Source: Pseudobutyrivibrio sp. YE44
Lineage (GTDB): Bacteria; Bacillota; Clostridia; Lachnospirales; Lachnospiraceae
Direction: 5' to 3'
Assembly (NCBI RefSeq): GCF_900104335.1
Contig: NZ_FMXT01000001.1
Coordinates: forward strand, 248,001 to 312,000
DNA length: 64,000 nucleotides
Below, one piece after another: positions 1 through 64,000 of the stretch (positions are counted from its first letter, which is position 1; the number at the start of each line of letters is the position of its first letter). Position numbers and translations under genes: made by a program. Under the pieces are notes generated by a model. That model worked only from the letters and a program-made list of their open reading frames with translations. It was not told where the DNA came from and ran no database searches.

Positions 1-417
1 TTTCCGTACAGACAGATGAAAAATCTTAAGTACTATTTTATGTATTGGCTCGAAAGAGAATTTAACCAAATGGGTATACCGTACTGTACTATCATTTCTT
101 CTGAAGGAGATAAGTATAGAAGATATAGTCAAACTAGCGGTGTGGTATTAACTACAATAGATTCATCTCTTGGATTAGATTTTAAAGCAGTAATAGTAGC
201 GGGATTATATCCGTATAATTTTGTTTATTCTGAGTCTGGAGCAAAATCTCAAGTAAAGTCGTGGGAGCAAGTTGAAAAGTTTGGACCAGAAATGAAAGAA
301 CGGTTTATGCTCGAAGTTAGAAAAACATATACAGCTGCATCTCGCGCTAGAGAAATTTTATATGTTATAAGTGACGTCGATGAAGGTACACCTTTAAATG
401 ATGTTATACAGGAATAG
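1..417 (+). CDS. C-terminal part of an SF1 (UvrD/Rep-like) helicase, cut by window start
   Basis: The reading frame is open to the first base of the window, so only the last ~138 residues are seen. They contain TIDSSLGLDFKAVIVAGL, which matches the motif V region of UvrD-type helicases (usually T-H-x-x-K-G-L-E-F), and AASRAREILYVI, which matches motif VI. The gene ends 10 nt before the DrmA-like start, so it is probably part of the same operon. The nuclease or ATPase half, if any, lies outside the window. The helicase family is well supported; the specific role is inferred from the defence-type neighbours. Confidence 0.7.
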   Translation, partial: FPYRQMKNLKYYFMYWLEREFNQMGIPYCTIISSEGDKYRRYSQTSGVVLTTIDSSLGLDFKAVIVAGLYPYNFVYSESGAKSQVKSWEQVEKFGPEMKERFMLEVRKTYTAASRAREILYVISDVDEGTPLNDVIQE

Positions 418-427
418 GGGGACAATA

Positions 428-3400
428 ATGGCTAATAATTATAATCTTTTAGCGGAATATATAGTTGAAAAATATATAGCTGACATATCAGGTACAAATC
501 TTGGTGAGCGATTTGTTGGAGCTGAGCCAGAAAAAACTGTTATGGTAGGTATGTTAGCTGAAGGAAGAATGGAAAAATCTTTTGATGGAACATATTCTGA
601 AAATCCTGAACGTAGATTTGAAAGTGTTCCATCAATTTCTCTTCATTTTAAGATTAAAAATGATACAAATGGAAAAATAAGAATAGTGCCAAAGGGATTA
701 CTATTCTATACAGTTCTGCCTAAATATGAAGAGATAAGAGAATACATATTAAAGCGTTTTTCTGAAGAGGACAATTGTAAATACGAGAGTATTGAGGAAT
801 TAACGGATCTATATGCAGATAAAAAGATTGAATTGCCAAAAGTATATAAAAAAATTGATTTAGAGAAGATTTTTGGTAAAGGAATTGAAGTTGAACTGAA
901 CGCTCTTGCGTTAGGAAAAAGTGATTTTGATGAGGATATTGCAGCAATACTTTCTACAAGTCTAAGTGAACAAGTATATTCTGAGATTGCTATTGTAAAT
1001 GAAATGCAAATATCTATTTTTGATTTACTAACTAAGGATGCATTTAACAAGAAATGTTCTAAAAAAAATGAACAGGTTATTCCAGATTGGAAGATAGGAT
1101 TACAATCATATGTTAGTTTATCAAATGATGTATATGAAATATCGTTGCAACTGATTAATAATACTCGTTCAAATACCAGGGCTGATATAGGATATAGCCC
1201 AAGGATATTTAATGCCGGTATAGGGGTTTTTGCTGAAAATACAACATTTGAAGAAATAGAGATTGATTATTTCAAAAAAAGCTATAAAGATAGAGAACCT
1301 GTCTATGCCGTTGCAGAAAATTCTTCATCTAGATTTGACGCAACTGCGAATATGATAACTACAGAAAACGTTCCTATATACAGGCAAAAACGTTTGATTA
1401 CAAATGAAACTTATAAAGACTATTGTTGCTTTGATAAGTTAATAGATGATCCTATTTCAAATTTATCATACTTACTTGAGAAAATGCGAAAGGATTATGA
1501 TGGTAGAATTAACGAATATAATGCTAAAAAGCATTTATTAAGTGATATTGCTAATGATAAATATCTAAGAGATTTAGAAGACTACAAGATAGAAATCGAT
1601 CGTTTTGAGGCTGGAATAAAACAGATCGAATTGAAGGATTATGTAAAAAAGGCCTTCAAATACATGAATATGACATTTAAACAGGAGATGCCTGTAGGAA
1701 CTGAAAACAAAATCAAAGGGTGGAGATTATTCCAGTTAGTATTCATAGTTTCATTAATTCCTGAGATGATTAGAAGTGAATATCCTGATGATAGCTCGAT
1801 TAAAGAAGCGGATAATGAGGTAAGTAACCTTCTTTATTTTCCAACAGGTGGTGGTAAAACAGAGGCATTTTTAGGTGCAACTGTTTTTGATATGTTTTTT
1901 GATAGGTTACGTGGTAAGGATGAGGGTATAACCGCTATTCTAAAATATCCATTAAGGTTGTTAGCTGTTCAACAGTTGGATCGTGTCCTCACTGTTGTAA
2001 TGAAAGCCAATTATGTGAAAAATCAGTCTAAGGTGTTAAAGACAACTAATGATTTTAGTGTTGGATTTTTTGTTGGAAAAAACAATACTCCAAATAAGAT
2101 CACTGCAACTGAGCAGCTAAGTGCTAGATCAGACAGTGCTTCAGTGCGCAAAAATTTAATTATTGATAGTGATGAAGAAACTTTAAATGAGTATTATCGT
2201 TTTATCGATACATGCCCTGTATGTGGGAAAAAACAAGTATCAGTAAAGTTTGATTTTGAAAAATGGACTTTAAATCATTTTTGCACAAATCCAGATTGTG
2301 AGATTGATACATTGCCTATTTTAATTGTTGATAATGATATTTATAGAATGTTACCTACGGTATTAGTTAGTACAGTCGATAAAATGGCAATGTCTGGTAC
2401 AACAAATGAATTTAAGATGCTTTTTGGACAAATCAAGGGAAGATGTAGTAAGCATGGATTTACTTGTCAATCAAAATGCATATGCGGAGATAGTAGTTGT
2501 AGCGATAATGTAAATGCTATTATGCCATTAAAAGATCCGGTTCCAACCTTATTTATACAAGATGAGTTACATTTAGTTAAGGAAAGTCTTGGAACATTTG
2601 ATGCTCACTATGAATCCTTTATCAAATATTATTGCAGTGACTTAATACCAGAAGCTCAAAGAAAACAAATTCGTTTTATTGGCGCTACTGCGACAATTTC
2701 TATGTATGAAGAGCATATAAAAAATTTATACCATAGTTCGGCTAGGAGATTTCCTTGTGAATATCCATCAGTTGAAAATGGAGTGAATTTTTACTCAAAG
2801 ACAGATAAAGAAGATACAACAAGAATTATTCTAGGTTATGCTCCATATGGACGTTCTATGACAAATGGTGTATGGGAGTCTGTATATAAAATGCGTTGTA
2901 TAACATACAATCTTAGAGCACAAATAGATGATACTTATGAAAAATTGTGTGATAGAGGTTTCATAGGTTCAAAGGAATTGCTTGATAATATGTTATATGA
3001 ATATTGGATTGAACTTTTATATAACAATAGAAAACAAGATGCAATGGAGTTAGAGAACGCATTTAGAAACCAGGCTAATAACTTTTTGTTGGAGAAAAAA
3101 ATACCACTATTTAATATTCAGCAAATGACAAGTGATGTTGATTTTCAGTCAGTTAGAAAGACATTATTTGATATTGAAGCAAATCATAAGAAATTGGATA
3201 GTACAAACTTGATTCTTGCAACAAGTACCATATCTCATGGTGTTGATGAAGACTCTTTTAATATTATGTATTTTTATGGAATGCCTAATGCCAATGCTGA
3301 ATATATACAAGCGTATTCACGAACTGGTAGAAAATATACAGGTATAGTCATTGATATTATTAGATTGATGCGAGTGAGAGATCGTTCTTATTTAAAAAAT

Positions 3401-3838
3401 TTTGTTGTATTTCATCAGAATAAGGATGATTTGGTTGAGTCTGTACCTATAAATAGATGGGCGAAGAATGCTATTTATAGTTCATTGCCAGGAATTCTGG
3501 CAGCATTGATATACCAATATTACACCATAAATACTGGAACAGATTCATTATATAAAACAATAAAGGTTCAAGAGTTGCTTGAGACAGGAAAGATTGATAT
3601 AGATGATGCGATTAATAAGATAATTGGTATTTATGCTTGTAATGAACAGGAAAAATTGTCTATTTCATACGAGGAAACTATTAGGAAAGAGGTATCCCGT
3701 ATTTTAAATGAGATAAAAAATGGTGTACATGCTCAAGATGAATTTTTATCTAGAGGAATAGGCAAGTATTCACATGGAAAATTAGAACCAATGTCTAGTC
3801 TAAGAGATACAGAAGAAACGATAGAGATTAGCATATAG
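428..3838 (+). CDS. drmA: DrmA-like SF2 helicase of a DISARM-related system
   Basis: A 1136-residue helicase, starting at the ATG at 428 because an AGGGGG ribosome site lies just before it; an in-frame ATG at 398 overlaps the previous gene and has no such site. The N-terminal ~450 residues are not recognised. Walker A is FPTGGGKTEAF near residue 474. A DEAH-like box (FIQDELHLV) lies near 709, motif III (FIGATATIS) near 749, and motif VI (YSRTGRK) near 964. Cysteine clusters near 595-625 and 673-692 probably bind zinc between the motor motifs. A large helicase followed directly by a DUF1998 protein is the DrmA-DrmB core of DISARM, in which DrmAB recognises and translocates on phage DNA. No methyltransferase or phospholipase-D DrmC is visible, so 'DISARM-related' is safer than DISARM. 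Confidence 0.7.
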   Translation: MANNYNLLAEYIVEKYIADISGTNLGERFVGAEPEKTVMVGMLAEGRMEKSFDGTYSENPERRFESVPSISLHFKIKNDTNGKIRIVPKGLLFYTVLPKYEEIREYILKRFSEEDNCKYESIEELTDLYADKKIELPKVYKKIDLEKIFGKGIEVELNALALGKSDFDEDIAAILSTSLSEQVYSEIAIVNEMQISIFDLLTKDAFNKKCSKKNEQVIPDWKIGLQSYVSLSNDVYEISLQLINNTRSNTRADIGYSPRIFNAGIGVFAENTTFEEIEIDYFKKSYKDREPVYAVAENSSSRFDATANMITTENVPIYRQKRLITNETYKDYCCFDKLIDDPISNLSYLLEKMRKDYDGRINEYNAKKHLLSDIANDKYLRDLEDYKIEIDRFEAGIKQIELKDYVKKAFKYMNMTFKQEMPVGTENKIKGWRLFQLVFIVSLIPEMIRSEYPDDSSIKEADNEVSNLLYFPTGGGKTEAFLGATVFDMFFDRLRGKDEGITAILKYPLRLLAVQQLDRVLTVVMKANYVKNQSKVLKTTNDFSVGFFVGKNNTPNKITATEQLSARSDSASVRKNLIIDSDEETLNEYYRFIDTCPVCGKKQVSVKFDFEKWTLNHFCTNPDCEIDTLPILIVDNDIYRMLPTVLVSTVDKMAMSGTTNEFKMLFGQIKGRCSKHGFTCQSKCICGDSSCSDNVNAIMPLKDPVPTLFIQDELHLVKESLGTFDAHYESFIKYYCSDLIPEAQRKQIRFIGATATISMYEEHIKNLYHSSARRFPCEYPSVENGVNFYSKTDKEDTTRIILGYAPYGRSMTNGVWESVYKMRCITYNLRAQIDDTYEKLCDRGFIGSKELLDNMLYEYWIELLYNNRKQDAMELENAFRNQANNFLLEKKIPLFNIQQMTSDVDFQSVRKTLFDIEANHKKLDSTNLILATSTISHGVDEDSFNIMYFYGMPNANAEYIQAYSRTGRKYTGIVIDIIRLMRVRDRSYLKNFVVFHQNKDDLVESVPINRWAKNAIYSSLPGILAALIYQYYTINTGTDSLYKTIKVQELLETGKIDIDDAINKIIGIYACNEQEKLSISYEETIRKEVSRILNEIKNGVHAQDEFLSRGIGKYSHGKLEPMSSLRDTEETIEISI

Positions 3839-3854
3839 AAGGGGGAATACCTTT

Positions 3855-5753
3855 ATGAGAAGAAGTAAAAGCCAAGCGGTATACAAGTTTCTTCCGGGTG
3901 TATGGGTTTCGGAACGAGATGATAAAGGCAGAGCAGTGACTGCTCGTATAAATAATTGGAATTATTCAAAGATGGAAAACATTTATCATAGCTTTATAGA
4001 AAATGAAATAAAGCGTTTGATAAGGTTATTTGGAGAAAAAGGTGGCGATATATCATCATTTACTTTAGATGATAATGTTGAGGCATTTACGATTGTTGAA
4101 CCAGCGTGTATCGAGAATGTTCCAGATATCTTAGGAGAATTATCGCCTCTTGTATTTTATTGTAGTAGTTGTGGAAGAACTTTTTCTAAAAGAAGTTCAA
4201 AAGAAGTTGATGATAGTACTTGGTTCTGCGCTAATTGTAAAAAACAAACAATTAAGCAATTGCAGATGATTTATGCTTGTGAATGTGGACATGCTGAGCC
4301 AATAAAAATACCTTACAGGAAAGACAAGCAAATGCTGTATCGTCCCAATAAGACTGCATTTAAAATGTTTTATGAAGATGGAAAAAATGAAGTTGCGACA
4401 GATTTTGGAATTCAATGTCCAAGATGTCAATCAAGACTTAATCCAGATAACGCTGAAGCTTCAAGAAATTATAAGCCTTTTACATTAAGCATTATTAATT
4501 TAATTGATAAAGATGCAGGAGATTTTTTTGAAAAAGGAATAGATGCACAAAAAACCGTTATCTCGAGATGGTTTGGACAGGTGTCTGATGCGGAGTATCA
4601 ACAGCTTTTAGATAATATTGATTTAGCATTTAGTGATGGAATGAAGATGGACGCTCAAAGAAAAGAAGCTGAAGAGCAAGCTAAAGCACTAATTGCGATG
4701 AATATTATAAAGGAAGAGGATTTTGAAAAAACTGTTCAAACGGTATTAGGTAATAAGTCGACATCAATTAGTGTAGAAAAATATGCTGCAGCATGCGATG
4801 ATATTTTTGCCAAAAGAAGGGCTGCTGATGCAGAGGAATACATTAGGTGGATTAATTATTATTCTTTTAAATTGATGCAGTATAATACCGTAAAGTATGC
4901 AAAGAAAATTGTCACGTTGCAAGATTCTATTGACCGTCAACTGGAAATGGATTTTATTGACGATCCAAATGATATTTTAGAAATGCAGAATAGATTAGGC
5001 ATAAAAAATATGCAGGTTTCCTGCGATATGGAAATAATAACATGTACATATGGTTATACTCGTCGTGCTAGCGACCCTATAAATAGGACAAACAAAAATA
5101 TTAGATTAAAATTAAATGCATATGATAAAGCTAAGGATGGAAATACAAATCTTGTATATGGTGCAAAATTAGAAACAGAAGGAGTTTTATTTGAAATTGA
5201 CCAGGCAAAGATAGTCTTATGGTTGTTGGAAAATAATATCATTGATGAAGCCGTTATGCCTGATATTAATGATGATATAGCTGTAAAAAAATGGTTTGCA
5301 GATAATGTTAAGGCACATACAATCGGAATGTTTGGTGAGGTAGGGGCAGATTCGGTTACATCTGCTGTGTATGGCTTGTTGCATACAATGTCGCATGCTT
5401 TTATAAAAACTATTGGTGAGTTGAGTGGTTTATCTAGTAATTCATTAACAGAAATATTGTTTCTGGAGACATCTAGCATTTTTATTTATGCTCAAAGTAG
5501 TCAAGGTTTACCATTAGGTGCTATTTCGGGAATGGTTGAATCAAATTACGCTAATTTTTTAAAGCAAACATTTTCAGATAATAGAAATTGTATTTTTGAT
5601 CCAATCTGTGCAGAAAGACAAGACACTGCATGTTCTGCTTGTGTTGTTATTCCAGAAGTATCTTGCGGATATTTTAATTCAAATTTAGGAAGAAAATATC
5701 TATATACAATAGATACAAATGAAAATAAATTAAAGGGTTTTTGGGAGAAGTAG
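3855..5753 (+). CDS. drmB: DrmB-like DUF1998 zinc protein
   Basis: A 632-residue protein starting 16 nt after the DrmA-like gene with a GGGGG ribosome site. It opens with RRSKSQAVYKFLPG, like the RRSQ...PG start of DrmB proteins. Probable zinc pairs are YCSSCGR...CANCKK (~102-130), CECGH (~145) and CPRCQ (~187). The C-terminus carries the DUF1998 signature: GLLHTMSHAF near 505 and a terminal Cys cluster from CIFDPIC to SCGYFN (~579-608). In DISARM, DrmB binds DrmA and supports recognition of invading DNA; the same partnership is inferred here from adjacency. A coiled, charged region (~270-330) separates the two zinc parts. Confidence 0.7.
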   Translation: MRRSKSQAVYKFLPGVWVSERDDKGRAVTARINNWNYSKMENIYHSFIENEIKRLIRLFGEKGGDISSFTLDDNVEAFTIVEPACIENVPDILGELSPLVFYCSSCGRTFSKRSSKEVDDSTWFCANCKKQTIKQLQMIYACECGHAEPIKIPYRKDKQMLYRPNKTAFKMFYEDGKNEVATDFGIQCPRCQSRLNPDNAEASRNYKPFTLSIINLIDKDAGDFFEKGIDAQKTVISRWFGQVSDAEYQQLLDNIDLAFSDGMKMDAQRKEAEEQAKALIAMNIIKEEDFEKTVQTVLGNKSTSISVEKYAAACDDIFAKRRAADAEEYIRWINYYSFKLMQYNTVKYAKKIVTLQDSIDRQLEMDFIDDPNDILEMQNRLGIKNMQVSCDMEIITCTYGYTRRASDPINRTNKNIRLKLNAYDKAKDGNTNLVYGAKLETEGVLFEIDQAKIVLWLLENNIIDEAVMPDINDDIAVKKWFADNVKAHTIGMFGEVGADSVTSAVYGLLHTMSHAFIKTIGELSGLSSNSLTEILFLETSSIFIYAQSSQGLPLGAISGMVESNYANFLKQTFSDNRNCIFDPICAERQDTACSACVVIPEVSCGYFNSNLGRKYLYTIDTNENKLKGFWEK

Positions 5754-5754
5754 T

Positions 5755-7347
5755 ATGGCTATAATGCATCCAGATAATATAGCAATTTATGATGTGATAG
5801 ATTCTGAAAAACAGGTTTATTATGCTTTAAAAACACAATTGCCTGATTCAGATTATGAAGTTTTTTATTCTGTTACTTGGCAGCGCAAGAAGAATGGTAA
5901 AATTGAAAAATCAGAAGCAGATTTTATCATTACATCTCCCAAATATGGCTTTTTGTGTTTAGAGGTAAAAGGTGGAACTGGAATAGAGATTGATGATAAT
6001 TCAATTTGGCACATTAGTGACAATACAGGTGGAAGAGAATTAAGCGAATCACCTTATGAACAAGCAGAAAAGAGTATGTATTATTTTAAGGATATTTATG
6101 CAAATGCAAACCATTTAAAATATCCAGGTATTTTTGCTGCAGGTGCGATATTCCCATTTTACAATTTATCAGATGATATTATTTCTAAGATAAGTGACAG
6201 AAATAGAGAATGTACAATAATGTTTAGTGATATGAATAGTTTGGAAGAAAAGATAAAAAAAATGTTCAAACTATGGGGTGGTAATTCATATGGATACAAA
6301 TTGTATACCAAGCAACATCATGAAGCATTATTAGACTTGATAAAAAAGAAAATTGCAATTTCTGCTGCTGCAGGAGCTTTGGTTGAAGTTAAAGAAAGAG
6401 AATTAAGTGCAATTAATAGAGTACAGGATAATTATATTTATTTATTGTCAAATATAAGGCAGTTTTATATCCGTGGTGGTGCTGGTACTGGTAAAACTTG
6501 GATTGCTATAAAATTGGCGAATTATGAAGCGAAGAAAGAGAGCAAGACTTTGTTCTTATGTGCTTCTAAACCTCTTTCTGATATGGTAAAAAAACATGTA
6601 ACGTCGAGTGTAGACGTTTATGATATAGAGAGCCTCTTTTCCGAAATAAAAAATCCAAATTACAATTTGGTAAATCCGTTATTCGAAGGTATTTCAGATA
6701 ATTTAAGAGAAGATTTACCGATTTATGATGCTGTATTTATAGATGAGGCGCAAGATTTTACTGAAGAATGGGCATATGTCATTAAAATGCTACTAAGTGA
6801 CGAAAAGCAATCAAGGTTAGGAGTATTTTATGATGATGTCCAAATAATACGTGAAAACAGTTTTGGAGATGCATTTATGATAGATTTGCCTCCATTACTG
6901 TTAAATGAAAATATACGAAATACATCAAATATTTACAAATGGGCGTCGGAAACAACTAATCTAGGAAAGGATGTTATTACAAATCCGATCGAAGGTCCGA
7001 TTCCAGTGAAAGAAAAAATAAGTGATAAACGGCATTTATCTCAACGATTAGAAAATTTATTTAAAGAGTATTTGTATGATGAAGCATTAAAAACATCTTC
7101 TTTAGTGATTTTGGTTGATTACATAGATGATTTCTTTGAGTATTTTGATGATGGAATTGCTAAATGGTTGTTTACACGAGATATTAACGATGATTCTGAC
7201 AAAATTAGAGTCTCAACTCCTGAGGATTTCAAGGGCTTAGAATCAGATATGATTATATATATTCATTCTGAGGAGACCACAGATAATATTGATTATATTG
7301 CATATACAAGGGCTAAATATTATTTGCTTGAACTCATTATGAAATAG
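5755..7347 (+). CDS. NERD-domain nuclease fused to an SF1 helicase
   Basis: 530 residues, beginning 1 nt after the DrmB-like stop. The N-terminus has a nuclease-related (NERD) fold: EADFIITSPKYGFLCLEVKGG at ~54-74 supplies the D...ExK residues of the PD-(D/E)XK family. A superfamily 1 motor follows, with Walker A IRGGAGTGKTWIAI near 237, Walker B AVFIDEAQDF near 325, a motif V-like STPEDFKGLESDMIIYIH near 485 and a motif VI-like AYTRAKYYLLE at the C-terminus. The operon thus has two SF1 helicases plus one SF2 helicase. It probably acts on DNA as nuclease and translocase. Domain calls are firm; a role as effector of the DrmAB-like pair is inference. Confidence 0.7.
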   Translation: MAIMHPDNIAIYDVIDSEKQVYYALKTQLPDSDYEVFYSVTWQRKKNGKIEKSEADFIITSPKYGFLCLEVKGGTGIEIDDNSIWHISDNTGGRELSESPYEQAEKSMYYFKDIYANANHLKYPGIFAAGAIFPFYNLSDDIISKISDRNRECTIMFSDMNSLEEKIKKMFKLWGGNSYGYKLYTKQHHEALLDLIKKKIAISAAAGALVEVKERELSAINRVQDNYIYLLSNIRQFYIRGGAGTGKTWIAIKLANYEAKKESKTLFLCASKPLSDMVKKHVTSSVDVYDIESLFSEIKNPNYNLVNPLFEGISDNLREDLPIYDAVFIDEAQDFTEEWAYVIKMLLSDEKQSRLGVFYDDVQIIRENSFGDAFMIDLPPLLLNENIRNTSNIYKWASETTNLGKDVITNPIEGPIPVKEKISDKRHLSQRLENLFKEYLYDEALKTSSLVILVDYIDDFFEYFDDGIAKWLFTRDINDDSDKIRVSTPEDFKGLESDMIIYIHSEETTDNIDYIAYTRAKYYLLELIMK

Positions 7348-7349
7348 AA

Positions 7350-10300
7350 ATGGGGCGCCTTATGCTTATTAATGAAGAACGATTTAAAACTGTCGATTTG
7401 GAACAAATCTATATATCTGCACGATTATATAATATTGCTAAAAGGCACGGAATAAGCAATTTATATGAGCTTTTAGAAAGTTATTATAGTGGAGAGTTTG
7501 CTACTTTTCGTAATGCTGGAATTAAGTGTTTGGAGGAACTAGAGGGATTATCTATTAATGATATACCGCTTGAGTTTAATATTGCTGCTAACGATGATAA
7601 TGAAGATGTGATTGAGAGTAATTGTGAAGTAGTTATTGAGAGAAAACTAACAAAAGAAATAGATTATGTTGTTGTTAATAAGTTAATTGAAGATTATGGA
7701 TTTAAAATATCTCAAATTTGTAAGTGGTATGGAATTACTCGACAAGCTGCAGATATGAGATTTAAACATTCTCAAAGAAAACAAGCTAAACTTAAATATA
7801 CCTGGGAAGGATTTGAGTGTTCTCCTAGTGAAGAAGCTGTTTTTCAGGAAATGATTAACAGGGGAATAGCTGAATTAACTCAAGATGAAATTTTATATGA
7901 GTATTATTCTAATTTAAATGGAGATATGTGCTTTATAGTTGTGTCTCCAGAGTTTATAAAAAGTTTTTTTCTTCAGGACATGCCAGAAAGCATAAGAGAG
8001 TTAGTAGCTATCAAGCGAATAGCTTTTTTTTCATACGAAGAATTAAATATTGTCAATTCATCCACATATGTAATGAGGTTAAAGGAAAAGTATTTAATAC
8101 CATGTGATAAAGGGAAGTTTGTATCTTTTGCTAGAAAAAGAAAACTATCTCCAGAAGAATATAGTCTTTTTATTGCTGGATGTAAATTAGGCACCGATAG
8201 AGGCGTGACAGATGATAAGATAATAGCTTTTTTTGAAGAGAATATGAATTCAGAAGGGAAAGTTCATATAAAAGCTGATCCTAAGAATCAATGGATTAAA
8301 TCTTATGCTTCGCGAAATGGTTTTGGAATAAATGAATTTATATCATTTTATGGATACGAGAGTGCATTATCAAACGATTTGTTGACAGCTGAAGGAGCGC
8401 GTCAAAGACATATGCAAGCAATTCAAAAATATATTGTTCATGATGATACAGTATATATACCATGTACTAGCGATTTTTATCGAGTTTTGAATGCTTATTC
8501 TTCTAGAAAAAAAATGACGATCTCTGATTATGTTGAAGAGCTTGGGTTTAAGAGAATTTCATCAATGTATGCTATCAATGAAGATGACGAGTATTTTGAT
8601 GAATCCATATATGATGACGATGAATCTGATATGCAAATCCATGATGCAAAAGATGATTTTATTGAGAGAATATTTGCAGAGAATCCGTTATTAGGTAATT
8701 ATATTTTTTCAGAAAAGAATTTAGCTGTACTAAATAATAAGGCAAAAAATATAATAGATAAAATAATATGCTCAAGAAGAACGGAAATTACAGAGAGAGA
8801 TAAACAAATACTTGCTCTTTCTGTAATAAACTATGCAAAAAAATGGGATACGGATAAGGGACCTTTTACAAGTTATATTATCAAACAGTATGGATATCGT
8901 TCTGAGGATAGGGTGTATTATCCTATTATTGGAGAAGTATTTTCAGCGATTAGCGATTCTAATCGCTGGTGTTTTTCTCAACATGGTAAAAATCAGTACA
9001 AGTCAACTATTATGATTCATGCAATGGGGTCCATGCGTTCGTGGATGACTTTGTGCGATTTTTTATCTGATTTTTATCAGAATAATTTGGGTTGTAACTA
9101 TGATGAGGATGACCCATATATTTTACGAATGGTATTGTATTTAAGAAACTTATTTTACAAATTAGAATCTGAAGAAAATGATAATTATGTTGAATTCACT
9201 GTAGGTAAAAAACCTTACAGTTTTCAGGAAGGTATAAGAAAACTTGTAGTTTATAGACCCAATTATGCTTCAGAGGTTTTTAGTAGGATGATTTGTAGAA
9301 TTGATGAATCTATGTCCGCTGAACCGGGTAAAGCCAAAACCTATGAGGATGTGCTTGTTGACATATGGTTAAAAAATAAGAAAGATTATTATTCAAATTT
9401 AAGGTCGACAAATACGCAGATATCCTCAAGGAAAAGGAGTATAGCATATACTTACAGTAACATAAGGCCGGAGTATGTTTTACTTAATTCTAGGCTATAT
9501 ATTGAGCTACCGGATATTCGTGTTGAGAATGAACTGGATGACAATTGTACTGTATGTTTGGAAAACTCAAAAGGTATAATAATTTTCGAGCGTAATGTTG
9601 ATTTTTATGGTAATGAATTAGGTCGAACTATAAAAGGTTTTTCGTATGACCTTTCAGATTATTTGGCATCCGAGGGATCAAATTATTTAGACCCAAGAAT
9701 TATTATTAGACAAGCTGAAAGTGTAATTTATGATTCTGGAAGCAAACTTAGAAGAAAAACGATATGCTTTTGTGAAAATAATGAGTGCGCATGGTCCTCT
9801 ATTAACGCAGGTAAATATACTATTGTTGCAAATAAGGGGGCTGAAATTGCTGGAGACAATATTTATATCACATCAGAAAAGACAATAGGTAAGTATAGAA
9901 TAACTGATGTTGAGCTTGACGATAATTATGTTTTGACAGCAGATAATGTGCTTGTATCTTACGATAAAAAAGTTCGCCAGAAAATTCAACTATTATTAAA
10001 CGAGTATGAATGTTCAATGAAATATTATTCAGAAGGCCAGGAGTATATTGTATGTAATAGTAAAGAGAATATAGGCATTAGATTAGATAGTAACGATACA
10101 GAACAAAAATATTTAATTATTTTAAATGATGACCGAGTATTATTATCGGATTTATCATATGAAGATGATGGAAAAATAAGAACGTATAAATTACCTTCAA
10201 ATTTGATAGTGTTTAAAAATCGCCTGCAAATTATTGATATGTCATCAAATAAAATTTTGTTTGATAAGTGGTTTGCTTATGTATCCAGCTTTATTTGTTC

Positions 10301-11477
10301 ATTTAATAGAGATTATTATTTTTCTAGAAGTGAATTACGTGAAAGTACAATAGTATATACTTTGGATGGCATAGAAAATGAAATTGCTAATTATTCTGGG
10401 GATGAAAGTGTTGAATTACCATATGCTGACGGAAACCTAATCGTATATCTGCCAATAGTTAGAATTGAATCACTTGATGGAAGTCGCTGGAAAAATAGAA
10501 ATTACTATGCTAACGAAATAGATAAAAATTATTGTTTAAGGGTTATAAAACCCTCGAATATATCTATAAACATTCTTTTAGGAAATGATTTCGTTAATGC
10601 TGATGAAGATGGACTTTTTTACTTGGGAGAGGCAATTAATACAATAACTGACAAGAAGGAAGTTTGTATATCTTTGGTAATTTCAAATAATGAGCAGGAA
10701 AAGCAGCGTTATGAGCTCGGAAAAGTGGAATATAAAGAAGCGTTTATTTCCGCACCAAAGCTTGAATATACCAATAAAAGTTTAATATGGGACTGCGGTT
10801 TTGGGTTCATTGGTGAACAGTACACAACAACGTTAATAGATGTGTATAATATTGAAAAAGAAAAAGTATTCACGTGTGAAATGGACATTCATAATAGAAT
10901 CATTAAGAGGGATGTTGACTTTGAAGATGGTGAATATACCTATGAAATATATCGAATAGCTCCACAAATGTTACAGCATCAGATTTTGGCAGAAGGGAAA
11001 TTTGTTGCAGGTGATGTAGATAAAATTCGTTTCAAAGGGTATCAAATAGAGATTGATCAAATAGTTTTTGATAATGCAATAGAATCTGGTGTTAAGAATA
11101 TAATGAAGGCATATATAGATTGTATTGAATATGATAGTGAATTATCAAAAACAGAGTGTTCTGAAGGCATATGCCCAAGATATACTGGAATAATGTATTT
11201 TATTAATCCAGAAGGAAAACGTCATGATTATGCTTTTGAGAAAGAAATCCGAAGTGAAAAGGATATACGATTAAAGACTAATCCAGTTCATATTACGTAT
11301 ATTAATGATGGAGTAATGTTAATTACAGATTGTGATGATGATGCGTTAATGTATCGTTATTATGTTGACCGAATTACGCAAAGAAGAATATATCATATTA
11401 CTGATCATGAGATGAACGATTGGGAAAAAGATAGATACGATTCAGTCGATCTCGTGAGGTACAAACGTTTTCGCTAG
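7350..11477 (+). CDS. Unrecognised 1375-aa protein with HhH and HTH N-terminus
   Basis: The largest gene of the defence-type operon, starting 2 nt after the NERD-helicase stop; an alternative start is the ATG at 7362. Residues ~22-60 (AKRHGISNLYELLES...FRNAGIKCLEEL) resemble the helix-hairpin-helix of the RNA polymerase alpha C-terminal domain. Residues ~108-145 (DYGFKISQICKWYGITRQAADMRF) look like a helix-turn-helix. An acidic stretch lies near 415-435. The last ~650 residues are rich in short beta-strand patterns with no motif I recognise. No signal peptide or membrane segment is seen. Its place in the operon suggests a sensor or scaffold acting with the helicases, but no function can be assigned. 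A strong terminator follows. Confidence 0.75.
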   Translation: MGRLMLINEERFKTVDLEQIYISARLYNIAKRHGISNLYELLESYYSGEFATFRNAGIKCLEELEGLSINDIPLEFNIAANDDNEDVIESNCEVVIERKLTKEIDYVVVNKLIEDYGFKISQICKWYGITRQAADMRFKHSQRKQAKLKYTWEGFECSPSEEAVFQEMINRGIAELTQDEILYEYYSNLNGDMCFIVVSPEFIKSFFLQDMPESIRELVAIKRIAFFSYEELNIVNSSTYVMRLKEKYLIPCDKGKFVSFARKRKLSPEEYSLFIAGCKLGTDRGVTDDKIIAFFEENMNSEGKVHIKADPKNQWIKSYASRNGFGINEFISFYGYESALSNDLLTAEGARQRHMQAIQKYIVHDDTVYIPCTSDFYRVLNAYSSRKKMTISDYVEELGFKRISSMYAINEDDEYFDESIYDDDESDMQIHDAKDDFIERIFAENPLLGNYIFSEKNLAVLNNKAKNIIDKIICSRRTEITERDKQILALSVINYAKKWDTDKGPFTSYIIKQYGYRSEDRVYYPIIGEVFSAISDSNRWCFSQHGKNQYKSTIMIHAMGSMRSWMTLCDFLSDFYQNNLGCNYDEDDPYILRMVLYLRNLFYKLESEENDNYVEFTVGKKPYSFQEGIRKLVVYRPNYASEVFSRMICRIDESMSAEPGKAKTYEDVLVDIWLKNKKDYYSNLRSTNTQISSRKRSIAYTYSNIRPEYVLLNSRLYIELPDIRVENELDDNCTVCLENSKGIIIFERNVDFYGNELGRTIKGFSYDLSDYLASEGSNYLDPRIIIRQAESVIYDSGSKLRRKTICFCENNECAWSSINAGKYTIVANKGAEIAGDNIYITSEKTIGKYRITDVELDDNYVLTADNVLVSYDKKVRQKIQLLLNEYECSMKYYSEGQEYIVCNSKENIGIRLDSNDTEQKYLIILNDDRVLLSDLSYEDDGKIRTYKLPSNLIVFKNRLQIIDMSSNKILFDKWFAYVSSFICSFNRDYYFSRSELRESTIVYTLDGIENEIANYSGDESVELPYADGNLIVYLPIVRIESLDGSRWKNRNYYANEIDKNYCLRVIKPSNISINILLGNDFVNADEDGLFYLGEAINTITDKKEVCISLVISNNEQEKQRYELGKVEYKEAFISAPKLEYTNKSLIWDCGFGFIGEQYTTTLIDVYNIEKEKVFTCEMDIHNRIIKRDVDFEDGEYTYEIYRIAPQMLQHQILAEGKFVAGDVDKIRFKGYQIEIDQIVFDNAIESGVKNIMKAYIDCIEYDSELSKTECSEGICPRYTGIMYFINPEGKRHDYAFEKEIRSEKDIRLKTNPVHITYINDGVMLITDCDDDALMYRYYVDRITQRRIYHITDHEMNDWEKDRYDSVDLVRYKRFR

Positions 11478-11485
11478 ATTTGTTA

Positions 11486-11514
11486 AGCACCACTTTAAGA
11501 GTGGTGCTTTTTTT
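11486..11514 (+). terminator. Rho-independent terminator after the defence-type operon
   Basis: A perfect 9-bp stem (AGCACCACT / AGTGGTGCT, 5-nt loop) is followed by seven T. It starts 9 nt after the 1375-aa gene and closes the run of genes from 1 to 11477. Confidence 0.9.
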
Positions 11515-11522
11515 GCCGTAAA

Positions 11523-11547
11523 TTAGTCACAAAGATTTGATATTATA
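11523..11547 (+). promoter_or_regulatory. AGTCAC-N10-TATTAT promoter-like box
   Basis: AGTCAC at 11525-11530 is followed after exactly 10 nt by TATTATA at 11541-11547. The same arrangement occurs upstream of 30338, 32564 and 43933, and with 9-nt spacing upstream of 32915. In this copy the upstream ACGAT element is poorly kept. It probably drives the Sel1-like gene and those following it. Confidence 0.45.
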
Positions 11548-11615
11548 AGTAACAATAAGGTGACGGCTTGAAATGGAGAAGAGTTTTGATAATGATTTAG
11601 CACAATTGTTTGATA

Positions 11616-12275
11616 ATGGTTGAAATATTTGATATGGATGATATAGAAAAGATGAATACGCAAGTTGAGAATATAGATAATAAGATTCGAGAGCTAAATA
11701 TGCAAAAAGAGCTTATTTTATCTTCTATTAGTATTAAGCAAGATGATAATGCGTCGTTTATTGAACATTTAGCAAAAGCAGTTGACTATGGATATTTAGG
11801 TGATTATGGATTTATAGGACCTGCATATGGCGGGGGATTATACGGATTAAGTGTTGATATTGACAAGGCAAAGCATTATCTTGAGAAGTTTTATTATGAT
11901 TACAAATTAAGCAGATTGGAGAAAGTATCAGCTGATAGTATTATAGTTGCTTTATATAATCTTGCTGCAACAGAGGTTTATATATGTGATAGGGACGAAC
12001 TTATGTATACCCCAGAAATTACAGGAAAAATGGTAGCTATTTATAAGGAAATAGTGAATATTGCTGAGATTGTTGAGAAACCTCTGGAAGAATCGGCGTT
12101 ATTAGATTTATTTAATGTAGGGGTTATACTTTATTCTGGAAAATTTGGAAATACTAAGGAAGAGACTATTTTTTTTGCATCTGATATTGAAACCGGTTTG
12201 AAAGGGATAAAAAAAGCAGCCCAAATGGGATCCAAAGAGGCAATGGATTTTATAAAGGCTGAAGAACTTGAGTAG
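11616..12275 (+). CDS. Small Sel1-like repeat-type protein, function unknown
   Basis: About 219 residues. The ATG at 11616 is chosen; a TTG two codons earlier is possible. The N-terminal ~30 residues form a charged coiled coil (DDIEKMNTQVENIDNKIREL). A helical region follows with A-x-x-x-G-x-x-x-A patterns such as DIDKAKHYLEKFY and GLKGIKKAAQMGSKEAMDF, reminiscent of Sel1/TPR helical repeats used for protein contacts. A 16-codon reading frame (11573-11623) with a better ribosome site (AAGGTGA) overlaps the start, so translation may be coupled to a leader peptide. The stop is 19 nt before the next start. No function is known. Confidence 0.65.
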   Translation: MVEIFDMDDIEKMNTQVENIDNKIRELNMQKELILSSISIKQDDNASFIEHLAKAVDYGYLGDYGFIGPAYGGGLYGLSVDIDKAKHYLEKFYYDYKLSRLEKVSADSIIVALYNLAATEVYICDRDELMYTPEITGKMVAIYKEIVNIAEIVEKPLEESALLDLFNVGVILYSGKFGNTKEETIFFASDIETGLKGIKKAAQMGSKEAMDFIKAEELE

Positions 12276-12294
12276 TATTTTATGGAGGGCGATT

Positions 12295-14391
12295 ATGGGA
12301 TTATTTGATAGACCAGTTAGAGGTGGGTCAGATAGAATGTTTGATTATAACCGTGATGGTGTTTTAGATCCTAATGAACTTGACGCTCAGGAGTGTTTTC
12401 TTCATGACGTAGATACTTTTGATGAAATAATAAAGCGAGATCGTGGTTATGATGATGAAGATTTCGATGAAGACTTCGATGAAGATTTTGACGAAGATTA
12501 TGATGAAGATGAATGGGAAGAAGATGATGAAGATGATGAAGATGATGAAGATGAAGCTTATGACGATGATGAAATAGATGAAGAAGATGATGATGAATAT
12601 TTAGAAGAGGATAGTTCTGCTTATAAAGATAAAATTGTAGGCAATGATATAGTAAAGTGCGGTAGATACTATGTTGACGAAAGTAAACTTGAAAAGGAGT
12701 ACTATCCTGATGGATATTATGTAAACAAAGAAAAAAAGATAATTCCACGTCCAATGAACTGGCATTTTTTCTATGATCATTTTACCAATTTGGATGAAGA
12801 TACATATATAAGATATGCGCATGAGATGGTTAGGTTTGAGCATCCAGATGAAATAGTAGAGTTTGCAGGTATTAGTTGGTATAAAGAAGCAGGAAAAATA
12901 ATTTTAGAAAAAGCCTCAGCTGCTGGAATTGTTTTTTCATTGAAGCAAATTGCGGATATATCAGGCATCTACGGTGATGAATTAACGATGTCATTGATTT
13001 TTAAGACTATTGCTCATGGAGGAGAGCTTTCTTTTAAAGATATTGAATATGTATATGGTGAAATATCAGAAGAAGCTGTAAACAAGATAGTAAAAGAGTG
13101 GATGAAAAGTAAACTTCCTTTAACGAAAGATGATTTATATTCGTTGGAGGGAGAGGTTTCAGATTCAGTTTTTGAACAAGTATGTAGATATGCACTTAAT
13201 AATAATTTGGATTTTGATTCAAAGGATTTGATGGAATATATGTCATATCTTTCTGAGCCAGTGATATCAGATTATGTAAAGGCTTTATTAGATAAAGGAT
13301 ATATCTTTACAAAAGATGAATTATTTGATTTAGATGGATACATAAATGATAAGATTCTGTCGAGAGTCTTAAAAGCATACTTGGATTCGGGAAAGACATT
13401 AACTATAAGCGAAATTAATGATTTGGATGGGTCTGTTTCCAAATCTATTTTGTCTGAGGCTGTAAGACGCTGTAATGATATTTTTTCCCTTTCGGATTTC
13501 AATGATTTGGATGGCTCTGTTTCTCGAGCAGCATTGCTTGATGTAGCAAAGCGTCAAGGTGGGCAAATTAAGTATGATGAATATGAAGGTTTTTATTCTA
13601 TAGCTGAAAGTGAGAAAAAAAATAAAAAAATTGTTGCAGATAATTATAGTTCTAAAAGTATTGCTCCTAAGAATTTGAGTTCAAAAAAAGCAGGTGATGC
13701 ATTCAGGATGGCTAATGACTATTTAAATGCATCTTCTTTTTCTCGTAAGACTTTGATAGAACAACTTCAATATGAAGGCTTTTCAAAAAAGATTGCAACA
13801 GAAGCGGTAGATTTATGTAATGTTGATTGGAGCGTTCAGGTATTAAGAAAGGCTAAAGAATATTTGAATTCATCTGCTTTTTCCCCAAAAAAGTTAGTTG
13901 AACAACTTGAATATGAAGGATTTAGTAAAAGTGAAGCAGAAAATGCTGTAGCGGCATGTCATATAAATATATCGGAGCAGGCATATAAAAAGGCAAAAGA
14001 GTATTTAGTTTCACAAGCATTTTCATTTGATGGGTTGGTGCATCAATTAGAATATGAGGGATTCACGCATGATAAGGCAGTTAAGGCTGTAAAAAAAGTT
14101 AATCCTAATTGGACAGAAATGGCTTTACAAAAGGCAAAAGGGTATGTTCATTCGCAAGCTTTTTCTTATAAAGGATTAATTAGGCAACTAGAATATGAAA
14201 AATTTTCTCCTGAAGATGTAAAATATGCAGTTAATAATTGTGGAGCGGATTGGAAAGAAGCTGCCTTAACTAAGGCTAAAAATTATATGAAGCTGTTTAG
14301 TTTTTCAAAAGATAAATTAACACAGCAACTTGAGCATGATGGATATAAGAAAACTGAAATAAAATATGCAGTTGATAAAATTAGTTTTTAA
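12295..14391 (+). CDS. EF-hand/acidic protein with five Ltp-type repeats
   Basis: 698 residues. The start is at 12295, preceded by GGAGG with 6-nt spacing. Near residue 16 is one EF-hand calcium loop, DYNRDGVLDPNEL. Residues ~45-105 are almost only Asp and Glu. A helical array follows at ~220-430 with ~33-residue repeats marked by DLDGSVS / DLDGYIN. The C-terminus (~465-698) has five ~45-residue repeats of the pattern A-K-x-Y-L-x-x-x-A-F-S-x-x-x-L-x-x-Q-L-E-Y-E-G-F. This matches the helix-turn-helix repeats of Ltp (host cell surface-exposed lipoprotein), the superinfection-exclusion protein of Streptococcus phage TP-J34. Unlike Ltp there is no signal peptide or lipobox. A shorter relative of its N-terminus lies at 43218. 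Function is inferred only from the repeats. Confidence 0.7.
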   Translation: MGLFDRPVRGGSDRMFDYNRDGVLDPNELDAQECFLHDVDTFDEIIKRDRGYDDEDFDEDFDEDFDEDYDEDEWEEDDEDDEDDEDEAYDDDEIDEEDDDEYLEEDSSAYKDKIVGNDIVKCGRYYVDESKLEKEYYPDGYYVNKEKKIIPRPMNWHFFYDHFTNLDEDTYIRYAHEMVRFEHPDEIVEFAGISWYKEAGKIILEKASAAGIVFSLKQIADISGIYGDELTMSLIFKTIAHGGELSFKDIEYVYGEISEEAVNKIVKEWMKSKLPLTKDDLYSLEGEVSDSVFEQVCRYALNNNLDFDSKDLMEYMSYLSEPVISDYVKALLDKGYIFTKDELFDLDGYINDKILSRVLKAYLDSGKTLTISEINDLDGSVSKSILSEAVRRCNDIFSLSDFNDLDGSVSRAALLDVAKRQGGQIKYDEYEGFYSIAESEKKNKKIVADNYSSKSIAPKNLSSKKAGDAFRMANDYLNASSFSRKTLIEQLQYEGFSKKIATEAVDLCNVDWSVQVLRKAKEYLNSSAFSPKKLVEQLEYEGFSKSEAENAVAACHINISEQAYKKAKEYLVSQAFSFDGLVHQLEYEGFTHDKAVKAVKKVNPNWTEMALQKAKGYVHSQAFSYKGLIRQLEYEKFSPEDVKYAVNNCGADWKEAALTKAKNYMKLFSFSKDKLTQQLEHDGYKKTEIKYAVDKISF

Positions 14392-14414
14392 ATATTTTTA
14401 GAGGTAGAAGCAAT

Positions 14415-14537
14415 ATGATAAGAATATTAAAAATAAAATTTTTTACGGTAAATATTAGATGTGGTTGGTGTGGTAAAGAAATACCTGTTGTGACAACAAG
14501 ACCCAATAAATGTCCCTATTGTGGAATGACATTATAA
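14415..14537 (+). CDS. 40-aa zinc-ribbon miniprotein
   Basis: A short gene with a GAGGT ribosome site 10 nt upstream. It encodes a basic N-terminus followed by two CxxC pairs (CGWCGKEIP ... CPYCGMTL), enough for one zinc ribbon. The next gene is a clear paralogue. Such minimal ribbons usually bind nucleic acid or a protein partner; none can be named. Confidence 0.6.
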   Translation: MIRILKIKFFTVNIRCGWCGKEIPVVTTRPNKCPYCGMTL

Positions 14538-14602
14538 AGAATATTTCTATGCAGATATTATTTTCACGTAAAAATGTTTTATATCAGAGTGGAGGTATGA
14601 AT

Positions 14603-14731
14603 ATGTTTAGAAAAATTATGTTTGCAAATGTGAATGGGGTTGTTACCAGTTTATGTGTTTGGTGTGGAAATCAAATTCCATGGGTCGGTGGAAAGCCCGC
14701 AAAATGTCCATTTTGTGGTAAACCAGTATAG
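14603..14731 (+). CDS. 42-aa zinc-ribbon miniprotein, paralogue of the preceding one
   Basis: The start at 14603 gives proper spacing to GGAGG; the ATG at 14597 is too close to it. It encodes two CxxC pairs (CVWCGNQIP ... CPFCGKPV). It aligns with the 14415 product across the whole ribbon (CxWCGxxIP...P.KCP.CG), so this is a tandem duplication that has since diverged. Confidence 0.6.
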   Translation: MFRKIMFANVNGVVTSLCVWCGNQIPWVGGKPAKCPFCGKPV

Positions 14732-14744
14732 GAAGGAAAAAAAT

Positions 14745-15017
14745 ATGGATGTAAATAAAGCATGGGATAATTTAATAAGACATGAAGGTGAAGTATTTCA
14801 TACGACCCGAGGATTAGATTTTACGTATACTGTTTTTGATAAGCCTGAGGGTTTTAAAACAAGTAGAACAGATTATTTATTATCTCGGAAGAATTTTGAA
14901 AAAGCCTATAGCCTTTTGCCTGCAAAGGATACTAAGTATTTAGGAGATAATGGAATTAGAGGACAATCTTATGTCTATGCATTGCTAACTGATAAAAGAA
15001 TTATCATGGAAAAATAG
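14745..15017 (+). CDS. Uncharacterised 90-aa protein
   Basis: The ATG at 14745 follows GGAAGG, 13 nt after the preceding zinc-ribbon stop. The product begins MDVNKAWDNLIRHEGEVFHT and ends near GIRGQSYVYALLTDKRIIM. It is a compact alpha/beta-looking sequence without signal peptide or membrane segment. I have the impression of a small conserved family common on mobile DNA, but I cannot name a domain. It sits in the same run of small genes as its neighbours. Confidence 0.6.
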   Translation: MDVNKAWDNLIRHEGEVFHTTRGLDFTYTVFDKPEGFKTSRTDYLLSRKNFEKAYSLLPAKDTKYLGDNGIRGQSYVYALLTDKRIIMEK

Positions 15018-15036
15018 TTTTGGCGAGGATATTGCT

Positions 15037-15150
15037 ATGTTTGGAATCGATTGGAATGTAGATGGCAATGTAGATATTATCGATGATATTATCACTTTAG
15101 GCTTGCTCACGGAGGATGAAGAAGAGGAATCTGAGGATGAAAAAAAATAG
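15037..15150 (+). CDS. 37-aa acidic EF-hand-like peptide
   Basis: A short frame with a GAGG site, encoding DWNVDGNVDIIDD, a calcium-loop-like pattern, followed by an acidic tail. It overlaps the start of the following lipoprotein gene by 14 nt in another frame, which would suit translational coupling. Short and therefore uncertain, but it is the third acidic calcium-loop sequence in this island type. Confidence 0.4.
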   Translation: MFGIDWNVDGNVDIIDDIITLGLLTEDEEEESEDEKK

Positions 15151-16036
15151 AGCACTGATAATTACGTTAACTAGTAGTCTGCTTATAGGTTGTGGGCAGA
15201 CTACTGTTAATTCTATTAATGATGTAAAAGAAGATTCTCAAACCACAGAAGATATAGTTAACAAAGAAGAACAAACTGATATTTATGAAGATTCAACTGA
15301 TGGGAAAAATCTAGATGATGTTTATCTTCAGTACAAAGATATTTTGTTTACTTTTATGGAATCTGGGATTTTACCTATGGATGACAGGGATATAGAAGCT
15401 CCAGCAGAGGAAATGAATACTGTGCTAAAATATTCTAGCTTTGCGGTTGCAGATATCGATAATGACGATATTGATGAACTAATTGTTTATTTTGATGATG
15501 CTTGTATGGCTGGAATGGTTGCGGTCATTTATGATTATTTAGACGGTCAGGCAAAATATAAGTTCATGGAATTTCCTAACCTTAGTATTTATGAGAATGG
15601 TACTATAGAAGCAGGTTGGTCACATAATCAAGGATATGCGGGGGCGTTTTGGCCATATAATTTATATTATTATAATTCAGATTCTGATGAATATATTGAA
15701 GTTGGCTCGGTCGATGCTTATGACAAAGATCTATATGAATGCAATAAGGAAGTACTTGATTCGAGTGGAAGTTCTTTCCCAGCAGAGGCAGATATAGATG
15801 GAAACGGTTTTGTTTATTATATTTATGAGAATGGGCTAGAAGATTATCAAAAGATAGCACCTGTAGATGATGATGTATATCAAGACTGGTTAAATCAATA
15901 TACAGATGGTTTAGATAAGATATCGCTTGATTTTTATAGAATAACCAATGATACTGTTGAAAGACTTGGTGATAAGGCTTATTTTGAATCATTAAAGAAG
16001 TCAGGTTCAGATCTTTATGTGGCACCATATTATTAA
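15137..16036 (+). CDS. Lipoprotein with VCBS/FG-GAP-like segment
   Basis: 299 residues from the ATG at 15137; an upstream in-frame ATG at 15116 lies directly on the ribosome site and is less likely. A lysine-containing N-terminus and hydrophobic stretch end in the lipobox LLIGC, so the product should be lipid-anchored outside the membrane. The linker is acidic. FAVADIDNDDIDELIVYF (~105-120) is the D-x-D-x-D-G/D-x-x-D-L calcium-binding pattern of FG-GAP/VCBS repeats. The ligand or role is unknown. It lies in the same run as the miniproteins. Confidence 0.65.
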   Translation: MKKNRALIITLTSSLLIGCGQTTVNSINDVKEDSQTTEDIVNKEEQTDIYEDSTDGKNLDDVYLQYKDILFTFMESGILPMDDRDIEAPAEEMNTVLKYSSFAVADIDNDDIDELIVYFDDACMAGMVAVIYDYLDGQAKYKFMEFPNLSIYENGTIEAGWSHNQGYAGAFWPYNLYYYNSDSDEYIEVGSVDAYDKDLYECNKEVLDSSGSSFPAEADIDGNGFVYYIYENGLEDYQKIAPVDDDVYQDWLNQYTDGLDKISLDFYRITNDTVERLGDKAYFESLKKSGSDLYVAPYY

Positions 16037-16058
16037 AAGAGTAAGGGGAGAATTTGGA

Positions 16059-16238
16059 ATGAATAAGAAAGACCAAATGACAGTAGAAAATTTTGTTAGC
16101 ACAGGTATGGACTTAGAGACTTTATATGCCTGTTTTCAGGATTTTTCAAAGGAAGAGATTGCTGAGGTGTATCACAATTATAAGGCTGCTCAGATTGAGA
16201 CAGAGAACGGTGACACATTAAGCGTTAATTGTTCTTGA
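16059..16238 (+). CDS. Small uncharacterised protein (59 aa)
   Basis: The ATG at 16059 follows GGGGAG with about 8-nt spacing. The product (MNKKDQMTVENFVSTGMDLE...) is helical with FSKEEIAEVYHNYK, resembling a short HTH or helical-hairpin protein. No family is recognised. The first ATG in this frame, at 16017, lies inside the preceding lipoprotein gene. Confidence 0.5.
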   Translation: MNKKDQMTVENFVSTGMDLETLYACFQDFSKEEIAEVYHNYKAAQIETENGDTLSVNCS

Positions 16239-16329
16239 AATCCACATAACTTGTGGGTTCAATCCACACTCTAGTTACTCATATTTCTAAGGTAGAATTG
16301 TTAAAATTTTATCTTAGGAGAGATTAAAA

Positions 16330-16653
16330 ATGGATGTAAAAACTCGGAGTAAGCAGATTGGCTCACGTTTAAAGGAAGTACAACAGTCATTAGGTTATTC
16401 AACAGATGATATGGCTGAAGTACTTGGTGTATCTATTGAGCAATATCGTAAGTATTGTAAGGGTGAGACCATTTTACCGCTTGATAGAATTTTAGATTTA
16501 TATGATAACAAGCACTTTGATATTGAGTATCTTTTGCTAGGTAAACAGATTGATAACACAGAGTTTTCAGTGGTTATCAGTTCTATGACAGAAAAGGAAA
16601 GGGCTAGATTTTTAAGTGATGCAATGGATTATGTAAAAGGAAAACTGATATAG
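16330..16653 (+). CDS. Cro/C1-type (XRE) transcriptional regulator
   Basis: 107 residues with an N-terminal helix-turn-helix: SRLKEVQQSLGYSTDDMAEVLGVSIEQYRKYCKGE at ~12-46. The C-terminus (~75-107) is helical and probably dimerises. It stands alone, followed by a terminator, and is typical of the control genes near the integration end of mobile elements. Its target operator was not identified. Confidence 0.75.
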   Translation: MDVKTRSKQIGSRLKEVQQSLGYSTDDMAEVLGVSIEQYRKYCKGETILPLDRILDLYDNKHFDIEYLLLGKQIDNTEFSVVISSMTEKERARFLSDAMDYVKGKLI

Positions 16654-16686
16654 ATATTTTAAATAAATATATTTCGGTAGTACTAA

Positions 16687-16717
16687 GATCAAGGTGAATT
16701 GCAACCTTGGTCTTTTT
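16687..16717 (+). terminator. Rho-independent terminator after the XRE gene
   Basis: A 9-bp stem (GATCAAGGT / ACCTTGGTC with one G-T pair) is followed by five T. Confidence 0.8.
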
Positions 16718-16773
16718 ATTATATATGGGAGAAACTGCGGGAACTGTTGTTATGAAAACGGAGGAAATGAGGA

Positions 16774-17316
16774 ATGATTAGAAGGTCTAAAGATGAACAG
16801 GGGATTGATATTATTTGTGAGGGAAACGGAATTGATCCAGACGTTGATTATGAGCTCACAATGATGATGTTTGAACATCACAGTAGAAGTGTCGTTGCTG
16901 GTAAGATGCTTTCCAGCATTGTTAAATTGGCTAATCCAGATAAAGTTAAACGCCAAATGCGTAAAGACTTTCTTTGGGTAGTTAATCAGCCAATATCTGA
17001 ATCAAAGGAAATACAAAGACGACTTTTATGGCAAGTATCTGAGTATGAATGGCTTATAGAGCCAAGAGATTATATTCTTGAAGGAATGAAGGATTATGGA
17101 AATTCTGGTCCTATTTATCACAAGATTATCACTGATTATTACCTCAGAAAGGACAGAAAGACAGTAGATCAGCTTGCCAAGGAACTAGGTTTTAGCAGAG
17201 CAAGCATAGAAAATAAAAAGAGAGAAGCTATTAAGCTATTTGGCATCATGATGTATCGATATGCTTATGAAAAGGAGCAGGAAGATGCCGAAAAAGAAAA
17301 TAATACTCATAATTAG
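16774..17316 (+). CDS. Sigma-70 region-4-like/ArpU-type HTH protein
   Basis: 180 residues. The C-terminal part has a helix-turn-helix of the sigma region 4 kind (KTVDQLAKELGFSRASIENKKREAIKLFG, ~128-156). The N-terminal part is helical with no known motif. Proteins of this shape are common regulators in Gram-positive prophages and conjugative elements. It lies alone between terminators at 16687 and 17324, directly ahead of the 11-bp repeat array, which could be its binding region or that of the next gene product. The specific target is unknown. Confidence 0.6.
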   Translation: MIRRSKDEQGIDIICEGNGIDPDVDYELTMMMFEHHSRSVVAGKMLSSIVKLANPDKVKRQMRKDFLWVVNQPISESKEIQRRLLWQVSEYEWLIEPRDYILEGMKDYGNSGPIYHKIITDYYLRKDRKTVDQLAKELGFSRASIENKKREAIKLFGIMMYRYAYEKEQEDAEKENNTHN

Positions 17317-17323
17317 TTCAATT

Positions 17324-17358
17324 ATGCCTACAGTTATTGTGACTGTGGGCATTTTTTT
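17324..17358 (+). terminator. Rho-independent terminator
   Basis: An 11-bp stem (ATGCCTACAGT / ACTGTGGGCAT) precedes seven T, 8 nt after the sigma-like gene stop. Confidence 0.85.
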
Positions 17359-17365
17359 ATGGATG

Positions 17366-17475
17366 TGTTAGACATTTGTTTGACATCTGTTAGGGATTTG
17401 CTAGGCGGATGTTAGACACATGCTATACAAGTGCTAGGGAAGTGTTGGACTAAGATTAGACCATTGTTAGGGCTT
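17366..17475. repeat. Array of ten 11-bp direct repeats (iteron-like)
   Basis: Ten consecutive units of exactly 11 bp follow each other without interruption. Examples are TGTTAGACATT, TGTTTGACATC, TGTTAGGGATT, TGTTAGACACA and TGCTAGGGAAG. The consensus is TGYTAGRCANN, with the first seven positions best kept and the last two free. Two more degenerate units in the same phase occur at 18570-18591. An 11-bp period places each site on nearly the same face of the helix, which suits cooperative protein binding. Possible uses are an iteron-type origin or transfer site, or a regulator platform. Confidence 0.8.
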
Positions 17476-17545
17476 CAATTCAATAGTCTTGTGTTAATAT
17501 TGATTTTGCGCAGGGGAATGAGTTTTTGAAGGAAAGGAGAAGGCT

Positions 17546-17716
17546 ATGGAATTATTTGTAGAAGACAACCGTGTTTATTGTCCTTGCTGTGGTAAGCTGG
17601 TTATTAAAAAACTCGCTGGAATGGCAGAGAATAATTGTCCACGTTGTCACGTAAATATTACATGTATTGTAAAGGGGCCAAACTACACTATTATTACATC
17701 ATTTGAGGAAACATGA
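17546..17716 (+). CDS. 56-aa Com-like zinc-finger protein
   Basis: The ATG at 17546 follows AGGAGAAGG. It encodes CPCCGKLVIKK...NCPRCHVNITC, two CxxC pairs resembling the Com-like zinc fingers of phages and conjugative elements, then a short beta-like tail. It is the first gene downstream of the 11-bp repeat array, so the repeats may control it. Confidence 0.6.
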   Translation: MELFVEDNRVYCPCCGKLVIKKLAGMAENNCPRCHVNITCIVKGPNYTIITSFEET

Positions 17717-18042
17717 TTGTTATTTTACATATTTTAATATAATGAGCTACTTTTGATAGCAACGAAGTGGTCGTAGGAGCTGCAAGGTTGGCACATAAGT
17801 AGTAAGAGTTTGTGACACGGCTAAGGTGATCAGAGAATTACGAAAGGCGGGGCAAAACAGAAGGAAGTATCTAGAGATAGATATTCTGTTTTGCTTCGTC
17901 TTTTTTTTGATGCAATAAATGATGCTTCCTTCTGGAGCTCTGAGAGTGATAGGGGATGCATGATTGGGAATGCTATATAGCAGCTTACCCATGACTTCCG
18001 GTTTTTGGAACGTATCAATTTTCAAAAATCGGAGGTTAAACA
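17717..18042 (+). promoter_or_regulatory. 326-nt leader ahead of the sigma-like gene
   Basis: There is no gene here. TATAAT occurs at its start (within 17730-17745) with only a poor -35. A hairpin with T-run sits in the middle (listed separately). After that comes ~100 nt with further inverted repeats before the GGAGG site of the next gene. The layout fits a long, attenuated leader. Confidence 0.4.
17852..17908 (+). terminator. Terminator/attenuator hairpin in the sigma-like gene leader
   Basis: A perfect 11-bp stem (GCAAAACAGAA / TTCTGTTTTGC) has a 21-nt loop and is followed by eight T at 17901-17908. It lies 135 nt before the next start codon, so it either ends a short RNA or attenuates the sigma-like gene. 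Confidence 0.75.
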
Positions 18043-18558
18043 TTGAATACAAATAATGAAAACAAGGAATATGAACTAATAAATTTAAAATTTGAATATC
18101 CAGGAATGAATGGAGGAGTTACATGGGCAGTCATATCAGATTTGTCTATGGACGAGCTTATGCAGAAATATGGCAAGGAGTTATTAAAGTATTCACCAGT
18201 AATTCTGCTTTCTGTTGAGCAGGGAAGAGCGTTTAAGGAATTTCATAAAAATGAAAGTAAACATTTGATGAGAAATTATCGTACTTACGAATTCCTTGGA
18301 TATGAAGATAGTGTAACTGAGGAAACATATTTTGATTTGATGACTAAGTATGAATTAAATGAACCAGCTATTTCAAAGGATTATAAGTTCCTGAGAGAAA
18401 TGATAGAAGAACTTCCAGAGGTACAAAAAAGAAGATGTAAGCTATATTTCTATCATGGATTTACTGAGGAAGAAATCGCTCGTATAGAAGGGGTTGATCA
18501 GTCAAATGTTTCCCGTACATTAGCAAAAGCGATAGAAAATATAAAAAAATTTTTCTAG
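18043..18558 (+). CDS. Sigma-70-like HTH protein of mobile-element type
   Basis: 171 residues. The start is TTG at 18043, supported by GGAGG 8 nt upstream. The C-terminus contains a sigma region 4 helix-turn-helix: YHGFTEEEIARIEGVDQSNVSRTLAKAIENIKKFF (~138-171). The rest is divergent from true sigma factors. Similar small sigma-like proteins act as regulators in Tn916-like and related conjugative elements. It stands beside excisionase and integrase genes, so control of element genes is likely; direct evidence is absent. Confidence 0.65.
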   Translation: MNTNNENKEYELINLKFEYPGMNGGVTWAVISDLSMDELMQKYGKELLKYSPVILLSVEQGRAFKEFHKNESKHLMRNYRTYEFLGYEDSVTEETYFDLMTKYELNEPAISKDYKFLREMIEELPEVQKRRCKLYFYHGFTEEEIARIEGVDQSNVSRTLAKAIENIKKFF

Positions 18559-18587
18559 GGCGCATATTTTGTCCGACATTCGTTAGA

Positions 18588-18618
18588 ACTAGTGAAAGGT
18601 ATTTTATCTTTCACTAGT
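18588..18618 (+). other. Perfect hairpin downstream of the sigma-like gene
   Basis: An 11-bp inverted repeat (ACTAGTGAAAG / CTTTCACTAGT, 9-nt loop) has no T-run after it. Two degenerate 11-bp repeat units (18570-18591) overlap its left edge, so it may be a protein-binding or processing site rather than a terminator. Confidence 0.5.
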
Positions 18619-18639
18619 AGATTGAAAAATAAATATACA

Positions 18640-18945
18640 TTCATCAGGTACGTTCCTGCATGCTGGAGCCCCAACAGGTACGCCTTGTGCGATATAGCCT
18701 CACTGGAAAATTGGTAACACCAAACTGGCGATGATACATGCAGGTATAATGATACTTCCGCTCAGCCACAATTATCGTAATGGGAGCGGCCCGGCGAGAA
18801 CCGCGGGGAGGATAGAACCTATGGAGCTGTGTTGCAGCCGCCTGATTGAATCCCAGGACTGTATCGGGGTGCGTGGCAAATAGATACGAAATACATGATT
18901 TATTACAGGGCGTCTTCTTTCTATGTGAAGGCGCTCTTTATACAT
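18640..18945 (+). ncRNA. Probable structured non-coding RNA upstream of mazF
   Basis: This stretch has no open frame and is clearly more GC-rich than its surroundings. Several pairings are visible: CCTGCATG (18655) with CATGCAGG (18737); TTGGT-AAC-ACCAA (18711-18723); CCGCTC (18758) with GAGCGG (18784); GCTG-loop-CAGC near 18826-18838. It ends in a terminator (18910-18939). The octamer CAGGTACG occurs twice (18645, 18675). It could be a trans-acting RNA, a leader of mazF or a single-strand origin of the element. No known RNA family is recognised. Confidence 0.5.
18910..18939 (+). terminator. Terminator of the structured RNA
   Basis: An 8-bp stem (GCGTCTTC / GAAGGCGC, one G-T pair) with short T-rich tail TCTTTAT, 26 nt before the mazF start. 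Confidence 0.65.
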
Positions 18946-18964
18946 AAGGAAAGGGGGGACACAT

Positions 18965-19348
18965 ATGCTAGTAGTTCAACGTGGAGATATTTATTTAGCA
19001 GATTTAGGTGAAGGAGTTGGCTCAGAGCAGAGAGGTGAAAGACCAGTTCTTATTGTGCAAAACAATAAGGGAAATATATTTTCACCTACAGTTACGGTTC
19101 TTCCTATCACTACGAAAATTCATAAGAGTGAAGGAATGCCAACACATGTGATTATTGATGACCTAAAAGTGCTAACAGAGAAATCAGCAATCATGGCAGA
19201 ACAGATTACAACTATAGATAAAACAAAATTAATTAGAAAGCTTGGTATCCTTGACAAACAATTCATGAGTAAGGTTGTAAACCCAAAGCTATTAATTCAG
19301 TTAGGTTTTTACGTGGAGGATAAAAAGGAATGGAGAAAGCATTATTAA
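18965..19348 (+). CDS. mazF: MazF/PemK-family toxin
   Basis: 127 residues with the MazF pattern: VQRGDIYLADLGEGVGSEQRGERPVLIVQN at the N-terminus, TVTVLPITTK near 47-56 and AIMAEQITTIDK near 76-87. The family are sequence-specific mRNA endoribonucleases. The ribosome site is GGGGGG. No antitoxin gene of the MazE type lies upstream; the upstream neighbour is the structured RNA. The excisionase gene overlaps its 3' end by 19 nt, so both are probably made from one mRNA. Family call is firm; activity and antidote are unknown. Confidence 0.85.
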   Translation: MLVVQRGDIYLADLGEGVGSEQRGERPVLIVQNNKGNIFSPTVTVLPITTKIHKSEGMPTHVIIDDLKVLTEKSAIMAEQITTIDKTKLIRKLGILDKQFMSKVVNPKLLIQLGFYVEDKKEWRKHY

Positions 19349-19509
19349 CAGTTGAAGAGTTTTGCAGCTATCTTGGTATTGGAGAAACAAAGGCTAGAGA
19401 ACTTATCAGGCAGCCCAAAAACGGTTTTAGTTTAAAGATAGGCAACAAATGGTATGTGAATAAGAACCGACTAGATCAGTGGCTGGCAAGTGAATGTGAT
19501 AAATATTAA
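19330..19509 (+). CDS. xis: Excisionase-type HTH protein
   Basis: 59 residues: MEKALLTVEEFCSYLGIGETKARELI, then NKWYVNKNRLDQWL. This is the winged-helix pattern of Xis/HTH_17 proteins that steer integrase toward excision. It overlaps mazF by 19 nt and precedes the integrase gene by 83 nt, the usual Tn916-type order. No strong ribosome site other than GGAGG inside the mazF end. Confidence 0.8.
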   Translation: MEKALLTVEEFCSYLGIGETKARELIRQPKNGFSLKIGNKWYVNKNRLDQWLASECDKY

Positions 19510-19592
19510 ATCCGTATCATGGACGAAATGATAACAATCTTATTTAATGAAATTATAAAGCGCGCGTAATAAAAATGAAGGCAGGTAAAAAT

Positions 19593-20846
19593 ATGGGAAA
19601 AAGTTTAAATGGTAGGGAACTTGGAAAAGGCATTACTCAACGTAAAGACGGACGGTATGTGGCCAGATTTGTTGATAGGTATGGTAATAGAAAAAATGTT
19701 TATGCTTCTAGTATTAATGAAATACGCCTGAAATTAAAAGCTGCACAATTTGATGAAGCTAATAATGAAATGGTTAATTGTTCAGTAACGTTGAAGAAAT
19801 GGTTTGAGTCATGGCTTGATATATATAAGAAAAATGCTATAAGAGTAGGAACAAAAACTCATTATAATATGATTTTTTCTAAGCATATAGAACCTTATCT
19901 TGGGGATAAGTTTCTCAGTGAAATCAAGCCCTCTGATATAAGAAAATTGATTAATAATTTGGAAAACAATGGTCTTGGCTATTCTACTCAGAGTAGAGTG
20001 AAAATTATGTTAGTGGATATGTTTGATAAGGCAATAATGGATGATTTAATAAGAAAAAATCCTGCTAAGAATATTAAGCTCAACAAGGGGGATTTTAATC
20101 GACGTGTTTTATCAAAAGAAGAGCAGATTACTTTTTTTGAGTGTTCCAAAGGTACATATTTCGATAATCTTTATGTGGTTGCAGTTACTACAGGAATGAG
20201 GATTGGAGAGATATGTGCTCTTACCTGGGATGATATTGATTTGAAGGCTAAGAAAATTCATGTGAGCAAAACACTTACTTATCAAAAATTTGAAGGAGAT
20301 GATTGCAAAACTTTTCATATTGGGCCTCCAAAGACAAAGACCAGTAATCGTGATATACCTATTAGTCCTAAGTGCGAAATGGCTTTAAAAAAGCAGTTCA
20401 TATTGAGGAATAATATTATGTCACGTCATAGAATAAAACCCATTGAAGGATTTGAAAACTTATTATTTGTTTCCAGGTATGGAAGACCACTTTGTGATCA
20501 AACTATAATTGATTCTATTGATAGAATAGTTAATGAAATAAATAGTTATAGGGATGAAGCTGAGTTATTTGATAGAATTTCCCCACATTGCTTCAGACAT
20601 ACATTTGCAACTAGATGTTTTGAGGCTGGAATTCCACCTAAGACAGTTCAGATACTTTTAGGTCATGCTACTTTAGATATGACTATGAATCTTTATACTC
20701 ATGTATTAGATGATAAAAAGGATGAGGCTGTTGTTGCACTAGATGATTATTATTTTGATATAGAGCAGCAAGGCGATGTCGTTATTGAGGATGATTTCAA
20801 AAAGGCTATACTAAACAGCCGAAAAGTGGTAAATTTCGAGATATAA
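19593..20846 (+). CDS. int: Tyrosine recombinase (integrase), Tn916-like family
   Basis: 417 residues from the ATG at 19593 (AAGGCAGG upstream); an in-frame ATG at 19575 lacks a site. The N-terminal region (GITQRKDGRYVARFVD) is the arm-binding fold, followed by a SAM-like core-binding part (~55-150). Catalytic residues are all present: Arg in TTGMRIGEI (~200), His-x-x-Arg in HCFRHTF (~332), His in LLGHA (~356) and Tyr in LYTHV (~368). Three copies of an 11-bp repeat follow the stop. A second, catalytically deleted copy of this gene lies at 28278-28588. It probably integrates and excises the element whose end this is. Confidence 0.9.
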   Translation: MGKSLNGRELGKGITQRKDGRYVARFVDRYGNRKNVYASSINEIRLKLKAAQFDEANNEMVNCSVTLKKWFESWLDIYKKNAIRVGTKTHYNMIFSKHIEPYLGDKFLSEIKPSDIRKLINNLENNGLGYSTQSRVKIMLVDMFDKAIMDDLIRKNPAKNIKLNKGDFNRRVLSKEEQITFFECSKGTYFDNLYVVAVTTGMRIGEICALTWDDIDLKAKKIHVSKTLTYQKFEGDDCKTFHIGPPKTKTSNRDIPISPKCEMALKKQFILRNNIMSRHRIKPIEGFENLLFVSRYGRPLCDQTIIDSIDRIVNEINSYRDEAELFDRISPHCFRHTFATRCFEAGIPPKTVQILLGHATLDMTMNLYTHVLDDKKDEAVVALDDYYFDIEQQGDVVIEDDFKKAILNSRKVVNFEI

Positions 20847-20847
20847 A

Positions 20848-20903
20848 AATGGTGTCAAGTAATAAAAAGTTGTGATATGAAAATGGTGTCAAAATGGTGT
20901 CAA
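20848..20903. repeat. Three AATGGTGTCAA repeats after the integrase gene
   Basis: The 11-mer AATGGTGTCAA occurs at 20848, 20882 and 20893; the last two abut. The same set, with the same spacing, lies at 28697-28752 after the integrase remnant. The position next to int suggests integrase arm-type sites. Confidence 0.7.
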
Positions 20904-21087
20904 AATAATTCAGACAGGCTTGAAAGCTTGAAAATACAGGGCTCAAAAAATTTTCTGGATGAGTTATTACGTATATCAGAACACACCTTATGAGTGGAAT
21001 AAAATCGCTGAAAACTAGCTGTTTTCAAGGGTTTGCGGGGTTATTACAAACTGTTGTAACTTATCGTAAAATATCGTAGGATATCAT
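20904..21087. other. Candidate attachment-site region (copy 1)
   Basis: Contains CCTTATGAGTGGAATAA (20986-21002), which recurs identically at 28836-28852. In one frame both copies encode YVYQxTPYEWNKI and then a stop a few codons later, while upstream of that the frame closes quickly. This looks like the C-terminal tail of a target gene or a conserved element end. The exact crossover cannot be placed. Confidence 0.5.
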
Positions 21088-21123
21088 AGAGCAATTACTA
21101 ATTTCGGTAATTGCTCTTTTTTT
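21088..21123 (+). terminator. Rho-independent terminator
   Basis: A perfect 10-bp stem (GAGCAATTAC / GTAATTGCTC) is followed by seven T. It separates the first element end from the membrane-protease cassette. Confidence 0.85.
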
Positions 21124-21168
21124 ATGCCCATTTTTGTGAACTTTCTAGTTTTGAAATGGCGTAAAGAC

Positions 21169-21318
21169 ATGATTTCTACAGTAAATTCAACAGAGTTAAG
21201 ATCGGAGGATGTTATTTCAGATAATCTTTATCATTATGATTCAAAGGATAAGGTCAAGGAGGTCCCTAAAAAGGAACTTAAGACAAAAACTAAGGCAAGA
21301 GGCGGAGAGGCCTTATAA
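21169..21318 (+). CDS. Small basic hypothetical protein
   Basis: 49 residues if begun at the ATG at 21169; the frame stays open upstream to 21124. The C-terminus is very Lys-rich (VKEVPKKELKTKTKARGG). There is no good ribosome site and no family is recognised, so it may not be a real gene. Confidence 0.3.
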   Translation: MISTVNSTELRSEDVISDNLYHYDSKDKVKEVPKKELKTKTKARGGEAL

Positions 21319-21391
21319 GCCATTTTAAACAAATATAAGAGGTGTTGAACAAGTAATCTGTCCCGTATTTTTTTATATTTACACATTTTCA

Positions 21392-21420
21392 ACATACAAA
21401 TTTTATACACTATAGTATGT
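21392..21420. promoter_or_regulatory. Inverted repeat in the promoter of the protease cassette
   Basis: ACATAC (21392-21397) and GTATGT (21415-21420) flank a TATA-rich -10-like region 25 nt before the first CPBP gene. Possible operator; weak evidence. Confidence 0.3.
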
Positions 21421-21442
21421 AACTGTAGAATAGGGGGCGTGA

Positions 21443-22336
21443 ATGAAAACTTTTTTTAAGAAAATACATACAGAAAATTTTAGATGGTACGATGAAGCAA
21501 TTTTAGTTATGCTTTTTGCTACCTTCATGATGATAATTTGTGGGCAGATAATGGGAGGCTTGGTGGAAGTGCCTTTTACCCACTTGATTCAAAATGATAG
21601 TACAGGTTATTGGAGTACTTTCTTCATGTATTTTGGATTCATAGGGACGTGGATAGTTTTTATGATTGAATTCCTAATCGTGAAAAAAGATCGACCTATA
21701 CTTAAGACTTTATGGACTGCTCCTAAGGGAAATAATATCAAATATTTGGGGCTTGGATTTTTGATAGGATTTGTCCTCAATATAATATGCGCTATTGTAG
21801 CAGTGCTAAACAAAGATATTTCGTTACAATATGATTCTTTCAATTTTATAAAACTGTTGTTGCTGTTTATCGCTGTTTTTATACAGTCTTCAGCTGAAGA
21901 AATGGTTTGCAGAGGATTCATATTTCAGCGATTAAGAAGAGGATATCGACATCCGGCAGTTGCAATTATCTTAAATTCGCTACTTTTTACGTCTATGCAT
22001 CTATTTAATCCGGGAGCTAGTGTTATTTCGATGACAGTGGTATTGGCGGCAGGTTTATTATTCTCGCTAATGGTTTATTACATGGATAGTATCTGGTGTG
22101 CGATGGCTACACATACAGCTTGGAACTTCACTCAAAATCTGATACTCGGACTGCCAAACAGTGGAATAGTTTCTCCGGTCTCAGTTTTTAAATTGGATGC
22201 TGCAACTGCTAAAAGCAGCTTTGCATATAGCGTTGAATTTGGCCTAGAGGGCTCAATCACGGCGATAGCAGTTATGATTATTACGGGTATAGTTATTATT
22301 GTCTTATATCACAAAAAGGAGATAATAAATGGATAA
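21443..22336 (+). CDS. CPBP-family intramembrane metalloprotease
   Basis: 297 residues with about eight hydrophobic segments. The CPBP (CAAX protease/Abi) motifs are present: EExxxR in SAEEMVCRGFIF (~150-160), FxxxH in FTSMHLF (~190) and HxxxN in HTAWNF (~225). These form the glutamate/histidine active site inside the membrane. Members cleave prenylated or membrane peptides and in Firmicutes often serve bacteriocin maturation or self-immunity. A GGGGG site precedes the start. The gene overlaps the next CPBP gene by 8 nt, so the two are co-translated. Confidence 0.85.
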   Translation: MKTFFKKIHTENFRWYDEAILVMLFATFMMIICGQIMGGLVEVPFTHLIQNDSTGYWSTFFMYFGFIGTWIVFMIEFLIVKKDRPILKTLWTAPKGNNIKYLGLGFLIGFVLNIICAIVAVLNKDISLQYDSFNFIKLLLLFIAVFIQSSAEEMVCRGFIFQRLRRGYRHPAVAIILNSLLFTSMHLFNPGASVISMTVVLAAGLLFSLMVYYMDSIWCAMATHTAWNFTQNLILGLPNSGIVSPVSVFKLDAATAKSSFAYSVEFGLEGSITAIAVMIITGIVIIVLYHKKEIING

Positions 22337-23156
22337 AAATATTAGAAGTCATTCAGTTTGTGAAAAAATGCCATTATTAGCAATTATTATGGCAATGATT
22401 GTCCCTTCAATTATTGTAGGAGCAGGTGCACTTATAGGTGGATTGATTTCAAGTGAAGCTGGAAATATAGGAACTTGCATCGCTGCAATAATAATGATGA
22501 TTATTTTTAAAGCATGGTTTTCACCAAATTTTAAAGGCTTTGTGAAGCCGGAAAACTCTGCAAAGAATATATGCATATTAATGATTCCTTTTATTCTTTT
22601 GCTTCTATATACGTTAGCTGAACCATTGTATTTGAAGAGGCCTTTTTATTTCAATCCTACTTTTTCTGCGTTAACCATGGGCCTAGCAGCTGGATTTGGA
22701 GAGGAGTCAATGTTCAGATTATTCTCCATAGCAATTGTTATGAGATATGTTAAAAAGGAAAAAAGAATACTTTCAATTATTTTACTAGCTGTATTCTTTG
22801 GCTTTATGCATATGGGAAATATTCAACAAGGCGCAGATATGGTCATGACTGTTGTGCAGGCATTCTTTTCAATATTTTTAGGATTAATGTTTAGCGCATT
22901 GTACTTAAAAACAGGTAGTGTGATATTCCCAATATTTGCACATGCTTTTTATGATTATATTTGTTTTACAACAGATCCTTCGCTTTCTTCAGAAGGAATA
23001 ATTGTACAGCAATACACCCCAGTAGCAATGGTGCTGGCTATTGTATCGTCTGTAATCGTTGGTACATTGGCATTTTACATGGCTACTAATAACGATTTAT
23101 CTATTGCAAATAAGATATGGGAGAAAAAATGGAACACTAAGCAAGTGGAAGAGTAA
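22329..23156 (+). CDS. Second CPBP-family intramembrane metalloprotease
   Basis: 275 residues, multi-spanning. The motifs are FGEESMFRLF (~124-133), FGFMHMGN (~157-164) and HAFYDY (~205). It overlaps the upstream CPBP gene by 8 nt but the two sequences are quite different, so this is a pair rather than a recent duplication. It probably acts with its partner on a membrane peptide; the substrate is unknown. Confidence 0.85.
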   Translation: MDKNIRSHSVCEKMPLLAIIMAMIVPSIIVGAGALIGGLISSEAGNIGTCIAAIIMMIIFKAWFSPNFKGFVKPENSAKNICILMIPFILLLLYTLAEPLYLKRPFYFNPTFSALTMGLAAGFGEESMFRLFSIAIVMRYVKKEKRILSIILLAVFFGFMHMGNIQQGADMVMTVVQAFFSIFLGLMFSALYLKTGSVIFPIFAHAFYDYICFTTDPSLSSEGIIVQQYTPVAMVLAIVSSVIVGTLAFYMATNNDLSIANKIWEKKWNTKQVEE

Positions 23157-23172
23157 GCGCTAAGGAATATTT

Positions 23173-23739
23173 ATGGATTCTACATTATATAATCCTAAGA
23201 ACCAAGGAATACAGATTCAGCTCAGGTATTATCGAGATAGCCTGGCCATAAGTGGCGGTATGGTTATTGTCATGTCGATATGGGATATCATCAAACTTTT
23301 TATCGGATTTTTCCTCGGGGAAGACACTATCAAAGAGCTTGTAGAAGCTACCATATATGAGAATGGTATCTCAGCTATTGACGCTAAATATGAGAGTACG
23401 ATGCGAGCTCTGACGTGGGTATCAATATTGCTAATACTTTCGATTTTTGTTGCAATTATTTTTTTGTACCACCTTTACATAGGATTAAATGCTTATAGAG
23501 TGGGCAGGCAGACTGTAAAAAAAAGTAATCGTTTTTTTATTGTTCTTACACTGCTAAGTACGATATTTGCAGGAATGCTAATTTTGTCGAATGTTTTAGT
23601 TCTCTTTAATGCAACAGATGAAAGGGGTAATGTGGATTTTGCTTTTTTAATAATGGAGATTACCACCTTTTTTAATTACATTTTCATTTTGTATTCGGCT
23701 CGTAAAATCAGAATACTTGAAAAGATAGAGGGGGAATAG
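23173..23739 (+). CDS. Four-helix membrane protein of unknown function
   Basis: 188 residues with hydrophobic helices near 25-45, 85-110, 125-145 and 155-170. No catalytic motif. The start follows AAGGA, 16 nt after the CPBP gene, and the stop is 1 nt before the next gene, so it belongs to the operon. Function unknown. Confidence 0.7.
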   Translation: MDSTLYNPKNQGIQIQLRYYRDSLAISGGMVIVMSIWDIIKLFIGFFLGEDTIKELVEATIYENGISAIDAKYESTMRALTWVSILLILSIFVAIIFLYHLYIGLNAYRVGRQTVKKSNRFFIVLTLLSTIFAGMLILSNVLVLFNATDERGNVDFAFLIMEITTFFNYIFILYSARKIRILEKIEGE

Positions 23740-23740
23740 C

Positions 23741-24271
23741 ATGACGATTTGGCAGAAAATAAAAAACGTATTGCTGTCAGTTTCTATGATTATCATAGGC
23801 GTGGCGATGCTATTCTATGGTGAAAAAGCATACATGGCTATTATTGGCCTGTTTTCCCTAGCATTAGAGATTATGGGGCTTCGGATGCTTATTTTCTATT
23901 TTGGTATGGCTCGTTACATGGTAGGCGGGCGAAATATCCTGTTTCGTGGAATCCTTTTCTTTGATTTTGGATTATTTACAGGCTCTCTAGTATGGGTTCC
24001 CAAAGGATATATTCTGATGTATTTAGCAGGAACGCTAGCATTCTCAGGTATAGTAAACATTATTGGAGCAAGTGAAGCAAAAAGAATCGAAAGCTCATGG
24101 AAGTTTAAGACCTTCCAGGGAATCGTTAAGATTCTGTTTGCCATAAGTTGTTTGATTTTTATGCGTAGCGAAGTACGAGTTGTGAACATCTGCGCAATAG
24201 GCTTCATTTTGTCGGCGGTTATGAGTATAGCCAATACATTCCGTCGCCAACAGGTTGTAACCATAGATTAA
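23741..24271 (+). CDS. DUF308/HdeD-like membrane protein
   Basis: 176 residues arranged as pairs of membrane helices with short loops: LLSVSMIIIGVAMLFYG, then a helical repeat of similar pattern. This resembles DUF308 (HdeD-like) proteins. The ribosome site GGGGG lies inside the end of the previous gene. The biochemical role of the family is not known to me. Confidence 0.6.
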   Translation: MTIWQKIKNVLLSVSMIIIGVAMLFYGEKAYMAIIGLFSLALEIMGLRMLIFYFGMARYMVGGRNILFRGILFFDFGLFTGSLVWVPKGYILMYLAGTLAFSGIVNIIGASEAKRIESSWKFKTFQGIVKILFAISCLIFMRSEVRVVNICAIGFILSAVMSIANTFRRQQVVTID

Positions 24272-24284
24272 ACAGGAGAAAAAT

Positions 24285-25364
24285 ATGCAGGAAGATTTCC
24301 ATTATTATGCAACCTACTGCGCTGCATTGCTGGCAGGATACAATCATATTGATAGTCTTGATATATGTTACGGCGCCCAGCTGGTGGATCACTGTTCTAG
24401 GAATTGGCTGAAAAAATCAGGTGGACCTTCCATGGCAGCCACCACTCAGTTACAGGCAGAGCTTTTGCAAGCCAGGACGGATCCCATAGGTTTGTGCGAT
24501 ATAACCAGAATCTGGTCTGCCTTTCATTTTTTACCTAGAGATTTGTATGCAAATGTGGATAAGGGGGCTAAGAGCTACAAAGACAAATATCGCCTGATAT
24601 GTGGTCCCAATGGAGACCTGCTTGAAGATACAGTGAACCTTGCAAAGAATAAAGGATTGGAAGCGGCAGGTATTGCTATGCATGTACTTGCAGACACTTG
24701 GGCTCATACAAATTTTGCAGGGACACCTTCCCTTGTAATTAACAATACTAATTGGTATTTTTATGAACTGTTTCCTGTTGAAGGAGCAGAACCTGAGCGT
24801 AGACAGATTGTTTTTTCTCATAATCCATCAGCATCAGAGGATGTAGATAAACCGGTATATGTTGGCAGTGTTTATCAGTTTCACGAGCATTCTATTATGA
24901 ACCTAGGACACGGCCGAGCGGGGCATCTGCCGGATTATAGTTACATCAGATATGTTTATCTGCCTGCATGGGGGGATTATAAGGAGATTATCAAGGATAA
25001 TCCCCATGATTATGAATATGCCTTTGCGCAGATGGTTTATGCTCTCAGTTATCTCAAGGGAGATATAGATGTGTTTGAAAAAGATACCTATGAATTTGAT
25101 AAAATCCAACCACATCTTGAAAAAATCCGGCGGATAATTTCAAAAAGGCAGGTTGATGCATCTGATGACTGGAAGGCTTTTGGGGAAAGCCTATCAGGGG
25201 AAGAAATTCCGGATTTTGATATGGATAAGTATATTTCACAATATGTGCATAGCCAGGATAAAGCAAATACATATCTTGGAAGATTTTTTAATGGGGTGCT
25301 ATCACAAAAAAAGATGGTTGTTGAAAAAATAAAGGGATCAGGAAATAAGTTGGCGGGAATGTGA
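24285..25364 (+). CDS. DUF6765-like, phospholipase C-type alpha-helical protein
   Basis: 359 residues, no signal peptide. It begins MQEDFHYYATYCAALLAGY, the usual opening of DUF6765 proteins, and has AAGIAMHVLADTWAHTNFAG (~126-145), a His/Asp pattern like that of zinc-dependent phospholipase C/S1-P1 nuclease folds. HEHSIMNLGHGRAGHLPDY (~203-221) adds more possible metal ligands. It sits between membrane proteins and a PrsW protease in one operon. Enzyme activity is inferred only from the fold resemblance. Confidence 0.55.
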   Translation: MQEDFHYYATYCAALLAGYNHIDSLDICYGAQLVDHCSRNWLKKSGGPSMAATTQLQAELLQARTDPIGLCDITRIWSAFHFLPRDLYANVDKGAKSYKDKYRLICGPNGDLLEDTVNLAKNKGLEAAGIAMHVLADTWAHTNFAGTPSLVINNTNWYFYELFPVEGAEPERRQIVFSHNPSASEDVDKPVYVGSVYQFHEHSIMNLGHGRAGHLPDYSYIRYVYLPAWGDYKEIIKDNPHDYEYAFAQMVYALSYLKGDIDVFEKDTYEFDKIQPHLEKIRRIISKRQVDASDDWKAFGESLSGEEIPDFDMDKYISQYVHSQDKANTYLGRFFNGVLSQKKMVVEKIKGSGNKLAGM

Positions 25365-25386
25365 GTAAATTTGAGGAGGTATAAGA

Positions 25387-26181
25387 ATGATCACTATTAT
25401 TCAACAAGTAATTGCAGGGTTAATCACTACGGGAATTTTGGGAGTTCTCTATATGAGAATGATAAAAAGGGAAAAAAGTGGGCAGATTGGTATTCCTCAA
25501 GCTTTGTTCCCAATTATTCTTGGCATTGTATCTGAAATAGTTTCGTCAAGATTAGTTATTTTTGTGATGATTAGTTTGGGGCAGGAAGGATCTGCTAAGT
25601 TTAATGAATTGCCAATAGTTGCAAGACAGTTTCTGTCACCATTTTTATTTGCAGCATTTCCAGAAGAGTTTTTCAAGTTAATAATGGTAATCATAACTCT
25701 GTGCGTATTTAGGAAGAAAGTAAAAAATGTATATGAATATATATTGATAGGCGCAGCGGTAGGAATAGGATTTTCTATAGCAGAAGATTACAGTTATGCA
25801 TCTGAATTGGCAAGTGTTTTCATAAGACTCCCAATGCTTCCAGGTCACATGGCAATGGATATGCTTATGGGTGAATTCTTAGGTATAGCTATGTACAACA
25901 AGAAAAATAATGCTGGTCCTGTAGCAATATTTAATATATTTGCATTAGTTGTTCCAGTTATTATTCATACATTATATGACGCTGGCTCAACTGGTAATTT
26001 CATGGTATTTGAAGGAGCAGCAAACGGAAATAATGTGATGGTTACAATTGGTAGTGTGTATGCATTGGTTGTAATAGTCGGATTTATTGTTTTTTCATTC
26101 CGTATGATAATCAGATTTAAAAAGAATGGCGATAAATTTGACAATATGATGATTAACAAAGTGGAACAATATGATTGCTAA
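25387..26181 (+). CDS. PrsW-family glutamic intramembrane protease
   Basis: 264 residues with about eight membrane helices. PrsW motifs are seen: FPEEFFKL (~91-98), GFSIAEDYSYA (~128-139), PGHMAMDMLMGEF (~151-163) and HTLYDAG (~194-200). PrsW cleaves anti-sigma factors in Bacillus, and relatives occur in peptide-sensing operons. A strong AGGAGG site precedes it. The next gene overlaps its end region within the same operon. Confidence 0.8.
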   Translation: MITIIQQVIAGLITTGILGVLYMRMIKREKSGQIGIPQALFPIILGIVSEIVSSRLVIFVMISLGQEGSAKFNELPIVARQFLSPFLFAAFPEEFFKLIMVIITLCVFRKKVKNVYEYILIGAAVGIGFSIAEDYSYASELASVFIRLPMLPGHMAMDMLMGEFLGIAMYNKKNNAGPVAIFNIFALVVPVIIHTLYDAGSTGNFMVFEGAANGNNVMVTIGSVYALVVIVGFIVFSFRMIIRFKKNGDKFDNMMINKVEQYDC

Positions 26182-26197
26182 TAGTAGGAGACTATTT

Positions 26198-27913
26198 ATG
26201 GGCAGAGTCTTTCGTAAAAAAATTCCTGTTTTATTAGTGGTTATAACTCTAATAGCCGGTACGATTTTATGCGCTTGTGGAAATTCTTCTAAAGAAACTA
26301 TAAGAAGTGCTGAGGTACCAATGTATTTTTACTCTATTGATCAGCAAGACAGTATTAACCTATATTTTACTGATGATAGTTTGGATATACCATACCTAGA
26401 TATAGATACTGTAGAGGAGTTGATTGAAAGAGTTTATCATGAAAATAATGAAGACAATGGTTATTCACTGGATGTGGAAAAAAGTGGCTCTTTAGTTACA
26501 TTCACTCGTGATAATCAGTATTATATGGAGATTGATTTCGATAAGGATACATTTAGCTTTAAGGACTTCGACGCTTTCTTTGTACCATCCTGGTCAAAAA
26601 CTATAATGGACGTTTTGTCACCGGATGGTGTCTTTGATGGCTTTATTATTTCAGAGGATAGCTCTTATAGTCGCTATGGTTCAGAAGTGCTTATCGACTT
26701 GAAAAAATACGGAATCGACTTAGTCGCTGATGGAGGAAATTATTATATACCTTTGCAGACTGTAAGCGATATTATTTTAGCCTTACCTTGTTACGTTTTA
26801 CTGTTATACAATGAAAAATCTGTCTTCGTATATGAGTATGGTTCGGAGACAGGGAAGGATTTGTTGAAAAAATGGTATGAGGCTGAACCTGTTCAAGAGA
26901 AAAGTGAAGCTCTTTCAGAATTCAGTTATAACGAATTATGCATGGTAATGGACTATTATTATGGTTTAAAGGAATATCACGGAATAGATTCATTTGATAA
27001 GTTTTTTTCAGATGTTGCTCTTAAAGATGCATTGAAGAGCCAGGATTCTGCTGCAGGTGCTAATGCGCTGAGTGTTTTTTTAGATCTTTATATTGATGAT
27101 AGTCATAGTGGTTATACTTTAAATTCATGGCGACTTGGAATGGACGCAGAAGTCGAAAGTAAATATGGACATTCTGTTTTAAGCATGTATGAATCAAGTA
27201 TGAAATATTATCAGGCTAGAATGGAATATTTTCCAGAGAAAGTGCCAGGTTATCAGGAGGTTGGAAATACTGCATATATAACATTTGATAGTTTTATGAC
27301 TAAAGATAAAGATGTGGACTACTACAAAGAACCTCCAACAGCAGATACGGAGGATACTATCGGACTGTTTTTATATGCATATTCTCAGATAACCAGGGAC
27401 AATAGCCCAATTGAAAATGTGGTCTTTGATGTTAGCTTAAATGGTGGTGGGGATACGGTTACAGCCAGCTATATTATCAGTCTTATATTGGGGGAAGGCA
27501 CTTTGTGTATTCATGATACGTTAACAGGGGCCTATGCAAATGAGTCCTTTAGGGCAGATGCTAATTTAGATGGACAGTTTGACGAAAAGGATTCCTTACT
27601 GGATTACAATTTGTATTGTCTTACATCACCTTCAAGTTTTTCCTGTGGAAATTTAATGCCAAGTGTACTTAAATCCTCTGGCATGGTAAGGATTATTGGA
27701 GAACAGAGTGGCGGCGGTGCATGTGTAGTTATGCCACTTTCAACTGCTGACGGAACAATTCTTCAAATTTCTGGTCCAAATCGGTTAAGCTATATGAAAA
27801 ATGGCTCTATATATGATATTGATAAGGGAATAGAACCTGATTATATAATTGATAAACCAGAGCATTTTTATGATAGGGCAAAGCTGACAGATTATATAAA
27901 TAGTCTTTATTAA
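26198..27913 (+). CDS. S41-family peptidase lipoprotein
   Basis: 571 residues from the ATG at 26198 (TAGGAG 8 nt upstream). The signal peptide ends in the lipobox ILCAC, so it is lipid-anchored outside. The C-terminal half is an S41 (tail-specific/tricorn-like) protease: NVVFDVSLNGGGDTVTA (~407-423), the serine region TSPSSFSCGN (~478-487) and GEQSGGGACVV (~500-510). There is no obvious PDZ domain. It sits after the intramembrane proteases, so the operon couples an extracytoplasmic protease with membrane ones. The substrate is unknown. Confidence 0.75.
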   Translation: MGRVFRKKIPVLLVVITLIAGTILCACGNSSKETIRSAEVPMYFYSIDQQDSINLYFTDDSLDIPYLDIDTVEELIERVYHENNEDNGYSLDVEKSGSLVTFTRDNQYYMEIDFDKDTFSFKDFDAFFVPSWSKTIMDVLSPDGVFDGFIISEDSSYSRYGSEVLIDLKKYGIDLVADGGNYYIPLQTVSDIILALPCYVLLLYNEKSVFVYEYGSETGKDLLKKWYEAEPVQEKSEALSEFSYNELCMVMDYYYGLKEYHGIDSFDKFFSDVALKDALKSQDSAAGANALSVFLDLYIDDSHSGYTLNSWRLGMDAEVESKYGHSVLSMYESSMKYYQARMEYFPEKVPGYQEVGNTAYITFDSFMTKDKDVDYYKEPPTADTEDTIGLFLYAYSQITRDNSPIENVVFDVSLNGGGDTVTASYIISLILGEGTLCIHDTLTGAYANESFRADANLDGQFDEKDSLLDYNLYCLTSPSSFSCGNLMPSVLKSSGMVRIIGEQSGGGACVVMPLSTADGTILQISGPNRLSYMKNGSIYDIDKGIEPDYIIDKPEHFYDRAKLTDYINSLY

Positions 27914-27930
27914 TTCTTAGGAGAAAGTAT

Positions 27931-28284
27931 ATGTTAAAGCGATATATTGATTTTCTGAAGAGGTCACCAATTATTACTGCGGCTATCTGTATAATTTATG
28001 TGGTTATTTGTTTTAAATCAATTAAAACCGACACAAATTTCCAGTTTTTCATAGTAAGAACTATGCTTTGTGGTGCAGTGTGTTTTTTCTTGTATCAGAT
28101 AACCGGAGATAGGGCTTTGACCAATTGTGACAATTCCACGGGCTATGTGCTCAAATATTCCCTAGGATTCCTTATTATGGCTGCATTATTTGGAGGCATT
28201 TTAATTATTGCCCATATAGAGGAAAAAACACCATTAGTAGCCAACCCTTTAAAGGAAATAATCATAGTATTTCTCATGTCCTAA
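27931..28284 (+). pseudogene. Truncated membrane protein, possibly a CPBP N-terminus
   Basis: 117 residues with three hydrophobic helices and no catalytic motif. The tail KEIIIVFLMS ends exactly where homology to the integrase gene begins (GTCCTAA at 28278). A third CPBP protease that lost its catalytic half when the integrase remnant was joined is the simplest reading, but the N-terminus alone cannot prove the family. Confidence 0.45.
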
Positions 28285-28588
28285 ATGTGAGCTGGCTTTA
28301 AAAAAGCAATTTATTCTAAGAAATAATATTATGTCACGACGTAGTATTAAACCAATTGAAGGTTTTGAGAATCTTCTATTTATATCAAGATATGGTAGAC
28401 CGCTTTGTGACCAGACTATTATTGATGCTATTGATAGAATAGTAGCGGAAATTAATGGATGTAGGGATGAAGCAGTAATAGCACTAAATGATTATTATTT
28501 TGATATTGAGCAGCAGAATGAAGTATTTATTGAGGATAACTTTAAAAATGCAGTTATAGATAGTAGAAAGATAGTTTCATTTGTATAA
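28278..28588 (+). pseudogene. Integrase remnant lacking the catalytic core
   Basis: Homologous to the end of the intact integrase (20365-20846) in the same orientation: LLFxSRYGRPLCDQTIIDxIDRIV is shared. Relative to that copy, 168 bp (56 codons) are missing in frame between GGATGAAGC (20552) and GGATGAGGC (20720). The loss removes the catalytic His-x-x-Arg, His and Tyr. The 5' half of the gene is absent. Confidence 0.85.
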
Positions 28589-28696
28589 AATACAAAAATG
28601 AAACTCATGTAAATTTAATAGTTAATTTGAACAAATACCCTGATATTATATCAGGGCTTTTGTTTACAGAAAAATATATTGAGAAAGGTTATAATA

Positions 28697-28752
28697 AATG
28701 GTGTCACGACATGAAAAGTTGTGCACTGAAAATGGTGTCAAAATGGTGTCAA
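28697..28752. repeat. AATGGTGTCAA repeats, second set
   Basis: Three copies at 28697 (last base changed), 28731 and 28742, with the same spacing as the set at 20848-20903. Confidence 0.7.
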
Positions 28753-28880
28753 CACGTAAATAGAGTGCCCGGAAACGTTGATTTTGCGGGACTTTTGAAA
28801 AATATTGGGAGTTCTACTATGTCTATCAGGCAACTCCTTATGAGTGGAATAAGATTAGTGAGAAATAAAAGGGATTATGA
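28753..28880. other. Candidate attachment-site region (copy 2)
   Basis: Contains CCTTATGAGTGGAATAA (28836-28852), identical to 20986-21002, and the in-frame tail YVYQATPYEWNKI followed by a stop. It marks the right border of the second element, 100-150 nt before what looks like core genome. Confidence 0.5.
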
Positions 28881-28913
28881 CTGTTGTGAAATTTGCAACA
28901 GTTCAAATAAAAA

Positions 28914-28962
28914 CAGACCAGCGAATCTGGGTATATATCACATACCCAGATTACTGGTCTAT
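28914..28962 (-). terminator. Bidirectional terminator of the alcohol dehydrogenase gene
   Basis: A nested hairpin: GACCAG / CTGGTC outside and AATCTGGGTAT / ATACCCAGATT inside. On the minus strand it is followed by TGTTTTTATTT. Confidence 0.8.
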
Positions 28963-28982
28963 TGTTTAGCCCTTAAATAGGT

Positions 28983-30200
28983 TTAGAAATCCACCTCAGT
29001 ATCGAAGTAGCAGCACTTGAGAAGTTCTTCCATTTCTTCCTGGCTAGGCTGTCTTGGGTTTGAGCCGGTGCAAGCGTCAAGGATTGCGTTGGCTGCGATT
29101 TCAGGAAGTCTCTGAAGGAATACGTCCTCAGGTACGAAGCCCTGCTCAGCAGGAAGACCATCAGCACCGTAGTGGTTGATGCTGTGAGGAATGTTCAGGT
29201 CGTCGTTCATCTGACGTAAGTATGCGATGAGAAGCTCAACCTTCTCGTCGTCATTTGTGCCCCCAAGGTGCATGTAGTCAGCGATGACACCGTAACGCTG
29301 TTTTGCAACTGGGTCCTTTGCATTGAAAGCAATAACCTTTGGAAGATACATTGCGTTTGCGGCACCGTGGATGATGTGCGCGCCTAAGTCTGCAAAGGCT
29401 GCACCAGTCTTGTGAGCCATTGAGTGAACGATACCAAGAAGAGCATTAGAGAAGGCCATACCAGCTAAGCACTGTGCGTCGTGCATTGCATCTCTGGCGT
29501 CCATATCTTCGTTGTAAGACTTAACCAGCTTGTCCATGATCATTTCGATAGCATGGATAGCAAGAGGATCTGTATAAGCGCAATTTGCTGTAGATACATA
29601 AGCCTCGATGGCATGAGTCATTGCATCCATACCGGTGTGAGCAACAAGCTTCTTTGGCATTGTGTGAGCCAATTCTGGATCAACGATAGCCACGTCAGGT
29701 GTAATTTCAAAATCTGCGATTGGGTATTTGATACCTTTTTGATAATCAGTAATGATTGAGAAGGCAGTAACCTCTGTTGCAGTTCCTGAAGTAGAAGAGA
29801 TAGCACAGAATTTTGCCTTTGTACGAAGTTTTGGAAGACCGAAAACCTTGCACATATCCTGGAAGGTTGTGTCAGGGTATTCGTATTTAATCCACATAGC
29901 CTTGGCTGCATCTATAGGTGAACCACCGCCGATTGCAACAATCCAATCAGGCTGGAACTTTTGCATTGCCTCAGCACCTTTCATAACAGTTTCAACAGAT
30001 GGATCAGGCTCAATCCCCTCGAAGAGCTCAATCTCCATGCCAGCTTCCTTTAAGTAGTCCTCAACTTTCTGTAAAAATCCACCCCTTTTCATGGAACCAC
30101 CGCCAGTACAGATGAGTGCGCGCTTTCCCTTGAAAGTCTTTAAAGCTTCGAGAGCCCCCTTTCCATGATAGATGTCTCTGGGCAACGTAAATCTTGCCAT
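28983..30200 (-). CDS. Iron-containing alcohol dehydrogenase
   Basis: 405 residues, full length for group III (iron-dependent) dehydrogenases. The N-terminal dinucleotide fold shows CTGGGSMKRGG (~32-42) and AIGGGSPIDAAKAMW (~89-103). Metal ligands fit DAMTHAIEAY (~196-205) and HSMAHKTGAAF (~260-270) with HGAANAMYLP beyond. The enzyme reduces aldehydes (butanol/ethanol type) with NAD(P)H in fermentation. A strong AAGGAGG site precedes it and it is a single-gene unit. Substrate and cofactor preference cannot be read. Confidence 0.9.
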   Translation of the reverse strand: MARFTLPRDIYHGKGALEALKTFKGKRALICTGGGSMKRGGFLQKVEDYLKEAGMEIELFEGIEPDPSVETVMKGAEAMQKFQPDWIVAIGGGSPIDAAKAMWIKYEYPDTTFQDMCKVFGLPKLRTKAKFCAISSTSGTATEVTAFSIITDYQKGIKYPIADFEITPDVAIVDPELAHTMPKKLVAHTGMDAMTHAIEAYVSTANCAYTDPLAIHAIEMIMDKLVKSYNEDMDARDAMHDAQCLAGMAFSNALLGIVHSMAHKTGAAFADLGAHIIHGAANAMYLPKVIAFNAKDPVAKQRYGVIADYMHLGGTNDDEKVELLIAYLRQMNDDLNIPHSINHYGADGLPAEQGFVPEDVFLQRLPEIAANAILDACTGSNPRQPSQEEMEELLKCCYFDTEVDF

Positions 30201-30285
30201 AGTAAAATACCTCCTTTTTAGTAATAAATATCACGTTAATCCATATTATACTAGAAATGAGGTATAATATCATTCGGTACATTTA

Positions 30286-30314
30286 ACGATTTGGACACTG
30301 CTGTGTTGTACTAT
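30286..30314 (+). promoter_or_regulatory. ACGAT...GGACAC-N10-TACTAT promoter-like box
   Basis: ACGAT at 30286, GGACAC (variant of AGTCAC) at 30293 and TACTAT at 30309, 10 nt apart as in the related boxes. It lies 24 nt before the lipoprotein start. GGACAC also pairs with GTGTCC at 30315. Confidence 0.45.
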
Positions 30315-30337
30315 GTGTCCATGAGGTAGGAGATTAT

Positions 30338-31390
30338 ATGAAAAAGAAATTAACAGTTTTAACTTTGATATTGGCCCTTTTCCTTTGTAGCTGCGGCTAT
30401 TCTGCTGGTGATTTCGTCACCATGAAAAAGTACAAGGTTCAAGGAAGTGACAATGCGAAAAACTACATAAAAGAAAAGTATGGCTTCGAGGCGGAAGTGG
30501 TGGATGTGGACAATGAATATCCTATGGGAGGCCCAATCCCAGATCTTACCCCTATGCCTACTGGCTTTGTCACCGTCAAGATGAAGTATCAGGGGAAAGA
30601 GTTTAATGTAGAAATAGCCGGAAACAGCAAAAACACAGACGGGAAGGATGATTATCAAAAAGAGGAAATTCTTAGCTTTCTAGAGGAATATATCATTGAT
30701 GCATACCCTACAGTGGATGGTGTGTCCTTCCCTAGTTTGGAGGATGAGGATACTCTTTTTGGCCCATATTTAACAGGGGACAACTTCTTTGATTATATTG
30801 ATGAAGAGGATTACAAGAGCCATATAGTTCTGAAGCTTTTCAACAAGGATGTAAAGGAGTTTCCTATAGATCAGTTCCGTTTAGACTTTCCTTGTGATTC
30901 ATTGTCTGTCATTAATTACAAGGATAAGAGCAAGATGCCAAATCCTGATAGAATGGGATACTTTAGCGCTTATGAGGCGGCTGGGGTTTTGCCATATATC
31001 AGCCAGTACCTTTACTATGAGAAGAACAGTGTAGAGGATTATGAACCGGAGTATTTTGAGGTCTTTTCTGCTTCCTATGACGGTCTGATAGTCTGTGTTC
31101 TTCAAGATGAGCCAATTACCATAGAAAAGCTTGCTGATGCTGAAATGCCAAATTCAGAGGTAAGGCACGTTGCCTCCTATCATCTTAGGACTAATGCAGA
31201 TAGGGCATTTGTATACATTCCAAAAGATGTAGCTAGTAAGGATGAAGACATCCTGGTGAGGAATGATGGTTATGATGTTAACACCGATGTGAATGATGAG
31301 TATGTATATTTTGATGATATAGGGATTGTTGATGATTCGGATGGATATACAACTTCCTTTGACTTTAATATATTTGCCAAGAAAAAGTAG
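30338..31390 (+). CDS. Uncharacterised lipoprotein
   Basis: 350 residues. The signal peptide MKKKLTVLTLILALFLCSC ends in a lipobox, so it is lipid-anchored. The mature part is acidic and mixed alpha/beta with no known motif. It stands alone between a recurrent promoter-like box and a perfect terminator, facing away from the alcohol dehydrogenase. Function unknown. Confidence 0.8.
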   Translation: MKKKLTVLTLILALFLCSCGYSAGDFVTMKKYKVQGSDNAKNYIKEKYGFEAEVVDVDNEYPMGGPIPDLTPMPTGFVTVKMKYQGKEFNVEIAGNSKNTDGKDDYQKEEILSFLEEYIIDAYPTVDGVSFPSLEDEDTLFGPYLTGDNFFDYIDEEDYKSHIVLKLFNKDVKEFPIDQFRLDFPCDSLSVINYKDKSKMPNPDRMGYFSAYEAAGVLPYISQYLYYEKNSVEDYEPEYFEVFSASYDGLIVCVLQDEPITIEKLADAEMPNSEVRHVASYHLRTNADRAFVYIPKDVASKDEDILVRNDGYDVNTDVNDEYVYFDDIGIVDDSDGYTTSFDFNIFAKKK

Positions 31391-31397
31391 AGAATGA

Positions 31398-31425
31398 AAA
31401 AAGTCGTCCAGATGGACGACTTTTT
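31398..31425. terminator. Bidirectional terminator
   Basis: AAAAAGTCGTCC / GGACGACTTTTT with a 4-nt loop between the converging lipoprotein and Rpn-type genes; both strands end in T5. Confidence 0.9.
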
Positions 31426-31443
31426 GCGTATTATCAAATCATG

Positions 31444-32247
31444 CTACTTGTTCTTATCTTCAAGAGCCTTTTGAAGCTCCTGGATTATTCTATCTTTCTC
31501 AGCCAACTCAGTATCCTTCTCAGCCAACTCATTATCCTTCTCAGCTAGCTTATTTTTATAATAATTATGGAAATCATTTTGAGATTTATAAAAATCCTCA
31601 CGGGCCTCACACTGAAGGCGGATTTTCTCTTCTTCAGTCAGTGAATACACTGTGTTTGCAGCTTGCTCAACAATAGGTTTTTCTTTTGCTAACATATGGA
31701 TTTCCTCCCATGAAGTTGCAGAGAAAAGCTTGGCCCAGTAAACAAGTCCATTGGCTGTATCCTCTGCTGTAGCATTATCTATCTGAGTTAAGTCTAGCAC
31801 GCTTAGGTGGAGTTTGTCACTATAAATATAGTGATCTTTTACATCCATCATTTTGTATGTGGAAAAGAAAGATGGATGGTCTTTGAATAATGTGAAATTC
31901 AAAAGACCTATCTGGTAGGATCCTTTAGCTTGAGCAAAGTCTTCACTATGATTTAGCTTATCAAAGTTTCTACATAGGTAAGATAAAGAGCGTTCAACCC
32001 AATTATGTTGGTTGATTACCTGAAGTTCAATGTTAATAACAGATCCGTTGTCAATTTTCACATTGATATCGAGCAAGAATTCCTTGCTATCTATAGAGTC
32101 ACCCAACATTATAGGATTTGTTATTATTGCAGATTTGATTGCGCCGTCTGGTAAATAGAGCAGGTTTTGAATCAGCTCTTTAAGAACTTCGTTATTCTCT
32201 TGAAGAAGAGCTCTGAAGAGGTAATCGTTGTGCATTGGGACTGCCAA
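31444..32247 (-). CDS. Rpn-family PD-(D/E)XK nuclease (putative transposase)
   Basis: 267 residues. The N-terminal ~200 residues match the Rpn/'putative transposase' family: DYLFRALLQE, then the nuclease core EFLLDINVKIDNGSVINIELQV (~56-77; D...E-x-Q). Family members are DNA endonucleases that stimulate RecA-independent recombination, and some act in phage defence. The C-terminus is a coiled coil built from seven-residue repeats (AEKDNEL / AEKDTEL / AEKDRII) encoded by near-identical 21-bp DNA repeats. The start is TTG at 32247 or ATG at 32235; the ribosome site does not decide. Confidence 0.8.
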   Translation of the reverse strand: MAVPMHNDYLFRALLQENNEVLKELIQNLLYLPDGAIKSAIITNPIMLGDSIDSKEFLLDINVKIDNGSVINIELQVINQHNWVERSLSYLCRNFDKLNHSEDFAQAKGSYQIGLLNFTLFKDHPSFFSTYKMMDVKDHYIYSDKLHLSVLDLTQIDNATAEDTANGLVYWAKLFSATSWEEIHMLAKEKPIVEQAANTVYSLTEEEKIRLQCEAREDFYKSQNDFHNYYKNKLAEKDNELAEKDTELAEKDRIIQELQKALEDKNK

Positions 32248-32515
32248 TGCTCCAGTTTGAGGAAGATATTATTGAACAATAATAAGAAAACAAAAAACGA
32301 CAGCGTTATAATAACATGGATAAAATGAAAACGCAACACGAATATAATGATATAAAATTGCACTATTTATAGTAATAAGGGTGCAATATTTGCACCTGCT
32401 AATTTATAAAAAGTGCAAATATAGCCCATAATTTTTTTGTAATTATGTGAGATGAGAGGGGGAGGTGATTCCTAATCCCCAGAAAAAGTAGATTTTGTGA
32501 ACCAGCATTTATTTA

Positions 32516-32544
32516 ACGATTTAGTCACAGCCATGGGGTAATAT
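32516..32544 (+). promoter_or_regulatory. ACGAT-AGTCAC-N10-TAATAT promoter-like box
   Basis: ACGAT at 32516, AGTCAC at 32523 and TAATAT at 32539 (10 nt apart), 20 nt before the next start. The first 12 bases match the box at 30286 exactly. Confidence 0.5.
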
Positions 32545-32563
32545 GTGTACATGGGGGTGAGCT

Positions 32564-32761
32564 ATGGATACAATGGTAAAGGTAAAGGATGATAACGCAG
32601 CTGCACAGGAGTACTATGATTTGTACGTAACAATACGGCAGGCTCTTCGTGAAGGGAAGATGGAGATTAGCGATGCCGATGCTTATCTGGCGTACAAGGA
32701 GTTGTTGCTTACCAAGACTGCGAAGAAACTGGCACAGGAAATGATTAAGCATATTAAATAA
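32564..32761 (+). CDS. Small helical protein (65 aa)
   Basis: It begins MDTMVKVKDDNAAAQEYYDLY and is almost wholly helical and charged, ending KKLAQEMIKHIK. GGGGGTGA precedes the start, and a terminator follows. No domain is recognised. The gene is a single unit under one of the recurrent promoter-like boxes. Confidence 0.55.
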   Translation: MDTMVKVKDDNAAAQEYYDLYVTIRQALREGKMEISDADAYLAYKELLLTKTAKKLAQEMIKHIK

Positions 32762-32780
32762 TTTAATAGGGGAAGCATAT

Positions 32781-32814
32781 GGCACCTAATCGGAAAGGTT
32801 AGGTGCTATTTTTA
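32781..32814 (+). terminator. Rho-independent terminator
   Basis: A 9-bp stem (GCACCTAAT / GTTAGGTGC) is followed by TATTTTTA. Confidence 0.8.
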
Positions 32815-32840
32815 TGTTTTTAAGGCCCTTCTAATGCTGT

Positions 32841-32870
32841 ACGATTAATAGTCACCATCCTGAGTATACT
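32841..32870 (+). promoter_or_regulatory. ACGAT-AGTCAC-N9-TATACT promoter-like box
   Basis: ACGAT at 32841, AGTCAC at 32850 and TATACT at 32865. Spacing is 9 nt rather than 10. It lies 45 nt before the Cys-rich small gene. Confidence 0.45.
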
Positions 32871-32914
32871 CATAATTAGAAAGGGAGCCCCATAGGAGGT
32901 TAGGGAGAAACACT

Positions 32915-33031
32915 ATGAGAAGATTCATATTTTGGCTACAGAAAAAGAAGAGGATTGAAAAGAGGTCTTGCGGCCAGTGTTGTTTGAGGTGTCCTTATTA
33001 CAAGGAATGTGTTAAGGATGGGGAGTTTTAG
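32915..33031 (+). CDS. 38-aa Cys-rich peptide
   Basis: The ATG follows TAGGGAG. A basic N-terminus (MRRFIFWLQKKKRIEKRS) precedes CGQCCLRCPYYKEC, five cysteines in 14 residues that could bind a metal or iron-sulfur cluster. A terminator follows 15 nt later, so it is a complete small transcription unit. Not seen in a named family. Confidence 0.5.
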   Translation: MRRFIFWLQKKKRIEKRSCGQCCLRCPYYKECVKDGEF

Positions 33032-33045
33032 AATGTAATTAAATA

Positions 33046-33085
33046 AGCGGTTCTCAGTTTTTTAGCTGAGAATCGCTTTTTTTTT
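33046..33085 (+). terminator. Rho-independent terminator
   Basis: A 12-bp stem (AGCGGTTCTCAG / CTGAGAATCGCT) is followed by nine T. Confidence 0.9.
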
Positions 33086-33334
33086 TAATAAATTGATTTT
33101 TTACTCATATTAAAAGTAGAAAAAAAACAAGAGAAATACAAAATTTGTGCACGTATTTTTGATTTTTGGGACATATAAATATTAAGGGACTATTCAATAG
33201 ATGTTTATGGAGGGTGGTGATATTTATTTTGTTACGTTTAAAAGGTGGATAATCGAAATGCGACATTATAGTAGATGTGTAGTAAAATAGAACAATATCT
33301 CAGCATATAAAATACACTGGAGGTTTCATAATAA
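33086..33334. other. AT-rich intergenic stretch
   Basis: Nothing beyond AT-rich DNA with scattered TATA-like sequences and the GGAGG site of the following gene. Confidence 0.5.
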
Positions 33335-34102
33335 ATGAAAAAGATAATAAATAGTTTTTTAGCTTACGTTGCACTTATTTTGGCTATATTTACCATGGGC
33401 GTGGTTATGGTAACAACTAAGAGCATGTTCATTAAGGTGTTGTTTGCATATATGGCTATTGCTCTTATTTTCACAGTTATAGCTGTGGTAACTAGAAGCA
33501 AGGGTGTTGAACATATTCTGCGTTTTATAGTTACTCCATTGGCAATAATAATGGTTTTTTATAAGTTTATAGCGAGGAAAATTCATGCTGATTCTACATC
33601 AAGAGTGGATGACACAATAAATCTGATTGCGTTTGAGCTGATTACTTTTTTAGCAATAGCAGGATTAATACATAACAGAATAGATTTGTTTATTGATTTT
33701 GTTATGCCAAAAATAAGCTGGCTGATTGAGGATAAGGATGCATTATCAATAGGACTTTTAATGGTATTGGTGCACTCAATAAATATTACTGTTTATAGTG
33801 TTTATATGTTTTTTGTAAGAAGTAGCCTTAAGAAGCAAGGAGAGACTGAAAAATCAAAGTATCATTATATTGATGTTTTTTATAGTAGCCAGTCAAAAAA
33901 GATTGCCTTAATTGAACTTGTGATATTTTTCTTTGTAGTTGCATTTAAACCAAGTGGTTTAGGTGTTGAGATGAATTCTGATGCGCAAAGTTCTGCACTG
34001 AATTTGGTTACATTTATAACGTTGATAATTTTGATAAAAGATAGCTTCAGAAAATGGAATGACGAAGTCAAAAAGGCTTTGGAAGAAAAAATAAATAGAT
34101 GA
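33335..34102 (+). CDS. Multi-spanning membrane protein of unknown function
   Basis: 255 residues with about seven hydrophobic helices, the first as an uncleaved signal-like segment (LAYVALILAIFTMGVVMVT). A short basic cytoplasmic tail ends it. There is no catalytic or transport motif I recognise. It precedes the DUF2075 defence-type operon by 109 nt with no terminator between, so co-transcription is possible but unproven. Confidence 0.7.
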   Translation: MKKIINSFLAYVALILAIFTMGVVMVTTKSMFIKVLFAYMAIALIFTVIAVVTRSKGVEHILRFIVTPLAIIMVFYKFIARKIHADSTSRVDDTINLIAFELITFLAIAGLIHNRIDLFIDFVMPKISWLIEDKDALSIGLLMVLVHSINITVYSVYMFFVRSSLKKQGETEKSKYHYIDVFYSSQSKKIALIELVIFFFVVAFKPSGLGVEMNSDAQSSALNLVTFITLIILIKDSFRKWNDEVKKALEEKINR

Positions 34103-34211
34103 CATAAATGGTATTTGGCATAAAGCGTAAGTTTTCTATTGTTCTATACGTTGGTACCATGAAAATGTTATAATTAGAAAACATAGATGTGTACTTATGG
34201 GGTGGTAAGTA

Positions 34212-36110
34212 ATGATTGTATACGATGGCTTAAAAAGCGAATTCTTAAAAAGCTGTGAGAGCGATTCTATTGCTATAGAGATTGAGGAGAATATTCTTTC
34301 AAAATTGGGCAGACATACTCCTAAATCTGAGTTTCGTTCTTGGGAAAACTCGTTGAACTATATGTATAAGGTCTTGAATGACAATGAGATTCCAAATGAC
34401 GTAGGAATAGCCATAGAATTCAACATACCTCAGACATCAAAGCGAGTGGATTTTATTATTTCAGGATTTGACAGTTCTAATGAACCTAATATGGTCATTG
34501 TTGAGCTTAAGCAGTGGGAGGGACTGAAAGCTCTTGACGGTGTAGATGCATTAGTTGAAACATATACAGGAGGTGCAGTTCGCAAGGTTGTACATCCATC
34601 TTATCAGGCTTGGAGTTATGCTCAGCTTATTTTAGATTATAATGCTTCGGTTCAGGATAGAAGAGTAAAGCTTCATCCATGCGCTTGTTTGCATAATTAT
34701 ATAAGACATGATAATGATCCTTTAGATTCAAAACAGTATAAAGATTACCTTGATGAGGCACCTGCATTTACAAAGGGACATGCATCAGATTTAAGAAAAT
34801 TTATAAAGAAATCTATTATCTATGGTGATAAGAAGGAAGTTCTTTACCTTGTGGATCACGGCAAGATTCGTCCGTCCAAAAGTTTACAAAATGCAATCGC
34901 TTCAATGCTTAAGGGTAACCGAGAGTTCATAATGATAGATGAGCAGAAAGTTGCCTATGAAGAAATATTGAGACTGTCGTTGCAGTGCCAAAAGGATTAT
35001 AAGAAACGCACGGTTATAGTTACAGGCGGACCAGGAACGGGAAAGTCAGTTATAGCTGTTAATCTGTTGGCAGAACTAACTGCTAGGGATCAAATGGTTC
35101 AGTATGTTTCAAAGAATAGTGCACCTCGACAGGTCTATCTAAAAAAGCTCAAAGGTATAATGCGAAAGAGTAGTGTAGATAATATGTTCAAAGGGTCAGG
35201 AACATATACTGAGACTGGGTTAAATGTTGCGCATACGCTACTTGTAGATGAGGCTCATCGTTTAAATGAAAAATCTGGTATGTTTCATAATCGTGGGGAA
35301 AACCAGATTAAAGAAATCATTCATTCATCTTTTTGCAGTGTATTTTTTATTGATGAAAGCCAAAGAGTAACAATGGATGACATAGGTTCTGTTGAAGAAA
35401 TTGAAAAGTGGGCAAAGGAAGAAGAGTCTGAACTCTTTTATCTGGAATTACAGTCGCAGTTTAGATGCAATGGCTCTGATGGATATCTTGCTTGGCTTGA
35501 TGATGTATTGGATATCAGAGAAACTGCTAATTATGATCTTGAGGGAATAGATTATGATATAAGAGTATTCGATTCTCCTGTGGAAATGTGGGATACGGTC
35601 AATGAAAAGAATAAACTAGCAAATCGTGCGCGCGTTCTTGCAGGATATTGTTGGGAGTGGCTGAAGTCTGAGCAAAATAACACTAATTATCATGATATCA
35701 AAATTGGCGATTTTGAAATGAGCTGGAACCTTGGCAGTGGAGAACCATTTGCTGTAAGCGAAACATCGATTAATGAGGTTGGTTGTATCCATACGTCCCA
35801 GGGACTTGAGTTTGATTACGTGGGAGTCATTATTGGTGATGATATGAGGTACGAAAATGGAAAAGTTGTAACTGATTTCACGCGAAGAGCGAAAACAGAT
35901 CAGTCCCTAAAGGGAATAAAAAAGCTATATAAAGAGAACCCGGAGCTTGCTAAAAGAAGAGCAGATGAGATTATTAAGAATACTTATCGAACCCTTCTGA
36001 CGAGAGGGATGAAAGGATGCTATATTTATTGCACCGACAAAAATATGGAAGAATATTTGAAGAAAAGATTGGAGACTTGCAATGACAGAAAAAACTATAC
36101 AGCGAATTAG
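34212..36110 (+). CDS. DUF2075-type SF1 helicase with N-terminal PD-(D/E)XK nuclease
   Basis: 632 residues. Residues ~78-103 (RVDFIISGFDSSNE...MVIVELKQW) supply a D...ExK nuclease core. The motor follows: Walker A TGGPGTGKSVIAV (~271-284), Walker B LLVDEAHRL (~345-353), VFFIDESQRV (~378-387), QSQFRCNGSDGY (~416-427), motif V HTSQGLEFDYVGVII (~528-542) and motif VI RTLLTRGMKGCYIY (~593-606). DUF2075 (Schlafen-group-like) motors are frequent in antiviral islands. The next gene overlaps its 3' end by 29 nt. It is followed by two MazG-like pyrophosphatases and an HNH nuclease in one operon, suggesting a nuclease plus nucleotide-removal defence. Role inferred. Confidence 0.8.
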   Translation: MIVYDGLKSEFLKSCESDSIAIEIEENILSKLGRHTPKSEFRSWENSLNYMYKVLNDNEIPNDVGIAIEFNIPQTSKRVDFIISGFDSSNEPNMVIVELKQWEGLKALDGVDALVETYTGGAVRKVVHPSYQAWSYAQLILDYNASVQDRRVKLHPCACLHNYIRHDNDPLDSKQYKDYLDEAPAFTKGHASDLRKFIKKSIIYGDKKEVLYLVDHGKIRPSKSLQNAIASMLKGNREFIMIDEQKVAYEEILRLSLQCQKDYKKRTVIVTGGPGTGKSVIAVNLLAELTARDQMVQYVSKNSAPRQVYLKKLKGIMRKSSVDNMFKGSGTYTETGLNVAHTLLVDEAHRLNEKSGMFHNRGENQIKEIIHSSFCSVFFIDESQRVTMDDIGSVEEIEKWAKEEESELFYLELQSQFRCNGSDGYLAWLDDVLDIRETANYDLEGIDYDIRVFDSPVEMWDTVNEKNKLANRARVLAGYCWEWLKSEQNNTNYHDIKIGDFEMSWNLGSGEPFAVSETSINEVGCIHTSQGLEFDYVGVIIGDDMRYENGKVVTDFTRRAKTDQSLKGIKKLYKENPELAKRRADEIIKNTYRTLLTRGMKGCYIYCTDKNMEEYLKKRLETCNDRKNYTAN

Positions 36111-36402
36111 AAAATTTACTGAAGATAGAGACTGGGATCAATTTCATTCACCAGTAAATCTTGCAAAGTCTATTGTCATTGAAGCAGCGGAATTACTTGA
36201 GTGTTTCCAGTGGGATAATGATAATTTTGACGAGGAGCATGTAAAGGAAGAACTAGCAGATGTTATGGTCTATTGTCAGAACTTGGCTGATAAGCTTGGT
36301 GTTAATCCTGACGAGATTATCAATAAAAAAATGGACCAGAATGAAGCAAAGTATCCTGTTGAAAAAGCAAAAGGTAGCAGCGCTAAGTATAATGAACTAT
36401 AA
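36082..36402 (+). CDS. MazG-like nucleotide pyrophosphohydrolase
   Basis: 106 residues of the RS21-C6/MazG-like helical fold: SPVNLAKSIVIEAAELLECFQW (~20-41) and EELADVMVYCQNLADKLG (~54-71) provide the ExxE...ExxD metal-binding acids. Such enzymes hydrolyse (d)NTPs to monophosphates and pyrophosphate. It starts 29 nt inside the DUF2075 gene with a GGAG site, so translation is coupled. Substrate unknown. Confidence 0.85.
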   Translation: MTEKTIQRIRKFTEDRDWDQFHSPVNLAKSIVIEAAELLECFQWDNDNFDEEHVKEELADVMVYCQNLADKLGVNPDEIINKKMDQNEAKYPVEKAKGSSAKYNEL

Positions 36403-36418
36403 GCTCTATGGGGGGAAT

Positions 36419-36718
36419 ATGGCAAAACTAGTACGAGACAAGATACCAGAGATAATAAAAGCAGATGGTAAAACACCTGTTACCAGAATACTTGATGAGG
36501 CTGAATATCTGGAAGAGCTGGATAAAAAGCTAAACGAAGAAGTGGCTGAGTATCAGGCAGATAAATCAATTGAAGAGATGGCTGATGTTTTAGAAGTGCT
36601 ATTTGCAATATGTGAAGCTAGGGGACATAGCATAGATGAGCTGATGGCAGTGAAACAGAAAAAGCAGGATGCTCGCGGGGCATTTAAAGAGCGCATTTAT
36701 TGGGAAGGAAATAAGTAA
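36419..36718 (+). CDS. Second MazG-like (PRA-PH-type) pyrophosphohydrolase
   Basis: 99 residues beginning MAKLVRDKIPEII, the typical start of the phosphoribosyl-ATP pyrophosphohydrolase-like MazG family. KKLNEEVAEYQADKSIEEMADVLEVLFAI (~40-68) gives the EExxE...ExxD metal site. It lies 16 nt after the first MazG-like gene and overlaps the HNH gene start by one base. Two different pyrophosphohydrolases side by side are unusual for a housekeeping role. Confidence 0.85.
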   Translation: MAKLVRDKIPEIIKADGKTPVTRILDEAEYLEELDKKLNEEVAEYQADKSIEEMADVLEVLFAICEARGHSIDELMAVKQKKQDARGAFKERIYWEGNK

Positions 36719-37881
36719 TGGGGATTGAGTATTTGGATGGACAGAACCATTTAAATATTGATGTGCAATACTATAACGGGTTGGATATTGCAGGATTTTC
36801 ACAGATGCTGAAAGACCCATCCTATTGCTATAAATTCTATTGGCTTGAAGCAATCGTCAAGCTGATTTCCAGAAATGTTAAACAAACTTCATACAATGAT
36901 ATTATCGACGAGATGATATGTAATGCCTGGTATACGGTGCTGGAATTCCATGTTCATCTCAGTGGTATTATGCTGGGAGAAGCACGAGATGGTTTGGAAA
37001 GAGCTGTGCTCACACTACAGGCGAAAAGTGGACTGAGAGCAGATGCATCTCCAGAACAAATCAGAAATGAGATTCGTAATTACGAAGCTGATTTGAAACC
37101 ATATAAGGATCAGCTGACAAAGAATGTTCCTTATAGAGCACTGGCTGGTTTCTTTGATAATGAAAAAGGAACTGTTAACTGGGGCAGAACAGGTGCAGTA
37201 ATGGACTATGCGCAAGCACTAAATGTCAGCAGACCACTGCCTTATGTTTTTGGTAAATCTACAGGACTTAATAGAGAAATTTACTTTAACGATGCATGGA
37301 TTCAAATGATTCAAGACAATACTGTTTCTATTCTTGGGTGGATTCAGTTTGAAAAAGTGAAATGGCTACAGAGCAATAATCCAGAAGTGCCAAGTTTGGT
37401 TTATAAGCTTGCACCTATGGATGATAGGATGCGCAAGCTGAATCATGTACGTGACTTGTGGGAATGCATTCTGGAATTGCAACAGATAATTGATGTATTT
37501 AAGGATACTCCAATAGAGAGAGGCAAGTATGATATAGACCATTTTATTCCATGGTCATTTGTGATGAATGATGAACTGTGGAATTTGATGCCTATGGATT
37601 CAAGCTTGAACAGTTCAAAGAGTAACAAGCTTCCAAAGTGGGATACATATTTTGGTAAGTATGCAAATAATCAATTCATTTTGTATGGCATGATAAATGA
37701 TGATAGCAAACCTCAGATACACAAGAAGTTCGAGTCTTGCTTTAAGGATAATCTGCATTCTATCTGGGGCGGTGAACTTTACCAGAAGGGTAAGACTAAG
37801 GATGAGTTTTGTAACTTGTTAAAGAAGAATATGGCGCCTGTATATGATAGTGCGATGAGACAGGGATATCAGGTGTGGTGA
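36718..37881 (+). CDS. HNH endonuclease
   Basis: 387 residues, starting in the TAATG overlap with the preceding gene. The C-terminal part holds an HNH motif: YDIDHFIPWSF (~271-281), ELWNLMPMDSSLNSSKSNKLP (~286-306). The N-terminal ~260 residues are helical and not recognised; they may bind DNA or a partner. As the last gene of the DUF2075-MazG operon it could be the DNA-cleaving effector or target-recognition part. No methyltransferase lies nearby, so it is not an ordinary restriction pair. Confidence 0.8.
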   Translation: MGIEYLDGQNHLNIDVQYYNGLDIAGFSQMLKDPSYCYKFYWLEAIVKLISRNVKQTSYNDIIDEMICNAWYTVLEFHVHLSGIMLGEARDGLERAVLTLQAKSGLRADASPEQIRNEIRNYEADLKPYKDQLTKNVPYRALAGFFDNEKGTVNWGRTGAVMDYAQALNVSRPLPYVFGKSTGLNREIYFNDAWIQMIQDNTVSILGWIQFEKVKWLQSNNPEVPSLVYKLAPMDDRMRKLNHVRDLWECILELQQIIDVFKDTPIERGKYDIDHFIPWSFVMNDELWNLMPMDSSLNSSKSNKLPKWDTYFGKYANNQFILYGMINDDSKPQIHKKFESCFKDNLHSIWGGELYQKGKTKDEFCNLLKKNMAPVYDSAMRQGYQVW

Positions 37882-38246
37882 ATTAGTGGGATCTTATTTG
37901 TAATGTACTTTAGAGATAATATGAAAACACTTTTACGGTTATAGTCCTGGAGTTATACCGAAGATTATATGATATTATCATCCTAGATTTGTCTTTTTAT
38001 TTTATCTGTGATATAAAGAGATAGTAACTTAATAATAGCAGGGCATAGTCTTATAAATTGAAAACATTGTTTTCGTATGTTTATTCTGGTTTATGAAAGT
38101 GAACCCTTGTAAACATGATAAAACAAAGAATTAAATTTATTTTACCTTGCCTAACACGGGCAATACGTTTACGGAAATGTATTGTTATTTGTGTTAGGTA
38201 TTTTTATGTCCTTCTTTAACAACATTCATTCTAAGGAGGATAAAAA
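37882..38246. other. 365-nt intergenic region
   Basis: No open frame of note. It holds AT-rich DNA with several weak promoter-like stretches and, near its right end, the hairpin at 38150-38205. Confidence 0.5.
38150..38205 (+). terminator. Hairpin with T-tail ahead of the RNase III gene
   Basis: CCTAACAC / GTGTTAGG encloses CAATAC / GTATTG, followed by TATTTTTA. It lies 42 nt before the RNase III start, so it is either an upstream terminator or an attenuator in that gene's leader. Confidence 0.6.
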
Positions 38247-39344
38247 ATGAATTTAGAACAGATGAAAGTAGTCGAAATGATTATTGGCTACAAATTTAAG
38301 GAGAGAAGTCTTTTACAGCAGGCATTTGTGCGCAAGTCTTACGGGGTTGAACATGATTGCGCTCATAATGAAATTCTAGAATTTATAGGTGATAAAGTTT
38401 TAGATCTTGCCGTAATCCAGTTACTAGTAGAAGAGCACTGTAGTATGACTATGGGCTGGCAGTATCAGCAGCAAAGAATGTGGCAATCAGTTGTAAAAAC
38501 TAATGAGCCTAACGTATTACATTCCAATAAGACAGAAGGTGAATTGACTGAAATCAAAAAAGCTTTGGTACAGCGTAAAAACTTGGCACGACGAATTGAT
38601 GAATTAGATTTGATAAAGTTCATTACAATAAGTCAAAGTGATTTTGATAATCGTGTTCATGAAAATGCTTCTACTAAAGAGGATTTGTTTGAGGCAATTC
38701 TTGGTGCGGTTGCAATTGATTGTAGTTGGGATATGAAAGTGTTAAAGCGAGTAGTAGATCAAATGCTTCAGCCAAATTTGCGCGAAGAAGACGATAACTA
38801 TATCCAAGAGCTTCAGGAATGGTCACAAAAGAAATATGGTACTTTACCTGTTTATATCATTAAGACGTATAATACAGCGCACTGGTACCGTTCTGATTAT
38901 ATCTATGATATGAGCAGACACTATCGTATTAATGCCAATCCAGGATACATTGCATATTTGAATATAAGAGGAGTACAAGAAACTATACTAGGTTTTGGTA
39001 ATACTCAAAGCGAAGCCAGACAAGATGCAGCAAGATATGCTCTAATAGTTTTAGAGCGTAGAAACTTGATGATAAGTGTGAAAGATGAAATAGATGAACC
39101 AAGTCTTGAACTAGCAATTAATCAGCTAGAAACATTATCACGTAGAGGATATTTTTCTCTTCCAGAATATGTTTTTGAGGAAACTCACGACGAAAATGGT
39201 AATCCAATATGGCATGTAGAGTGTCATATTGAAGAGATGGAATACTATTATTACGCAGATTCTTCTTCTAAGAAAAAAGCTAAGAAAGAAGCAGCATTTG
39301 ATATGCTCACCTACGTTTTAACTAACTATGAGAAGGAGGATTAA
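38247..39344 (+). CDS. Accessory RNase III with two dsRNA-binding domains
   Basis: 365 residues, against ~230 for housekeeping RNase III. The nuclease domain shows NEILEFIGDKVLDLAV (~38-53), the family signature, and STKEDLFEAILGAVAID (~142-158), which carries the second pair of acidic residues, so it looks active. Two dsRNA-binding folds follow: ~190-265 (QEWSQKKYGTLPVYII ... TQSEARQDAARYALIVL) and ~284-362 (SLELAINQLETLSRRGYFSLP ... SKKKAKKEAAFDMLT). The stop is 4 nt before the zinc-ribbon nuclease gene. A dsRNA-cleaving enzyme coupled to a DNA-nuclease-like partner suggests defence. Role inferred. Confidence 0.85.
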   Translation: MNLEQMKVVEMIIGYKFKERSLLQQAFVRKSYGVEHDCAHNEILEFIGDKVLDLAVIQLLVEEHCSMTMGWQYQQQRMWQSVVKTNEPNVLHSNKTEGELTEIKKALVQRKNLARRIDELDLIKFITISQSDFDNRVHENASTKEDLFEAILGAVAIDCSWDMKVLKRVVDQMLQPNLREEDDNYIQELQEWSQKKYGTLPVYIIKTYNTAHWYRSDYIYDMSRHYRINANPGYIAYLNIRGVQETILGFGNTQSEARQDAARYALIVLERRNLMISVKDEIDEPSLELAINQLETLSRRGYFSLPEYVFEETHDENGNPIWHVECHIEEMEYYYYADSSSKKKAKKEAAFDMLTYVLTNYEKED

Positions 39345-39348
39345 TCTG

Positions 39349-41316
39349 ATGGTTGAGAAAATTAATGTATTTGAAATACCGGAGTTAGTTAATCTTCTTG
39401 ATAATGAAGAAAATGAGTCCAATGGCATCGATGCTATGAATTTATTTGTAAATTCTGGCAAAATCGTAAATTGGAAATGTCCTAATGGACATACTTTCAA
39501 AGAAAAAGTAGGTGTAATATACAAAAGAAAACATAAATGTTTCTATTGCACTGGAAGACTTATATGGTCTGGTGAAAATGACTTACAAAAACTACATCCT
39601 GACCTTGCTAAGGAATTTGATGTCGAAAAGAATGGTATTACCCCTGATAAAGTATCACCTAGAGATACGAAACCATATTGGTGGACATGTGAAAAGAAAC
39701 ATCCAAGTTTTCAAAGAAGCATAACGCACCGTGTTAACAGAGAATCAGAATGTCCATATTGTGCTGGACGCCTGCCAATACCCAATGAAAATGACTTGGC
39801 AACTCTTTTTCCAGATATCGCAAAAGAATTTGACAAAGAAAAAAATGGGATTTCTCCCAGTGAGGTTCTTGCGTTTACGTACAGACCATACTGGTGGACG
39901 TGTCCCAAAGGTCATTCATATAGGAGAAAGGTAGCGCTAAGAACTAAATTTCATAAACCTAATGATTGTCCTAAGTGTGCGAAGGCAAGTTGCACATCCT
40001 TTCCAGAACAAGCTATTTTTTATTATGCTAAGAAATGCTTTCCAGATGCAATTAATAGGTATAAAGATCCTTTTGAAAATGGAATGGAGTTGGATATATA
40101 CATTCCTTCTTATAGGATGGGAATAGAATATGATGGAATTGCATATCACAATGATGAAGAACAACATGATCGTGAGCGTAGAAAGTATGCTGCGTGTAGA
40201 GAGCTTGGAATAAGGCTAGTTAGAATAAAAGAATCTGAGGATAGCTGGATTGATACGGCAGATGAATTATTCTACACAAAAAAGAGGATGAAAGATGAAG
40301 AAATCACCGCTTTTTTGAGTTTTATGTTTAGTAAGCTTTTTGCATTAAGCATGCATACTTTTGACTGTAAGGATAAAAGAGAGTCCTATTTAAATCATTT
40401 CTTGGGATTTCCTACCGATTTTAACATCAAAAGAGATAGGCCAGAAATACTGGAGTATTTAGTAGATGTGGATAACTCGTTTGGCGCATTGTATCCAGAA
40501 TTAGCTTCTATGTGGGATGAAGATGAAAATAAAGATGTGACTCCGTTTATGTTTACACCAGGCTCTAATTACCCAGCAATATGGAAATGTCCTAAGTGTG
40601 GAGATACTTGGAATGCCCCCATAGCAGGTATTGTATCTAGAAAACCTAATTGTTGTAGAACTTGTTCTATGAAGAATAATGGAGTCACTCTTCGTAAGCG
40701 CAATATAGCAAAATATGGAAGTCTTGCTGAGAGAAGCGAATTGTTACTGAAACAGTGGGATAATGAAGAAAATGGTGATTTATCTCCTTATAAAATACCA
40801 TTAAATTATAAATATAAAGTTGCATGGAAGTGCGACGTTTGCGGATATAAATGGTCAAGTTCTCCAAATTCAAGAGTTAGAACCAAGGAAGAGGGCATAT
40901 CTGGATGTCCTCATTGCGCCGGTAGAGTAGCAATGCCAGGAGTAGATGATTTTGAAACTCTTCACAAAGATTTGGCTAAAGAATGGGATAAGGAGAGAAA
41001 TAAAGGAGTATTACCTTCTCAGATTAAACCATATTCCAATAAGAAATATTATTGGATTTGTCCTAAATGCAAAAAATCATATCCTGCATTTCCAGGGAAT
41101 AGAATTGGTGGTTCGGGTTGTCCAGACTGCGCTCGCATTAAGGTTGGAATCGCCAATTCTAAATTGGTAGGTCAATTTGATGAAGCTGGAACTTTAATTA
41201 ATACCTATCAAGGATTACATGAAGCTGCTAGAGCTATGCAATGTGTTCCTAATTCAATTTTTCAAGCGGTGAAATATAATAGGAAATCAAAAGGATACTA
41301 CTGGAGATATATTTAA
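39349..41316 (+). CDS. Zinc-ribbon array protein with VSR-like nuclease and NUMOD1-like tail
   Basis: 655 residues from the ATG at 39349 (GGAGG upstream); an in-frame ATG at 39328 sits on the ribosome site. Three treble-clef/zinc-ribbon units (WKCPNGH...CFYC, WTCEKKH...CPYC, WTCPKGH...CPKC) occupy ~40-210. Next is a VSR/PD-(D/E)XK-like nuclease: SFPEQAIFYY, GMELDIYIP, MGIEYDGIAYH, RLVRIKE (~213-293). At least three more zinc ribbons follow (~405-600). The last 50 residues (VGQFDEAGTLINTYQGLHEAARAM) resemble NUMOD1 DNA-binding tails of homing endonucleases. It is paired with the RNase III gene. Confidence 0.8.
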   Translation: MVEKINVFEIPELVNLLDNEENESNGIDAMNLFVNSGKIVNWKCPNGHTFKEKVGVIYKRKHKCFYCTGRLIWSGENDLQKLHPDLAKEFDVEKNGITPDKVSPRDTKPYWWTCEKKHPSFQRSITHRVNRESECPYCAGRLPIPNENDLATLFPDIAKEFDKEKNGISPSEVLAFTYRPYWWTCPKGHSYRRKVALRTKFHKPNDCPKCAKASCTSFPEQAIFYYAKKCFPDAINRYKDPFENGMELDIYIPSYRMGIEYDGIAYHNDEEQHDRERRKYAACRELGIRLVRIKESEDSWIDTADELFYTKKRMKDEEITAFLSFMFSKLFALSMHTFDCKDKRESYLNHFLGFPTDFNIKRDRPEILEYLVDVDNSFGALYPELASMWDEDENKDVTPFMFTPGSNYPAIWKCPKCGDTWNAPIAGIVSRKPNCCRTCSMKNNGVTLRKRNIAKYGSLAERSELLLKQWDNEENGDLSPYKIPLNYKYKVAWKCDVCGYKWSSSPNSRVRTKEEGISGCPHCAGRVAMPGVDDFETLHKDLAKEWDKERNKGVLPSQIKPYSNKKYYWICPKCKKSYPAFPGNRIGGSGCPDCARIKVGIANSKLVGQFDEAGTLINTYQGLHEAARAMQCVPNSIFQAVKYNRKSKGYYWRYI

Positions 41317-41756
41317 ATATCGTTAGTATTTCAGAATAAACATGTAGAAAAGAAATATAACGTTTTAAGTGTAAGAAGACTGCAAAGTAGAGAACTACTT
41401 TTGCAGTCTTCTTTTTTCTAATAATATGACGTTTTTTATATTGATTGCATATACTTTAGTTCGGCCAAGAGAAAAAATATGTCTAAATTGCTTAAACTTT
41501 ATTTTGTGGTTAGTCAATCTGTTGACTACTAGATGTTGTGGTGATAGTATCGAATTATCAACATAATAGTTACTTGGTAGAGAAAGAGGCTGCATTATAA
41601 ATATTGTATATTTACCAAGTTAAATTTTTTTGAACGGTCATATTCCTAAAAGAAGAGAGGTGATGAATGATAGTGACATTGGAATGATTATGAGAAGTAT
41701 ATTTGATAAGTAACATATTTTATTTGATTTAAAAATTTAAATTAGAAAGGGAAAAA
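41317..41756. other. 440-nt intergenic region
   Basis: Holds a strong terminator (41374-41418). Near the right end is a 16-codon frame with a good site (41663-41713, MNDSDIGMIMRSIFDK), which may be a leader peptide or chance. Confidence 0.5.
41374..41418 (+). terminator. Strong terminator after the zinc-ribbon nuclease gene
   Basis: A 17-18-base arm pair (AGAAGACTGCAAAGTAG / CTACTTTTGCAGTCTTCT, 4-nt loop) is followed by six T. Confidence 0.9.
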
Positions 41757-42365
41757 ATGAATATATTAGATACTACTTCGGAAGAACTGATAAAGATATT
41801 GAGTAATGGCTATAAAGGAGATGATTACATTATTACATCTGAGGATGTAAAGTTACCAATCTATATAGAAAACAATCTTGTAAAAGAATTCAAAAAGTTA
41901 GATGATGCTGGTTTATTGAATTTTGATGGGAAAATAGATATTACAGGTGGCTGGGAAGTATCATTACGTCCAACTATTTTTACATATTTTACCGATAAGG
42001 AGAATTACAGTGTGAATAACACAACCAGTATTAATAATTTTTACGCGAGTTGCACGGGAGTCCAGATTCAACAAGGAGTTGTAAACTCCTCGCAAGAGCA
42101 AACAGTCACACAGGGATTTGATTATGATGCAATTACAGATATTGTTTTACAGATTAAAAAGTATGATTCTCTATTCGATGCAGAATTTGGCAATGAAGCC
42201 GAAAACTTGAGAAAGAGCATTGTTGAATTAGAAGAACTTATAAAAAATAAAGAGAATCCTAGTCTAATAAAAAAGGCTTTAGGTGGCATTAAAGATATAG
42301 CTGTTGGTGTAGGAAAAGGCGTAATAACAACGGGTATTACATCATTAATTATAGGAGTATTATAA
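41757..42365 (+). CDS. Partner of the AbiTii protein, with glycine-rich membrane-like tail
   Basis: 202 residues. The N-terminal ~75 residues look like a small winged-helix or sensor part. NNFYASCTGVQIQQG at ~90-104 resembles a short motif in the next protein. The C-terminus (KALGGIKDIAVGVGKGVITTGITSLIIGVL) is a glycine-spaced hydrophobic segment that could insert in membranes. The next gene begins directly after its stop. A membrane-active or regulatory partner of AbiTii is possible; no named family. Confidence 0.65.
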   Translation: MNILDTTSEELIKILSNGYKGDDYIITSEDVKLPIYIENNLVKEFKKLDDAGLLNFDGKIDITGGWEVSLRPTIFTYFTDKENYSVNNTTSINNFYASCTGVQIQQGVVNSSQEQTVTQGFDYDAITDIVLQIKKYDSLFDAEFGNEAENLRKSIVELEELIKNKENPSLIKKALGGIKDIAVGVGKGVITTGITSLIIGVL

Positions 42366-42992
42366 ATGGCAGAAGGTATTTTTTTAGAATTACAAAGAGA
42401 TGCTTTAGACGATAATATTTCGTTAGAAATGTTATTACAAAAGGTTTATCTTGTTGCAAAGAAACTAAAATTAGATGAGCTCGAAAAGTGGGCGTGTCAA
42501 GAACTTGACGGTTATGACGACGTGAATAGTATTCCAGATTATAGACAAATTACAGGTGAAACAAAGGCTTGGAATCCACTTAGTGGCTGGATTCCAATAT
42601 TAGCAAAAAATCCAAAATCTACAGATGCACTTTCACATATGCCCCTTACAATACCAATTTCATCAATCATTGAATGTTATAAATCAAATGACGTATCTAT
42701 TGAATTTTCTTTAAGTAGTCAATTAACTGATTTACTAAATAAGGGGACGGGATATCCTACCCAATATTCATTTTTTGTATCAAAGAGTGAATTATACAGA
42801 ATAATTAGTACTGTAAGGAAAAAGATATTAGAGTGGTCAATAACACTAGAAGGAAATGAACTACTGAAAGAAGGTAAGAATTTTTCTGAAATAGAAAAAA
42901 CAATAGCTACACCGGTTCCAACAATAAATTATTATGAGAACAATTTTTACGACAGTGCAACTGACGTGAATTTTGTACAAGGTAAGTGTTAG
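42366..42992 (+). CDS. AbiTii-domain protein
   Basis: 208 residues. The N-terminal ~150 residues fit AbiTii: EGIFLELQRDALDDNISLEMLLQKVYLVAKKL, then WACQELDGYDDVNSIPDYRQI. AbiTii proteins are associated with abortive-infection and other defence genes; their action is not known. The C-terminus YYENNFYDSATDVNFVQG echoes the NNFY...VQIQQG motif of the preceding protein. The start codon follows the previous stop with no gap. A terminator ends the pair. Confidence 0.75.
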   Translation: MAEGIFLELQRDALDDNISLEMLLQKVYLVAKKLKLDELEKWACQELDGYDDVNSIPDYRQITGETKAWNPLSGWIPILAKNPKSTDALSHMPLTIPISSIIECYKSNDVSIEFSLSSQLTDLLNKGTGYPTQYSFFVSKSELYRIISTVRKKILEWSITLEGNELLKEGKNFSEIEKTIATPVPTINYYENNFYDSATDVNFVQGKC

Positions 42993-43037
42993 TAATAGAA
43001 ATTTGTTCAATTTAACATTTTAACAAAAAGATTTCAC

Positions 43038-43080
43038 AATACTGTCAGTTTAACTTGTTATTCTGACAGTATTATTTTTA
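43038..43080 (+). terminator. Rho-independent terminator after the AbiTii pair
   Basis: A perfect 11-bp stem (AATACTGTCAG / CTGACAGTATT) is followed by ATTTTTATA. Confidence 0.85.
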
Positions 43081-43141
43081 TATAATTAAACTATAGTTAA
43101 AATGATACTTTTGTAAGAATAGGGCTGAAGAGAACATAATT

Positions 43142-43261
43142 ATGAATAAAAACTTACAAAGAAAAATGCTTGAAGAAGTCTCAAAATACAATAGCTATCC
43201 AATAGATTACTTTATTGATGGGGAAACTAAAGGAACAGTTTTTTGTAATATTTCCAGGTAG
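43142..43261 (+). CDS. 39-aa frame upstream of the small EF-hand gene
   Basis: Begins MNKNLQRKMLEEVSKYNSYP and overlaps the next gene by 44 nt in another frame. No clear ribosome site (GAGAAC) and no family; it could be a leader or a broken 5' part of the next gene. Confidence 0.3.
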   Translation: MNKNLQRKMLEEVSKYNSYPIDYFIDGETKGTVFCNISR

Positions 43262-43406
43262 ACCAGTAAATACTACAGAAGAGATGGTCTTTGATTTTGA
43301 TGGTGACGATTATCTTGATCCTGCAGAAGAGGAGGAGTTGATGCATTCGCTGGATGACGATCAGGATGAAGCCGACTTTGATGATGAGTTTGATGAGGAT
43401 TTTTAG
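43218..43406 (+). CDS. Short EF-hand/acidic protein related to the 12295 product
   Basis: 62 residues. IFPGRPVNTTEEMVFDFDGDDYLDPAEEEEL followed by an Asp/Glu tail aligns with the N-terminus of the Ltp-repeat protein (LFDRPVRGGSDRMFDYNRDGVLDPNEL plus acidic tract). The helical and Ltp parts are missing. The start has no good ribosome site, so it may be a fragment of a longer gene, or a stand-alone calcium-loop peptide. Confidence 0.5.
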   Translation: MGKLKEQFFVIFPGRPVNTTEEMVFDFDGDDYLDPAEEEELMHSLDDDQDEADFDDEFDEDF

Positions 43407-43452
43407 GTACAGTAAGTCTTATGGAATATGATTATGTGAGGTTACTTTTTTG

Positions 43453-43481
43453 TTTACAAACTATTTATCAGTAGATATAAT
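43453..43481 (+). promoter_or_regulatory. Promoter of a probable antitoxin RNA
   Basis: -35 TTTACA (43453) and -10 TATAAT (43476) with the ideal 17-bp spacing; expected start near 43488. No gene on this strand follows before the terminator. Confidence 0.65.
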
Positions 43482-43487
43482 GAAAGT

Positions 43488-43582
43488 GTAAAAAAGGTGC
43501 TAACCGATTAACGGTTGGTCCGTTCAGAAAAAGCAGTAGTAACCGCTCAGTCTTACCAGGACCTATGAGCGGTTACTTTTTT
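43488..43582 (+). ncRNA. Probable antisense RNA antitoxin (about 95 nt)
   Basis: Runs from the promoter at 43453-43481 to the hairpin terminator at 43539-43582. Its 3' end overlaps the stop codon of the toxin gene on the other strand, and its 5' end (GGTGCTAACCG...CGGTTGGTC) has an inverted partner in the toxin leader at 43743-43773. Length and overlap fit a type I antitoxin. Confidence 0.5.
43539..43582. terminator. Bidirectional terminator of the toxin and antitoxin RNAs
   Basis: A perfect 11-bp stem (GTAACCGCTCA / TGAGCGGTTAC), followed by six T on the plus strand and by CTTTTT a few bases on for the minus strand. The right arm contains the toxin stop codon. Confidence 0.8.
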
Positions 43583-43668
43583 GTTGCATTGTCTCGGCCA
43601 ACTTTGTAGCCGATTCCAAATGCTGTAAATAATAATCCAGTAATAGCTACAAATTGCTCTAATGTCAT
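43573..43668 (-). CDS. Holin-like small hydrophobic peptide, candidate type I toxin
   Basis: 31 residues: MTLEQFVAITGLLFTAFGIGYKVGRDNATKK, shown here as two parts, a single membrane helix (LEQFVAITGLLFTAFGIGY) and a basic tail. On the minus strand GGAGGG lies 8 nt before the ATG. Size, one helix and charged tail match the holin-like toxins of Gram-positive type I toxin-antitoxin loci. A convergent short RNA with its own promoter overlaps its 3' end. Confidence 0.6.
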   Translation of the reverse strand: MTLEQFVAITGLLFTAFGIGYKVGRDNATKK

Positions 43669-43742
43669 AAAAGTTTCCCTCCATAGATATTTCTGCTCAA
43701 AGACAGATTATTCTAAATAGAGGTCTCAGTCCTCTAGTAGAA

Positions 43743-43773
43743 GACCAACCGCTAACCTGTAAATGGTAGCACC
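43743..43773 (-). repeat. Inverted partner of the antitoxin RNA 5' end
   Basis: Read on the minus strand this begins GGTGCTACC and ends GCGGTTGGTC, like 43496-43520 on the plus strand. Both RNAs of the locus would carry related 5' sequences. Confidence 0.5.
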
Positions 43774-43849
43774 ATCAGTCAGTTTAGCAAATTTAATGTA
43801 TATTAACAATCGAACAAATTATAAAATCAATATACATGTATTATACTGT

Positions 43850-43880
43850 ACGATAAAAAGTCACAGTAGGGTGATATTAT
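43850..43880 (+). promoter_or_regulatory. ACGAT-AGTCAC-N10-TATTAT promoter-like box
   Basis: ACGAT at 43850, AGTCAC at 43859 and TATTAT at 43875, 53 nt before the membrane-anchored gene. Fourth clear member of the recurrent set. Confidence 0.5.
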
Positions 43881-43932
43881 TTATTCACAAGCCACAAGGC
43901 AATAATAGTGAAGGTGATTATGGAAATATATT

Positions 43933-44769
43933 ATGAAGGATGACACATCTACAAATCTCCAAAAATCAAATAGCAGAATGCTAAAATTCATGGTAATCGT
44001 AACTGTGGTGATCATAGCCATCTTATCCTTGGACAAGGCAATAAACCAATATTCTGGTCATAAGGCTAAGCAGGCGGAAGCTGCAAGGCAGGAGTTTGCC
44101 AAGTCTGTTGAGACCATGGATTTATCACCCTATTCTAAAAGCTGCTACAAAAGCTTATCTGTCACCAAAACTGATTTCACCGGTGGTGGCGGACTTAAAA
44201 GCAACAACAGCTTGTTTCAAACCAATTACATTACCCTTGAGGGAGAGGGCGTTGGCACTGAGCAGCTTTCCCATGAGCAGGTCTACAACTATATGCATAG
44301 CACTTTGGAGGCCATGTATGCGGATATTGATTCTATGTGTGAGAACAGTCCTTATGTGCAGCATATAAAGAATGGGGATGCCATTTATCGCGGCGAGAGG
44401 ATATACAATTATAGAAACTACATAAGCTTTACCCTTAGGGATACTAAGAATGAGTACCAGATTTTGCTGTTTTATCCTCCGGAGGATTCAATGGATAAGA
44501 ACTTCTATGTTAGGGCTAACTCTAATACAGAGCATGCAAGTGAGGAGTGGAACAATAGCAAATTCAACGGTTCATCCTCTGGCTCATCTTCTAAGGGACG
44601 CTCTGGTGGCACCTACAAGAAGAAGGATATTTATGACAGCAGTCGCTATAAGGATGCTGACAGCTTTGCAGAGGACTACTACGAGGAATTCTATGACTAT
44701 GATGACTACGAGGATGACGACGATGCTTATGATGGGGCTGTGGATTATTGGGAGGAGTGGAATGAATAG
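43933..44769 (+). CDS. Membrane-anchored protein with acidic tail
   Basis: 278 residues. One N-terminal membrane helix (MVIVTVVIIAILSL, ~18-33) anchors a soluble part. SYxTLEGEG-like beta segments fill ~75-195, then a Ser/Gly linker (GSSSGSSSKGRSGG) and a very acidic Tyr/Asp tail. No lipobox and no known domain. It is a single gene under the recurrent promoter-like box, like the lipoprotein at 30338. Confidence 0.7.
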   Translation: MKDDTSTNLQKSNSRMLKFMVIVTVVIIAILSLDKAINQYSGHKAKQAEAARQEFAKSVETMDLSPYSKSCYKSLSVTKTDFTGGGGLKSNNSLFQTNYITLEGEGVGTEQLSHEQVYNYMHSTLEAMYADIDSMCENSPYVQHIKNGDAIYRGERIYNYRNYISFTLRDTKNEYQILLFYPPEDSMDKNFYVRANSNTEHASEEWNNSKFNGSSSGSSSKGRSGGTYKKKDIYDSSRYKDADSFAEDYYEEFYDYDDYEDDDDAYDGAVDYWEEWNE

Positions 44770-44820
44770 ATGGGTATTTTTCTTTGAAATTTCATGTTAT
44801 ACTAAGGGAGAAAAGCATAG

Positions 44821-45068
44821 TGAGTAAAAAGTATGGTGATTACGATATGTGCAAAGCGGTTATTGATATTGAGAATATGGGCATTGAGAAGGGGCTTGAG
44901 CAGGGGCTTGAGCAGGGGCTTGAACAGGGCGAAATCCTTGGTAGAGAGAAGACACTAATCGAAAGCATCAAAAATCTTATGAGCAATACTAAGCAGTCAT
45001 ACGATGAGGTATGTAAGCTCTTGGGGCTAAGTGTTACAGAGGCGGACAAGCTCAAATCGATGATTTAA
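44821..45068 (+). pseudogene. C-terminal remnant of an Rpn-type nuclease gene
   Basis: GDYDMCKAVIDIENMG...GLEQGLEQGLEQG...REKTLIESIKNLM matches the tail of the complete Rpn-type protein at 58398 (GDYNMCKAIMEIERKS...GLEQGK...REKSIKELMKNL). The whole nuclease domain is missing. The GLEQ units are encoded by repeated 12-bp blocks. It may still be translated from the ATG near 44847. Confidence 0.7.
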
Positions 45069-45089
45069 TGATATTATTTTATAGCAACA

Positions 45090-45127
45090 GCTGCGGGGCG
45101 ACATGCCTTGCAGCACTTTTTATATTT
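45090..45127 (+). terminator. Rho-independent terminator
   Basis: GCTGCGGGG / CCTTGCAGC (9 bp, two G-T pairs), followed by a T-rich tail. Confidence 0.75.
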
Positions 45128-45148
45128 TTGATATAGGAAGATGAGATT

Positions 45149-45442
45149 ATGGACACAAAAAGAGAATGGGCCAGAAGCAGGGATGAGTTGGTGCAGGCTA
45201 TTAGGAGCCTGGGATTTCCTGATGAGCTGGGAGAACAGATTGCAAAGATGCTTGGCAGTCCAAAGGCGATGCAGAGGATGATGGCATATCTTTATAATGT
45301 AAAGCCAAACACAGCTGAGCTAATAGTGGATGAGGCCCTTGCAATTTGCAGTGATATAGAAAGATGGCGAGAGAAGAAAGCCAGTGAGGCTGCCAATGCA
45401 AAGTATAATGAGATGCTTTACTATGGGCTGGATGGACCCTAA
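45149..45442 (+). CDS. Small conserved-looking helical protein (97 aa)
   Basis: Helical throughout: DELVQAIRSLGFPDELGEQIAKMLGSPKAMQRMMAYLYNVKPNTAELIVDEALAICSDIERW, in separate helices of about 12-18 residues. I have the impression of a family common in Lachnospiraceae, but no function is known. A single gene with its own ribosome site, following a terminator. Confidence 0.6.
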   Translation: MDTKREWARSRDELVQAIRSLGFPDELGEQIAKMLGSPKAMQRMMAYLYNVKPNTAELIVDEALAICSDIERWREKKASEAANAKYNEMLYYGLDGP

Positions 45443-45521
45443 ATAGGTACACCTCCATGAGTTATCCTATACATAGTTAATCAAGGAACTTAATGTGTAG
45501 GAACTTATGGAGGTGTTTTTT

Positions 45522-45620
45522 ATGAAAGGATATGTTGTTTCTGAGGGTTACATGGGATTAGTTGATGGCAAGTATGAGTTATTTGCAACAGAGGATGAAT
45601 ACTACGAGTATGTTGAATAA
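45522..45620 (+). CDS. 32-aa conserved-type peptide
   Basis: The ATG follows GGAGGTG 8 nt upstream. It encodes MKGYVVSEGYMGLVDGKYEL, then an acidic tail. The beta-hairpin-like pattern GYMG...DGKYELFATEDEYYEY resembles tiny proteins often seen in Clostridia. Function unknown. Confidence 0.55.
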   Translation: MKGYVVSEGYMGLVDGKYELFATEDEYYEYVE

Positions 45621-45678
45621 AGCTAGGATTATTTATATAATTTACAAAAAGAAGGAAATAGGGAGCTAATAGTACCTA

Positions 45679-46304
45679 ATGGAAAATAAGGGTGAAGTTA
45701 TTATATATCAAACTGAAGATGGACTAAGTAAATTAGAGGTCAATCTTATAAATGAGACGGTGTGGTTGTCTATTGATCAGATGGCGGAATTGTTTCAGCG
45801 TGACCGAAGTGTAATAGGAAAGCATGTTAGAAACATATTTAAAGAAGGTGAGTTGGAGAAAGAAGCAGTATGGGCAAAATTTGCCTATACTGCCGCAGAT
45901 GGTAAAGAATATAATGTGGATTTCTATAATCTCGATGTTATTATTTCAGTAGGCTATAGAGTAAAATCACAGCGTGGTACGCAATTCCGTATATGGGCTA
46001 ATTCTGTTTTAAAAGAGTACATCATCAAAGGGTTTGCCATGGATGATGAGCGACTAAAAGGAAATGGTGGCGGAAATTACTGGAAAGAGCTGATGCCGAG
46101 AAACCATTTATGGGACTCACTTCATTTGCAGGTGAGTTGCCAGCCCTTAAGGACATAGGTATTGCAAAGAATTATCTAAAGGCTGATGAGCTAAAAACTC
46201 TTAATAATCTTGTTTCTGGTTACTTTGATTTGGCTGAAATCAATTCTATTGAACATAAACCTATGTATATCTCCAGTGGAAGAAGAGTATTTGAGAAGTA
46301 TTAA
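45679..46304 (+). pseudogene. Broken RhuM-family virulence-type gene
   Basis: The first frame (45679-46158) encodes the RhuM N-terminus: ETVWLSIDQMAELFQRDRSVIGKHVRNIFKEGEL, YNLDVIISVGYRVKSQRGTQFRIWAN and KEYIIKGFAMDDERL. Around 46090-46125 coding shifts frame, and a middle part of the family (about 100 residues) is missing. The C-terminal signature (GDIGIAKNYL-like: KDIGIAKNYLKADELKTLNN) continues in another frame to 46304. An internal deletion plus frameshift has inactivated it. Confidence 0.7.
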
Positions 46305-46371
46305 AGATGTTGCTAAAATTGTTAAGAATAAGGCAAGAAAAAAATAAATAAAACTCAAAGGGAGGTACACT

Positions 46372-46713
46372 ATGCCATTTATTGATTCAAAAATCACATT
46401 ACCAGTATCAGCAGATACAAAGGAAGAGCTTAAGTCTGAGCTTGGAAAGCTCATCACAACTTTAAACAAAACAGAGACATATCTCATGGTGGGCATAGAT
46501 GATGCGTACGATTTATGGCTGGGTGGAAAGAAGCTTGAGAAGGGGGCTTATGTTGCGGTCAGCCTTTATGGAAATGCATCTTCTGATGCCTATGACAAGC
46601 TCACAGGACAGATTTGCGACTTGTTTTCATCAAAGCTTGGTATTCCGGGCGATTCAGTATACGTCACCTACCATCCCGTAACAGATTGGGGCTGGAATGG
46701 GCGTAACTTCTAG
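46372..46713 (+). CDS. MIF-like tautomerase-superfamily protein
   Basis: 113 residues, the usual MIF length. It begins MPFIDSKITLPV, leaving the catalytic Pro1 after Met removal. VGIDDAYDLWLGGK and GAYVAVSLYGNA (~40-68) are the central strands, and IPGDSVYVTYHPVTDWGWNG closes the fold. Probably a trimeric tautomerase or binding protein. AGGGAGG site; single gene; converges on the GH9 gene. Confidence 0.8.
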   Translation: MPFIDSKITLPVSADTKEELKSELGKLITTLNKTETYLMVGIDDAYDLWLGGKKLEKGAYVAVSLYGNASSDAYDKLTGQICDLFSSKLGIPGDSVYVTYHPVTDWGWNGRNF

Positions 46714-46727
46714 GGTTATGTAAACAT

Positions 46728-46817
46728 AAAAAGCACTTGCAATATATCTTAGTATTTTCAATGAATATAGGCTTGACCGATATTGAAAATACTATTAGAT
46801 ATATGCAAGTGCTTTTT
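46728..46817. terminator. Long bidirectional terminator/inverted repeat
   Basis: Arms of about 38 bases (AAAAAGCACTTGCA ... TAGTATTTTCAAT against ATTGAAAATACTA ... TGCAAGTGCTTTTT) with a ~20-nt loop lie between converging genes. Much longer than other terminators here. Confidence 0.85.
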
Positions 46818-46830
46818 GTTGTTTATATAA

Positions 46831-48462
46831 CTATATTCCAGCTAATACAAAGACTAGTGGTGAGTTCCAATATATAGTGATTTCATTCAAAGAGTAAGCT
46901 TGCACATGATCCTCATAGCACTTCATTGGTGCAGTATCAGCGGGAATCTGCTGTGCAATCTCATCCTGCAATCCGCAGTTAGGCCCTCCAGATACAAGTC
47001 CTGGCCAAGGATCAAGGCCAGCCGCATCTGTAGGGCGAAGATGAGGATGCTTGTAGGCGTTGGTGCCTTCACCTGTGATGTAGCTAATGTTCATGGTGTT
47101 GCAACCAAGGAGATAATCAAGTCCTGAAGTTATAAGCGTCTTGTATTCATCCTTTGGCTGAAGCTTGTTGGCAACAGTGAGAATCATCATATATTTCAGG
47201 AGCTCCATGTTGCTGCCCCAGATGAAATCATCCTTTGTCATGCAAAGTCCAAAGCCGTTTTTCTTGCCGTTCTGGCTCAGACGTGTAGCTTCCTTTTCAA
47301 AGTCAGCCTTTACGAGGGCTGTAAGCTCGTTATCCTCTTTCTTAAGAAGGAGAGAGAGGGCACCGAGGCCAGCTACATCAGCCCAGCCGAAGCAGGTAAA
47401 CATATTTCCGTGGAAGCCTTGCTCACTGGAAGCACCATCATAATGAAGAAGCTTTCCCTTCTGTGTAAGGGCATCCTCATAATACTTCTTATCCCCCAGG
47501 GCTTCGTAAAGAGCACAAGCAGCCCAAAATCTATTTGAATAATCCTCTGGCTCTGGGTATTCGCCAGTGTTGGAACCTTCTGCGTTTTTAAATAAGGTAG
47601 GCGCTGGATTTTTCTCAAGCCAATCATAAGCTTTTTTAGCTCGGTCTAAGAGCAATTCAGCGAAATTCTTATCATAATCCTTGTAAATGCTGTAAGCCAG
47701 TGCAAACACAGCGGCAATATCAGCTGTTGCAAGGCTGGAAACTGGAAACAGGAAAAGTTCTTCCTTATCAGCCTCAGGCATAATGAATGGAGCATGATTA
47801 AAGGTGGTCACCTTGTGCCAAACGCTGCCGTTTTCGCGCTGCATCTTCATAAGGAAGTTAAGCTCCACCTTCACCTCGGCAAGAATATCAGGCAAAAGTC
47901 CCTTGTCACCCTTTTCCTCAGGAATATCGAACTTTACCTGAAGAAGGTTTGGGAAGAAGCGCACTGCGTATAGAATATGGGCAACAGCCACAGAGCCAGC
48001 AGTGGAATATCTTCCATAATCCCCAGCATCGTGCCAGCCGCCGCTAACATCAACGGCAGGAACATCCTCACCGTAGACGGTGGCCTTTGTGGTATGGCAT
48101 GGCTCATGGTAATAGATTCCAGCGTGGTCTTTATCCAAGCCCTGACCGCAACGAAGATAGTAGAAGCATTTGCAAGCATGCTTCATAAGCTGCTCAAAAC
48201 AATCATTTTTAATAGTGAAGCTGTAGCTTTCTGCATCCTCCGCAAGGATTTTGTACTGGCCGCTGGTGTTTACTTCACTGAAATCACCGAAGCTAATATC
48301 TTCACCAGAAATTTCGTCTGTACCGAAGTGAGTAGCAGTGCCCTGGAAAACCACATTTCCTTTAGCATCAACTACAGTAAAGTTAGAAGGCTGGAAGTTG
48401 AAAACCGCCTTTTTTGTGCTGGAAGATAGGTATCCAACCTGATTTACATACACATTTTTCAT
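46831..48462 (-). CDS. Glycoside hydrolase family 9 enzyme, no signal peptide
   Basis: 543 residues. An N-terminal Ig-like CelD_N domain (NVYVNQVGYLSSSTKKAVF...) precedes the GH9 (alpha/alpha)6 barrel. The nucleophile-side motif GGWHDAGDYGRYS holds the paired Asp; the His motif is HPHLRPTDAAG; the acid Glu is in SLNEITIYWNSPLVF. GH9 enzymes cut beta-1,4-glucans. The lack of a signal peptide points to cytoplasmic work on imported cello- or mixed-linkage oligosaccharides. The promoter has an AAACGTTT palindrome, suggesting LacI/CcpA control. Confidence 0.9.
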   Translation of the reverse strand: MKNVYVNQVGYLSSSTKKAVFNFQPSNFTVVDAKGNVVFQGTATHFGTDEISGEDISFGDFSEVNTSGQYKILAEDAESYSFTIKNDCFEQLMKHACKCFYYLRCGQGLDKDHAGIYYHEPCHTTKATVYGEDVPAVDVSGGWHDAGDYGRYSTAGSVAVAHILYAVRFFPNLLQVKFDIPEEKGDKGLLPDILAEVKVELNFLMKMQRENGSVWHKVTTFNHAPFIMPEADKEELFLFPVSSLATADIAAVFALAYSIYKDYDKNFAELLLDRAKKAYDWLEKNPAPTLFKNAEGSNTGEYPEPEDYSNRFWAACALYEALGDKKYYEDALTQKGKLLHYDGASSEQGFHGNMFTCFGWADVAGLGALSLLLKKEDNELTALVKADFEKEATRLSQNGKKNGFGLCMTKDDFIWGSNMELLKYMMILTVANKLQPKDEYKTLITSGLDYLLGCNTMNISYITGEGTNAYKHPHLRPTDAAGLDPWPGLVSGGPNCGLQDEIAQQIPADTAPMKCYEDHVQAYSLNEITIYWNSPLVFVLAGI

Positions 48463-48506
48463 AATAATTACCCGCCTTTTGTATTAAATCTATAAAACCT
48501 AAATCC

Positions 48507-48524
48507 ATTATAGCGAAAACGTTT
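48507..48524 (-). promoter_or_regulatory. GH9 promoter with cre/LacI-like operator
   Basis: On the minus strand TATAAT (complement of 48507-48512) lies just after TTAAACGTTTTCG, which matches the cre consensus at 11 of 14 positions and includes the palindrome AAACGTTT (48517-48524). Binding there would block RNA polymerase. Confidence 0.5.
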
Positions 48525-48676
48525 AAGTAATGGAATACATTAATTTTGATATGTGAGAAATTATCCAATTAATTAAATTTGAATAAAATTCTTTTTTAGT
48601 GTAGTCTGCTAAAGTAAAGTGTGTTATTATAGTAACCGTACAATTAGTGATTATGCATTTACTAGGGAGATATGTT

Positions 48677-50038
48677 ATGGTGACTAGAACAAATGAACTT
48701 AAGAAACTTGAGGCAATCTACAACGAAAATGGCAATAATCTTGTGCTGTTGTATGGTCGTCTTGGTAGCGGAAAAGAGGATTTACTGGATTCTTTCACTA
48801 CTGGTAAATCTTATTTCTATTATAGAAGCCGTCAGTGCTCTGACGACAAGCAGCTGGCATATTTTGATAAACAGATGCGAGAGACCTACAGATTCATGAA
48901 AATTTCTGAATCTTATGAGGAAAGCTTCAAGAATTTCCGCTCAAAGGATGGTTCAAAGCTGGTGGTCATCATTGATGAGGCACAGTTTGCGGTTAAAAAG
49001 ACAAACGAGCTGTTTTCAGCTTTAGTTTCCCTTAAAGATAGAAAGCTATATCCTGGAAAGGTTATGATTATTCTAGTTAGCTCATCTATTGTTTGGGCTC
49101 AAAATACCTTTACAGATATTATTGGAAATCAGAAATCGGCAGTTGACGAGATGATCAAGCTTGAGAATCTTTCTTTCCTTGATGTGGTTCGTGCCTTCCC
49201 TGATTATTCAGTGGCTCAGTCTGTCAGCACTTACGGCATAATCGGTGGCGTTGCTGAATATGTGGATAGATGGAATGGCAGACGCACTATTAAGCAAAAT
49301 GTTTGCGAGCATATCCTTAGTCCTACAGGTTTCCTTTATAAAGAGGCGGAGGGCTACATCTCTACAGAGCTCCGCGAGCTTTCTTGCTACAACACAATTT
49401 TAGGCTCTATCGCCGCTGGCAATGAAAAGCTTAACGACTTGTTCGAGGATACAGGCTATTCTCGTGCAAAGATTTCAGTATATATGAAGAATCTGGCAGC
49501 CTTCGACATCGTTGATAAGGTAGTTTCCTTCGAGACCGGTGGTTGGGACAACACAAAGAAAGGTGTTTACAGAATCGTAGACCCATACATCAATTTCTGG
49601 TTCACCTTCGTTTATCCTCATTTGTCAGAGCTTATCTCTAGACAGCCAGAGTCTTTCTACAACGAGTTTATCGCTCCATATTTGGATGATTATCTCCAGT
49701 CATACTTTGTGGATGTTTGTCGTGAGTACCTACATCTTCTTAATGTGGTTGGTCAGCTTCCAATCAAGCTTGTTAAAATCGGCACTTGGATTGGAAAAGA
49801 GGGTACTATCGATGTAATCGGTCAGAGCTCAAATCGTGAAAACGTGGTTGGTATTTGTAACTGGGCTGATAAGCAAATGAGCTTTGCTCGTTACGAGGAA
49901 CTTCTGGAGTCTATGAAGAAGGCCCGCATTACAGCCAACACCATTTACCTGTTCTCAGCTACAAAGTTTGACGCCAAGCTTGTAGACCTTGCTAAAGAAA
50001 AAAATAGCGTTGTTCTTGTGGACATGACAGAGCTGTAA
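48677..50038 (+). CDS. DUF234-type archaeal-like ATPase
   Basis: 453 residues from the ATG at 48677 (GGGAG 7 nt upstream). The N-terminal AAA-type ATPase shows LLYGRLGSGKEDLLDSF (~22-38), where the residue after the Walker A Lys is Glu instead of Thr/Ser. Walker B is KLVVIIDEAQF (~95-105) and LVSSSIVWAQNT is the sensor region. A winged helix (~225-285) and a C-terminal DUF234-like part with a nuclease-like look (~330-453) follow. The family is often linked to mobile DNA; its role is not known. A terminator follows. Confidence 0.75.
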   Translation: MVTRTNELKKLEAIYNENGNNLVLLYGRLGSGKEDLLDSFTTGKSYFYYRSRQCSDDKQLAYFDKQMRETYRFMKISESYEESFKNFRSKDGSKLVVIIDEAQFAVKKTNELFSALVSLKDRKLYPGKVMIILVSSSIVWAQNTFTDIIGNQKSAVDEMIKLENLSFLDVVRAFPDYSVAQSVSTYGIIGGVAEYVDRWNGRRTIKQNVCEHILSPTGFLYKEAEGYISTELRELSCYNTILGSIAAGNEKLNDLFEDTGYSRAKISVYMKNLAAFDIVDKVVSFETGGWDNTKKGVYRIVDPYINFWFTFVYPHLSELISRQPESFYNEFIAPYLDDYLQSYFVDVCREYLHLLNVVGQLPIKLVKIGTWIGKEGTIDVIGQSSNRENVVGICNWADKQMSFARYEELLESMKKARITANTIYLFSATKFDAKLVDLAKEKNSVVLVDMTEL

Positions 50039-50069
50039 TTGGTATAATTGAATAGAATTTTAAATGGGA

Positions 50070-50109
50070 GAAGCCTTTGCAATAGATTTTGCAGAGGCTT
50101 CCATTTTGT
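50070..50109 (+). terminator. Rho-independent terminator
   Basis: An 11-bp stem (GAAGCCTTTGC / GCAGAGGCTTC, one G-T pair) is followed by CATTTTGTT. Confidence 0.75.
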
Positions 50110-50140
50110 TAATTCTAAATTTTATTTTGGGAGCTATGTT

Positions 50141-53100
50141 TTGGGAAAAAAGCTAATTATTACTGAGAAACCATCTGTTGCCAGAGATTTCGCCCGTGTG
50201 CTGAAGGTTGCCGGCAATCAAAATGGTTTTATCGAAAATAATGAATATGTTATCAGCTGGTGCTATGGTCATCTGGTTCAGATGGTCTACCCAGAGGAAT
50301 ACGACATCAAATATAAAAAGTGGAACCTTGAAGATTTGCCATTCCTTCCAGAGGAATACAAATACGGTGTTGTTCAGTCGGCGGCAGAGCAGTACAAAGT
50401 TGTTAACGGTCTTCTTCATCGCCAGGACATCGACACTGTCTACTGGGCAGGCGACTCGGGAAAAGAAGGTCAGACTATCGAGGAAAACATAAGAAACTAT
50501 GGCGGTGTTCGCGAGGGCATGACAGAGCTTCGTGTTTGGATTGACTCACAGACCGACGATGAAATCCTCCGAGGCATTCGCGAAGCCAAGCCAATGAGCG
50601 AATATGCCAAGCTTGGTGCTTCAGGTATCATGCGTACCATCGAAGATTACAGCTTGGGCATCAATTTCTCACGTGCTCTTTCAGTTAAATACGGAAACAT
50701 GATTAACAATGCTGCAGCCACCACCGGCTATTCAGCCATTGCCATCGGTCGTGTTATGACTTGTGTCCTTGGTATGGTTGTTGAGCGTGAGCGTGAAATC
50801 CGCAACTTCAATGAAGATCCTTTCTTCAAGGTGGTTGGAAAGTTCTCCGAGGTAAACTTCCCTGCTGAGTGGAAGGCTGTAGATGGTTCAAAATACTTCG
50901 AGTCACCTCTTTTATATGGCGACAAGGGAAACGGCTTTAAAACTCGAGAAAGTGCAGGAAAGTTAGTTGAAGAATTAATAAATCTTGAGGCTAAAATTGC
51001 TGACAAAGATATAGGTATTTCTAAAAAGAAAGCACCTTTACTTTTCAACCTGGCAGAGCTTCAGTCTGAGTGTTCAAAGCGATTCAAGATTTCGCCAGCC
51101 CAGACCTTGGATATCATCCAGGAGCTCTACGAGAAAAAGTACACCACTTATCCTCGTACCGACGCCAGAGTTCTTACCACAGCCGTGGCAAAGGAGATTA
51201 AAAAGAATCTTTACGGTCTCCAGAATTATGGTCCAACTGCAAATTTTGTTAAGGACATTATTGGCACCCAGAAGTTTGTTGGTCTTGAAAAGACTTCATA
51301 TACAGATGATAGTAAGGTTACAGATCACTACGCCATCATCCCTACAGGCCAGTGCAACGGAATCGACAAGCTTTCACCTCTCAGCCAGAGAGTGTACGAG
51401 CTTATTGTTCGCAGATTCCTATCCATTTTCTATCCACCGGCAGAGTATAAAAACGCAAAAATCACCGTTCAGGTAGATAATGAAAAGTTTTTTGCAGGCT
51501 GCAAGATTCTGATAAAGCCTGGATATTTGGAAATCGCCGGATTGCCAAAAGCTAAGAATGCCGATGCAGCTACCCAGGAGGGAGCTGAGTCGGTTGAGGG
51601 CGAAGATGCTGAGGAAGAGGACGATTATTCTAAGGAAAAGTTTGTTGAATTCCTTGAAGCAGCAAACGTTGGAGATGCCTTAGCTGTTAATGGCTATCAG
51701 CTTAAAGAGGGGAAGACTTCTCCTCCAAAGCGCTATACTTCAGGTTCACTGATTCTTGCCATGGAAAATGCTGGAAAGCTCATCGAGGATGAAGAGCTTC
51801 GTGAGCAGATTAAGACCACAGGTATTGGTACTTCAGCTACTCGTGGCGAAATCCTGGAAAAGCTTGTTAGAATCGGTTATCTGAATCAGAACAACAAGTC
51901 TCAGATTATCACCCCTGAAAATCTGGGTGAGATGATATACGAAGTAGTTCTTTTGACCACACCTTCTTTGCTGAAGCCAGAGCAGACTGCCAACTGGGAA
52001 AAGGGCTTAGAGGGAATCATCAACGGCACTGTTGAGTTTACTGAATATCGTAAGGAACTGGAGGATTATATTCGTCGCGAGACCAAGAATATGATCGAGC
52101 AGGACCTTAATCAGACTATAGCCCTAAAGATTAATCCTTTCACCACAAAGGAATCTAAGGGAATAGCCACCAGAAAGCCACTTGGCATCAAATGTCCAAA
52201 GTGTGGTGGCGAACTTACTACCACATCCTTCGGATATGGCTGTACTAACTATTTTAACGAAGAAATTAATTGTAAATTTAATCTAGGTACTGTGGCTGGT
52301 GTAGACATTCCTGAGGATCAGTTCATAAAGCTTGTTACAGAAGGAAAGACCGACTTAATAGAAGGCTTCAAAAGCAAGTCTGGTAAGCCTTTTAAGTCTG
52401 TTCTTAAGATGGAAAAGGACGAAGACGGAGAGTTCAAGGTTACCTTCGATTTTTCTGAGACTCCTACCGAGTTTATAGATGGTCTCAAGTGTCCAGCTTG
52501 CGGTGGAAGAATGTTTGCCACATCCTACGGCTTCGCCTGTGAGCATCGCTTCCAGGAGGAGAATCAGTGTTACTTCTCAATCGGAGAGGTGGCTGGAAAG
52601 AAGATTAGCTTAGAGGAGTTTAAGCAGCTTCTTGAGACTGGTAGCACGGAAGTTATATCAGGATTTAAATCTAAGAACAATCAAAAGTTTGATGCTAAGC
52701 TCAAACTTAAAACCAATGAAGAGGGCAAGACGGTTATAGCATTTGATTTCGAGGGAATCGAAGCTACAAAGCTGGAAGGTTGCAAGTGTCCTGACTGTGG
52801 CGGAGATATTGTGGTTAAGATGTCTGGCTACGGTTGCGCTAATTACAGTTCATCAGATGAAAACTCTTGTAAGTTTTATATAGGAAAGACTATTGCTGGA
52901 AAGAACATTTCTCCTCAGGTGGCCACACAGATTCTTCAGTCTGGTAAATCTGAGACCTTGAGAGGCTTCAAAGGAAAGACTGGGAAGAAGTTTGATGCTG
53001 TTCTTGTTCTTAAAAAGAATGAAGAGACTGGTCGCACCGAAGTGGTCTTTGACTTTGATAATGTGGAAGCAAACTATCTTCCCGATGTTGTTTGCCCAGA

Positions 53101-53974
53101 TTGCGGCAGCAAAATCATCAAGACCAACTTTGGTTTTGCCTGTGAGAAATATTTTGATAAAGAAGCAGAAGATAAGTGCAGTTTTGTAATCGGTGAGATT
53201 GCATCCAAGAAGCTTACTGATGCTGACGCAAAGGAACTTCTTACAAATGGTGCCACAAAAACAATCCGTGGCTTCAAAGGAAAGTCCGGTAAGAAGTTTG
53301 ATTCCTGCTTGGTTCTCAAGAAAAACGAAGAGACTGGTAAGCATGAAATCTCCTTTGACTTTGATAATGTAGAGGCAAAAGAGATAAAGGATGTTATGTG
53401 CCCTATATGCGGTGGTAAGATTGTAGTTACCCCATTTGGTTATGGCTGCAGCAATTATAATAAGGAAGACCCTGACAATTCCTGCAAGTTTAACATCGGT
53501 CAGGTAGCTGGTGTGAAGCTGAAGGAAGCACAGGTGAAGGAGCTTCTCACAAATGGAATTACCGAGACAATCAGTGGCTTCAAGTCAAAGAAGGGTACCA
53601 AATTCGACGCAAAGCTTACCTTATCTAAGGATGAGGCTGGCAAGGTAACGGGCATCGGTTTTGTTTTTGAGGATGAAACAAAAGAAATACCTGGCGTGAA
53701 ATGTCCTAAGTGTGGAAGTCCTATTATTAAGAACCACTTTGGCTATAAGTGTAAGAATAATGTAAGGGACAATGTGGACAGCTGTCAGTTCTATGTTGGA
53801 AAGGTTGCTGGTGTTGATATTCCTGAGGATCAGTTCGTTAAACTTATTAATGAAAAGAAAACTGATGTTATCTCTGGATTTTTAAGCAAGAAAGGTTTAT
53901 TCTTTGATGCGCGAATAAAACTTAATGATGAGTGTCGCACAGAGTTTGAATTTGATAATTTTAATGGTCAATAA
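50141..53974 (+). CDS. topB: DNA topoisomerase III with six C-terminal zinc ribbons
   Basis: 1277 residues if begun at TTG 50141, which has GGGAG 7 nt upstream and leads straight into KKLIITEKPSVARDFARVL; the frame stays open upstream to 50048. The Toprim domain has WAGDSGKEGQT (D-x-G-x-E as in clostridial TopB). The catalytic Tyr is in TTYPRTDARV (~335). An acidic linker follows near 480. The C-terminal ~600 residues are six ~95-residue repeats, each with CPxCG...FGYGC...C-x-F-x-IG and then a beta-rich part (VxDxxFD). Most topoisomerase III proteins are far shorter. It relaxes and decatenates DNA through single-strand passage. Followed by 53994 without terminator. Confidence 0.85.
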   Translation: MGKKLIITEKPSVARDFARVLKVAGNQNGFIENNEYVISWCYGHLVQMVYPEEYDIKYKKWNLEDLPFLPEEYKYGVVQSAAEQYKVVNGLLHRQDIDTVYWAGDSGKEGQTIEENIRNYGGVREGMTELRVWIDSQTDDEILRGIREAKPMSEYAKLGASGIMRTIEDYSLGINFSRALSVKYGNMINNAAATTGYSAIAIGRVMTCVLGMVVEREREIRNFNEDPFFKVVGKFSEVNFPAEWKAVDGSKYFESPLLYGDKGNGFKTRESAGKLVEELINLEAKIADKDIGISKKKAPLLFNLAELQSECSKRFKISPAQTLDIIQELYEKKYTTYPRTDARVLTTAVAKEIKKNLYGLQNYGPTANFVKDIIGTQKFVGLEKTSYTDDSKVTDHYAIIPTGQCNGIDKLSPLSQRVYELIVRRFLSIFYPPAEYKNAKITVQVDNEKFFAGCKILIKPGYLEIAGLPKAKNADAATQEGAESVEGEDAEEEDDYSKEKFVEFLEAANVGDALAVNGYQLKEGKTSPPKRYTSGSLILAMENAGKLIEDEELREQIKTTGIGTSATRGEILEKLVRIGYLNQNNKSQIITPENLGEMIYEVVLLTTPSLLKPEQTANWEKGLEGIINGTVEFTEYRKELEDYIRRETKNMIEQDLNQTIALKINPFTTKESKGIATRKPLGIKCPKCGGELTTTSFGYGCTNYFNEEINCKFNLGTVAGVDIPEDQFIKLVTEGKTDLIEGFKSKSGKPFKSVLKMEKDEDGEFKVTFDFSETPTEFIDGLKCPACGGRMFATSYGFACEHRFQEENQCYFSIGEVAGKKISLEEFKQLLETGSTEVISGFKSKNNQKFDAKLKLKTNEEGKTVIAFDFEGIEATKLEGCKCPDCGGDIVVKMSGYGCANYSSSDENSCKFYIGKTIAGKNISPQVATQILQSGKSETLRGFKGKTGKKFDAVLVLKKNEETGRTEVVFDFDNVEANYLPDVVCPDCGSKIIKTNFGFACEKYFDKEAEDKCSFVIGEIASKKLTDADAKELLTNGATKTIRGFKGKSGKKFDSCLVLKKNEETGKHEISFDFDNVEAKEIKDVMCPICGGKIVVTPFGYGCSNYNKEDPDNSCKFNIGQVAGVKLKEAQVKELLTNGITETISGFKSKKGTKFDAKLTLSKDEAGKVTGIGFVFEDETKEIPGVKCPKCGSPIIKNHFGYKCKNNVRDNVDSCQFYVGKVAGVDIPEDQFVKLINEKKTDVISGFLSKKGLFFDARIKLNDECRTEFEFDNFNGQ

Positions 53975-53993
53975 AGCCAGAAAGGAATAAAAG

Positions 53994-54662
53994 ATGGAAC
54001 AAGCAAAAATAAAATCTATGTATAGCTTAGATCAGACAATTGCAAAGGATTTATTTGAAGGTAAGGAGTATCCTTGGGAAGTACTTCCTGAGATTTCTGA
54101 TTTCATCAAGAAGTTAGGTCCAACTCTTGATCCTGAAAAGTTCGAGAAAAGAGGAGAGGACGTTTGGGTAGCAAAGTCAGCTAAGGTCTTCGATTCAGCT
54201 TATCTCAATGGACCTCTTATTATCGACGAGGATGCAGAGGTTAGACAGTGCGCTTTCGTTAGAGGCTCAGCAATCGTTGGTAAGAACTGCGTAGTTGGAA
54301 ACTCTACAGAGCTTAAGAACGTTGTACTTTTCAACAACGTACAGGTTCCTCATTACAACTACGTTGGTGATTCAGTTCTTGGCTACAAGTCACACATGGG
54401 TGCTGGATCAATCACATCAAACGTAAAGTCTGACAAGACCCTTGTTGTGGTTAAAGCACGTGATGGTGAGAAAATTGAAACAGGATTAAAGAAATTTGGC
54501 GCTATGCTTGGTGACAATGTAGAGGTTGGCTGCAACTCAGTCCTCAACCCAGGTACAGTGGTTTGCCCACGCTCAAACGTATATCCACTTTCACCAGTAC
54601 GTGGTGTCATCGAGGCTGACAGCATCTTCAAGAGTGCAGATAATATTGTGAAGAAGCAGTAA
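53994..54662 (+). CDS. Left-handed beta-helix transferase, GlmU-C-like
   Basis: 222 residues. The hexapeptide pattern of a left-handed beta helix covers ~60-200: VWVAKSAKVFDSAYLNGPLI, VRQCAFVRGSAIVGKNCVVG, then LGDNVEVGCNSVLNPGTVV. This resembles the acetyltransferase half of GlmU (N-acetylglucosamine-1-phosphate uridyltransferase) without the nucleotidyl part. It probably transfers an acyl group to a sugar. GAAAGGA site 19 nt after topB. Substrate unknown. Confidence 0.75.
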   Translation: MEQAKIKSMYSLDQTIAKDLFEGKEYPWEVLPEISDFIKKLGPTLDPEKFEKRGEDVWVAKSAKVFDSAYLNGPLIIDEDAEVRQCAFVRGSAIVGKNCVVGNSTELKNVVLFNNVQVPHYNYVGDSVLGYKSHMGAGSITSNVKSDKTLVVVKARDGEKIETGLKKFGAMLGDNVEVGCNSVLNPGTVVCPRSNVYPLSPVRGVIEADSIFKSADNIVKKQ

Positions 54663-54794
54663 TTGGTAAAATTTTAACAAACTTCAAAATAATACTTTAC
54701 TAATGGGCTTGAAAGTGAGAAAATATTATCGATAACGCCCACATGTCTATCCTTGAGTAAAAGGTGAATGACAAGGTGTTACTATAATTATGTC

Positions 54795-54845
54795 ATTAAT
54801 GTAAGTAGCAATTACATTTTAATGGTCATTAATCGAACGAAGAAA
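54795..54845. promoter_or_regulatory. Imperfect inverted repeat before the NifU-like gene
   Basis: ATGTCATTAATGTAA and, 7 nt on, TTACATTTTAATGGTCAT mirror each other with small gaps just downstream of a TATAAT. A possible operator for the NifU-like/GGGtGRT pair. Confidence 0.35.
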
Positions 54846-54856
54846 GGAGTTCTACA

Positions 54857-55549
54857 ATGATTTACACAAAAGAAGTAGAAAACATGTGTCCTGTAGCAAA
54901 GGGCGCAAAGCATGAACCAGCTCCTATCCCTGAGGAGGGAAAATGGGTACACGCTAAGCAGATTTCTGACATTAGCGGTTTCACACACGGTGTTGGCTGG
55001 TGTGCTCCACAGCAGGGTGCCTGCAAATTATCTTTAAATGTTAAGAATGGTGTTATTGAGGAAGCTCTTGTTGAGACAATTGGTTGCTCAGGTATGACAC
55101 ATTCAGCTGCTATGGCAGCAGAGATCCTTCAGGGTAAGACAATCCTTGAGGCTCTTAATACAGACCTTGTTTGTGATGCTATCAACACAGCTATGAGAGA
55201 GCTTTTCCTTCAGATCGTTTACGGTCGTACACAGTCTGCATTCTCTGATGACGGACTTGCTGTAGGTGCTGGTCTTGAGGATCTTGGAAAGGGTCTTCGT
55301 TCACAGGTTGGTACAATGTACGCAACAAAGGAAAAGGGTGTTCGTTACCTTGAGATGGCTGAAGGCTATGTAACAGGTATCGCACTTGATGCTGATAACG
55401 AAGTTATCGGTTACCAGTTTGTTTCTCTTGGAAAGATGACAGACTTCATTAAGAAGGGTGATGATCCTAACACAGCATGGGAGAAGGCAAAGGGCCAGTA
55501 CGGTCGTGTTGACGATGCTGTTAAGATTATCGATCCACGTCAGGAATAA
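54857..55549 (+). CDS. NifU-like iron-sulfur scaffold-type protein
   Basis: 230 residues. The pattern QQGACKLSLNVKNGVIEEALVETIGCSGMTHSAAMAAEIL (~55-95) is that of IscU/NifU-type scaffold proteins, with conserved Cys. The C-terminal ~70 residues are beta-rich. It precedes a GGGtGRT-family gene by 21 nt and the two are a known conserved pair in Clostridia with no assigned function. Codon use is extremely biased toward GTT, CTT, AAG and GGT, so it is highly expressed. Confidence 0.8.
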   Translation: MIYTKEVENMCPVAKGAKHEPAPIPEEGKWVHAKQISDISGFTHGVGWCAPQQGACKLSLNVKNGVIEEALVETIGCSGMTHSAAMAAEILQGKTILEALNTDLVCDAINTAMRELFLQIVYGRTQSAFSDDGLAVGAGLEDLGKGLRSQVGTMYATKEKGVRYLEMAEGYVTGIALDADNEVIGYQFVSLGKMTDFIKKGDDPNTAWEKAKGQYGRVDDAVKIIDPRQE

Positions 55550-55570
55550 TTATAGAAAGGAGAAACAATA

Positions 55571-56581
55571 ATGTCTTTATTTGAATCATATGAGAGAAGA
55601 ATTGATCAGATCAATGCTGTTCTTAATAAGTATGGTATCAGCTCAATCGAAGAAGCTGAGAAAATCACAAAGGACGCAGGTCTTGATGTATACGAGCAGG
55701 TAAAGAAGATTCAGCCTATCTGCTTCGAGAACGCTTGCTGGGCTTACACAGTAGGTGCTGCAATCGCTATTAAGAAGGACTGCCGCAAGGCTGCTGATGC
55801 AGCTGCTGCAATCGGAGAGGGCCTTCAGGCATTCTGTATCCCTGGTTCTGTTGCTGATCACCGTAAGGTAGGTCTTGGCCACGGTAACCTTGGTAAGATG
55901 CTTCTTGAGGAGGAGACAGAGTGCTTCTGCTTCCTCGCTGGTCACGAGTCATTCGCTGCTGCTGAGGGTGCTATCGGTATCGCTGAGAAGGCTAACAAGG
56001 TTCGCCAGAAGCCACTTCGCGTTATCCTTAACGGTCTTGGTAAGGACGCTGCACAGATTATCTCACGTATCAACGGGTTCACATTCGTTGAGACAAAGTA
56101 CGATTATCATGAGGCAAAGCTTAACATCGTTTCTGAGAAGGCTTACTCAAACGGTCTTCGTGCAACAGTTAAGTGCTACGGTGCTGACGATGTTCAGGAA
56201 GGTGTTGCTATCATGCACCACGAGAACGTAGGTGTTTCTATCACAGGTAACTCTACAAACCCTACACGTTTCCAGCATCCAGTAGCTGGTACATACAAGA
56301 AGGAATGTATCGACCTTGGTAAGAAGTACTTCTCAGTTGCTTCAGGTGGTGGTACAGGACGTACACTTCACCCAGATAACATGGCAGCTGGTCCTGCTTC
56401 ATACGGTATGACAGATACACTTGGACGTATGCACTCAGATGCTCAGTTCGCTGGTTCATCTTCAGTTCCTGCACACGTTGAGATGATGGGTCTTATCGGT
56501 ATGGGTAACAACCCTATGGTTGGTGCTACAGTTGCAGTTGCAGTTTCAGTTGAGGAAGCTGCTACAGCTGGAAAGTTCTAA
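55571..56581 (+). CDS. GGGtGRT-family protein
   Basis: 336 residues. The name-giving motif is in SVASGGGTGRTLHPDN (~255-270), preceded by a conserved HHENVGVSITGNS region (~215-230) and followed by small-residue-rich helices (GNNPMVGATVAVAVSVEEAA). No catalytic function is known to me. It is coupled to the NifU-like gene and shows the same strongly biased codons. The mRNA ends in the branched structure at 56607-56707. Confidence 0.85.
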   Translation: MSLFESYERRIDQINAVLNKYGISSIEEAEKITKDAGLDVYEQVKKIQPICFENACWAYTVGAAIAIKKDCRKAADAAAAIGEGLQAFCIPGSVADHRKVGLGHGNLGKMLLEEETECFCFLAGHESFAAAEGAIGIAEKANKVRQKPLRVILNGLGKDAAQIISRINGFTFVETKYDYHEAKLNIVSEKAYSNGLRATVKCYGADDVQEGVAIMHHENVGVSITGNSTNPTRFQHPVAGTYKKECIDLGKKYFSVASGGGTGRTLHPDNMAAGPASYGMTDTLGRMHSDAQFAGSSSVPAHVEMMGLIGMGNNPMVGATVAVAVSVEEAATAGKF

Positions 56582-56606
56582 TTCAACCAAATAATTTAGT
56601 TATTTG

Positions 56607-56707
56607 ACTACTCAGTCACGCTCTCAAGCCTGAGATATTGCTTCCAATCACTAACACGTGAGTTGGAAGCAACACTCAGAGCTTTATAGCTACTGAGTAG
56701 TTTTTTA
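56607..56707 (+). terminator. Branched 3' structure, copy A (terminator)
   Basis: The outer stem ACTACTCAGT / ACTGAGTAGT leads into six T. Inside are GCTCT / AGAGC, CTGAG / CTCAG and TTGCTTCCAA / TTGGAAGCAA. The segments AAGCCTGAGATATT and AACACTCAGAGCTT recur, with paired changes, in copy B at 63138-63239. Confidence 0.8.
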
Positions 56708-56820
56708 TTTGCGCATTTGGTGAATTAGAACTTTGTACGATTGACATAATTGGGAATTGTGATATACTTACTATACACTTTAACACTTTTAACTATTAAA
56801 GTATGAGGGCATGCTAGTTA

Positions 56821-56872
56821 GACACCTCATCCGGCTCTAAAGAGCCACCTTCCCCTCAAGGGGAAGGCTTTA
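56821..56872. repeat. Dispersed palindromic repeat, short copy
   Basis: GACACCTCATC ... GGCTCTAAAGAGCC ... CCTTCCCCTCAAGGGGAAGG: two nested palindromes just upstream of the aldolase-like gene. The flanks match the longer repeat at 61952-62056. Similar repeats are common between genes of gut Firmicutes. Confidence 0.7.
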
Positions 56873-56893
56873 TTACATTAGGAGGACACAAAG

Positions 56894-57868
56894 ATGAAAG
56901 AGGTTTCAAAGCTTCTCGAAGTTCGAGAAAGCGTACGTGTAGTTGATGCAACTTTAAGAGATGGAGGTCTTGTTAACGACTTTTATTTTACTGACGAGTT
57001 TGCAAAGGCTCTTTATTTAACAAATGTTAAGGCAGGAGTGGACTACATGGAAATGGGTTATCGCGCTGACAAGGAGCAGTTCGATGAGTCTAAATTTGGA
57101 CCATGGAAGTTTTCATCTGACGAATATATTAGAAAGATTGTTGGTGACAATGATACAGACTTGAAGCTTGCCATCATGGCAGATGTTGGTAGATGTAATT
57201 ACAAGGAAGACATTCATCCAAAGGCCGAGTCGCCTGTAGATCTTATTCGTGTGGCTACATACCTTCACCAGCTCCCTGGTGCAATTGAGATGATTGAAGA
57301 TGCTGACAAGAAGGGATATGAGACTACTTGCAACATCATGGCTATTTCTTCTGCATCTATGGATGATGTTAAGGCGGCTCTTGATATTGTTTGTCAGACT
57401 CCAATTTCTTGTGTATACATTGTAGATAGCTACGGTTCCCTTTATCCAGAACAGATTGAGCGTATCGCTGATGTATACTGCAATGCTGCTGCTAAATATG
57501 GCAAAAAGGTTGGTATGCATGCTCACGATAATCAGAAGCTTGCCTTTGCAAACACTATCGAAGCTGTTGGTGACAATGTTGATTATCTTGATGGAACATA
57601 CTGTGCTATGGGGCGTGGCGCAGGAAACTGCGCAATGGAGCTTCTTCTTGGCTTCCTCAAGAATCCAAAGTACAAGGAGAGATATGCTATCAAGTTCGTG
57701 GAGGATTATATGCTTCCTCTTAAGGAACAGGGCGTTGTTTGGGGTTACGATATGCAGTACCTTACAACTGGTCTCTTGAACCAGCATCCTCGTACAGCCA
57801 TCGAGTTCACAAAGCAGGGCAGAAAAGACTACTTCGCCTTCTATCAGGAAATGCTGAATATGGATTAA
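56894..57868 (+). CDS. DRE-TIM metallolyase (HMG-CoA lyase/oxovalerate aldolase-like)
   Basis: 324 residues. The signature VVDATLRDGGLVNDF (~18-32) is that of DRE-TIM enzymes, which use a divalent metal to cleave or form C-C bonds at an enolate. The metal-binding His pair is in VGMHAHDNQ (~209-217), and GRGAGNCAMELLL (~245-257) closes the barrel. It resembles 4-hydroxy-2-oxovalerate aldolase and HMG-CoA lyase but its substrate cannot be read. AGGAGG site directly after the dispersed repeat. Confidence 0.8.
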   Translation: MKEVSKLLEVRESVRVVDATLRDGGLVNDFYFTDEFAKALYLTNVKAGVDYMEMGYRADKEQFDESKFGPWKFSSDEYIRKIVGDNDTDLKLAIMADVGRCNYKEDIHPKAESPVDLIRVATYLHQLPGAIEMIEDADKKGYETTCNIMAISSASMDDVKAALDIVCQTPISCVYIVDSYGSLYPEQIERIADVYCNAAAKYGKKVGMHAHDNQKLAFANTIEAVGDNVDYLDGTYCAMGRGAGNCAMELLLGFLKNPKYKERYAIKFVEDYMLPLKEQGVVWGYDMQYLTTGLLNQHPRTAIEFTKQGRKDYFAFYQEMLNMD

Positions 57869-57941
57869 AAGGAAATAGCAGGTATCATTAGATACCTGCT
57901 ATCTTTTATTATTGTCGGCTGTGCCGACAGTAGATTCTTAA

Positions 57942-58280
57942 TTATTTTTCTTTGAGAAAAAATTTTAGATAAGCAAGAACTGCTTTTCTGGAATCTGGAT
58001 TAACTTTAAGTTCTTTCACTAAATCATATAATTCTTCATCATCATTTTTTGAAATGATAATATTCTGTGATGTCATTTCATCAGTTTGACCATAAAGATA
58101 ATCTGTGGTTGTGTTAAATTCTTGAGCAATATAGCTAACAGTCTGAAATGATGGCTCTCGTTCACCCTTTTCATATCGCCCATAAGCCATAGCTGAAATA
58201 TTAAGTCTGCGAGCTGCATCAGCTTTATTAATGCCTAGATTTTCTCTAACTGTAATAAGTCTTTCTGGACAAAATTTCAT
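57942..58280 (-). CDS. XRE-family repressor
   Basis: 112 residues. The helix-turn-helix is in RLITVRENLGINKADAARRLNISAMAYGRYEKGER (~7-41). PSFQTVSYIAQEFNTTTDYLYGQTDE follows, typical of small phage-type repressors. The C-terminus is helical. It is divergent to the Rpn-type gene at 58398, with a 13-bp palindrome between them, so it probably represses itself and perhaps that gene. Confidence 0.8.
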   Translation of the reverse strand: MKFCPERLITVRENLGINKADAARRLNISAMAYGRYEKGEREPSFQTVSYIAQEFNTTTDYLYGQTDEMTSQNIIISKNDDEELYDLVKELKVNPDSRKAVLAYLKFFLKEK

Positions 58281-58301
58281 ATAAATTTCCTCTTGACGTA
58301 A

Positions 58302-58314
58302 TAACCATTGGTTA
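58302..58314. promoter_or_regulatory. TAACCA-T-TGGTTA palindrome, probable XRE operator
   Basis: A perfect palindrome with one central base 22 nt before the XRE start on the minus strand. A weaker copy (TAACTATCATTGGAT) follows about 5 nt on. Confidence 0.5.
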
Positions 58315-58397
58315 GCATAGTAACTATCATTGGATATTTTATCTTATATGATTAAAATATTCAACTATCGATATATTATGTTTTAAAGGTGAGTTTA

Positions 58398-59327
58398 ATG
58401 GGAAATAAGGATGTTATTACAAAATCATATATGAGAAATCCTGAAATTTTTGCGGATTTTTTTAATGGTTATATTTATAATGGAGAAACAAAAATTGACT
58501 GGAAAACACTTGAAGAAATAGATACTGCTTCACTTTCTGTAATCCCTTTCGCTAGTGGAAGGAAATCCAAAGGGATTGAGAAATATAGAGATATTATAAA
58601 AAGAACAATAATAATGAGAGATTCTTCATGTTATTATGCTATACTAGGAATAGAAAATCAGACAGATATTCATTATGCAATGCCAGTCAGAAATATGCTA
58701 TATGATGCATTGTCTTATGCAGAACAAGTTGATGGTGTCAAAAAACAAAAGAGGATTAAAGGTGGGTTCTCAGATGATGACTTTCTTTCAGGGTTTTCTT
58801 TAGAGGATAAACTCACTCCTGTCATTACAGTTACAGTTTATTGGGGAACAAAGAATTGGAATGCACCAACATCAATTAAGCAAATGTTTAATGCTGTTGA
58901 TCCTCAGATGGAACCTTTCATAAATGATTACTTTATCAATTTGTTTTCAATTATAGATTTGGTTAATGTGCCAGATTTTAAGACGGAACTCAGACAGTTA
59001 TTTCTATTATTAAATACGAGAAATGATGATGTGAAGATGCAGGAACTTGTGAATACTGATAATTCATTTGAGCATATATCTAGAAAGACTGCGGAATTGA
59101 TGAGAGATTTTGCGAGCATCAAATTACCTAGGAAAAGCAAGGAAGGTGATTATAATATGTGTAAAGCTATTATGGAAATAGAGCGTAAGAGTAAAGAGCA
59201 GGGACTAGAGCAGGGCAAAGAATTAGAAAGAGAAAAATCAATAAAGGAACTTATGAAAAATTTAAATTTTACAGAAGAGCAAGCTCGCGCCGCTCTTGGA
59301 CTGAGTTCCTTAGCAGAACAAGAGTAG
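58398..59327 (+). CDS. Rpn-family PD-(D/E)XK nuclease (putative transposase), complete
   Basis: 309 residues from the ATG at 58398 (AAGGTGA 6 nt upstream). The N-terminal part matches the family (RNPEIFADFFNGYIYNGE; YYAILGIENQTDIHYAMPVRN with the nuclease E-x-Q core; VYWGTKNWNAP). The tail GDYNMCKAIMEIERKSKEQGLEQG is a helical Gln/Glu-rich element. Its homologous tail is all that remains at 44821. This lineage differs from the Rpn-type gene at 31444, so two families of such nucleases occur here. Probably a selfish or recombination-promoting nuclease. Confidence 0.8.
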   Translation: MGNKDVITKSYMRNPEIFADFFNGYIYNGETKIDWKTLEEIDTASLSVIPFASGRKSKGIEKYRDIIKRTIIMRDSSCYYAILGIENQTDIHYAMPVRNMLYDALSYAEQVDGVKKQKRIKGGFSDDDFLSGFSLEDKLTPVITVTVYWGTKNWNAPTSIKQMFNAVDPQMEPFINDYFINLFSIIDLVNVPDFKTELRQLFLLLNTRNDDVKMQELVNTDNSFEHISRKTAELMRDFASIKLPRKSKEGDYNMCKAIMEIERKSKEQGLEQGKELEREKSIKELMKNLNFTEEQARAALGLSSLAEQE

Positions 59328-59329
59328 TA

Positions 59330-60496
59330 TTAATATATATTCTGTATTGATTTAAGGATCACGTTTGCAATATTATCCCAGGTGTGGTGCTGTGACGCAA
59401 GGTCATAGCCTGCCTGGGCTATTTTTTTGAGTTCAGATGGATTTGATAGGGCAGAGTTCACCTGTTCGGTGACGGAATCTAGATTGTTAAGGTTGTAGAA
59501 CAGGATATTTTCATTATTATTGTACTCTTGGTTTAATAGTGTAGTAGGGTCAGTAAGGCTGACGGCGCCGTTTAGCTGGCCTGAAAAGACTCTGTCATGA
59601 CTTCCTGCTTTGAAATTTGGCATAATATTAACCGAGATTTTTGACTTCGCAAATACGGTAAAAGTCAGATTGAAGGGAATCTCTCGGTGGAGTGTTGCGT
59701 GTTTTAAATCAAGTTCTTCCCATAATCCACCAAATAGATGGAAATTGTAATCACACTTATCTAAAGCCTCTACAAGCTTCTTTCTGTTGAGACATCGTAT
59801 ATATGTATCAGCAAGGTAAAAGGTCTGGGTGTGAAGTGGTTTATCCAAGTTTATATAATCAAAAAATTCGTCATTGGCCAATTCATCAACAGCATCTTCT
59901 ATTGAAAGAGTGCTATCTGCTTTCATCATATCAATAAGATTAAAAACACACTCTATAACTGGATCTGGCATTTTCCTGATGGCGGTTTCAATCCTAACAG
60001 GATCTGTATATGTTCCAGAGAAGAGAATATCGTAAGGTCGATTCTCCCAGTTGTTCCAATCGATAGCATCAGTGCCAAAAGCCAGCTCCCCTGTCATAGG
60101 TGTCACAGTAACTGATTTAATATGAGGATAGTATTTTTTTATATATTCTTTGTGTCTTTGATCCAAACAGACTACATGAAAGTTTTGAATTTTGTTTTTT
60201 AGTGTGTCGTGGTGATAAAGAGGATGGTCTAGTATAACGTCAAAAAATGGTCCATCAACATGGTCTAGAAAATAAGAGTCATCGTCCATTAGAGCGCGAG
60301 GCAAGTCTGAGTTGAAATCTATCATGGCGTCAAAATGCTGCCCAACATATTGTTCCAAATCATCTAGTTGGTTCTCATCGACTTTAAAGTATTCAACTTC
60401 ATGCCCGAGTTTGGAAAGGGCATTTCCTAAGGAATCCCCAAAGTAAAGATAAGAATTGTAGCAAACTGTTCGCATTTCAAAAATCAGAAATTTCAT
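59330..60496 (-). CDS. CgeB-like glycosyltransferase
   Basis: 388 residues from the ATG at 60496 (an in-frame ATG at 60511 is possible). It begins MKFLIFEMRTVCYNSYLYFGDSLGNAL, a GT-B N-terminal fold. The C-terminal domain has NIMPNFKAGSHDRVFSGQLNGAVSLTD (~290-316), matching the E/D-R-x-F-x-x-x-x-x-G region of the CgeB/glycosyltransferase group 1 families, and ends QAGYDLASQHHTWDNIANVIL. It probably adds a sugar to a surface polymer or protein. Donor and acceptor unknown. Single gene. Confidence 0.7.
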   Translation of the reverse strand: MKFLIFEMRTVCYNSYLYFGDSLGNALSKLGHEVEYFKVDENQLDDLEQYVGQHFDAMIDFNSDLPRALMDDDSYFLDHVDGPFFDVILDHPLYHHDTLKNKIQNFHVVCLDQRHKEYIKKYYPHIKSVTVTPMTGELAFGTDAIDWNNWENRPYDILFSGTYTDPVRIETAIRKMPDPVIECVFNLIDMMKADSTLSIEDAVDELANDEFFDYINLDKPLHTQTFYLADTYIRCLNRKKLVEALDKCDYNFHLFGGLWEELDLKHATLHREIPFNLTFTVFAKSKISVNIMPNFKAGSHDRVFSGQLNGAVSLTDPTTLLNQEYNNNENILFYNLNNLDSVTEQVNSALSNPSELKKIAQAGYDLASQHHTWDNIANVILKSIQNIY

Positions 60497-60641
60497 ACCC
60501 CATAACCCCATTATATTTTATAAATTTTGGTGCTGCGCTTTGTTCCGAATGCAAGAAATCTAAATATATTGTTCACAATTATTTTACCACACTTGATATT
60601 GCACTATGGTATAATTTTTTACATAAGAACAGGGGGAGCCT

Positions 60642-61298
60642 ATGATAAAAGCGGCAGCATATAACTGTGAACCATTACAAAATCCATTCGTATTTGACGA
60701 AGTATACGATTTAATCAGTCCTCAGAGGAGGGCTCATGTTGACGAGGCCAAGACTTTAAAGGGTAAATGTGAGAGACTTGGCGCCGCCCATCTTTTAGAA
60801 AAGCTTTTGTGGGAAAACCACATCCAAAGGCCCTATGTTTATTCAAGCACATCCCAGGGCAAACCAATTTTTATACAACCGAAGAATGTGGATTTCAGCA
60901 TTAGCCATTCCAATTTTTTTGCGGTGGCAGCTATTTCTGACAAGCCTGTTGGTATTGATGTGGAACGTATTCGTCCTTATGATGTGGATCTTGTAAAGCG
61001 ATTTTTTACAAAATACGATTTGGAGTATCTGGAATCCTTCAAAAAAAGTGAAGTGGACAAGAAGTTCACTGAGGTCTGGACCTTTAAAGAGGCCACCTGC
61101 AAGATGATGGATAGACCGCTAATGCAGGTACTGCAGTGGATTGATTATAGTGAATATTGTGACTGTGAAAAGGGCAATACTGAATGGACTAAGCAGGGCT
61201 TTGAGTTCAGAGATTTTTATATCACCCTTTGCTATGAGGATAGAAGACAGCCAATTCAGATGGGGTTGTATAATCCGTATGATGGGAAATATTATTAA
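60642..61298 (+). CDS. 4'-phosphopantetheinyl transferase (Sfp type)
   Basis: 218 residues. The Sfp motifs are seen: KPIFIQPKNVDFSISHS (~74-90), KPVGIDVERIRPYD (~101-114) and FTEVWTFKEATCKMMDR (~143-159), whose D-x-E and W-x-x-K-E-A bind Mg and CoA. It transfers phosphopantetheine from CoA to carrier proteins. A GGGGGAG site precedes the start. No carrier-protein genes are in the window. Confidence 0.9.
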   Translation: MIKAAAYNCEPLQNPFVFDEVYDLISPQRRAHVDEAKTLKGKCERLGAAHLLEKLLWENHIQRPYVYSSTSQGKPIFIQPKNVDFSISHSNFFAVAAISDKPVGIDVERIRPYDVDLVKRFFTKYDLEYLESFKKSEVDKKFTEVWTFKEATCKMMDRPLMQVLQWIDYSEYCDCEKGNTEWTKQGFEFRDFYITLCYEDRRQPIQMGLYNPYDGKYY

Positions 61299-61355
61299 TG
61301 GCAGTTTTTCCTTGTTTTTTTAATATAAATTAAATCAGAATTTTTCAAATTCTAG

Positions 61356-61383
61356 TTGACATATAGATGGTTTGTGATAGAAT
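61356..61383 (+). promoter_or_regulatory. Promoter of the ilvN gene
   Basis: -35 TTGACA (61356) and -10 TAGAAT (61378) with 16-bp spacing. A leader of about 55 nt follows with a small hairpin (ACTTCAC / GTGAAGT). Confidence 0.7.
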
Positions 61384-61446
61384 TTAGGATAGTTTTATAC
61401 TTCACAGTGCTAAAGCGATAGTGAAGTAGGAAAGAGGAGAAATATT

Positions 61447-61947
61447 ATGGAGTCTACAAAGGTTCTTTCTATTTTAGTAGAAAATACACCTGGTCTAGCT
61501 AGCCGCATCACTGGCTTATTCACCCGTAGAGGTTACAACATTGATAGTTTTTCATCTGGAGTTACAGCAGATCCTAGATACACTAGGGTTACTATCGTCA
61601 CACATGGCGATGAGAATGTGCTCGAGCAGATTGAAAAGCAGGTTTCAAAGCTTACTGATGTTGTTGATTTGAAGGTGCTAGAGCACGGTACATCTATTAA
61701 GCGAGAACTTATGTTAGTTAAAATTTCTGCTAGAAACACAGATCGTCAGGATGTCCTTACAATCGTAGAGATTTTCCACGGCAAGGTTGTTGATGTTACA
61801 CATGATTCAATGATTCTTGAGGTTACTGGAAATCAAGACAAGCTGGAAGCATTCCTTGATATGCTTGCAGATTACGATATCCTTGAGCTGGCAAGAACTG
61901 GTGTAACTGGTTTGACAAGAGGCTCAGACGATGTAGTTATTTTGTAA
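61447..61947 (+). CDS. ilvN: Acetolactate synthase small (regulatory) subunit
   Basis: 166 residues, usual length. The N-terminal ACT domain begins VLSILVENTPGLASRITGLFTRRGYNIDSFSSG, the effector-binding fold that mediates valine feedback. The C-terminal domain contains ILEVTGNQDKLEAFLDML. It regulates the large subunit, which is not in the window. The ilvC gene follows after a repeat of ~105 nt, so the two may be co-transcribed across it. Confidence 0.95.
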   Translation: MESTKVLSILVENTPGLASRITGLFTRRGYNIDSFSSGVTADPRYTRVTIVTHGDENVLEQIEKQVSKLTDVVDLKVLEHGTSIKRELMLVKISARNTDRQDVLTIVEIFHGKVVDVTHDSMILEVTGNQDKLEAFLDMLADYDILELARTGVTGLTRGSDDVVIL

Positions 61948-61951
61948 TTAT

Positions 61952-62056
61952 GACACCTCATCAGTCAGCTAAAGCTGACAGCTTCTTCTTCACTGCCGTT
62001 TCGGTCGGTGCTAAACAGATGCCACTGGCATCTAGCACCCTCAAGGGGAAGCCTTG
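61952..62056. repeat. Dispersed palindromic repeat, long copy, inside the ilv locus
   Basis: Starts GACACCTCATC as at 56821 and ends CCCTCAAGGGGAAGC. Inside are GTCAGCT / AGCTGAC and GGTGCTA ... TAGCACC arms. It begins 5 nt after the ilvN stop and would form a hairpin in the ilvN-ilvC mRNA. Confidence 0.65.
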
Positions 62057-62086
62057 GGGATGTTTGTAAGTTATATTAAAAAGTAG

Positions 62087-63127
<1,041 letters not shown>

Positions 63128-63137
63128 TAACTAATAA

Positions 63138-63239
63138 ACCACCTGTTACGCTAACAAGCCTTAGATATTACTCCGTTCAGCTGAAGAAAGCTTCACTCGA
63201 GTAACACTAAGAGCTTGATTAGCTACAGGTGGTTTTTTA
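63138..63239 (+). terminator. Branched 3' structure, copy B (terminator)
   Basis: The outer stem ACCACCTGT / ACAGGTGGT leads into six T. Inside are GCT / AGC with AAGC / GCTT, CTTAG / CTAAG and ATTACTC / GAGTAA(C). The stem positions that differ from copy A change on both sides and keep pairing. Confidence 0.8.
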
Positions 63240-63288
63240 TGCTTTTTAGCAGATTAGGTAAGAGTTACTTCTGTTGAAATATTGTACG

Positions 63289-64000
63289 CTACGCTTCTCT
63301 GAAGTTCTTGTTCCTGAAGAACTTATATAGATGCGATGATATTTTTATTTCGGTATAAATGTCGGCGTATTCACGAGGGCTATATTCAGACACAAAGTTT
63401 GTTGGAAACTTCTTGGTCATGCCTCTGGATTTGCAAAGATCTACCGCCTTGTTGTAGGCGATGGCTGCCTTTGCCTCGCTGGAATATCTTCCAACAATAA
63501 AATCGCCGTTGAGATGAATCTTTGCCACATATTTTACCTTGCCACGCTTTTCTTCTTTAGAAACCCCGTGGTATTTGTTTACCAGGATAATATTTGAATA
63601 TCGGAAATCCGTATTATCCCCGTTGGCGAATTTGTAATCTCTATCTTTGACGCTGTAAGGCTTGATACCATAGCGTGCAAGAATGTTATATTGCATGCCG
63701 TAGTCGCTTACAAACATATGCCCACCACGGTTTTGAATCTTGTGGCTTGAGTAATAGAACAAATCATCATTATCGAACTTCAAAACAATGGAAGGGTCTA
63801 TGTAGTAAACAAAGTAGTTTTTTAAAAGATAAATCGGATTTTTGATGTAAATTCGATTATCTCTAAAGTTTATTAATGTAACCACCTTTTCAAATGGAAG
63901 GTGGGATATATTGTTTTGATAAGAGAGAAGAGTAATCTCCTTTGAACTAAGGATATCCCAGGCCTCTTTGTAGGCTAGGTTGCATTCTTCCTCAGAATCA
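63289..64000 (-). CDS. AP2-domain/HNH-like protein, 5' part beyond the window
   Basis: The frame is open on the minus strand to the window edge; the first start codon inside (63885) is not the real start, since in-frame coding (ECNLAYKEAWDIL...) continues upstream. The visible ~237 residues hold a degenerate HNH-like part (FANGDNTDFRYSNIILVNKY, ~130-150) followed by an AP2-type DNA-binding fold: VKYVAKIHLNGDFIVGRYSSEAKAAIAYNKAVD. This resembles the HNH-AP2 homing-endonuclease group. No host intron or target was identified. Confidence 0.6.
   Translation of the reverse strand, partial: DSEEECNLAYKEAWDILSSKEITLLSYQNNISHLPFEKVVTLINFRDNRIYIKNPIYLLKNYFVYYIDPSIVLKFDNDDLFYYSSHKIQNRGGHMFVSDYGMQYNILARYGIKPYSVKDRDYKFANGDNTDFRYSNIILVNKYHGVSKEEKRGKVKYVAKIHLNGDFIVGRYSSEAKAAIAYNKAVDLCKSRGMTKKFPTNFVSEYSPREYADIYTEIKISSHLYKFFRNKNFREA

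Follow-up and report, generated by a model that had tools for sequence, protein, structure and literature searches.

The DrmE-containing kind of DISARM, with the gene order DrmE–DrmA–DrmB–DrmC, is class 2 of this defence system. In the consulted sections of PMC12458937 the YprA family is sorted into DISARM, Dpd, Druantia, ARMADA, BRIGADE and TALON; many DISARM-like classes are described there as still uncharacterised, a NERD nuclease is named for TALON only, and YprA-family helicases are given repair roles too. The words DruH and AIPR do not occur in its main text. NERD has been linked to Mokosh and Nhi-like systems (PMC10952713, consulted part). According to the consulted sections of PMC9142583, DrmAB binds single-stranded DNA and 5'-overhang substrates and ATP hydrolysis is essential, while DrmC is apparently non-essential and other nucleases may be recruited by DrmAB. 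The same sections propose DrmAB as a methylation sensor, which speaks against a system that works free of methylation. For Druantia III, DruH has been proposed as an infection sensor acting through Ig-like domains, it diverges more than DruE, and dimeric DruH has nuclease activity (PMC13192584, consulted part); DruH alone inhibits host growth, and DruE neutralises that inhibition (PMC13316683, consulted part).

The locus studied here is an operon of five genes in the order SF1 helicase–DrmA–DrmB–NERD helicase–giant protein of 1375 aa. It shares with the DrmE kind of DISARM the split helicase, DrmA plus DrmB in the same order. It has an SF1 helicase in front of DrmA where that system has DrmE, and a NERD helicase and the giant behind DrmB where that system has DrmC. 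No methyltransferase of the DrmMI or DrmMII kind is present in the operon, and no match to DrmC or another PLD nuclease was obtained in the five genes, the two following genes or the upstream genes scanned, as had been foreseen for the PLD nuclease. The label of a DISARM-related system, given in the original prediction, therefore holds for the core, since DrmA and a separately encoded DrmB are there, but not for DrmC, DrmM, DrmD and DrmE, none of which was seen. The operon likewise differs from Druantia III (DruH–DruE), as it has no fused DruE and encodes DrmA and DrmB by separate genes. With TALON it has in common a NERD nuclease beside a YprA-family helicase; the TALON helicase, however, resembles that of ARMADA and carries an inactivated RNase H-type domain as a fusion, whereas that of the operon is of the DrmA type and split, and the TPR-CSD and TBP genes of TALON are not found among the five genes (PMC12458937, consulted sections). 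By the defining features tested, the operon is thus not DISARM, for lack of DrmC, DrmM, DrmD and DrmE, and it is neither Druantia III nor TALON.

None of the papers listed in the open-access literature searched suggests an operon that combines DrmAB with a NERD helicase, and a supplementary row describing one may exist. We lean towards regarding the five genes as a DISARM/Druantia hybrid defence operon, built around the split DrmA and DrmB and probably carried on a conjugative element.

The operon and its DrmA and DrmB proteins

The window, i.e. the whole stretch of 64,000 nt analysed (G000:C16:248001-312000), begins within the first gene. The SF1 (UvrD-like) helicase gene has its 3' end at 1..417, and reading of the upstream DNA gave a whole gene of 651 aa starting at G000:C16:246462 (L002:6462, window position -1538). 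It is followed by the genes of the DrmA-like SF2 helicase (398..3838, 1146 aa as called), the DrmB-like protein (3855..5753, 632 aa with 17 cysteines), the NERD nuclease-helicase (5755..7347, 530 aa) and the giant protein (7350..11477). As predicted from the beginning, all five reading frames are open, lie on the + strand and are closely spaced, the gaps being 16 nt between DrmA and DrmB, 1 nt between DrmB and the NERD helicase and 2 nt between the NERD helicase and the giant. The DrmA start chosen by the ORF caller, 398, implies an overlap of 20 nt with the SF1 gene. A GGGGG run stands just 5' of the ATG at 428, from which DrmA would be 1136 aa long, so that 10 nt is probably the true spacing. 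Behind the giant, at 11485..11509 (+), where a terminator had been expected, lies a T-run hairpin resembling an intrinsic terminator, and a strong terminator-like hairpin of 14 pairs (L002:6292-6323) lies inside the 189-nt gap before the SF1 gene. Because these hairpins bound the genes on both sides, we treat the stretch from the SF1 helicase to the giant as one operon.

The proposal that the central pair is DrmA/DrmB-like was confirmed by matches in PADLOC and NCBIfam and by a tree. The PADLOC models recognised DrmA with E 2.2e-138 and DrmB with E 1.6e-44; the NCBIfam scores, 362.6 bits for DrmAS and 91.3 bits for DrmB, are far under the respective cut-offs of 950 and 240. Both proteins align with their relatives along most of their length, and DrmA, which matches all nine DrmA proteins compared, carries the motifs TGGGKTE (483), DELH (722) and GATAT (762); a pattern search for its motif VI was without match. 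Pfam MZB (DUF1998) had no match in the operon's DrmB. It found nothing in the whole source genome despite the presence of DrmB, with the control positive in 8 of 14 genomes, and the blank result indicates that the MZB model misses this DrmB. Judged by their sequences, the two proteins are real relatives of the DISARM DrmA and DrmB. As a control of the models, the canonical DISARM of genome G342 was read as DrmMII, DrmD, DrmA, DrmB and DrmC. DrmA of the operon's sort is rare: among 348 genomes of the phylum 4 have it at E 1e-40, and with the protein itself as query it was found in 2 of 295 genomes of the order, the source genome being included in both counts.

DrmA is most similar to its counterparts in G900, in G1230 and on three haloarchaeal plasmids, with alignments of 768-1165 columns at 30-35 %. 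In a tree of 20 rows it belongs, on a long branch of its own, to a clade of eight with 98/99 support, made up of the G900, G1230, haloarchaeal plasmid, Allocoleopsis and Streptomyces rows and the operon's own; in the same tree DrmA_Strep and DruE_Ecoli form long branches and eight rows, the operon's DrmA among them, are compositionally unusual. The other four NERD-linked DrmA proteins fall into a second clade together with canonical DISARM DrmA. At the five plasmid loci (haloarchaeal, cyanobacterial, Streptomyces) of the operon's clade, DrmE is annotated at two and a hypothetical protein at the other three, and a PLD gene comes right after DrmB at four. On this support (98/99), DrmA groups with the DrmE-bearing haloarchaeal DISARM. 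The DrmA proteins do not divide neatly into a DrmD and a DrmE class, since in the second clade, too, DrmA is preceded by DrmE-like proteins, in G114 by PADLOC (DrmE, E 3e-6) and in G153 and G665 by BLAST, the G153 protein being without a PADLOC match.

The SF1 helicase has the Walker A motif NPGAGKS and a DEVQ motif. Neither DrmD nor DrmE is among its 17 PADLOC matches, and it gave no BLAST match to two DrmE proteins; it was rejected as a DrmE. A decayed NERD domain was suspected by eye at its N-terminus; it is not claimed, because the profile alignment with NERD helicases starts only at residue 169.

A NERD helicase in the place of DrmC

The suggestion of a NERD domain in the fourth protein was borne out by the Pfam model (E 2.5e-11; aa 17-115, 5803..6099, +), and helicase-type ATPase matches lie C-terminal to the domain. 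The best PADLOC match is RTasNERD-Hel (E 2.7e-54), in which a NERD domain is likewise fused to an SF1-type helicase; as a difference, no reverse transcriptase was found among the operon's neighbouring genes scanned. The NERD residues D56, E70 and K72 are present and the ATPase site looks intact. The three residues are kept in 14 of 15 NERD helicases, the fifteenth, from G657, being without that region.

A profile of three proteins (the operon's and those of G560 and G153) was searched at a threshold of E 1e-50. It matched 6 of 200 genomes of the family and 9 of 291 of the class, the source genome included in both, which makes 14 genomes in total. The NERD helicase comes directly after a YprA-family helicase in nine of the 14, an uncontrolled raw count: five times after DrmA–DrmB (source genome, G153, G114, G171 and G665) and four times after a DruE-type helicase (G560, G116, G641 and G657). 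When the three profile-building proteins are excluded, a YprA-family helicase stands directly upstream in 6 of 11. Five of the 14 genomes have NERD helicases without an adjoining YprA helicase, which counts against a hybrid. In G197 the gene directly upstream encodes a DpdF/C3a193-like helicase, and in G775, on a contig of 5.8 kb, a DpdF-like helicase is encoded two genes downstream; neither a DrmAB/DruE-type nor a DpdF-like helicase was seen by the NERD helicase of G799, G545 and G723. The G799 and G545 proteins are identical, and the G545 contig extends about 200 bases beyond the gene on its upstream side.

A search of plasmids for the NERD helicase gave two matches at E 1e-15, one in Shinella and one in Selenomonas, the latter with neither DrmAB nor another YprA helicase beside it. 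The survey for the same gene order, which the original prediction had proposed, was successful for the first four genes: SF1–DrmA–DrmB–NERD recurs in G171, of the same family, and on the Shinella plasmid, in both with a UvrD-type helicase before DrmA. The fifth gene is found with DrmAB only here. Between the operon's SF1 helicase and its counterparts in G171 (E 0.005) and in Shinella (E 0.06-0.07) there is hardly any similarity, another point against a hybrid, and methyltransferase genes lie close to DrmAB–NERD in G153 and G114, which counts against a methylation-free system.

As the neighbourhoods of the 14 genomes show both arrangements, the NERD helicase occupies the place of DrmC in two clades of DrmA and, besides, comes after DruE. 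The position assigned to it in the original prediction was thus met with repeatedly. The recurrent NERD nuclease-helicase in the place of DrmC is a named candidate for the nuclease of DISARM.

The giant protein and DruE-type helicases

The giant, at first described as an unknown protein, has indeed no match to a PADLOC model at E 1e-3, but its homologues adjoin Druantia-type DruE helicases. In Pfam there is a weak match to the C-terminal domain of the RNA polymerase alpha subunit (αCTD; E 0.002, below the curated cut-off) and one further match at chance level. A model of the N-terminal 440 aa (mean pLDDT 75, pTM 0.45) had αCTD structures as its top matches, with 1z3e_B at probability 1.00, rmsd 1.6 over 59 columns and E 0.19; no structure matched at E 0.001. 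Pfam, model and structure search agree on a candidate αCTD-like domain at aa 11-64 (7380..7541, +), and several relatives have extra N-terminal αCTD-like copies, seen as second matches. Residues 105-403 form a repeat region (7662..8558, +) resembling HNH endonuclease proteins of Klebsiella grimontii and Pontibacillus plasmids, although Pfam found no HNH domain in the giant. The model of the C-terminal 948 aa (mean pLDDT 67, pTM 0.37, low scores that count against an Ig-like reading) consists of helices and then, from about residue 708, mostly of strands; this nearly all-beta part (aa about 708-1375, 9471..11474, +) is modelled with moderate to low confidence. Its top Foldseek matches are Ig-like/FN3-like and other beta-sandwich chains (titin 2.6e-7, S-layer Sap 4e-7). 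Among the best 50 matches the TM-scores by query are 0.06-0.14 and the rmsd is large, so that the kind of fold is supported and the arrangement of domains is not. With moderate confidence, the giant may be described as an αCTD-like domain, then helices, then several Ig-like domains in a row, these recalling the proposed sensor part of DruH.

Homologues were sought at several levels. In the family (250 genomes) eight genomes matched the giant, and after five with E above 1e-4 had been dropped, G098 and G247 were left as strong matches beside the source genome; the class search with a giant profile added G745, G764 and G560. The profile matched 213 of 391 genomes, and among the matches listed all but those of the source genome, G745, G764, G560 and G574 cover only positions about 5-94. 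Such matches, limited to the αCTD-like part, are most likely RNA polymerase alpha and were excluded from all counts. The G574 match lies in the repeat region only, within a 384-aa protein that resembles the HNH proteins of the plasmids, and did not enter the count of giants. A scan of genome contigs with the single giant protein gave no matches, and with the giant alignment nine loci, two of which were again the contigs of G098 (source's family) and G745 (source's class). Viral contigs gave no giant match with query A1 and two contigs, ending in or right after the giant, with query A3. No match was obtained in phage records, and plasmids were matched in the repeat region only.

A DruE-type helicase follows the giant directly at eight of the nine contig loci, with spacings from an overlap of 59 nt to a gap of 2 nt, the ninth (L070) ending within the giant. 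The same holds for G247, G764 and G560, where the giants are shorter and lack the N-terminal part. A strong homologue of the giant thus stands directly before a DruE-type helicase at all 11 loci long enough to show the neighbour. The helicases of G247 and G098 are DruE by PADLOC, and the remaining ones are of DruE type by BLAST similarity to these two. When the eight contig loci are compared in pairs, identity is lower between the giants than between their DruE partners in 28 of 28 pairs (mean 57.4 % compared to 77.5 %). The NERD helicase joins this pair as well: it comes after the giant–DruE-type pair in G560, and in G116 and G641 a protein that resembles the giant more weakly (72 and 21 bits) is followed by a DruE confirmed by PADLOC and then by the NERD helicase. 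In G657 the protein in the giant's place has no significant similarity to it. The giant lies directly with a DrmAB operon at the present locus only, which counts against a hybrid, and a search of the source genome with a DruE-type protein, run without a positive control, gave no match.

Like the DruH of Druantia III, the giant is a large protein that diverges more rapidly than the helicase belonging to it, and its model contains Ig-like domains. It is nevertheless unrelated to DruH by model or profile and has the αCTD-like domain in addition. No PADLOC DruH model matched, although these models do recognise two real DruH proteins, and hhalign gave a probability of 0.9 % against a thin DruH alignment of two rows; the giant was rejected as a DruH. 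It was also rejected as a DrmE, the giant profile having no significant score for the DrmE-like proteins of G153 and G114 and none for two DrmE proteins.

Proposed function and genomic surroundings

The operon, the families of its proteins, the repeated occurrence of the NERD helicase after DrmAB and after DruE and the link between giant and DruE are established here. Most likely the operon would act in the manner of a DISARM core, equipped with a borrowed nuclease and a sensor like that of Druantia. From the published findings on DrmAB, DruH and DruE we propose DrmAB as the motor, the NERD helicase as the nuclease, the giant as sensor and DNA holder and the SF1 helicase as an accessory; we infer every step of the mechanism. 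DrmA and DrmB would load on the DNA of an invading phage or plasmid where it is single-stranded or has a 5' overhang, and travel along it, and the NERD helicase, replacing DrmC, would degrade the exposed DNA, with the SF1 helicase perhaps unwinding or remodelling DNA ends. The giant could hold DNA by its αCTD-like and repeat domains and recognise a phage protein by its Ig-like chain, in the way suggested for the DruH of Druantia III. A methyltransferase of its own is perhaps unneeded, if selection is by DNA structure, by a phage protein or by both.

The absence of a methyltransferase, claimed in the original prediction, is correct within the operon, but a Dam-type methyltransferase gene (278 aa) is found on the same strand 4.8-5.7 kb before window position 1, behind the terminator hairpin. 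A methyltransferase and a PLD protein directly upstream had been named as evidence that would speak against the prediction; the former is thus present upstream, the latter was not seen in the genes scanned. The methyltransferase has 23 PADLOC matches, to type II and orphan Dam-type models, with DrmM absent among them. The gene of a restriction enzyme (429 aa; PADLOC REase_II, E 8e-93) follows 11 nt behind it, and that of an AIPR protein (579 aa; Pfam, E 9e-29) is part of the same unit. Since the 14-pair hairpin stands between, the three genes are a unit separate from the five-gene operon and are ruled out as part of it. Farther upstream, ORFs were judged by eye, without a model search, to resemble a VirD4-like protein, a VirB4-like protein, a secreted NlpC/P60-type hydrolase and a relaxase, and a gene for a Tn916-type integrase lies at 19575-20846 of the window. 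From the conjugation-like genes and the integrase we infer an integrative conjugative element carrying two defence-like cargo units. Nothing pertinent on AIPR, DISARM and a conjugative element together in Lachnospiraceae was found in the literature.

Three other explanations have to be weighed against the hybrid. The giant may be a stray from a Druantia-III-like pair that has lost DruE, kept in a shared transcript beside a DISARM-like SF1–DrmA–DrmB–NERD system. In G171 and Shinella no giant was detected with the four-gene order, the other 11 strong giants with downstream sequence all have a DruE-type helicase, and no DruE-type gene was found in the source genome (that search lacking a positive control, the MZB control being positive in 8 of 14). 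This would be two systems side by side, yet the giant's gene is intact, is separated from that of the NERD helicase by 2 nt and shares the terminator, and a giant-type protein, a DruE-type helicase and a NERD helicase are found as a set in G560 and, less clearly, in G116 and G641; we consider it rather unlikely. Still less probable, in our view, is an ordinary DISARM whose self-marking is supplied by the upstream methyltransferase, the restriction enzyme and AIPR belonging to it too. These genes are adjacent and on the same strand, the name DISARM reflects a link to restriction–modification, and methyltransferase genes occur near DrmAB–NERD in G153 and G114 (neighbours at G171, G665 and Shinella were scanned in part). 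The terminator hairpin in the 189-nt gap between the units argues otherwise, as do the type II/orphan Dam-type rather than DrmM character of the methyltransferase and the restriction gene 11 nt behind it. We give very little credence to a role outside defence, in which the operon would process DNA for the conjugative element, for example in repair or maintenance after transfer. Its position between conjugation-like genes and a Tn916-type integrase and the repair roles of YprA-family helicases (PMC12458937, consulted sections) would suit such a role, but DrmA falls among DISARM-type DrmA proteins in the tree, and related gene sets elsewhere adjoin restriction and other defence-type genes.

We continue to lean towards the hybrid, of which the NERD part rests on repeated observation and the combination of giant and DrmAB on one locus. 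The comparison suggests that the defence systems DISARM and Druantia trade parts. A broader claim, to which we would give somewhat less than an even chance, is that YprA-family systems swap parts in general, one Ig-chain sensor family and one NERD family serving both fused Druantia-type and split DISARM-type helicases, with the present operon as a working, methylation-independent chimera. If a sensor-like giant is indeed common to Druantia-type and DISARM-type helicases, swapping of sensors between the two branches becomes testable.

As to other features, no tRNA genes were found in the window or in segments L001-L003, and an Rfam search of L002 gave no matches. Promoter-like sites in the region (113 compared to 109.7 expected) show no excess over chance, and terminator-like sites number 12 compared to 4.8 expected.

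Genes flanking the operon

Upstream of the operon, a Dam-type methyltransferase, a type II restriction enzyme and an AIPR protein are encoded at L002:2334-6272 in the DNA preceding the window (window positions -5666 to -1728), with a strong terminator hairpin 3' of the set, and together they are one defence-like unit neighbouring the operon. The restriction enzyme is of the DUF6996/6997/7226 kind.

Shortly downstream of the operon lies the gene of a 707-aa protein (window 12268-14391), which has an acidic stretch at its N-terminus and matches the Pfam family Lipoprotein_Ltp in five stretches (E 9e-51). A Tn916-type integrase is encoded at window 19575-20846; taken with the conjugation-like genes that precede the window, it points to an integrative conjugative element.

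A second stretch of defence-like genes was found at window 34212-41316. It encodes a helicase that Pfam assigns to the Schlafen group (E 4e-104), along with an HNH protein and a DUF4379 protein. The last of these contains six DUF4379 zinc-finger stretches and also a sub-threshold match to the MTES_1575 restriction enzyme.

Shared modules and unusual partners at other loci

The repeat region of the giant protein is also present in two plasmid-encoded HNH endonuclease proteins (L018:7599-9779 and L019:7788-9680), and judging from these sequences it may be a DNA-recognition module of several nucleases.

At another locus (L058:5123-17075), a DrmA–DrmB pair that matches the same DrmA model as the window's adjoins an MzaA-like gene and is followed by methyltransferase-like and HerA-like genes; this is one more unusual set of partner genes. 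At a further locus, a protein with a match to the candidate defence family HEC-05 (L092:715-2463, E 4e-224) is encoded just 5' of a giant-like–DruE–NERD set.
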